A stretch of DNA of 25,589 bases from a virus. Made by a program: the position numbers and the translations under genes. Positions 1 through 25,589 of the stretch are shown here, piece after piece. The first letter of the stretch is position 1, and every line of letters starts with the position of its first letter. The stretch covers positions 1-25,589 of IMG/VR virus record IMGVR_UViG_3300045996_000375. One strand, 5' to 3'. Under the pieces are notes generated by a model. That model saw only the letters and a list, made by a program, of their open reading frames with translations. It was not told the DNA's origin and ran no database searches.

Positions 1-1
1 T

Positions 2-133
2 TCACAGATCAAATTCTCTTTAAGAGAATCCAATTCAATTAACATGGAAGCCCGCACCAAAGACTCCCTCTACCGGGAAGCTAATACTAGATTAATTAAC
101 CATAAGAATAAATGTAATTGTGTTTGTTTATGA
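2..133 (+). CDS. 3' end of an unidentified phage gene (cut by window edge)
   Basis: The reading frame is open from the left edge to a TGA at 131-133 and gives about 43 residues, ending in a Cys-containing tail (NHKNKCNCVCL). An internal ATG at 44 would give only 29 residues, so a gene entering from the left is more likely. Its stop overlaps the next ATG as ATGA (130-133), a coupling arrangement also used elsewhere in this window. I recognise no domain. It would belong to the rightward early/accessory operon that ends at 1090. The frame could be open by chance over so short a stretch. Confidence 0.45.
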   Translation, partial: SQIKFSLRESNSINMEARTKDSLYREANTRLINHKNKCNCVCL

Positions 134-426
134 AAGCAGAACTATTAAAGCAAATCAGGAAGAACTACGACTATAAGTTTAACCTAAATAAATTCACGGA
201 AATATCTTTTATTTCTAAAGACGGGCTTCACACTGCCACCCTTCTTAAATTTAGTCTTTCAACACCGTTTTCATACAGTCTTGGATTGATTTATGACAAA
301 TGGGTGAGCTTGCTATATGATCTTGAAAAAGTCAAGGTCTCAACAAGCAGCTTAAAGAAAATGCACAACAAAAGGATTGCCAGAAAAAACAGAAAGAGGT
401 TTGCTACAAATCCTAGCACTAAGTAA
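130..426 (+). CDS. Small basic hypothetical protein
   Basis: The protein has 98 residues from the ATG at 130. A TTG at 118 is in frame but lacks support, whereas the ATG overlaps the upstream stop as ATGA. It is basic, with a C-terminal Lys/Arg-rich segment (KKMHNKRIARKNRKR) that could bind nucleic acid. No family is recognised. It is the second of five same-strand small genes; the next starts 27 bp after its stop. The order and size suit the accessory end of a phage early operon, which is inference. Confidence 0.6.
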   Translation: MKAELLKQIRKNYDYKFNLNKFTEISFISKDGLHTATLLKFSLSTPFSYSLGLIYDKWVSLLYDLEKVKVSTSSLKKMHNKRIARKNRKRFATNPSTK

Positions 427-453
427 AGTATCTTATTATTAAATTTGAGTAAA

Positions 454-639
454 ATGGATAAGGGTAGACGAAACGAATTAACAAAGCTAAAGTTTAAGAA
501 GCGATTGAAGAACTTGGGATTGAAGCAAGAATCTCCAACGGACTTTATTTGTTATAAGCATCAAGGAAAGCCATGTTCGTGTTTTATGTGTAGCAATAAA
601 AAATACAATCGGGCAAAGAATAAACCGAGTAAAGAATAA
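454..639 (+). CDS. Small Cys-rich basic protein, putative zinc-binding
   Basis: The protein has 61 residues from the ATG at 454; the in-frame TTG at 445 is a weaker alternative. The N-terminal half is very basic (KLKFKKRLKNLGLK). The C-terminal half has a compact cysteine cluster, CYKHQGKPCSCFMC, whose spacing could hold one zinc ion. I recall similar short KFKKRLKNLGLK...CYKHQGKPCSCxxCS proteins in Bacteroidota phages and genomes, but no function is established. Nucleic-acid binding is an inference from charge and cysteines. Confidence 0.7.
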   Translation: MDKGRRNELTKLKFKKRLKNLGLKQESPTDFICYKHQGKPCSCFMCSNKKYNRAKNKPSKE

Positions 640-671
640 CCTCTTACAGGAGAAGAGTTAACTATTAAACA

Positions 672-860
672 ATGAGTCCAGAAGAAAAAGCGAAAGAGTT
701 AATTGATAAGTTATACCCTTACACCGGAGGATTACCTTCTGAATATGAAAAAAAGATTGCTCTTATCTGCGTAGAAGAGATATTAAAAGTGTCAGTTTCT
801 TATGCCGGAAAAGATTATGAATTTTATCAACAAGTAAAAACAGAAATAGAGAAGTATTAG
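672..860 (+). CDS. Small acidic hypothetical protein of a Bacteroidota phage family
   Basis: The protein has 62 residues from ATG and is predicted all-helical. It has the pattern EKAKELIDKLYP, then a middle helix with IALICVEEIL, then a C-terminal EFYQQVKTEIEKY. Short proteins with this AKELxDK...AxxxVDEIL...EFWxxVKxEIxKL layout are common near replication or accessory genes of flavobacterial prophages; their function is unknown. It is followed after 2 bp by the next gene. The middle helix carries one Cys and no catalytic motif is seen. Confidence 0.65.
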   Translation: MSPEEKAKELIDKLYPYTGGLPSEYEKKIALICVEEILKVSVSYAGKDYEFYQQVKTEIEKY

Positions 861-862
861 TT

Positions 863-1090
863 ATGAATGATTATGTTTTGGAATACGGGTCGCTTCAGAA
901 GAAACTACACGAACTAGCTAAAGGTATCGGATATGATGAGGCCGATCATTATAAGGTTATTGTTAGCGAGCGAGATTATCATGTTTTAGATTACGTGGTT
1001 GATAAACCAGAATTAGGCCATCAAATTTACGGCGTAGAAATATTGATTGGGAAAACCAAAAATCCAAAGATCATTAAGACTAATTCTTAA
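863..1090 (+). CDS. Small hypothetical protein, last gene of the rightward operon
   Basis: The protein has 75 residues from an ATG lying 2 bp after the upstream stop, which suggests translational coupling. The sequence is mixed alpha/beta with no recognised domain. Its last 11 bp overlap the 3' end of the spanin-like gene on the other strand (1080-1589). The rightward and leftward operons therefore end inside each other and no hairpin terminator is visible between them. Confidence 0.6.
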   Translation: MNDYVLEYGSLQKKLHELAKGIGYDEADHYKVIVSERDYHVLDYVVDKPELGHQIYGVEILIGKTKNPKIIKTNS

Positions 1091-1589
1091 TAGCCGTAGT
1101 AGCTCCCACTCCTAAGACTGCACCTCCAAAGAAAGCCAGTTTAGTAAGACGTTTTTGAAACCTTAATTTCTTTTCAAGTTTAGCGATTTGAACTGAGTCT
1201 TTTTTTACCAAAGATCCATAATCTGAAAGTAATATAGAATCCTGTTTAATTACTTCTTTTAAAGATACTATGGTAGATGAATCTTGTTTTATTATTGAAT
1301 CACAAAGGTTAATTACAACCGGAATAACAGAATCACAAGGTAGCTGAGGATTGTCTTTAATTTCTTCTTTTGCTTTTCTCCAACGGGTAATATAAACTAT
1401 GCGAACTGAATCTTTTCTCTCAGACTCTTTCTTAAGCTCATCCCTTTTTAAAAGTCCTGTCCTTATCTTTTCTTTAAGTGGTTCTACTTTCTTGACAGGT
1501 TCATAATCACACCCTCTGAAAAGCCAAAACAATACCGCTAATAAAACAGCAATACCAAGTAAGGCAAGGGCTTTTCTATTGTCTTTCAT
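1080..1589 (-). CDS. Membrane-anchored coiled-coil protein, candidate spanin (Rz-like)
   Basis: The protein has 169 residues. Residues about 7-23 form a hydrophobic N-terminal anchor (LALLGIAVLLAVLFWLF) followed by a Cys and a positive-to-polar boundary. Residues about 30-145 are charged, with heptad-like KDS/QDS repeats (IIKQDS, VIKQDS, VKKDS) suggesting a coiled coil. Residues about 150-166 are a second, Gly/Ala-rich hydrophobic segment. It is the last gene of the lysis cassette, overlapping the preceding gene by 4 bp. Position and topology fit an inner-membrane spanin that helps breach the outer membrane, but spanins have almost no conserved sequence. The FRGC site is not a convincing lipobox. 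An alternative is another structural membrane protein. Confidence 0.5.
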   Translation of the reverse strand: MKDNRKALALLGIAVLLAVLFWLFRGCDYEPVKKVEPLKEKIRTGLLKRDELKKESERKDSVRIVYITRWRKAKEEIKDNPQLPCDSVIPVVINLCDSIIKQDSSTIVSLKEVIKQDSILLSDYGSLVKKDSVQIAKLEKKLRFQKRLTKLAFFGGAVLGVGATTAIKN

Positions 1590-1945
1590 TTTGAAGGGAC
1601 TACTGAAATATCCAAATAATATTGAGGGTCTTTATACTCTTTTGATTTTTCACCACGGTTAAGGTTAATGACGTAGCAAATTCGACCATGAGGCTTTGAA
1701 GTATATTCAAGCTTACCCCACAATTGCAATTTACCCCCTAGGTGTTTAGCAAAAGATTTTATCATTTTGTCGTGAGGCTTTAGTTTTTCTTGCCACGGAA
1801 TAGCAATTAAATCCAAGTCCCTATCAAGACTTCCATGCAAAACAAGGTTATAGCCATACCTCAATGCAATCTTTTTTAGATCGTAGAAGTAATACGCATA
1901 AAGGCTAGGCCTTGCGTGAATTGGTTTTTCATCGTGTAGTGACAT
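1586..1945 (-). CDS. Conserved phage protein with nucleotidyltransferase-like GS...RDLDL motif
   Basis: The protein has 119 residues from ATG. Residues about 37-51 read LHGSLDRDLDLIAIP, which resembles the GSxxRxDxDL metal/nucleotide-binding turn of the polymerase-beta-like nucleotidyltransferase fold. The N-terminus (ARPSLYAYYFYDLKKIA) and the C-terminal YYLDISVVP are further recognisable blocks. I recall this block order in small proteins encoded near the lysis genes of Bacteroidota phages, with no established role. The fold would be minimal at this size, so loss of catalysis is possible. It is 5 bp from the holin gene and overlaps the spanin-like gene by 4 bp, so it is made with the lysis proteins. 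Confidence 0.6.
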   Translation of the reverse strand: MSLHDEKPIHARPSLYAYYFYDLKKIALRYGYNLVLHGSLDRDLDLIAIPWQEKLKPHDKMIKSFAKHLGGKLQLWGKLEYTSKPHGRICYVINLNRGEKSKEYKDPQYYLDISVVPSK

Positions 1946-1950
1946 ATCTT

Positions 1951-2214
1951 CTATTGTCCTGTTGGATCATTTCTTTTCCCGTTCTTAAAGTCAATTATAT
2001 TCTGAATGGTTACTATACCCAAACAAAGTAAAGCAAGGAATAACCAAGCGTATAAAGCGTGTAACTGATCTGCTTCGGATAGTTTGTATTTAGTAACATA
2101 AGCGCCCATTAAAACAGCGAAAAGAGCCGTTAATTTTCTTCCCGAATATCCTAAAGTGGTATTATCTAGGGAAGCAAATAGCTTAGTTACAAAAGGGATT
2201 TTTGGAATTTTCAT
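1951..2214 (-). CDS. Putative holin, two membrane segments
   Basis: The protein has 87 residues. Two hydrophobic segments lie at about 28-41 (LTALFAVLMGAYVT) and 54-71 (YAWLFLALLCLGIVTIQN), joined by a short charged loop, with a polar C-terminal tail. Small two-segment proteins with a GRKLTA...LLCLGIVT pattern sit next to the endolysin in many Bacteroidota phages and are taken as holins, which form the membrane hole that starts lysis. The start overlaps the stop of the M15 peptidase as ATGA. No biochemical motif can confirm a holin, so the call rests on topology and neighbours. Confidence 0.6.
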   Translation of the reverse strand: MKIPKIPFVTKLFASLDNTTLGYSGRKLTALFAVLMGAYVTKYKLSEADQLHALYAWLFLALLCLGIVTIQNIIDFKNGKRNDPTGQ

Positions 2215-2618
2215 TTTACTACTAGTGTTTGGTTTCTGTTTTTACCCTTGCAAAAAGATATGTGTACCCAACTAAAGTCATACTCATTAATTAACTGATC
2301 GAATACCAGGTTAGCTTTGCACCATTCAAAAAGCTTTTTATTCTCTTCCCTGCTTCCTGCATCAATATCAATAGCTTCTCCTTTTACGTGCTGGCTGTTT
2401 GGTGAGCCTCCTACTTTGGAATTAAGTTCTGCACACCTGTAAAAAGAATTTACTTTAATAGGTTTTCCGTACCAATGTCTTAAAGGTTCAAAACAATATT
2501 TAGCCACGGTCTGCATATTCAAAAGAGCCTCAGCAGTCGGTTCGTTTTTAATACCGTTCCTTATAGCTGTTGGGCTTTTTGTAGCTTCTTCAAATGTGAT
2601 ATGTTCGCTTATATTCAT
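2211..2618 (-). CDS. M15 family zinc peptidase, phage endolysin
   Basis: The protein has 135 residues and matches the M15A (Hedgehog/DD-peptidase fold) layout. SFYRC (58-62) is followed by the zinc motif SxHxxGxAxD, seen as SQHVKGEAIDID with His77 and Asp84, and by WVHISF with the third ligand His119. Members cleave peptidoglycan peptide cross-links, and the phage forms release progeny. There is no signal peptide, so it needs the neighbouring holin to reach the wall. Genes on both sides overlap it by 4 bp, placing it in the centre of a coupled lysis cassette. A tail-associated peptidase is less likely given the holin next door. Confidence 0.88.
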   Translation of the reverse strand: MNISEHITFEEATKSPTAIRNGIKNEPTAEALLNMQTVAKYCFEPLRHWYGKPIKVNSFYRCAELNSKVGGSPNSQHVKGEAIDIDAGSREENKKLFEWCKANLVFDQLINEYDFSWVHISFCKGKNRNQTLVVK

Positions 2619-2827
2619 GCTGCGTCCTCTAATTTTTCTACTCGTTTTTCAAGCCCATCATGTTTAGTAACCAACTTAGTTACCTCTATTTTTAAATCGT
2701 TTACTGAGTCCGCTATCTTCTCTAAGTGCTTGTCTGCTTTCTTTCCAAAATATCCAATGATGGCAAGTAAGAGTCCTACAAGTCCCGCCAGCGTCCAGCA
2801 AATAAAATTTAATTCTAATTGTGTCAT
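2615..2827 (-). CDS. Small membrane-anchored coiled-coil protein (XhlA-like topology)
   Basis: The protein has 70 residues. Residues about 9-27 form one membrane segment (ICWTLAGLVGLLLAIIGYF), followed by a charged helix to the end with heptad leucine/valine spacing (LEKIADSVNDLKIEV...LEKRVEKLE). The topology resembles inverted XhlA-type lysis accessory proteins, which carry a coiled coil next to one membrane anchor. It overlaps the endolysin start and the upstream stop by 4 bp each. It may be a second holin or antiholin component, or a tail-associated membrane protein. Sequence alone cannot decide. Confidence 0.55.
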   Translation of the reverse strand: MTQLELNFICWTLAGLVGLLLAIIGYFGKKADKHLEKIADSVNDLKIEVTKLVTKHDGLEKRVEKLEDAA

Positions 2828-3033
2828 TTCTTCTCAGCCAAAAGAGTTTCAAGTTCCTGTACTTTCTGTGACAGTATCTGATTTGACTTACTCAAAGACT
2901 CGGCTTCGTTTGCTTTACTAACTAAAAAATTAATAGCATTTACACTTGTGAGAATTAACTTCCCGTGCGCTGTTACTTCGTTAACTAAAGTCAATAAAGT
3001 ATTTTTTGATTGTTCTATTGGGTTTTGTTCCAT
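2824..3033 (-). CDS. Small coiled-coil hypothetical protein
   Basis: The protein has 69 residues, with no Cys and no clear membrane segment. The C-terminal half has heptad-like spacing (SNQILSQKVQELETLLAEKK), which suggests an oligomerising helix. It lies 1 bp after the fibre gene and overlaps the next gene by 4 bp. Its position between fibre and lysis genes fits a fibre chaperone or a lysis accessory protein, but nothing in the sequence distinguishes these. Confidence 0.5.
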   Translation of the reverse strand: MEQNPIEQSKNTLLTLVNEVTAHGKLILTSVNAINFLVSKANEAESLSKSNQILSQKVQELETLLAEKK

Positions 3034-3034
3034 G

Positions 3035-4828
3035 TTAAATTGTTTCGTATGTTATTACTCCACACACCGTTTTTGTTCCTGCGACTGACCATGCGTTACT
3101 TGTAAGCATAGCCCCCTGAATAGTCATAGTTGAACTATTAGCGGTAGTGAATCCGTTAGATGTTGTTTTTGTCCCGTTGTTGTCTATTGCTAACAGCGAT
3201 ACCTGATTCTCACCAACGTTGTTAGCGGCTGCAAAAGGAAGAGTGATTGTACAAGTGTTGGCGTTTGATGTACCTGTGAAAAAGACTTGTAGAATACAAA
3301 TCTTTCCAATCTTCATGTATCGGGAATTTAAGTAAGTGACCGAGCCTGAATATCCAGTAGCCGCTAAAGAGTTTCCATAGTTAACCCAAGTCAGGCCCAT
3401 ATCGGCATTAACGATAGATCCTGTTAAAGCTAGTTTTGAGTAAGCAATAGCAGCGGAAGCTGAAATATCAGCGTTCACAATCGAGCCGGTTAAACTTAAT
3501 TTAGAATAAGCGATTGAGCCCGCTAACATTCCATTAGTAACCGTACCCGTATCTCCTGTTGAAATTAAAGTGCCCGAAGCATCAGGTAAAGTATGAGTTC
3601 TGTCTGCTGTTAAACTTGCTAAACTTAAATTAGACTTATAAGCAATGGCAGGGGAAAGAATATCGTAACCATTCCTTGTTGAATTGGTTTTAAAATATCC
3701 TGTTATTATACTATTTTCTTCAATCTCAAAACCTGTACCAACAGCAGAAGCAGCAGCCCCGTTATAGTTAAGAGTGATTAATTTGTCAAGTACGTACTGA
3801 TTAGCTGCATACTCATAAAGGGCAGTTCCTAAAATATTAACCGTTGCCCCTGATCTTCCAATATTAATTACATCAGCATTTCCAGTACCTATATTAAGAG
3901 TATCTGTACCTCCTGTTGCAATAATATCTAAGCTTCCAGAATAAAGATCTGTAAACGAACCGCTACCTACAACATGAAGTTTATAAGTTGGTGAACTTAT
4001 TCCTATACCTACATTGGCGTTATTACCTAGTACTACTGCGTTACTTACAGATACAATAGCTTGGTAACCTATGGCTGTGGCGTTTGTAAGATTATTAACT
4101 CCCGCATCCGCTTCACATCCTATAAAGGTGTTTTGAGAACCTGTGGTATTTACTAATCCTGTGTTATAACCTAAAGCAGTATTATTTCCTCCCGTAGTGT
4201 TGTAAAGAGATTGAAAACCAACAGCAGCGTTAAATTGTCCCGATTGATTATTGTAAAGACAAGTATATCCTATTCCTAAGTTATTGCTTGTTTTATTTCC
4301 GTAAAGAGATAATTCACCAATAGCAATGTTATAAGATCCTGTAACGTTGGTAGACATTGAAGCTACACCATTGGCAATATTATTAGAGCCTGTTGTATTT
4401 GAAGCTAAAGCCCCAACCCCAAAAGCGTTATTATTATTACCCGTAGTTAAGACAGGAAGAACGCCATTACCTAAAGCTGTGTTTTGTACTCCCGTAGTTA
4501 CTGCAAGCATAGAGCCTGATCCTACTGAAGTATTAGTGCTAGATACAGGAGCGTGTAAAAACTTAACAGAATTATAAAGAATAGAATCTCCTGTTGAAAT
4601 ATTTATGTTATCTCCCGAAGTAGTATTCCCTGCTGTTAGTACTTGAGTAAGGGTTGGAGTTGTAACTGCTCCCCCGTAAAAGGTTAAGTTTTGAACTTGG
4701 GTAACTCCGTCACCAAAAGCAAACCTTCCATCGGTAAGGAATGCAGGTTCTTTATTTGACAATACCGTAGTATTTCCTGTAACCCATGCAGGAGCTTTTA
4801 CGTCTAATATTAATTCTACTGTAGCCAT
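3035..4828 (-). CDS. Tail fibre / receptor-binding protein with YadA-like beta-roll repeats
   Basis: The protein has 597 residues. Residues about 8-52 resemble the N-terminal domain of the phage major tropism determinant (N..EPAFLTDGRFAFGDGVTQVQNL). Residues about 98-275 contain eight to nine imperfect repeats of about 20 residues of the type TTGxxNTALGxxxL, the left-handed beta-roll seen in trimeric autotransporter heads. GIGISSPTYKLHV (275-286) is a common fibre junction. Residues 439-476 hold two copies of IAYSKLxLTGSIVNAD, 22 residues apart, and the last 110 residues are a beta-rich tip. It probably forms a trimeric fibre that binds a host surface receptor. It is Asn/Thr/Ser/Gly-rich and lies between the tail-terminator and lysis genes. 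Receptor specificity cannot be read. Confidence 0.8.
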   Translation of the reverse strand: MATVELILDVKAPAWVTGNTTVLSNKEPAFLTDGRFAFGDGVTQVQNLTFYGGAVTTPTLTQVLTAGNTTSGDNINISTGDSILYNSVKFLHAPVSSTNTSVGSGSMLAVTTGVQNTALGNGVLPVLTTGNNNNAFGVGALASNTTGSNNIANGVASMSTNVTGSYNIAIGELSLYGNKTSNNLGIGYTCLYNNQSGQFNAAVGFQSLYNTTGGNNTALGYNTGLVNTTGSQNTFIGCEADAGVNNLTNATAIGYQAIVSVSNAVVLGNNANVGIGISSPTYKLHVVGSGSFTDLYSGSLDIIATGGTDTLNIGTGNADVINIGRSGATVNILGTALYEYAANQYVLDKLITLNYNGAAASAVGTGFEIEENSIITGYFKTNSTRNGYDILSPAIAYKSNLSLASLTADRTHTLPDASGTLISTGDTGTVTNGMLAGSIAYSKLSLTGSIVNADISASAAIAYSKLALTGSIVNADMGLTWVNYGNSLAATGYSGSVTYLNSRYMKIGKICILQVFFTGTSNANTCTITLPFAAANNVGENQVSLLAIDNNGTKTTSNGFTTANSSTMTIQGAMLTSNAWSVAGTKTVCGVITYETI

Positions 4829-4829
4829 T

Positions 4830-5432
4830 TTAGGTTAATGTCTGTATAATTGTAGCCGGAGCTGTGCTTAATGTTTGTACTAATTGCTCAAGTACCTCAA
4901 TCGTATAAGTTGATCCTGGATTTAAAGTCGTAACCGTATTTCCGTTCTGATCTTTGATAGTAACTAATAAAGAATTTGTTTGAGAAGGTTGTCCTGTAAC
5001 TGGAACTCCGCATAAATCCCAATCGAAATAAACTCTGAATTTTACAGGAAACTGCCACCCTGCCACATCAGTATCAAACCTACCCGTAAAGGCTTCAAGG
5101 TTTACATCAACATCTATTCTTAGGTCTTGTACAAATGTGCTGCCTCCAAAATAAGCTACCAGATCATTGGCTAATTGGCGCATATCACTAAGTACGTGCA
5201 GTTCGTTATCTTCATCACTAAGAACCCTATCACATACATAGAATTGAAATTCAAAAACGTTTTCCGTTTCTGTGGTTTGTGAGCTGTTTAAATCGGCAAG
5301 TAATAAAGGGTATTTTACATTTGGCTGTGATTCATGTTCCCACGGATCACCCAAATAAAAACTACCGTCAAGAACTTTGTGATTTGTCGCAAACTCCTCT
5401 ATTTTCTCTACTATGTTCTCTAAGGTATACAC
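4830..5432 (-). CDS. Putative tail terminator / tail completion protein
   Basis: The protein has 200 residues from a GTG start, since an in-frame stop lies directly upstream and there is no other early start. It has the mixed alpha/beta layout of phage tail-terminator-like proteins: an N-terminal helix (TLENIVEKIEEFA), a beta strand with YPLLLADL, the phrase FEFQFYVCDRVLSDEDNE, a helix with LSDMRQLANDLVAYFG, and a strand pair ending in AGWQFPVKF. The last 45 residues look like a small Ig-like or beta-sandwich addition (VTIKDQNGNTVTTLNPGSTY). Such proteins cap the tail tube and join it to the head. It follows the connector gene, as expected. Fold assignment is from memory of the family pattern. 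Confidence 0.6.
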   Translation of the reverse strand: MYTLENIVEKIEEFATNHKVLDGSFYLGDPWEHESQPNVKYPLLLADLNSSQTTETENVFEFQFYVCDRVLSDEDNELHVLSDMRQLANDLVAYFGGSTFVQDLRIDVDVNLEAFTGRFDTDVAGWQFPVKFRVYFDWDLCGVPVTGQPSQTNSLLVTIKDQNGNTVTTLNPGSTYTIEVLEQLVQTLSTAPATIIQTLT

Positions 5433-5502
5433 TTACTTTATCAGTATTTTTCAGGTACTTTTTAAACTTTTCTTTTAATTTTTCTTTCTTCTTTTTAGCC
5501 AT
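5368..5502 (-). CDS. Lys-rich 44-residue small ORF
   Basis: The ATG at 5502 overlaps the connector's stop as TAATG, and the frame runs 44 codons to a TGA ending at 5368. The N-terminal 22 residues are extremely basic (MAKKKKEKLKEKFKKYLKN). The last 65 bp overlap the tail-terminator gene in another frame. A short basic protein, or a leader that couples translation to the GTG start at 5432, are both possible. The overlapping C-terminal half looks like the by-product of another frame. Confidence 0.45.
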   Translation of the reverse strand: MAKKKKEKLKEKFKKYLKNTDKVSVYLREHSRENRGVCDKSQSS

Positions 5503-6041
5503 TATAACTCCTCGTTACTAAAGTATGTCCCATCATTCGGGAGATAAATGTCACAATCGAAAGCTGTAGCGCTTGCCGGAGTCTCCCCAACATCTCCACT
5601 CGTGAAATAAGCCGGGAAGCTGGTTTGATTCCTTGTGATATATTTCTTTAACTCCCCTGCATAGAACTGGGCGTTGCTCATGTTCTCATCGTACAAGTCC
5701 TTCGCCTCTTCTCTTGAAATAGGTTGAGCGTTCTCAGCAGTCTTAGTAAGGATTCCTTTATTCATGTAACGAAACCTAAAAGAACTGACCGATTCGGCAA
5801 GTATATAATGTACCATAGCTTTAAGGATATAATCGTCTAAAAGCGTTTGGTTAGCTGCTGTTAAAGTGGTTGGAGGCGTGGACTGCGTTTTTATCAGTTC
5901 AAACAAATCAGATCCAAGCAAAGGGAGAATGTGTTTATCCTGAACCAACTCAATAACAGGAGTAAGTATTTTAAAGTCTACATTATCATTGATAACTGAC
6001 TTATCCTTTAAATAGGATTGAGAGATTAATAGATGTGCCAT
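5502..6041 (-). CDS. Head-tail connector-like protein
   Basis: The protein has 179 residues. The N-terminus (FKILTPVIELVQDKHILPLLGSDLFELI) and the helix YILKAMVHYILAESVSSFRFRY resemble a helical head-completion/adaptor family of Bacteroidota phages (DUF6712-like, from memory). The middle helix, ending in NAQFYAGELKKYI, fits a helical bundle. Its start overlaps the portal stop as TAATG, and the tail-terminator gene follows. It would sit beneath the portal ring to bridge head and tail. No catalytic residue is expected. Confidence 0.6.
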   Translation of the reverse strand: MAHLLISQSYLKDKSVINDNVDFKILTPVIELVQDKHILPLLGSDLFELIKTQSTPPTTLTAANQTLLDDYILKAMVHYILAESVSSFRFRYMNKGILTKTAENAQPISREEAKDLYDENMSNAQFYAGELKKYITRNQTSFPAYFTSGDVGETPASATAFDCDIYLPNDGTYFSNEEL

Positions 6042-8200
6042 TATTTCTTAACCCTCCTTATTTTAGTGTATGCTTTCCATACGTGTCTGCACCAAGGAGT
6101 GTTTTTAGTCCCGTCATTGTACCAACCGCCCCGAAAATCAAAAGCGTTCTCACCAAAGTCATTTTGTAACTTGTCGATAGCTTCAAAAGTCAATGCCTTT
6201 TTTTTGGTTTTTTCAACCATATCCCGACAAAAGTCTCGAGAAGTTGGTAGTAAGGTAGGTTCACCTTTAAGATCATCTCTTAGCTCGTAACGGTATTCAG
6301 TATAGATTTCTGTCTTTATAGTTTCAGTATCTATATCAAAAGCTTTTTCAGTTGGAACGATTGTGCCTTGTGAAGTGTCAATTAACTTTTTACCTTCAAG
6401 CCAGTCAAGTTCTTTTCTTACTACCGTCTTATCTACTTTGAAATTCTTAGCAATCTCCTCAACCGATAAATAAGGGTTTCCTTTTAGCTGATTGAGAATA
6501 GCATTTCTTAAACTGTTAGGATCACCTACCTTTAAATCAGGTGTAAACTCATCTTTAAAATTTAAAGAAACCGCCTCTAATAACTCATCTTCCTCATTTA
6601 TATCGTGAGCGTACTTATCAAATAAGGACAAGAATAAATGAGATTTATCATGAGCAGATAGCTGAGTAGGCATACCATCCTCTTCTGCTATTCCTAAGAA
6701 CTCTAAAGCTTCCGCTTCCGACATTTGGAAGCCTGACTTAATCATTAATAAAGCCTGTTCTTTAGATAGTTTTCCTTTGTCGTAATTGCGAACAATACGC
6801 ATAAGGTTTTGATACTCTCTTCCTGTTAAGCTTTTTAAATTACTATTAACTTGAGCCTCCTGAATAGGCGTTCCATTCGCATCTAATACAGGAGGGTTTT
6901 TTGAACCAAGTCCAGCCAAAGACCTGATCTCATCTTCGGTCATTGTCTCAAGAACCTTAGTAGCAACCAAAGGACTGAGGGCGTTTAGGGCATCGTTCTT
7001 ACTAGAAGCGGCTGGATTAGTGATAAGTTCTTTAGGTTTGTAACCCATCGAGTCTCTGATCTCATCTTCTGTAAACATTTCCCTTAAGTTAGGATCAGAC
7101 AAATCCCTTCCGATAGGTTTGATTTGTTCAATCTCAAACTTTGTCTCAATGCCTGTTTTTAGCTTGCAGAATTTACTTAACAGCTTACAGCGTTCAACCT
7201 GATTAGGCTTTACGTATTCATTGATAAATAACTCGTGAGCTTCTATAATTTCATTACGAGCAAAGAGGGCTTTATCGTCAGTTTTAATCTTAAACAGAAC
7301 CCCCGTTACATTGTGACCTGCTATGATTTTTTCTTTGTTCCTTTTTGAAAGTTCCTGGTATTGCTTATCAAGATCACTTGAGTTAAGCGTTAATACTTCT
7401 GCCCCCTTTCCATCTTTAGCGGTAAAGGCTACCATTACATTACCCGCAGTATCTTCTCCCGTGTGGTTAGCTTTAAGACGGTTTACAAGATCTTCTTTAG
7501 CTTTAGGGTCTGCGTTCTCTTTTCCGAAAATGGTAATTAAAGTCCCTGCACTAAAGTTGTTTTTAACGTAAGAATTAAAGAAAGATGAAACCCGTATATC
7601 TGTGTCAATATCTAAAGTACAAGACAGCCATTCGGGTTTAGGATAAGCCCCCTCTATTCTGTTTTTTGAAGGAGAGTATCTTTTATAATAATAAAGTGAA
7701 GTACCTACAAGCCCATCCCGGTAAATTGGAAGACAAATTCTCTCAGCTCTTATGTCGCTCCAATCGTCGCAAATCTCAAAGTTTTGAAAGTCTTCTTTTA
7801 TTCGGACCTTATTAAATTCTACATGGTAAAACTCCATTGGAGTCCCCAAAGCATTAGTTACTACTTTTACATAATAACCCCCGTGATTTACTTTATCAAT
7901 GTCAAGTTTATAATCAAGGGTATGCCAGTCTTCAAGTGGGTTAGCGTGATCTAAAAAGTCTTTCACTCTTTGATCTTCGACTTCGGGAATAATAGAAAGT
8001 CCTGTTAAGTAAGTAGCTTTTCCTTTTACGATTGCTCCGTGTTCAGCATGATTCTCTAAAAGCCATAACTGATAATCCGGGTGATCGTTTTTAGAACCGT
8101 ACTTTATGATCTTCTTAAACTTATCTACGGTAATTTTAGGAAGCTGGTTTGTAGCAAGCTTGATCTGAAAAACGTCTGTATTAATTAAATTACCCTTCAT
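6041..8200 (-). CDS. Portal protein fused to winged-helix and MuF-like C-terminal domain
   Basis: I choose the ATG at 8200 (719 residues), whose reading frame overlaps the preceding gene by 11 bp; an in-frame ATG at 8260 would overlap by 71 bp. Residues 1 to about 430 look like a portal: an early basic YGSKNDHPDYQLWLLENHAEHG block, a charged stem, and a helix with NEIIEAHELFINEYV before a C-terminal crown. At about 562-605 there is a winged-helix-like segment (LSVEEIAKNFKVDKTVVRKELDWLE). Residues about 631-719 carry TSRDFCRDMV, then RGGWYNDG and TPWCRHVWKAY, the Cys/His-bearing pattern found at the C-terminus of MuF-like head proteins. Portals form the dodecameric DNA gate; MuF-type parts are minor head proteins. 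One chain carrying both is the notable point. Confidence 0.75.
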   Translation of the reverse strand: MKGNLINTDVFQIKLATNQLPKITVDKFKKIIKYGSKNDHPDYQLWLLENHAEHGAIVKGKATYLTGLSIIPEVEDQRVKDFLDHANPLEDWHTLDYKLDIDKVNHGGYYVKVVTNALGTPMEFYHVEFNKVRIKEDFQNFEICDDWSDIRAERICLPIYRDGLVGTSLYYYKRYSPSKNRIEGAYPKPEWLSCTLDIDTDIRVSSFFNSYVKNNFSAGTLITIFGKENADPKAKEDLVNRLKANHTGEDTAGNVMVAFTAKDGKGAEVLTLNSSDLDKQYQELSKRNKEKIIAGHNVTGVLFKIKTDDKALFARNEIIEAHELFINEYVKPNQVERCKLLSKFCKLKTGIETKFEIEQIKPIGRDLSDPNLREMFTEDEIRDSMGYKPKELITNPAASSKNDALNALSPLVATKVLETMTEDEIRSLAGLGSKNPPVLDANGTPIQEAQVNSNLKSLTGREYQNLMRIVRNYDKGKLSKEQALLMIKSGFQMSEAEALEFLGIAEEDGMPTQLSAHDKSHLFLSLFDKYAHDINEEDELLEAVSLNFKDEFTPDLKVGDPNSLRNAILNQLKGNPYLSVEEIAKNFKVDKTVVRKELDWLEGKKLIDTSQGTIVPTEKAFDIDTETIKTEIYTEYRYELRDDLKGEPTLLPTSRDFCRDMVEKTKKKALTFEAIDKLQNDFGENAFDFRGGWYNDGTKNTPWCRHVWKAYTKIRRVKK

Positions 8201-8582
8201 AAACTGTATTGGTAGTGCTTGCTCCTGAGTATTCAGTATTAGTGTTGTTTGATGAATCAAATACTTTACATAAACCCATCTCTACCGAAGTGAGTCCTGA
8301 AGGATTTAGATTGGTTGAGCTTGCTTGTTCGTAAACTGTATATGTATATTCCCCCTCATCTAATTCAACTTCTCCATTTAAGGCTACAGGGCTTGAGGTT
8401 TCAGTTATTACAAACTCATCATATCTCTGTACCTCGGTACTAATGTTGTCAGGTATGCAGTAAGATTTAACCCCAGTTTGATTATTCTTAAACTCAAACA
8501 AGTAATAGGCATTCGATATGCTTCTATTCTCTTCAAGAGTAACTACAACTGTATTGGCTGTATTTTTTGTTAGTCTGATCAC
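8190..8582 (-). CDS. Small beta-rich virion-associated protein (hypothetical)
   Basis: The protein has 130 residues from a GTG at 8582, the only early start in this frame. It is beta-rich and low in Lys, with the phrases YYLFEFKNNQTGV, YDEFVITE, GEVELDEGEYTYTVYEQAS and TNLNPSGLTSVEMG. These resemble a small Bacteroidota phage family encoded next to capsid and portal genes, with no established role. A copy of the repeated 26-bp element lies 8 nt upstream of the start. The end overlaps the portal start by 11 bp. A head decoration or neck protein is a guess from position. Confidence 0.6.
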   Translation of the reverse strand: MIRLTKNTANTVVVTLEENRSISNAYYLFEFKNNQTGVKSYCIPDNISTEVQRYDEFVITETSSPVALNGEVELDEGEYTYTVYEQASSTNLNPSGLTSVEMGLCKVFDSSNNTNTEYSGASTTNTVYEG

Positions 8583-8590
8583 CTATATAT

Positions 8591-8616
8591 AATAATACAC
8601 TAGCCCCCTGTTTTGC
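8591..8616 (-). promoter_or_regulatory. Repeated late element, copy 5 (GCAAAA-N11-TGTATTATT)
   Basis: On the - strand, GCAAAA (8616-8611), 11 nt, then TGTATTATT (8599-8591) lies 8 nt before the GTG of the 130-residue gene. It sits directly after a terminator hairpin (8619-8651), which is what a fresh promoter would need to restart transcription. It matches four other copies in sequence and spacing. Confidence 0.6.
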
Positions 8617-8618
8617 AT

Positions 8619-8651
8619 AAAAAAAGGCAGCCTTTTGAGCCACCCTTTTTT
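8619..8651 (-). terminator. Intrinsic terminator after the tail-tube-like gene
   Basis: On the - strand a stem of 14 base pairs (AAAAAAGGGTGGCT with GGCTGCCTTTTTTT, including G-U pairs) closes a CAAAA loop and ends in a run of seven T. It starts 20 bp after the stop of the 8671-9186 gene. The flanking A and T runs mean it could also act on + strand transcripts. Confidence 0.75.
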
Positions 8652-8670
8652 ATGGAAACCAAACTAAAAA

Positions 8671-9186
8671 TTATGCAGCCGCAGATAATAGAGCTGTAGT
8701 GATTGAGCTTTGAACTTCCCAAGGGAAATTAGGCTCTTTACCTACAAACGATAAAGTATTCTTTTTGATATCAGCAGCGTTTTGTTCTGTTGAACCTCCG
8801 GCAGTAACAAGATCCATTGAACGAGTAATTCCGAAAATTCTAAAGGTATCATCAGCTTCTTTAACGATAATGATAAGCGAATTTTGAGCGATCAGCTTAA
8901 GTTCGTTTTGAATTGAAGTAGTAAGGCCACGAATAGAGAAATCTACTTTATGTTCGTATGAAACATTACCGGCTCCAGTCAAAGGCCAATCAGCCTTACC
9001 AATTTCTTTTTCTAAAATGTACCTACGGAAAAGTTTTCCTGAAGCCATTGTAATAGCGGTAACAATTCCTGAAGCAACAGTATAAGCGGTAACATTATCA
9101 AATTCGGTTAACCAAACTTCTTTGATACCACCCATTCCTGGTTTACAGGCTGTGTATGTATTGCCTTGTGTAAGAGCGCAAGCCAT
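8671..9186 (-). CDS. Tail-tube-like (major tail) protein candidate
   Basis: The protein has 171 residues and is predicted beta-rich. It starts MACALTQGNTYTACKPGMGGIKEVWLTEF-like and contains ITMASGKLFRRYILEKEIG, a strand-rich middle, and a C-terminal LSFVGKEPN phrase. Proteins with the order ACxLTxGYxxxCxxxxGGIKxVxxxxF...LTFxGKE recur in Bacteroidota phages just after the capsid gene, where they look like tail-tube subunits; I rely on memory of that pattern. Transcription terminators lie both before the gene (9219-9236) and after it (8619-8651), as expected for an abundant structural protein. An alternative is a head decoration protein. Confidence 0.55.
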   Translation of the reverse strand: MACALTQGNTYTACKPGMGGIKEVWLTEFDNVTAYTVASGIVTAITMASGKLFRRYILEKEIGKADWPLTGAGNVSYEHKVDFSIRGLTTSIQNELKLIAQNSLIIIVKEADDTFRIFGITRSMDLVTAGGSTEQNAADIKKNTLSFVGKEPNFPWEVQSSITTALLSAAA

Positions 9187-9210
9187 TTATTTATAATTTA
9201 AATTGTTATT

Positions 9211-9236
9211 AAAAAGAAAGGGGAACTTAATCCCCT
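9211..9236 (-). terminator. Intrinsic terminator after the major capsid gene
   Basis: On the - strand AGGGGA (9236-9231) pairs perfectly with TCCCCT (9224-9219) across a 6-nt loop and is followed by TTTCTTTTT. It begins 12 bp after the capsid stop. Termination here would make capsid mRNA more abundant than mRNA of the genes downstream. Confidence 0.7.
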
Positions 9237-9247
9237 CTCAGTATGGA

Positions 9248-10270
9248 TTATCCTCCGTAGAGTACACCGTTAGTAGCACGTGCAAGGTGAGCTTGCATTG
9301 CGTAGATGGTACGGATAAAGCGAGTGTCTCCGTCATTAGCTACCTTACCAATTTCTACCTTATTGTAGTCTTCCAGCATATCAGTACACCAGTTAACTGC
9401 GCTTAGGTTATTGGCATAAGCCATAAGGTTGTTTTGTGTTGGAACGAAAAGAACTTCAATTCCTTGGAAGTAAACCTTAGAGGTAGAGAAGTCGTTTCCA
9501 GTTACAGCGAAATTTACTTGTTGAGCTGCGCCTACTGCGTTATTTGCATTGTAGATTAACTGCTTCCAAGCACGTGGCGCCCAGATTTTAACAGGATCTT
9601 TATCTCCTGCATTCATTACTGTTGGAGTAATGGCAGCGAAAATTTTCCCGAACTCAGTAGCTATATTGGCAGCTGTTACGGTTGTGCCGGTTACTTTAGT
9701 ATAACCACCTATAGCGCCGTTATCATAAAGCGCACGAGCGAAAATTCCATCGATTGGCCCCGCTGTCATAGCGGCTACAGCCGTTTGAGTAGCGGCAGTC
9801 ATTGAGCCTTGAGCTGCGCCAGGAGTTAAAGCCGCGATAGCTGTTTTAGTTGCAGAAGTGATGCCACTCCAGAAAAGACTTTCAGCATCAGCAGAAACTT
9901 TAGGACCGTATACACCAAGAACTTTAGAAGCGAACTCATTGCTTTCAATATTCCAAGCGCCTTTCTTCATGTCACGGTTAAAACGTGATGCACGTAAAGC
10001 CTCATCTAAGAACGTCTGCTTATACTCTAATTTTGTTAGAGTGATAGTGCGATCAGTTAATGTGATAGAGCCAGAAGATGAAAGAGCGGCTCCAGTATAA
10101 GTTTGAGCGGTTACTGAAACAGAAGGATCAGTAAAGATAGTACCAGACTTAATGTTATCTTGAAAAGTACAGTACCCTTCAGCGATTGTTTTATTCTCAA
10201 AGAAAATCTCTTCAAGAACAGGAACTAAGTTAGGTCCGTAGATTGTGGTTGGTGTATAGCTGATTGCCAT
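9248..10270 (-). CDS. Major capsid protein (HK97-fold type)
   Basis: The protein has 340 residues. It follows protease and scaffold genes, the standard place for the capsid. The N-terminal 80 residues are strand-rich (FTDPSVSVTAQTYTGA), followed by a long helix region with FNRDMKKGAWNIESNEF, an Ala/Thr-rich loop (150-170), and a C-terminal part with PVKIWAPRAWKQLI, STSKVYFQGIEVLFVP and a closing YNKVEIGKVANDGDTRFIRTIY, which suit the A-domain and P-domain of this fold. Hundreds of copies form the icosahedral shell. Codon use is even and it has its own downstream terminator, both consistent with strong expression. No fused protease is seen. Confidence 0.8.
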   Translation of the reverse strand: MAISYTPTTIYGPNLVPVLEEIFFENKTIAEGYCTFQDNIKSGTIFTDPSVSVTAQTYTGAALSSSGSITLTDRTITLTKLEYKQTFLDEALRASRFNRDMKKGAWNIESNEFASKVLGVYGPKVSADAESLFWSGITSATKTAIAALTPGAAQGSMTAATQTAVAAMTAGPIDGIFARALYDNGAIGGYTKVTGTTVTAANIATEFGKIFAAITPTVMNAGDKDPVKIWAPRAWKQLIYNANNAVGAAQQVNFAVTGNDFSTSKVYFQGIEVLFVPTQNNLMAYANNLSAVNWCTDMLEDYNKVEIGKVANDGDTRFIRTIYAMQAHLARATNGVLYGG

Positions 10271-10295
10271 TGTTGTTTATTTTTAAGATTATTTT

Positions 10296-10865
10296 TTAAT
10301 TACCTTTTTGATATCTGTATCTCTCAAGCGGAGTCATATCTTCCCAAGATTTCTCAGGAACCACTACAGTAGTATCTACTGGAGTCTTAAGAACTTTATC
10401 CATGAATGAGAAAAAGATTTTGTTTTGATTTTTTAGCTCTTCGATTTCCTTCATCAAATCAGCTTTTTCAGAAGCAAGCTTTAATTCAAAAGCCTTTTCA
10501 ACTTCCTTTTTGTGTGCTGATAATTGAGCAGCCATTTCAGCGGGAGCCTCTGGTTTTACCTCTGACTCAGCCTTTTTAACTGCTGTGATAGATCCTGCCA
10601 CTACCGTTAAGACTGTTTTATCTTCAAGAGTATAGTCACCATCGGGAGCAGGCATACCTTCAATCATTACAGGTGTACCTTCTTTTAATTCTCCTTCGTG
10701 AGATAGGATTCCTTTGTCTGTTTTAGTTTCTGTTAATTGAACAGGAGCAGGAGGTGTGATAGCCTCGTTAAGGCTTAGATTGTATTTATTGATAGTTTCA
10801 ATCTCTTCTTTTGAAAATTTCTCTCTTAAGAATCCGATTGCTTTATTTAGAATATTGTTATCCAT
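10296..10865 (-). CDS. Capsid scaffold protein candidate
   Basis: The protein has 189 residues and is acidic. Residues about 60-92 form a short beta segment (GTPVMIEGMPAPDGDYTLED), residues 108-150 a highly charged long helix (LSAHKKEVEKAFELKLASEK and onward), and the C-terminus is a short amphipathic end (WEDMTPLERYRYQKGN). A long helix plus a capsid-binding C-terminal helix is the usual scaffold plan. It lies between the XkdF-like protease and the capsid gene. A copy of the repeated 26-bp element is 9 nt upstream. Scaffolds guide shell assembly and are then removed by the protease. Confidence 0.7.
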   Translation of the reverse strand: MDNNILNKAIGFLREKFSKEEIETINKYNLSLNEAITPPAPVQLTETKTDKGILSHEGELKEGTPVMIEGMPAPDGDYTLEDKTVLTVVAGSITAVKKAESEVKPEAPAEMAAQLSAHKKEVEKAFELKLASEKADLMKEIEELKNQNKIFFSFMDKVLKTPVDTTVVVPEKSWEDMTPLERYRYQKGN

Positions 10866-10874
10866 CTTAAATTA

Positions 10875-10900
10875 AATAATACAGTGTCCTTAAAATTTGC
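10875..10900 (-). promoter_or_regulatory. Repeated late element, copy 4
   Basis: GCAAAT (10900-10895), 11 nt, TGTATTATT (10883-10875) lies 9 nt before the scaffold ATG. The last codons and stop of the protease gene lie inside it. It is the nearest candidate promoter for the scaffold and capsid genes. One base differs from the consensus first box. Confidence 0.55.
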
Positions 10901-11501
10901 TTAAAATATATTTGACGGCAGCCTGTAACGCCCTATCATCAATGGTTTCAGGGTTTTCTACTTGTTTCATTTTGAATTGAGAATGTATAGACCAACCGTT
11001 AAGCTTGCCGCTTTTTACATCTTCCCAGACCTGATCGTTATAGACTTTGCCCGATAAGAACCAAGTCCCCATAGGCAAATGCTCGAAGTTTTTTATAGAA
11101 GTAGATCGGTTCTCATCAGAAAGGAAGGATTCAAATAATACTACTCCTTCGATAATGTCAGGCCGTGATTCTCCATTAGGAGCTACGATTTCTTTGTGTT
11201 CAATGTTGACGTTGTTAAGCCGGTTGTTCTTAGCGTAATTGATTGCTACTTTTTTAACCGTGTCTCGGTCTATTGTTACCTCACATTCCTGACCCTCGAA
11301 GTTTCTGTAAATCTTCATTCCGGGGATAAGGGCAGGAGCGAAAATGATTCTTTGCTCTTCGTCTTGAATAGAGAAGTTTAGCTTTTGATTTGAAAGCTTA
11401 ATGTATCTTTCTTGAATGGCAGGATCGTTAACTGCTGAAACGGCAAGAACTCCTAAGTTTGTTTCAAACTCATCAAAGACAATTTGTAAAAGGGGTAACA
11501 T
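10890..11501 (-). CDS. XkdF-like prohead serine protease
   Basis: The protein has 203 residues. The layout VSAVNDPAIQERYIKLS, then IIFAPALIPGMKIYR, NNVNIEHK with His102, LPMGTWFLSGKV, VWEDVKSGKLNGWSI with Ser171, is the XkdF/Peptidase_S78_2 pattern. His102 and Ser171 are the expected catalytic pair. This class cleaves scaffold and capsid N-terminal parts during maturation. It comes directly before the scaffold and capsid genes. No MuF or portal part is attached; that domain sits on the portal gene here. Confidence 0.85.
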   Translation of the reverse strand: MLPLLQIVFDEFETNLGVLAVSAVNDPAIQERYIKLSNQKLNFSIQDEEQRIIFAPALIPGMKIYRNFEGQECEVTIDRDTVKKVAINYAKNNRLNNVNIEHKEIVAPNGESRPDIIEGVVLFESFLSDENRSTSIKNFEHLPMGTWFLSGKVYNDQVWEDVKSGKLNGWSIHSQFKMKQVENPETIDDRALQAAVKYILSKF

Positions 11502-11507
11502 ATTTTA

Positions 11508-11533
11508 AATAATACAGTCACCCTTTTTTTTGC
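11508..11533 (-). promoter_or_regulatory. Repeated late element, copy 3
   Basis: GCAAAA (11533-11528), 11 nt, TGTATTATT (11516-11508) lies 6 nt before the protease ATG and 8 bp after the tape-measure stop. It marks the boundary between the tail block and the head block. Confidence 0.6.
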
Positions 11534-11540
11534 TTAAAAC

Positions 11541-13220
11541 CTAACCGAACTTAGCCTGATCTTCTAGCCTCTGTACTCTTTGTTGTTTTTCGGTCACATC
11601 GGTTTCTACCACATCGGCTTTAACGTGAATGTTAAGTGCCGGCTGGCTTAAATTGTTTCCTTTATCATCTAGCTTTGTCGATGGCTGCTGATTTACTTGA
11701 GGTGCATTTCCTCCACTTGGCGGGGCTGGTAAGGCTGGCATAGATGGTGCGCTTCCCCCTCCTGCATCCCCATCTCCTCCGGGAGCTTCAAACTTTGTAC
11801 TCACTATCTTAGCGGTTTGAACGGTTGCAGCAACTCCAACGGCTACGGCATTGGCTACCTTTAGAATAGTTCCGTATGGTTCAGGGATAACAGATTGAGC
11901 AGACAAGGCGTTAATTACCCCTTGAATACCTGAGATAATTGAACTTTGAATGGCAAGGGCTTTATTGATTTGGAATTGACGTTTAGCCATTTTCAATTCT
12001 TCGGCACTTCCTTTCTTCATCTTACTCATCTTAAGACTAAATAGGAAGTCTGATAAATCCTGAGTAGCTTTTAAAGAGGCTTGAGCTGTTGCGGCTGTTT
12101 GGTTAATTTGCTCCTTTTCAATATTAGCTTCGTCTGCTGCTGCCTTTTCCTTTGCTGCCTTTTTATCATTAAGATTTTTAGAGTACTGATTAAATAATTC
12201 GTCGTCCTCTTTTACCTGGTCCTCAAACTTTGATTGCCTGAATTTCTCTTCAATTTCCCTTTGTTCCCTTCTGTAATCTTCATCAATCTTTCTTCTGAAA
12301 TCGTCCATCTCTTTGATGGCTTTTTTCTCGTCGGCTACTTTATCAGATAGGTCTTTCTTTCTTACTTGTGCCGCTTCCTTCGCTTTATCCTGCTCATCTT
12401 TTAAAGCAGTATTCCTTATAACTGTGATTTGATTCTGAGCGTCCCTATTCTCTTCAATGGCCTGTTTAACTGCTTTGCTTTGTTCCTCAGATAATACTCC
12501 TCCTGCTTTTACAAATGCTAAAGCTTGTTCTAAAATAGCCTTGTTAGTCCTTATGATATTCTCCTGCTTTTGGATTTCAAGTTCAATCGTTTCTTTTCCG
12601 GCTGCTTTGGCTGCTGCTATTTGCCTGTCAAATTCTTTGGACTGTTCAGATAAAGCTTCTTTTGTTTTCTCGGCAGAGTTAACGATATTATCGCCCATCT
12701 TATCCAGTTCAGAGTTTGTAAGACCTAAAGCATCAGTTAAGAAGTAAACTCCATCTTTTACCGTGTCAATTATGCCTCCTACAAATTGTAGAGCCTTAGC
12801 GACTATTCCTGTGCCTTTACTTAGCTCATCAAAGTTTTGAATTAAGTAAGTGATACCCTGAACTAATAGCATGATACCCGTAGAAGCTAAAGCCGTTTTC
12901 ATGGCAGTTAGTCCTACTTTGACTTTATCAAAATCAAGGTTACGTAAACCTTCGCCCAACAAATTAAAACCTGAAGAAGCCTTTTCTATTCCTGATCCTT
13001 GTAGACTTCGGGTTGAATCGGTTAAATCGTCCAGCCTATCTTTTAATGCTGCGGCTTTTTTGCTTGCTTCTAAGAATTGCTTTGAACCTTCGCCAAACTT
13101 AGACGAGGCCTCAACCATTGAATCAATAGCCGCCTTGTTTGCCTTGCGTAAATCTCCAACTGTCTTTAAATACTTTTCTTCCCCGTCAATCTTGACTTTA
13201 AATACTTTTTCATCTGCCAT
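11541..13220 (-). CDS. Tape measure protein
   Basis: The protein has 559 residues. It is helical and charged, with a long coiled coil at about 170-400 (KKDLSDKVADEKKAIKEMDD, DYRREQREIEEKFRQ). Hydrophobic stretches lie at about 105-130 (ALASTGIMLLVQGITYLI), 425-445 (IQSSIISGIQGVINAL) and 460-475 (VANAVAVGVAATVQTA), and residues 485-530 are Gly/Pro-rich. This is the composition of tail tape measures, which set tail length and later enter the host membrane. At 559 residues it is short for the class, predicting a short tail. Unusually, it is encoded after the large tail-tip-like gene rather than right after the tail chaperones. Confidence 0.75.
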   Translation of the reverse strand: MADEKVFKVKIDGEEKYLKTVGDLRKANKAAIDSMVEASSKFGEGSKQFLEASKKAAALKDRLDDLTDSTRSLQGSGIEKASSGFNLLGEGLRNLDFDKVKVGLTAMKTALASTGIMLLVQGITYLIQNFDELSKGTGIVAKALQFVGGIIDTVKDGVYFLTDALGLTNSELDKMGDNIVNSAEKTKEALSEQSKEFDRQIAAAKAAGKETIELEIQKQENIIRTNKAILEQALAFVKAGGVLSEEQSKAVKQAIEENRDAQNQITVIRNTALKDEQDKAKEAAQVRKKDLSDKVADEKKAIKEMDDFRRKIDEDYRREQREIEEKFRQSKFEDQVKEDDELFNQYSKNLNDKKAAKEKAAADEANIEKEQINQTAATAQASLKATQDLSDFLFSLKMSKMKKGSAEELKMAKRQFQINKALAIQSSIISGIQGVINALSAQSVIPEPYGTILKVANAVAVGVAATVQTAKIVSTKFEAPGGDGDAGGGSAPSMPALPAPPSGGNAPQVNQQPSTKLDDKGNNLSQPALNIHVKADVVETDVTEKQQRVQRLEDQAKFG

Positions 13221-13341
13221 TTCTTACAGCGTTTTGAGTGTCAATAATTAGTTTTGTGATCTCTTCAGATCCGTTTAATAAGGCTTGCCTGTATACATTA
13301 ATAAGCAAGGCCAAGTCTATTCCTATGTCCTTTGAAACCAT
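13210..13341 (-). CDS. 43-residue small gene before the tape measure
   Basis: The ATG at 13341 lies 19 bp inside the end of the tail-tip gene, and the TGA at 13212-13210 overlaps the tape-measure start by 11 bp. The product is helical and protein-like (MVSKDIGIDLALLINVYRQA, then ITKLIIDTQNAVRN). It fills a 102-bp space that would otherwise be the only gap in this densely packed block. No family is recognised. Coupling on both sides supports translation. Confidence 0.55.
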   Translation of the reverse strand: MVSKDIGIDLALLINVYRQALLNGSEEITKLIIDTQNAVRNGR

Positions 13342-16142
13342 GTTGAACCGTTTGATAAATAAGATTTTCCTAATGATGAAGTAAGGGAGTGACTAAAACT
13401 CCCATCCGTAATTGTTACTGTATTTCCTGAAGTGTCTACCCTTATAAATTCTACAGGCTGACTTGTCCCATCAGAAGGAGCGCAAAGAGTCGCTGTTATA
13501 TTTCCCCCCGTAGCATCTACAAAATAAAGAGGCACTCCGGCAACTGTTGTAAAGTCTGCTGTCTTTGATTCGTAACCTAAGAAAGGAGCTTTAACAAAAG
13601 AAGCCCCCGATTCAGTTACTTTAAATGATCCTCTTAAGTTGGTAGTATTGTTATCCTCGGTTGTTACTTCGGTATTGGCAGGGACAGATATTCCTAAATA
13701 ATCTTCTACGTCATTATTGACTGTGACGTTATTGCTATTCACTAAGCTATTACCCGAACCAAACACCCTACTACCCGTTCCTCCGATAATGGTGTTATCT
13801 TCTCCAACTGCTGTGTTATTACTTCCCCCAAATACTCGTGAGGTCGAAGTAGAACTATTACCTTCTATTGTGAAAGTTGGATCAGAGATTTTAATATCAT
13901 AATCATCCCCTGAAGTATTCCCGGTTCTAGCCGTTATATCAATTATTTCAGATACGAATGTTGTTCCTGTTTTAAGTTTTAAAAGTTCTACTTGAGTAAC
14001 GTCACTTACTAAAGGATTGTAATTGATAATCTTGTTTACTACATAGTAAGCATCATTGTCCCCAATCTGACAAAACACTTTTTTTCTAAAGGAGAATTGA
14101 TGAATGTCAGCTTCGGTTAATCGGAAATAAGCCTTTATAATTTTAGAGTCTGGATCGGTAATCTCTTCAATAAACTTTGAATAATACTTATTGTACAGGT
14201 TGTTATTCGTCCAAACAGGAGAAGGGAAATTGTAATAAAGTTCTTTTGGTATTCCCCAGTTCAAATCAAACGTAGGACTATAAGGATTATCTACGTGACC
14301 GGCAAAAGGAACTTGAGTATAAGTAGTTGTCCCTCCTGCATGAACCAAAGACCAAGAGCCAGAGATTGTGATTAAGCCTCCGTAGTAAATGCTACGGATA
14401 TTCGCTTTCATAGGCTTGATAGTTCCGTTATCATTTTTATAGATAGCCGGAATAACCATGTCATTAAGAATGTTACCAACCAATACCGTATTTGATATTA
14501 TTAGCTCTGTTTTATTGTCACTTTTGTTAAAGTCGTTCGATACTTCAATTAATTCAGATCCGTAAACTTCCTTATAAGTAGTTTCGTATTTCTCATTCCA
14601 GTAATCTTTATCTGGCTTATATGTATACCTTAAATTCTTAAAGTTGAGTTCTCCAACCGGATTAATTTCCCATCCTTTACTAGGGTCGAACTTGTCGGTC
14701 CAGTTCACATAAGCGCCGGTATAAAACCCATCGTCCCTTGATTCTAATACTAACTTTTTTGGATTGGTAGGATCTACGTCCATGTAGATGTTGTACTTCT
14801 TAAACATTGTAAGAAGCCAGTCCTTTTGCTTTACATCTTTCGGAATAGTATTATTTACCGTTAAAGTATTTCCCTCCACTACTTGAGGACTCAATAAACA
14901 ATAGAATGTCGAAGGAACTTTAACTCCTAAAGTGAATGTTCCTGTAGTCGCTGTGTTAGCACCTGTGAAAGTTGGTACACTCCAAAAAGTTGTAGTTCTT
15001 ACTTTGATTCTGAACTGATCGCCCGCAGCAAACAAAGCAGAAGAACAAGTAAGATATTGGGTAACCGTGACTGTAGCTGCTCCTGTAGTTCCTGTAATTG
15101 TAGGAGTGTAAGTTGTAGGTGAGGACTGATAAATAGACCATGTTGCCCCGCCATCGGTAGACCTTTGAGTTAAAATAGAATAACCAACCTGAGCAGAAAA
15201 AGACGTTGTAGACGTTGGAGGCGTTACGGTCAAGTCCATTGTCAGGTTAGTAGATATTGTATAATATCCGGCTGTGCCTACTGTAAAGACTCCTGTTGCC
15301 GTATTATAATTACCTCCCGCATCATTAAAGGGAACGGTTGAATCGTCGTTAAATATTAAGGCGTTATCGTTCTGGTTTGGTACAGTCTTCCACGAACTCG
15401 ACACATAAGAGATAGTATGATTGAAACTCTGGGTAGAACTACGCCCTGCGTAAAACTGAGCGTTATTAACTTGAGTCGGACTTAAGCTTAAGAACTCATC
15501 GACACAAGGAACCAACATTCTCTTAACTAAACTCGAAGTAAGAACGGTTGAAGTATAGGAGTACCCCTTCCCTTCAATTATTTTCTTTATGTATTCGTAC
15601 TCTGAGAAGGCTGGTTTAAGGTGAGTCGTTTTAAAACTGATAGCGTTCTGACCATTGAACCCATAATCAATTAAAGGATAAGTATACCCTAGTCCCGAAG
15701 TATTAGACCAACTGTTAACTATGTTGGTTTGATTTAAGGTATGATCGTAAGCTGAGAAGTCTAAATCTTCAAGTTTATCATCTCCTAAGTCAAGGAATAA
15801 ATTACCCTGTACCCCTATGATGTTACATTCATAAAATATCAGATCGTCTTTTCTTTTGATTCTGAGTAGCTGTAAGTCCCCTCTGAAGTTTTCTAAAGAA
15901 TTGACATAATAAATTGCAGGTATCTTAACGTTGGGGTTGTAAGAACTTAATTTGATATTGACTTCAAAGATGTGTTCAAACAACTGATTAACGTCTTGAG
16001 TGCCTGGAATCGTGACCGTCTTTGTCATTGACGAATCCCTCTTATCAGGCTCTCTTACATTTGCTATCGCATAATTACATGATACCGGAATAGCTGAACT
16101 TAACTGTACGCTCGTTCCATCTATGATTAACTGAGCTGTCAT
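13323..16142 (-). CDS. Large tail-tip / baseplate-like protein with beta-roll and fibre-type C-terminus
   Basis: The protein has 939 residues. The first 120 residues (REPDKRDSSMTKTVTIPGTQ, LFEHIFEVN, PAIYYVNSLENFRGDLQL) match a pattern I know from Bacteroidota phage tail-tip proteins: SKTITIPGTxxNxxxFGHIFE...FRGxLQL. The middle third is beta-rich. Residues about 770-815 hold short YadA-like repeats (GGSNNTAVGEDNTIIGG). Residues about 840-939 form a fibre-type C-terminal domain (DFTTVAGVPLYFVDA, TVTITDGS, YLSNGSTWF). It is coupled to the genes on both sides. It is probably a tail hub or host-contact protein. No enzymatic motif was found. Confidence 0.65.
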   Translation of the reverse strand: MTAQLIIDGTSVQLSSAIPVSCNYAIANVREPDKRDSSMTKTVTIPGTQDVNQLFEHIFEVNIKLSSYNPNVKIPAIYYVNSLENFRGDLQLLRIKRKDDLIFYECNIIGVQGNLFLDLGDDKLEDLDFSAYDHTLNQTNIVNSWSNTSGLGYTYPLIDYGFNGQNAISFKTTHLKPAFSEYEYIKKIIEGKGYSYTSTVLTSSLVKRMLVPCVDEFLSLSPTQVNNAQFYAGRSSTQSFNHTISYVSSSWKTVPNQNDNALIFNDDSTVPFNDAGGNYNTATGVFTVGTAGYYTISTNLTMDLTVTPPTSTTSFSAQVGYSILTQRSTDGGATWSIYQSSPTTYTPTITGTTGAATVTVTQYLTCSSALFAAGDQFRIKVRTTTFWSVPTFTGANTATTGTFTLGVKVPSTFYCLLSPQVVEGNTLTVNNTIPKDVKQKDWLLTMFKKYNIYMDVDPTNPKKLVLESRDDGFYTGAYVNWTDKFDPSKGWEINPVGELNFKNLRYTYKPDKDYWNEKYETTYKEVYGSELIEVSNDFNKSDNKTELIISNTVLVGNILNDMVIPAIYKNDNGTIKPMKANIRSIYYGGLITISGSWSLVHAGGTTTYTQVPFAGHVDNPYSPTFDLNWGIPKELYYNFPSPVWTNNNLYNKYYSKFIEEITDPDSKIIKAYFRLTEADIHQFSFRKKVFCQIGDNDAYYVVNKIINYNPLVSDVTQVELLKLKTGTTFVSEIIDITARTGNTSGDDYDIKISDPTFTIEGNSSTSTSRVFGGSNNTAVGEDNTIIGGTGSRVFGSGNSLVNSNNVTVNNDVEDYLGISVPANTEVTTEDNNTTNLRGSFKVTESGASFVKAPFLGYESKTADFTTVAGVPLYFVDATGGNITATLCAPSDGTSQPVEFIRVDTSGNTVTITDGSFSHSLTSSLGKSYLSNGSTWFQRT

Positions 16143-17368
16143 ATTACGTCCTGCCTATAGTTTTTATGATTGAACTCTACTGTTAATTCGAGATTAAAAA
16201 GCTTTTCATTCTGATAGGTCTTTTCAAAGTATTTGGTATCTGTTATCCTGACTGAATAAGTCTGACCTATTGCATACTGAATGTAAACGGAAGGAGAAGA
16301 AAGTAACTGTTCTAATTGAGTGCTTTGAGTTTCATTGATCCAATCGGACTTTAACTTTAAGGTCTTTCCCTTTTGTACACTTAAAGTATTGGTCACTCCC
16401 TTTGTAGAAGCATAGGTATAAGTAGAAGTGCCTGAATAAGGAATGTGATCTACGTAGGTCTTTTGATATTCATGATTTTTCTCATGCGCTACTGAGAACG
16501 GGAAACAATCATAAGCTCCCGCATCGTTTAAATAATGAAGCCAGAATACCTGATCTTTGGTACAGATGGAATCTACATAAACTGTAAGTGTCGAGCTTAC
16601 ATCGTTCTCATCATCAATAAAGCTTAACACATATTTACTAGCATTGGGGTCTATCGGAACTACGCCTCCGGTAACTTGAGCTAAAGGACAATTTAAAAGA
16701 CCATCTTTGCTTACGTCAATACATAAATACCTCTCATACCAGGTAGCTGAATTGTGAAAAGGATTATTAATTTCTTTGGTAAGGGTGAGTACATAAATAG
16801 GACCGCCCGTATAAGAGTCTACCACTATCTTTTTAAAAGTGGCTGTAGCATCAGCAAGGAAGTATAAGTAAAGACTGTTGGAGGAGGTGACATAAACCTC
16901 ATTATCTCTTTTGTAAGGAAGGTCATTTAAGTACCGAATAGTGGTAAGATCGCTCACATAATTACCAGCACTGTAAGAAGGCCAGTCTAAAAAGTCCTCC
17001 CTTCCATTCCATACATAATAAGTAATATTAGATCCTGCATAATAAGTAGGTGTCGCTCCGTACTCCTCGCCAATGTTTACTACAACCTTTATCAATCCGT
17101 CCGTGACTGTTTTCCAACCATAAAGACCAAGAGGGATATAGGATTTACAGAAAGACCGAACGAAGGATTTAGCGTTAAACTTTAAATAAGTATCGGGAGG
17201 CGTGTTAACCGGCACATCGTATGTGGTAGACCCAGCTTGATTCGATATTGTGATTTTTACATAATACCGAAAATTAGGCTGCGCCAACTGATTGGAGAGG
17301 GCATCAAACCATTGATTGTTAAAAGCTGGAGTATTGGTTGCTGGCTGTTGACTTACTGTGATTGCCAT
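16139..17368 (-). CDS. Putative distal tail / tail structural protein
   Basis: The protein has 409 residues and is beta-rich and aromatic, with many Tyr, Trp and Thr. The N-terminus (QPATNTPAFNNQWFDALSNQ) leads to a beta-sandwich with FRYYVKITI. The C-terminal third has TLSVQKGKTLKLKSDWINET and LEQLLSSPSVYIQY. This order recurs in Bacteroidota phage tails before the tip gene; a distal-tail role is an analogy. It overlaps the gp10-like stop as TAATG and the tip gene start as ATGA. No signal peptide or membrane segment is seen. Confidence 0.5.
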   Translation of the reverse strand: MAITVSQQPATNTPAFNNQWFDALSNQLAQPNFRYYVKITISNQAGSTTYDVPVNTPPDTYLKFNAKSFVRSFCKSYIPLGLYGWKTVTDGLIKVVVNIGEEYGATPTYYAGSNITYYVWNGREDFLDWPSYSAGNYVSDLTTIRYLNDLPYKRDNEVYVTSSNSLYLYFLADATATFKKIVVDSYTGGPIYVLTLTKEINNPFHNSATWYERYLCIDVSKDGLLNCPLAQVTGGVVPIDPNASKYVLSFIDDENDVSSTLTVYVDSICTKDQVFWLHYLNDAGAYDCFPFSVAHEKNHEYQKTYVDHIPYSGTSTYTYASTKGVTNTLSVQKGKTLKLKSDWINETQSTQLEQLLSSPSVYIQYAIGQTYSVRITDTKYFEKTYQNEKLFNLELTVEFNHKNYRQDVI

Positions 17369-17931
17369 TATTCGTTTACGTCTTTAAATATTATATCAAT
17401 GTCTTTTTCAAACTGGTCATTAATTAGCTTCTGAAGAATCTCTACTCTTCCATCATATCTTACACTTTCCCAAAACAGATTACCTTCATATCCTTTTTTC
17501 TGAATCTTTCGGGCTATGGCAAAGGCGAAGCTTTTAATCTTTGATTCTATACTTGCTTGCTTGAATACCTTTTTTACACGTTTGCTTTTTAGCCCTTTTA
17601 TTTTCTTCTTTCTTAAGTCAGATAATTTTGGGGTGAGTCCTTTGCGCTTAATCCATCTCATTATGGACTCTTGTCCTTCTTGGCTTACATTCCCCGGCTT
17701 TCTTCCAACATCTATCCAGTAGTAAGATTTATCCATATAAAAGGTCATGGATATGCCCCCGTTTCCATATTCAACTGAATACTTAATAGAGGCGGCTAGT
17801 CTGCTGTTAGGATTAAAAGAACTTCCTTTCCTTGCTGCTTTAGCCGCTTGTTTTTCATTCAAGGACTTTCTTACATCATCAACTAAAGTCTTTCCGAACT
17901 CATCTAATATGTCTTGTATGGTTTCGCTCAA
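17368..17931 (-). CDS. HK97 gp10-like tail completion / neck protein
   Basis: The protein has 187 residues from a TTG at 17931; no ATG lies near the N-terminus, and the TTG overlaps the frameshift-ORF stop as TTGA. The core phrase YYWIDVGRKPGNV, then ESIMRWIKRKGL, then FAFAIARKIQKKGYEGNLFWESV is the gp10-like pattern (VDxGRxPG...IxxWIxxKGI...LAFAIxxxIxxKG). It is Lys-rich. These proteins close the head-tail joint or terminate the tail. In other phages the gene lies near connector and tail terminator; here it is placed beside the tail chaperones. Confidence 0.7.
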   Translation of the reverse strand: MSETIQDILDEFGKTLVDDVRKSLNEKQAAKAARKGSSFNPNSRLAASIKYSVEYGNGGISMTFYMDKSYYWIDVGRKPGNVSQEGQESIMRWIKRKGLTPKLSDLRKKKIKGLKSKRVKKVFKQASIESKIKSFAFAIARKIQKKGYEGNLFWESVRYDGRVEILQKLINDQFEKDIDIIFKDVNE

Positions 17932-18670
17932 CTTCTGTTAAATGCCTTTAGTGTTTCTTCGATCTCTCCTTTTTGCTTCATGTACTGTAAGTATCCCAGA
18001 TAGTCCACAAAATTTGTTTTAAGCAATTCCTGAAACTTTATAAAGTCATATCCTACTGATTCCATCATAACGTTATACCAGCCATAATCTCTCCTGAAGA
18101 GATACCAAGGGTCTGTAGAAACTCCTTGTCCTGACTCATCTCCTTCAGATGTTCCTTTATTGTTTGATTTGCTTCTTCCAAAAAGAGGATCAAAACGGGA
18201 TTCAACCTCTCCCAAACTTTTGAGTAAAAAAAAACCGTCCCCCAAACAGAACCGATCTTAGCTTTAAGAAAGTCTTTGGCTATTTCTTGTTGGTTCTCGG
18301 AATCCCACTCTTTACCTTCCGGATAAAAGCAGAGTGAGCAGATAAAGTGTAAATTCTTGTACTTGCCTAATTGGTTATAAGTCTCTAAGGCTGTTCCCTG
18401 ATTAGTTGAGAACTTAGTAACATCGGTAACTGAATCGTACCGCTTACCGTTAACCTCAACCTTTTCAACTATCTTTTCAGAAGGTCTTGATGCTATCAAA
18501 TTTTTAATAAGGAAAGAATAAACCTCGTATTCACTAAAAGGAATACTGTCAGGATCTTTACCGGTGAAGTAGTTTATTAACTTAGGCGTACTCTCTTCCT
18601 TTGATTCAAGTACCTCATGAATAAACATAAACTGTTCAACGGTGCATTCATCGTATGATTTAGGTATCAT
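17928..18670 (-). CDS. Tail assembly chaperone, -1 frameshift product (gpGT-like)
   Basis: The first 148 residues are shared with the 201-residue protein. After the slip at 18227 the frame changes by -1 and adds 99 residues to a stop at 17928, for 247 in total. The added part has a Ser/Gly/Asp linker (SKSNNKGTSEGDESG) and a compact helical domain with PWYLFRRDYGWYNVMMESVG and LGYLQYMKQKGEIEE. The frame has no good independent start: only a TTG at 18245, within 20 nt of the slip site. The stop overlaps the next start as TTGA. Residues after the slip resemble a real protein, which supports dual coding of 18065-18227. Confidence 0.6.
18065..18670 (-). CDS. Tail assembly chaperone, unshifted product (gpG-like)
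   Basis: The protein has 201 residues from an ATG 6 nt after a copy of the repeated 26-bp element. It is helical and acidic, beginning PKSYDECTVEQFMFIHEVLE and containing LGKYKNLHFICSLCFYP. It follows the terminases and precedes other tail genes. The T_TTT_TTT site at 18233-18227 would let some ribosomes shift by -1, giving a longer form. Lambda-type gpG and gpGT chaperones work this way, coating the tape measure before tube assembly. The family assignment is by position, helical content and the slip site, not by sequence identity. Confidence 0.65.
   Translation of the reverse strand: MIPKSYDECTVEQFMFIHEVLESKEESTPKLINYFTGKDPDSIPFSEYEVYSFLIKNLIASRPSEKIVEKVEVNGKRYDSVTDVTKFSTNQGTALETYNQLGKYKNLHFICSLCFYPEGKEWDSENQQEIAKDFLKAKIGSVWGTVFFYSKVWERLNPVLILFLEEANQTIKEHLKEMSQDKEFLQTLGISSGEIMAGITL
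18226..18235 (-). other. Predicted -1 ribosomal slippery site
   Basis: On the - strand the zero-frame codons are GTT TTT TTT TAC (18235-18224), giving T_TTT_TTT with both tRNAs able to re-pair after a 1-nt backward slip. Nine T in a row could also cause transcriptional slippage. A G-rich stretch (GGGGGACGG) lies just upstream. Confidence 0.6.
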
Positions 18671-18676
18671 ACTTAT

Positions 18677-18702
18677 AATAATACACCTAGCCTGTTTTTT
18701 GT
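18677..18702 (-). promoter_or_regulatory. Repeated late element, copy 2
   Basis: ACAAAA (18702-18697), 11 nt, TGTATTATT (18685-18677) lies 6 nt before the tail chaperone ATG, in the only gap between the terminase and tail blocks. The first box differs from the consensus GCAAAA at one base. Confidence 0.55.
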
Positions 18703-18709
18703 AAAGGGC

Positions 18710-19936
18710 TTAGTAGAACTCTATTGAATCGTCTTTATTAATCTTATTCAGAGCAACATAGCGGAGGGCATCAATAGCATGGTTATTTAAATCTACCGGT
18801 TCGTTTTGGGCTGCCCCTGTTTTGTCAGATTTCCATTTATAGGTCTTAAGTTCTTTTATAAGATTAGTGGAATCTGAGGTAATATTTAATTTATACTGCT
18901 GAAGGGTGTCAATAGAGTTTTTAACGGAGTCCGGACCTTTCTTTGCCCCCTCAACATTAAAGCCAAATCTACTCAGGTCTTCAATACTTTTAGGTTCAGC
19001 AGAATCGCAAACAATCTCCTCAAAGTTTATTGGAATAGTCCGTAGCTTAGCTGATATGTCAGAATTGGTAAGCCTTGTTTTATAAATAAACTCCTTTACA
19101 TAAAGCTCCCCGTTCTGCTTCCAGACTCCAACTAAAGCAGTAGGATCATTTGTAAATCCAAAGTCAAGCCCATAAGAAATAAAGGTTGCATCTTTAGGTA
19201 TCTCGGAACATTCCTTCCAGTTGTCAAAAATAACTCCTTCTAAGGCTCCGGTTAATCCAAGACCATACACCCTCCATTTATTCGCCCAGTATTTACTTAG
19301 TATATTCTCAGGCTTAAACAACTCATCAAAAGGAATGTCGGGATTCTTAAACCCCTTTTCTTTATATCCTAAAATTGCTTTTACCTCGCTCTCTGCCAGG
19401 TATTCGTTATCTTCAAAAGTTAAGGTTATAAAGTTCTTTTCGTTAATCAGTTCGTCTCCCCAAAACAGCTCATCGGGATTGAAGTCAATAATTGTTAAGG
19501 CTGCTCTAGATATAAACTGATTGGCAGTTTCCATATCCATTTTATTAGCCTCGTTTATGTATAAGATATCCCGCCTGAATCCCTTTCCAAGATCCGTAAC
19601 GTCTGCTCCAAGAAAATCCATGTAGCTATCATTCGGATATTCGTGCTTACTTTCTGATTTATTAAACTCATCGGTAGTGATTATCCCCCAGTCTTTACAT
19701 ATCTTCTTATAGTCACGAATAACTGTTCGCTTCATCTTTGATAGCTCCGAAGATAAAACGGTTGCCTCCTTTTCAGAATTAAGGAGGGCTTGGATAATTA
19801 GCTGTAGAATTGAAATGGTCTTACTTGCTCCTTGACCACCCCTAACAACAAATACGTTTTCGTCTGGATTATCAAGTATTAGCCGGAGAAGTTTAAAGTA
19901 AGCTTTAGTGTATTTGTATTTATTTCCGGTTTCCAA
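18710..19936 (-). CDS. terL: Terminase large subunit
   Basis: The protein has 408 residues from a TTG at 19936; no ATG is available before the ATPase motif, and the start overlaps the small-subunit gene by 17 bp. The Walker A motif is GGQGASKT (33-40) and the Walker B region is RDILYINEANK (145-155). The nuclease half has GLDFGFTNDPTA, with the first metal Asp, then CDSAEPKSI, and a C-terminal VDLNNHAIDALRY with the last acidic residue. It cuts concatemeric DNA and pumps it through the portal. Length is normal for a PBSX-like large subunit. Confidence 0.93.
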   Translation of the reverse strand: METGNKYKYTKAYFKLLRLILDNPDENVFVVRGGQGASKTISILQLIIQALLNSEKEATVLSSELSKMKRTVIRDYKKICKDWGIITTDEFNKSESKHEYPNDSYMDFLGADVTDLGKGFRRDILYINEANKMDMETANQFISRAALTIIDFNPDELFWGDELINEKNFITLTFEDNEYLAESEVKAILGYKEKGFKNPDIPFDELFKPENILSKYWANKWRVYGLGLTGALEGVIFDNWKECSEIPKDATFISYGLDFGFTNDPTALVGVWKQNGELYVKEFIYKTRLTNSDISAKLRTIPINFEEIVCDSAEPKSIEDLSRFGFNVEGAKKGPDSVKNSIDTLQQYKLNITSDSTNLIKELKTYKWKSDKTGAAQNEPVDLNNHAIDALRYVALNKINKDDSIEFY

Positions 19937-20369
19937 TATCAGGAAGGGCAGGGATATTTAAAGTACCCTTAAGTTCGGTCTCAGACTGTTCCTTTAATCC
20001 GAGGTCACGGGATATTATTGTTTGGTTAAACGCTCCCACAGCGGCCCCCTCGAACTTCTGAGTATAGATTATGTTTCTCACGCGCGTAGCAATTTCAATA
20101 AAGTCTTGCCTCTTTTCATAATCTTGCCACGTTTGATGACTAATATCAAGGAACAAATAAAGTCCGGTCCATGTATAAGGAGTCTCGTTAGGTATATGGC
20201 ACTCAACAGCATCCTTTCCATTGAACTCGGTTTTAATCCACTTCCTTTTATCTGTAGCCTCAAAGTATTCTACACAGGCTTCCCAAAGTATTTCAGGAGA
20301 TGAGAATATCTTATCTCTCCCATGCTTTGATCTAAGTTTCCAGAATTGATTATTGTTTGGAGCTGCCAT
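19920..20369 (-). CDS. terS: Terminase small subunit / DNA-packaging protein
   Basis: The protein has 149 residues. TWTGLYLFLDISHQTWQDYE is a helix-turn-helix-like DNA-recognition segment, followed by FIEIATRVRNIIYTQKFEGAAVGAFNQTIISRDLGL, a pattern found in terminase small subunits of Bacteroidota phages. It would recognise the packaging site and feed DNA to the large subunit, whose gene overlaps it by 17 bp. The start overlaps the upstream stop as TAATG. A cos or pac site could not be located. Confidence 0.8.
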   Translation of the reverse strand: MAAPNNNQFWKLRSKHGRDKIFSSPEILWEACVEYFEATDKRKWIKTEFNGKDAVECHIPNETPYTWTGLYLFLDISHQTWQDYEKRQDFIEIATRVRNIIYTQKFEGAAVGAFNQTIISRDLGLKEQSETELKGTLNIPALPDIGNRK

Positions 20370-20590
20370 TATCCTTTACAACATTTTGAATAACTACCAC
20401 TTTCAATGACAGTTCCTTTTTTAATAGCCGATTCTTTTACCCATAGATCGTATTCCTCGCCAAACAATTTAAAAGCTGCGCATACTCTTGTTCCCCTTTC
20501 ATCTATTGAGATACGGTTAATCTTACCTATTAAGATGGTGTTTTCGTTTGCTTGGCAGGCTATGAATTGGCCTATGTTATACTTTTCCAT
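20369..20590 (-). CDS. Small hypothetical protein, beta-rich
   Basis: The protein has 73 residues, predicted as a small beta barrel (IGQFIACQANENTILIGKIN, then TRVCAAFKLFGEEYDLWV), ending in a CCKG tail. It has four cysteines in all. It is coupled to the small terminase by a TAATG overlap. I do not recognise the family; an SH3-like fold is only suggested by strand spacing. Confidence 0.55.
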   Translation of the reverse strand: MEKYNIGQFIACQANENTILIGKINRISIDERGTRVCAAFKLFGEEYDLWVKESAIKKGTVIESGSYSKCCKG

Positions 20591-20676
20591 TTTAATTTAA
20601 GTTTAATCCAACAAGCCCAAAACCTTTTAAGTAGACATACACTATATGGGTATATCCTTCAAAGTATGTATTTCTG
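20591..20676. other. Short intergenic gap in the late operon
   Basis: This 86-bp AT-rich stretch separates the 73- and 72-residue genes. I see no hairpin, no copy of the repeated late element and no full TAnnTTTG box. It is the largest gene-free stretch ahead of the terminases in the operon, so a packaging site could lie here, but no sequence feature shows it. Confidence 0.3.
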
Positions 20677-20895
20677 CTAGGGTTGAACATGGTGTTTTTT
20701 ATTATTGTGCTTTAAGAGCCTTCCCATCATGTGCATATTGTCATCCTTGACAGCCTTTTTAAATTCGTCCTGAAGCAAGTCCCATGTCATATCAGTTACC
20801 TTTCGGGCTTTCTTTCTGGTAAACAATATAAAATCTGCAACCACTACATACAGGGCAACAGCTCCGACTAAAATGATAAACCAAAACTCTATCAT
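20677..20895 (-). CDS. Small single-pass membrane protein
   Basis: The protein has 72 residues. Residues 3-25 form one strong membrane helix (EFWFIILVGAVALYVVVADF), followed by a basic stop (TRKKARK) and a charged cytoplasmic helix (WDLLQDEFKKAVKDD), with a His-rich end. The ATG overlaps the previous stop as ATGA. The role is unknown. A superinfection-related or lysis-related function would be a guess. Confidence 0.55.
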   Translation of the reverse strand: MIEFWFIILVGAVALYVVVADFILFTRKKARKVTDMTWDLLQDEFKKAVKDDNMHMMGRLLKHNNKKHHVQP

Positions 20896-21050
20896 TTATT
20901 CAAATAAGTTAATTCCTGTTCTTTCATTATTGCTTTACAGTTCCAGCACCTTATACCCGCAGAGCGTTTGATAACCTCGTAGACAGGCAGTAAAGTGTCT
21001 ACATAGATCCAACTGTTAGCTCCGCAGGTATGAGTTAAATAATACTTCAA
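20892..21050 (-). CDS. 52-residue Cys-containing small gene
   Basis: It starts at a TTG (21050) that overlaps the previous stop as TTGA, and ends with a TGA that overlaps the next ATG as ATGA. The product has THTCGANSW near the N-terminus and RCWNCKA in the middle; CX2C plus His/Cys could bind zinc. Coupling on both sides and the amino-acid composition support a real gene, although it has only 52 codons and no ATG start until residue 42. Confidence 0.6.
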   Translation of the reverse strand: MKYYLTHTCGANSWIYVDTLLPVYEVIKRSAGIRCWNCKAIMKEQELTYLNK

Positions 21051-21307
21051 TTCTCTTTTATCTTTTTAGGGATGTCTGCTTTATGGTTTAGGATCTTTAC
21101 CCTTTGATCTTTTAAGTAATCAACCATCCAGTTATATTCTTTTAAGGTAAGGTCATTAGGTAAGGCAATAGGTCTGCGAATTACTTTGCCGTGTTTGTAG
21201 TCAGATAGTTCTACTAAAACTTTACAATAAGCCTCTTGAAGCTCATCATAAGTCATTTCTACCGGAGGTGGTAGATTTTTAATTTCAGTTTGGTTTTCGG
21301 GTTCCAT
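21047..21307 (-). CDS. Small hypothetical protein
   Basis: The protein has 86 residues from an ATG placed directly after the preceding stop (0 bp gap). It is helical with a Pro-rich N-terminus (NLPPPVEMTYDELQEAYCKV). A middle segment IRRPIALPNDLTLKEYNWMV is followed by a basic C-terminus. No family is recognised. It is the third gene of the leftward operon, ahead of the terminases. Confidence 0.55.
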   Translation of the reverse strand: MEPENQTEIKNLPPPVEMTYDELQEAYCKVLVELSDYKHGKVIRRPIALPNDLTLKEYNWMVDYLKDQRVKILNHKADIPKKIKEN

Positions 21308-21547
21308 TTATTTTTTAGGTTTGGTTTCGGGCTTCTGTGATTTTGATAGCTCAATCTTATACCACATTAACATATCTATGATACAGTCCTGACAGCCTCC
21401 GTGAACGTTTACGCTTGGGTTAGCTTCTTTGAAAGGCTTGATTAATGGCTGTAAGATGTCGCTTGACCATTGAAGTCTGGCGTTAGTATCTATCCAAAGT
21501 TGAAAGGTTGGTAGATTGGATTGAAAATGTTTTAATGCTTCTTCCAT
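21308..21547 (-). CDS. Small hypothetical protein with CxxC
   Basis: The protein has 79 residues. The N-terminal helix contains FQLWIDTNARLQWSSDIL, and residues about 50-60 read HGGCQDCIIDMLMW, a CxxC at a helix start. A copy of the repeated 26-bp element lies 6 nt upstream of the ATG. I recall short proteins with a GGCxDCIxxML pattern in Bacteroidota phages, of unknown function. It is the first gene of its transcription unit if the element is a promoter. Confidence 0.6.
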   Translation of the reverse strand: MEEALKHFQSNLPTFQLWIDTNARLQWSSDILQPLIKPFKEANPSVNVHGGCQDCIIDMLMWYKIELSKSQKPETKPKK

Positions 21548-21553
21548 AATTAT

Positions 21554-21579
21554 AATAATACAGTTAGGGTTTGTTTTGC
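21554..21579 (-). promoter_or_regulatory. Repeated late element, copy 1
   Basis: GCAAAA (21579-21574), 11 nt, TGTATTATT (21562-21554) lies 6 nt before the ATG at 21547. The first box overlaps the last codons of the sigma-like gene and the stop lies in the spacer. It matches the consensus at all 15 fixed positions. Confidence 0.6.
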
Positions 21580-22094
21580 TTAACGGCTGTATATAAATAC
21601 TTTCTTCCCGTTTCCCTGGCGTTCCTTAAACAGTAGTGACTTATCTTGGTCTTCTTACTCATATCCGTTACTGACTCCTCTTGAAGCTGAAGAAACACCG
21701 ATACCGGAAACCACTTGTCGGGACTTTGTAAAGCCTCCTCTACTGCTCTTTCCATTCTTGTAAACTCGATCTCTTTTAATTCGTGGGTTTTAGTTGAAGT
21801 GTATTTAGTAGTCAGATTTACTTCATATCCTACCTTTGGGATTTCGTGAAGGGTTGAGGTTGAGAACCTTCTCTTTTGATAAAGCCCCTTCATAACTAAT
21901 AGGACTAAGTTTCTTAATGTCCCGCTTGCCTGAAACTTAAGGATAACGGAAGGATTAACTTTTAACACAGCCTCATAAGAATCATTAGCCATGTCTTCCC
22001 ACAAGTAATACCCTTTATAATACTGCTTACATACCCTTTGATAATAAGAGTAAAACTCGGTGTAGTGTTGGTCAATAATAGTTTTGGTTTCCAC
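21564..22094 (-). CDS. Sigma-70-like transcription regulator
   Basis: The protein has 176 residues from a GTG. Residues 14-45 (FYSYYQRVCKQYYKGYYLWEDMANDSYEAVLKV) fit sigma region 2, helix plus the acidic D..Q/E motif. Residues 57-76 (SGTLRNLVLLVMKGLYQKRR) continue region 2, and residues 128-172 (WFPVSVFLQLQEESVTDMSK through TGRKYLYTAVK) resemble the region 4 helix-turn-helix. Similar short sigma-like proteins are present in Bacteroidota phages. It is the first gene of the late operon, so it could direct RNA polymerase to late promoters such as the repeated 26-bp element. No region 3 is visible. The assignment is by pattern and is not certain. Confidence 0.6.
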   Translation of the reverse strand: METKTIIDQHYTEFYSYYQRVCKQYYKGYYLWEDMANDSYEAVLKVNPSVILKFQASGTLRNLVLLVMKGLYQKRRFSTSTLHEIPKVGYEVNLTTKYTSTKTHELKEIEFTRMERAVEEALQSPDKWFPVSVFLQLQEESVTDMSKKTKISHYCLRNARETGRKYLYTAVKQNKP

Positions 22095-22101
22095 GTTTTA
22101 A

Positions 22102-22133
22102 AATTAGGTCAAACTAATTAGGCATACCTAATT
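22102..22133. promoter_or_regulatory. Triple AATTAGG repeat, candidate operator
   Basis: AATTAGG occurs at 22102-22108 and 22116-22122 (14 bp apart), and its complement CCTAATT at 22127-22133. The last two form an 18-bp inverted repeat with a CATA centre. The cluster begins 8 bp upstream of the GTG of the sigma-like gene, where it would cover a promoter, so a repressor or activator site is likely. An integrase accessory site is an alternative. Confidence 0.5.
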
Positions 22134-22156
22134 TAAATATTAACAGCTACTTATTT

Positions 22157-22176
22157 TTTCTACAATATTTCTACAA
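22157..22176 (+). repeat. Paired TTTCTACAA repeats, left pair (candidate integrase arm sites)
   Basis: TTTCTACAA occurs at 22157-22165 and again at 22168-22176, 11 bp apart start to start. A matching pair lies 244 bp to the right at the integrase start. Repeats one helical turn apart flanking the integrase control region suggest binding by one protein. Confidence 0.5.
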
Positions 22177-22196
22177 GTGGCAAAATGAAGGGAAAT

Positions 22197-22231
22197 AAAA
22201 AACCCCTGAAAGTATTATCCTTCAAGGGTTT
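22197..22231 (-). terminator. Leftward terminator between integrase region and late operon
   Basis: On the - strand an 11-bp stem (AAACCCTTGAA at 22231-22221 with TTCAGGGGTTT at 22210-22200, one G-U pair) is followed by TTTATTT-type T-rich sequence. In the + direction the stem has a C-A mismatch and no T run, so it is a leftward terminator. It would stop transcripts reading leftward from the repressor/secreted-protein unit. Confidence 0.6.
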
Positions 22232-22400
22232 CAGCCGCTTTGGCTTTATTCTTCTAGTGGTTCCAGAGGGAGTTTTTATGTTCAAAACTTTTACTTTTTG
22301 ATGTTCAACTCATTACCCCTTAAAGCCTTGATATTATTGAGATTGATGGATTTTTTGTTTCCTTTTTAAAACATTTATAACCACCTTTAAACCCTGATTT

Positions 22401-22420
22401 TTTCTACAATTATTCTACAA
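22401..22420 (+). repeat. Paired TTTCTACAA-like repeats, right pair at the integrase start
   Basis: TTTCTACAA occurs at 22401-22409 and ATTCTACAA at 22412-22420, again 11 bp apart. The last A is the first base of the integrase ATG, so binding here would block int expression. With the six T before it, the pair nearly duplicates the left pair at 22154-22180. Confidence 0.5.
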
Positions 22421-23607
22421 TGGTTATCAAACCTATACTAGGACATCATATAAAGAACGATGGAACTGCTCAGGTAAAGATATACATTTATTCTGACGGA
22501 GAGAAAGAATTGATTGCTACCGATCACTACGTTAAACCTTCCGAGTGGGATTCCGATGCTGGCAAAGTCAAGAAGATAAAGCTTAACCACGATTACATAA
22601 ATAACAGCCTTACGGAAAAGATAGCCGAACTTGAAAGGGCCTGGTTAAAAAACCGGGATTTAAGAGTCAAGGAACTAAAGAAGGTTAAGGGTGAATATAC
22701 GCCCATTACTTATTACGAACACTATATACAATTAATGAAGGATGGTGTTATTCTACATTCAAAGAACAAAACAAGGCTGTCAGAATCTTATATAAAAAGC
22801 TTTGGAGGAGGTCTTGAATTATTAAAGGCGTTTGATCCAAAAGTTAAGTTCTCGAGCTTTAAGAATGAATGGTATAACAAATTCGTTACTTACCTAATCA
22901 GTCAGGAGTATAAACATAATTACATTACTAAGATAATTAAGAACTTAAAGGCTGTTATCGCTCACAGCTTCGGTAAGATTCATAATAACTCCGAGTTTAA
23001 ATACTCAGTAGGATATGAGAAGGTGTTTAAACTTAAACTGACAGTTGATGAAGTAGAAAGGATTTCTAACTTTAATCTTAAAGAATACCCCGAACTCATC
23101 CCTGAACAAGAACGCTTCCAGGTTGCGTATAATTTCCTTTTAAGATTTAGCGACACTATAAGTATAAGTGAAAAAAACATCTTATTGCGTGACGGGAAAC
23201 ACTTTCTAAATCTCTCAACTCAAAAAACAAAAACTCCTGTTCTGATTCCGATTAGGAAAAAAGTATATTCAATTCTCAAAAAGAATAACTTTAAGATTGA
23301 AGGATCAAATTCTAAAAGCAATGAAAGACTGAAAAAGCTTGCAATGCTGGCAAAGATAAATGACAAGGTTCTTGTTACCGAATTTAAGGACGGGATTAAA
23401 AAGGAGGTTTCTTATTCCAAATATCAGCTAGTTGAAACCCATACAACAAGAAGATCCGCAGCCAGACATTTATATGACTCAGGGCTTGAACCGGAAATAA
23501 TAATGAAGCTTGGAGGCTGGAAGTCAAGGCAACAACTATTTGACTACATTGACATTGATGCTGAATACGCAGCAAATAAAGTAATAGACCATCCTTTCTT
23601 CAACTAA
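22420..23607 (+). CDS. int: Phage tyrosine recombinase (integrase)
   Basis: The protein has 395 residues. The N-terminal 90 residues are a strand-rich arm-binding domain (QVKIYIYSDGEKELIATDHY), followed by a core-binding helical domain (about 95-190) and the catalytic domain. Visible catalytic residues are Arg242 in LRFSDT, Lys269 in STQKTK, His341 and Arg344 in THTTRRSA, Trp367 in GGWKS where many families have His, and Tyr376 in FDYIDID. The TG that usually precedes the first Arg (TGLRxSD) is replaced by FLLRFSD. It carries out integration and, with an excisionase, excision of the phage. The + orientation is opposite to the late operon and the gene stands alone. Confidence 0.93.
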   Translation: MVIKPILGHHIKNDGTAQVKIYIYSDGEKELIATDHYVKPSEWDSDAGKVKKIKLNHDYINNSLTEKIAELERAWLKNRDLRVKELKKVKGEYTPITYYEHYIQLMKDGVILHSKNKTRLSESYIKSFGGGLELLKAFDPKVKFSSFKNEWYNKFVTYLISQEYKHNYITKIIKNLKAVIAHSFGKIHNNSEFKYSVGYEKVFKLKLTVDEVERISNFNLKEYPELIPEQERFQVAYNFLLRFSDTISISEKNILLRDGKHFLNLSTQKTKTPVLIPIRKKVYSILKKNNFKIEGSNSKSNERLKKLAMLAKINDKVLVTEFKDGIKKEVSYSKYQLVETHTTRRSAARHLYDSGLEPEIIMKLGGWKSRQQLFDYIDIDAEYAANKVIDHPFFN

Positions 23608-23620
23608 TTGTATTATACAA
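23608..23620. terminator. Short palindrome between convergent int and secreted-protein genes
   Basis: TTGTATTATACAA has 6-bp arms (TTGTAT/ATACAA) and lies in the 18-bp space between two convergent genes. It may act as a weak bidirectional terminator. The stem is AT-rich and lacks a T run, so the call is tentative. Confidence 0.3.
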
Positions 23621-23625
23621 AATGT

Positions 23626-24261
23626 TTAATTGGCATTAACCAAACAGTTAAGTTGTTCCTTAATATTGTCGCCCTTTTTTTCTCCCCATTCCCTATCAAC
23701 AACAAATAGCCTTACTCCTACTGTTCTCTTTGTAGTGAGTAGAGATAGGTCCCAATCGTTTAAAGGGAAGAAAGCCGTGTAATCATACATAACCCCAGCC
23801 CTATAGTCGCAGTCAATCTCGGCTTCATCTTTTGTAATCTTACTTCCATCTTCAAAAAGTATAATGGCTCCTTTCTTTGCGTAGTTTCCGGTTGTACCTT
23901 CAGTCCATAAAGATGCGTAGTAAGTTGCTCTTCCCCCCTTAACGTATTTGATTATTCTGAACCACTTTGGGAAATCAGCGTTTAATTGCACTTCGTTGGT
24001 GAATTTATCGACTTCTCTTTTAACGTGACAATCTTCTGCTTTTGCGGGTATAGAAGTAGTTTGTTGAGACTGTAAAGGCTTTGAATAATATCCTGTCTCG
24101 CTAATCGGGATAGTCTTTCCAATCTTATTCTCTGTATAAAATATATTAGCCGTTGTTACCTTAGTTATCTTACACAAGATTACTTCACCAGCTTTTTTAA
24201 TAATGGTATCCTGTGCTTTAAAGGCGATAGGTATTAATAGCACTAAAATTATTCTTTTCAT
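23626..24261 (-). CDS. Secreted protein, candidate lysogenic conversion gene
   Basis: The protein has 211 residues. Residues 1-17 are a signal peptide (MKRIILVLLIPIAFKAQ), cut probably before DT; there is no lipobox. The mature part starts with a small strand-rich repeat-like domain (GEVILCKITKVTTANIFYTE), typical of flavobacterial secreted proteins, followed by a mixed domain with WFRIIKYVKGGRATYYASLW. The gene lies 11 bp after the S24 repressor on the same strand, so it is probably transcribed in the lysogen. It is not needed for virion or replication functions seen here. No enzymatic motif is recognised. Confidence 0.65.
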   Translation of the reverse strand: MKRIILVLLIPIAFKAQDTIIKKAGEVILCKITKVTTANIFYTENKIGKTIPISETGYYSKPLQSQQTTSIPAKAEDCHVKREVDKFTNEVQLNADFPKWFRIIKYVKGGRATYYASLWTEGTTGNYAKKGAIILFEDGSKITKDEAEIDCDYRAGVMYDYTAFFPLNDWDLSLLTTKRTVGVRLFVVDREWGEKKGDNIKEQLNCLVNAN

Positions 24262-24272
24262 GATTTATTTGT

Positions 24273-24878
24273 TTAATAAAAAGTATCTCTTATTGGCCCG
24301 TGAGCTTTGTATAACCTAAGTATGTCTTTTTTATGAATACTTATATCGTCGTATTCCTTATTGTTGGATCTCAAGATTAAATTATCATCGTCTGATCCTT
24401 TTCTGATTGTTTTTACCAAGCTTAATCCAGTTTTGGTCACAATTCCGTAAGGCTGGCCATACTCTATGTATTTCATGTCGGCTTGCGGCTCCAGTCCAAT
24501 CATATCGCCAGCCGTGAAGGTTGGAAACATAGAGTTGCCTTTTACCTTAACAAAGGCTATACAGTTTTTAAAACTTGCAAAATGAACGTACCCGACAATA
24601 AGCTCAGGGAAATCTTGTAACTGGGTAACGTGTCCGGCGGTAAAATCAACGTCATACACAGGAATAGGTTTTGGTTCTAGTGAAATATTTGTACTTTTTG
24701 TACCCCAAGTGAACGAAAGCTTTAGCTTCTTTAGTCTATCCTTCCACTTATCATCAATCACCTCCTCCTTATAAAGGTTATAAAGCTGCCCCTTAGATAT
24801 ACCAGTAATATCAAGGACTTGCTCTATTTTATAGTCGCTCAAATCAATCGTTTGCTTTAAAACCTTGCCTTCGTGCAT
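24273..24878 (-). CDS. CI-like repressor with S24 (LexA-type) peptidase domain
   Basis: The protein has 201 residues. The N-terminal helix-turn-helix (KIEQVLDITGISKGQLYNLY, 17-36) is followed by an S24 domain. The self-cleavage Ala81-Gly82 lies in VDFTAGHV, the nucleophile Ser116 in VKGNSMFPT, and the general base Lys156 in LSLVKTIR. It maintains lysogeny by repressing the early promoter, and DNA damage triggers self-cleavage and induction. It diverges from the Cro-like gene across a 95-bp region containing two perfect palindromic operators. The N-terminus is short for a full HTH domain, so the fold should be checked. Confidence 0.88.
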   Translation of the reverse strand: MHEGKVLKQTIDLSDYKIEQVLDITGISKGQLYNLYKEEVIDDKWKDRLKKLKLSFTWGTKSTNISLEPKPIPVYDVDFTAGHVTQLQDFPELIVGYVHFASFKNCIAFVKVKGNSMFPTFTAGDMIGLEPQADMKYIEYGQPYGIVTKTGLSLVKTIRKGSDDDNLILRSNNKEYDDISIHKKDILRLYKAHGPIRDTFY

Positions 24879-24903
24879 GATACAAAAATGTTAATAACTT
24901 TAT

Positions 24904-24918
24904 TCCAAAAAGTTTGGA
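24904..24918. promoter_or_regulatory. Repressor operator 1 (palindrome)
   Basis: TCCAAA-AAG-TTTGGA is a perfect 6-bp inverted repeat about a 3-bp centre. It covers the -33 box of the early promoter. It shares the central CAAAAAGTTTG with operator 2, whose centre is 21 bp away, about two helical turns. Confidence 0.7.
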
Positions 24919-24945
24919 CTTTCGTACAAAAAGTTTGTACTTTTG
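24913..24945 (+). promoter_or_regulatory. Early rightward promoter (Bacteroidota type)
   Basis: TTTG at 24913-24916, a 21-bp spacer and TACTTTTG at 24938-24945 match the Bacteroidota housekeeping consensus (TTTG, about 19-21 bp, TAnnTTTG) exactly. Transcription would start near 24952, some 20 nt before the Cro-like ATG. Both boxes lie in the palindromic operators. Confidence 0.7.
24924..24940. promoter_or_regulatory. Repressor operator 2 (palindrome)
   Basis: GTACAAA-AAG-TTTGTAC is a perfect 7-bp inverted repeat about a 3-bp centre. It overlaps the -7 box of the early promoter, so bound repressor would block it directly. Confidence 0.7.
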
Positions 24946-24973
24946 TAAACATAAATCTAAACAAAGATATAAA

Positions 24974-25174
24974 ATGTCTGGAATAAAACAAGAAGTACTA
25001 GAAAAGCTGAAAAACAGCCAAAAAGCAAGGGCCAGGTTGGCATATGAGTTCAATAAACACATAGCGACCATTGACCGATGGATTGATTCAAACAGCTTAA
25101 TGCTCACCACAAAGCAAGCCCTTCTCGCAATTTCTGAGGAGCTGGAACTAAAAGAAAAAGAAATACTCGCATGA
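24974..25174 (+). CDS. Cro-like small HTH protein
   Basis: The protein has 66 residues from the ATG at 24974; a longer frame from 24914 would cross the operators and promoter and is rejected. ARLAYEFNKHIATIDRWIDS reads as a helix-turn-helix (ARLAYEF..HIATIDRWI), then TTKQALLAISEELELKEKEI. It is the first gene after the early promoter and diverges from the repressor, the place of Cro. It would lower repressor expression during the lytic switch. Its stop overlaps the next ATG as ATGA. Confidence 0.7.
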   Translation: MSGIKQEVLEKLKNSQKARARLAYEFNKHIATIDRWIDSNSLMLTTKQALLAISEELELKEKEILA

Positions 25175-25404
25175 CACGCAACGGGCTATTAAACTCAGTA
25201 GAAGCTCTTGAGATTTTAGGGATCTACAATCCTTCAGGAAAGGCAAAGCCAAAGACAGATATTATCACATGGCTGGTTCAAAGAGGTCTTTTAAAAAGAA
25301 TAGCGGTTGGTCCGAGAACATTCCGGTATAGGCAATCGGACTGCGAGAAGCTTCTAGAAAAGTCAATCAACGAAGGAATCAATTTAAGACTCAAACCATG
25401 CTAA
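25171..25404 (+). CDS. Excisionase / helix-turn-helix protein candidate
   Basis: The protein has 77 residues starting in an ATGA overlap. The pattern SVEALEILGIYNPSGK, then ITWLVQRGLLKRIAVGPRTFRYRQSDCEKLLE matches MerR/excisionase-type winged helices (select-helix, wing with FRY, closing helix). It may direct excision with the integrase or act as a second early regulator. The usual excisionase form is 60-90 residues, so length fits. The exact role is not shown by sequence. Confidence 0.6.
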   Translation: MTRNGLLNSVEALEILGIYNPSGKAKPKTDIITWLVQRGLLKRIAVGPRTFRYRQSDCEKLLEKSINEGINLRLKPC

Positions 25405-25532
25405 TCATTTATGCTGGCTTAGGCTTCGGGATATTAGGGTTGATGGTTGGTATGGGGATCTTATACAGACTATCTAAAAAAGAAGAGAAAAGATACTATA
25501 AGTATAACGGTAAAAATTGGGAGGTAAAATGA
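25398..25532 (+). CDS. 44-residue membrane protein
   Basis: The ATG at 25398 overlaps the upstream gene by 7 bp. Residues 2-22 form a Gly-rich membrane helix (LIIYAGLGFGILGLMVGMGI), followed by a basic tail (RLSKKEEKRYYKYNGKNWEVK). The stop overlaps the next ATG as ATGA. Small phage membrane proteins of this kind can block superinfection, but there is no direct sign of that. Confidence 0.55.
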   Translation: MLIIYAGLGFGILGLMVGMGILYRLSKKEEKRYYKYNGKNWEVK

Positions 25533-25589
25533 AAACGTTTAAATCAAAAGAACACTTAGAAGGAATGATTGAGGTATTTATTTACCTGT
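25529..25589 (+). CDS. 5' end of an early gene (cut by window edge)
   Basis: The ATG at 25529 follows GGGAGGT, an unusually good Shine-Dalgarno sequence for this genome, 4-5 nt upstream. Twenty codons are visible (MKTFKSKEHLEGMIEVFIYL) before the window ends. No family can be named from this length. It continues the rightward early operon. Confidence 0.5.
   Translation, partial: MKTFKSKEHLEGMIEVFIYL

Follow-up and report, generated by a model that had tools for sequence, protein, structure and literature searches.

Late sigma factors encoded by phages are already known from phiEco32 and from the phiEco32-like Salmonella phage 7-11 (PMC8948821, PMC4331800). In the parts of these reports on which we draw, the late promoters of phage 7-11 are read by its sigma factor SaPh711_gp47 together with the host core polymerase, are bipartite (consensus GTAAtg-(16)-aCTA) and lie before late genes, while phage 7-11 and its relative phiEco32 have similar promoter positions and different promoter sequences. 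ECF (group IV) sigma factors are recognized by a pair of short domains with a linker between them, and by AAC and CGT promoter boxes (PMC8103513). Bacteroidota housekeeping promoters consist of TTTG and TAnnTTTG boxes (PMC6847099, PMC7366714, PMC9723704), the second of which, the -7 box, spans positions -12 to -5 (PMC9723704) and has a TTTG part that is nearly invariant in F. johnsoniae (PMC6847099).

Here, we analyzed a window of 25,589 bases, comprising an entire virus record that is not necessarily a complete genome. Five elements located in front of its late genes are probably late promoters read by host RNA polymerase in combination with an ECF-like sigma factor that the phage itself encodes at 21564-22094. 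The first-pass annotation had proposed a phage-specific late promoter, and this gained support from the candidate sigma factor, from orthologous elements in related phages, and from covariation between element and sigma. As in the 7-11 system, insofar as the sections cited above describe it, a putative phage sigma would work with the host core polymerase on bipartite promoters preceding late genes; the 16 nt between the three-base core of the upstream box and the -10 box resemble the phage 7-11 spacing, and positions are again kept while sequences differ between relatives. Unlike the window phage, phage 7-11 is described there as lytic, infects Salmonella rather than Bacteroidota, and has other box sequences, and those sections report neither a region-2/-10 exchange nor near-leaderless mRNAs for phage 7-11 or phiEco32.

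Genome setting and late genes

The late genes lay on the - strand in the order terminase, 201-aa gene, tail genes, protease, putative scaffold, putative major capsid, 171-aa gene, 130-aa gene, and portal. The features considered below were as follows.

21564..22094, - strand: sigma-like gene, 176 aa, GTG start; proposed late sigma factor
21554..21579, - strand: candidate late promoter element 1, GCAAAACAAACCCTAACTGTATTATT, 6 nt 5′ of the 79-aa gene
21308..21547, - strand: 79-aa gene; homologue directly after the sigma gene in relatives
18710-19936, - strand: terminase
18677..18702, - strand: candidate late promoter element 2, ACAAAAAACAGGCTAGGTGTATTATT, 6 nt 5′ of the 201-aa gene after terminase
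18065..18670, - strand: 201-aa gene, behind element 2
11508..11533, - strand: candidate late promoter element 3, GCAAAAAAAAGGGTGACTGTATTATT, 6 nt 5′ of the protease gene
10890..11501, - strand: head maturation protease (Peptidase_S78_2), behind element 3
10875..10900, - strand: candidate late promoter element 4, GCAAATTTTAAGGACACTGTATTATT, 9 nt 5′ of the putative scaffold gene
10296..10865, - strand: putative scaffold gene, behind element 4
9248-10270, - strand: putative major capsid gene, after the putative scaffold gene
8591..8616, - strand: candidate late promoter element 5, GCAAAACAGGGGGCTAGTGTATTATT, 8 nt 5′ of the GTG-start 130-aa gene
8190..8582, - strand: 130-aa gene, behind element 5; portal gene next, downstream

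Among the gene names given earlier, that of the protease was borne out by a protein match (Peptidase_S78_2, E 1.8e-9), and those of the scaffold, the tail chaperone and the 130-residue virion gene derive from position and synteny only. The 79-aa gene had a sub-threshold and probably irrelevant Pfam match to WWE (E 0.0035). A second ORF in another frame (17928-18245) overlaps the 201-aa gene in the manner of tail assembly chaperone pairs that use programmed frameshifting, and a comparable overlap was present in the related contig L006 (2681-3298 and 3235-3423).

An integrase-like ORF at 22420-23607, recognized by inspection of its translation, and an S24-peptidase (CI/LexA-like) regulator suggest that the phage is temperate. 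The terminase was 42% identical to those of Flavobacterium phages and the capsid 37% identical to that of Cellulophaga phage phi46:1. Alignment against bacterial genomes returned one relative for the portal, in a MAG named Bacteroidetes bacterium, and no match for the capsid. The terminase, capsid, and portal relatives thus point to Bacteroidota hosts.

Five copies of a bipartite element

The earlier description of the element held in all particulars: GCAAAA-N11-TGTATTATT is present on the - strand at each of the five positions listed above, with an 11-nt spacer in every copy, a first box that is exact in three copies and changed once in the others (ACAAAA at 18702-18677, GCAAAT at 10900-10875), and a distance of 6, 6, 6, 9, and 8 nt from the end of TGTATTATT to the start codon. 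TGTATTATT itself occurs exactly five times on the two strands of the window, always within an element. Enrichment over shuffled background, proposed earlier as a check, was clear, with five sites at up to one mismatch versus none in 60 dinucleotide shuffles; TGTATTATT alone gave 5 versus a shuffle mean of 0.65 and a maximum of 2. A matrix built from the five copies recovered no sixth site in the window, the next score being 8.8 versus 34-43 for the members, and the remaining late genes of the window, among them the putative major capsid gene, had no element before them. A scan of the window with the sigma70 consensus revealed no clear excess (50 versus 42.4 in shuffles, sd 5.9).

The element extends further than first described, to TTWAGCAAA on the 5′ side and TATTATTWWAA on the 3′ side, giving the register GCAAA-N14-TATTATT. 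Element 1 overlaps the last codons of the sigma-like ORF, and element 4 the end of the protease ORF. Directly upstream of element 5 the window has a GC stem followed by a T-run, and most relatives likewise have a T-run upstream of the element of the 130-aa gene, such that a restart of transcription at this point makes sense.

A candidate ECF-like sigma factor

The sigma-like gene is located just upstream of the late genes, and no copy of the element was found before its own start. The window protein had no match in Pfam (even at E 10) or in PHROGs, a search with this single sequence exposed no relative in viral contigs or named phages, and comparison with PDB by sequence gave no meaningful match. 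Homologues were found in contigs L018, L006, and L179 and in those of a clade of relatives designated A (see below), and those of L018, L006, and clade A precede a small relative of the 79-aa gene, upstream of the terminase. In five of eight family members Pfam Sigma70_r2 was matched weakly, with a best E of 0.0084.

The predicted structure (mean pLDDT 72.7, pTM 0.45) comprises helices at residues 3-77 and 108-173 joined by a low-confidence linker (77-109), which is the ECF layout of sigma2 and sigma4 only with a linker under 50 residues, a likeness of modeled architecture only. When the model was searched against PDB structures, each of the best 13 matches was a sigma factor or a sigma factor complex, ECF in most cases, at weak scores (E 0.18-2.3, low TM-scores); matches in BFVD included phage sigma proteins, with a best E of 5e-3. 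The evidence is suggestive, not proof, that ORF 21564-22094 is a member of a diverged ECF-like sigma family. It shares with ECF sigma factors a length of about 175 aa and the two helical domains and linker of the model, and its clade A homologues accompany an element that has AAC upstream and CGT in the -10 box. Unlike ECF systems, the window has GCA and TATT boxes rather than AAC and CGT, no anti-sigma neighbor was identified (the conserved neighbor is the 79-aa gene), and the protein falls below the Pfam detection limit. The combination of a sigma-like gene with a specific element before late genes is that of the known phage late sigma systems, given a sigma identity that is putative here.

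Conservation of element positions in relatives

The first-pass annotation had named loss of the element in close relatives as evidence against a promoter. What we observed was retention of the positions together with change of the element sequence, in step with the sigma. No other phage was found to carry the window's element sequence at its late genes. Exact matches to it in viral contigs (23 stretches with one copy each) were regarded as chance, some being TTGACA-N16-TATTAT sigma70-like sites of other phages and many apparently intragenic.

A sample of 80 portal relatives yielded two further clades, A and B. Phages encoding the sigma shared one geometry, namely a five-base upstream box, N14, and a seven-base -10 box about 5-9 nt from the start codon, and elements of this geometry were located at orthologous late genes. 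The clade A element is AACAA-N14-AC[GA]TTAT and that of clade B CCAAA-N14-TATTTAT, both before orthologous late genes; the ACGTTAT phages of clade A (AACAA-N14-ACGTTAT) thus have the AAC/CGT boxes that the window lacks. L006 and L179 have AACCT or AACTA-N14-TATTAT. In L018, TTTACACGTTAT-like elements precede the homologue of the 201-aa gene, the protease, the scaffold, and the 130-aa gene, with an upstream box that is variable and least clear in this contig. In L016, the capsid of which is 70% identical to that of the window, TTTGTAAAA...TTTATTATA is present before the 201-aa gene homologue, the scaffold, and the 130-aa gene. Sorted by position, counterparts at the orthologous start were present for element 2 in clade A, L006, L016, L018, and L179; for element 3, at the protease, in L018 and clade A and not in L016; for element 4, at the scaffold, in clades A and B, the L016 group, and L018; and for element 5 in nearly all relatives having the 130-aa gene.

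Two further observations were made among the relatives. In L142 (record G017) the sigma-like gene at 1400-2010 is split by frame changes, through either assembly error or real decay; G017 is the only long clade B record and the only one with the sigma region, and the elements of the clade are conserved. Additionally, the 9-mer GGGTAAGAT, over-represented in L009 and L013, proved to be a repeat clustered shortly before the terminase and not a promoter set; the clusters, in both orientations (L009 9294-9492, L013 7639-7837), are possibly a packaging or regulatory site.

Covariation of sigma form and -10 allele

Clade A sigma proteins exist in two forms: the N-terminal half, which resembles region 2, differs between them, and the last ~60 residues are alike. 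The form with LYFKLLAEK ("LLAE") was accompanied by ACGTTAT in 16 records and the form with LY(I/L)KLSNSN ("SNSN") by ACATTAT in 3. Sigma form and -10 allele therefore matched in 19 of 19 records without exception, a count made up mostly of near relatives, with only two phylogenetically independent comparisons (both in agreement) and to which no P value is attached. Region 4 and the upstream box AACAA were unchanged between the two forms; region 2 and one -10 base switch jointly in this clade. In one aligned pair, DNA identity was 0.58-0.63 in the region-2 part versus about 0.9 in the adjoining flanks, and it also dropped elsewhere in the late region, e.g., in the terminase. As judged from these sequences, region 2 was exchanged within clade A.

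Promoters several kilobases apart within a contig carried a single allele in 23 of the 24 contigs having at least two promoters. The sole mixed contig, L086, has ACATTAT at the protease (5871) and scaffold (6464) and ACGTTAT at the 130-aa gene (8752); it may have recombined recently, or it may argue, as a test case, against strict coupling. The portal tree requires 8 changes of the -10 allele, and well-supported branches force five in the larger group. Mapped onto the terminase tree, the sigma form changes 3 times, occurring in both of its two deep clades. Because both trees conflict with the grouping by sigma and allele, common descent or linkage alone is an insufficient explanation, and the coupling survives recombination of the intervening genes. 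The terminase large subunit of clade A itself exists in two deeply different versions that have been swapped between phages; in L157 versus L172 the swap lies 1000-2100 bases after the sigma start, in surroundings otherwise about 90% identical.

Possible host-type promoters and competing explanations

The window sites were said earlier not to fit the Bacteroidota consensus in spacing, which holds only in part. Their sequence does depart from it: the -7 position holds TATTATTA or TATTATTT in all five sites in place of TAnnTTTG, and TAAG, TATG, or TTTA stands where TTTG would be expected at -33 with N19-21. The spacing on its own does not, since TTTG-N19-TATATTAT is present at L016 sites, and the departure from the host consensus thus lies in the sequence. 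Late sites of the L016 group are mostly TTTG-N19-TATATTAT or TATTATAT, with the host TTTG -33 box, a spacing within N19-21, and a variant -7 box, for which use of a host-type promoter would be the simplest reading. A sigma homologue was not found in G001 (28.5 kb), G018 (36 kb), G022 (20 kb), or G023 (34 kb), three of which (G001, G022, and G023) belong to the L016 group by their portals; the four records may be incomplete, or their sigma may be highly diverged. Housekeeping promoters and these phages, above all the L016 group, thus resemble each other in layout, with an upstream box about 19 nt from the -7 box, but neither TTTG box is present in the window or in the remaining phages that encode the sigma.

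These data bear directly on whether the elements are variant promoters for the host primary sigmaABfr, perhaps aided by a phage activator, with the sigma-like gene unrelated. The L016 sites, from phages in which no sigma was found, and the leading TA that TATTATTA shares with TAnnTTTG speak for this, but with the TTTG of the -7 box missing in five of five window sites, no TTTG at -33, and the agreement of -10 base and sigma form across the 19 clade A records left unexplained, we regard it as unlikely. Operator sites bound by a late activator or repressor of the phage, rather than core promoters, would likewise be bipartite, phage-specific, and upstream of gene blocks. Yet the elements occupy the promoter-core position next to the start codons, are not palindromic, and leave no space for a separate promoter before the gene unless it overlaps, and what covaries with them is the half of a sigma-like protein that resembles region 2, which renders this reading very improbable.

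Least probable of all, and barely credible in our estimation, is that the elements are A+T-rich, Kozak-like translation-initiation signals in the mRNA. Bacteroidota genes lack Shine-Dalgarno sequences and initiation is tuned by other sequence near the start (PMC6847099), and the 3′ box does lie 6-9 nt from the start codon, but a fixed second box ~30 nt upstream is not accounted for, and only five gene starts carry the element, the putative major capsid gene being among the late genes without one.

A model for late transcription

Under the preferred reading, i.e., late promoters served by a phage sigma, host RNA polymerase carrying the 176-aa protein would recognize the five elements, the TATTATT -10 box through sigma region 2 and, 14 nt upstream of it, the GCAAA box through region 4. 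We infer the identity of the sigma, its binding to the elements, the start sites, and the late timing from the observations above. If the -10 box is assumed to run from -12 onwards, like the host -7 box, transcripts would start 1-4 nt 5′ of the 79-aa, 201-aa, protease, scaffold, and 130-aa genes, each heading a late block, and near-leaderless mRNA in the window phage would follow from this geometry. Such leaders differ from what is usual in Bacteroidota, where those under 10 nt are rare: leaderless mRNAs make up 5.5% in F. psychrophilum (PMC9723704), and leaders of <10 nt 3.7% in B. thetaiotaomicron (PMC7366714). For the scaffold gene of the L016 group the predicted leader is about 20 nt.

In the open-access literature we found no report of phages of Bacteroidota having a late sigma/promoter pair, which does not prove its absence. 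What we describe looks like a new, unrecognized branch of phage late sigma factors in phages of this phylum. The novelty appears to lie in the family itself and its host phylum, in a natural exchange of region 2 that is matched by the promoters, and in mRNAs that would be almost leaderless by design. More tentatively, and with somewhat less than even confidence, we suggest a widespread late-sigma family in which the -10-reading domain is exchanged between phages as a module, every late promoter changing to match, the -35 domain and its box stay constant, and morphogenesis mRNAs are near-leaderless. The named protein and named DNA element amount to a testable late-gene switch for metagenomic Bacteroidota phages and would supply a phylum-specific, orthogonal promoter/sigma pair, while the natural domain swap yields a prediction of the protein region responsible for reading the -10 box. 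Concerted promoter change could also limit which phage modules recombine. If leaders are truly 1-4 nt, leaderless translation in Bacteroidota becomes directly testable, and morphogenesis would run on near-leaderless translation in hosts where such is rare.

Finally, we noted two features upstream of the sigma-like gene. An 18-bp palindrome, AATTAGGCATACCTAATT, is located just upstream at 22116-22133 with an extra half site, AATTAGG, beside it at 22102, both (22102-22133) between the sigma-like and integrase-like genes; this is possibly an operator for control of the sigma gene by the prophage repressor, encoded at 24273-24878. Further upstream, at 22199-22232 on the - strand, is a strong terminator-like hairpin of 14 pairs.
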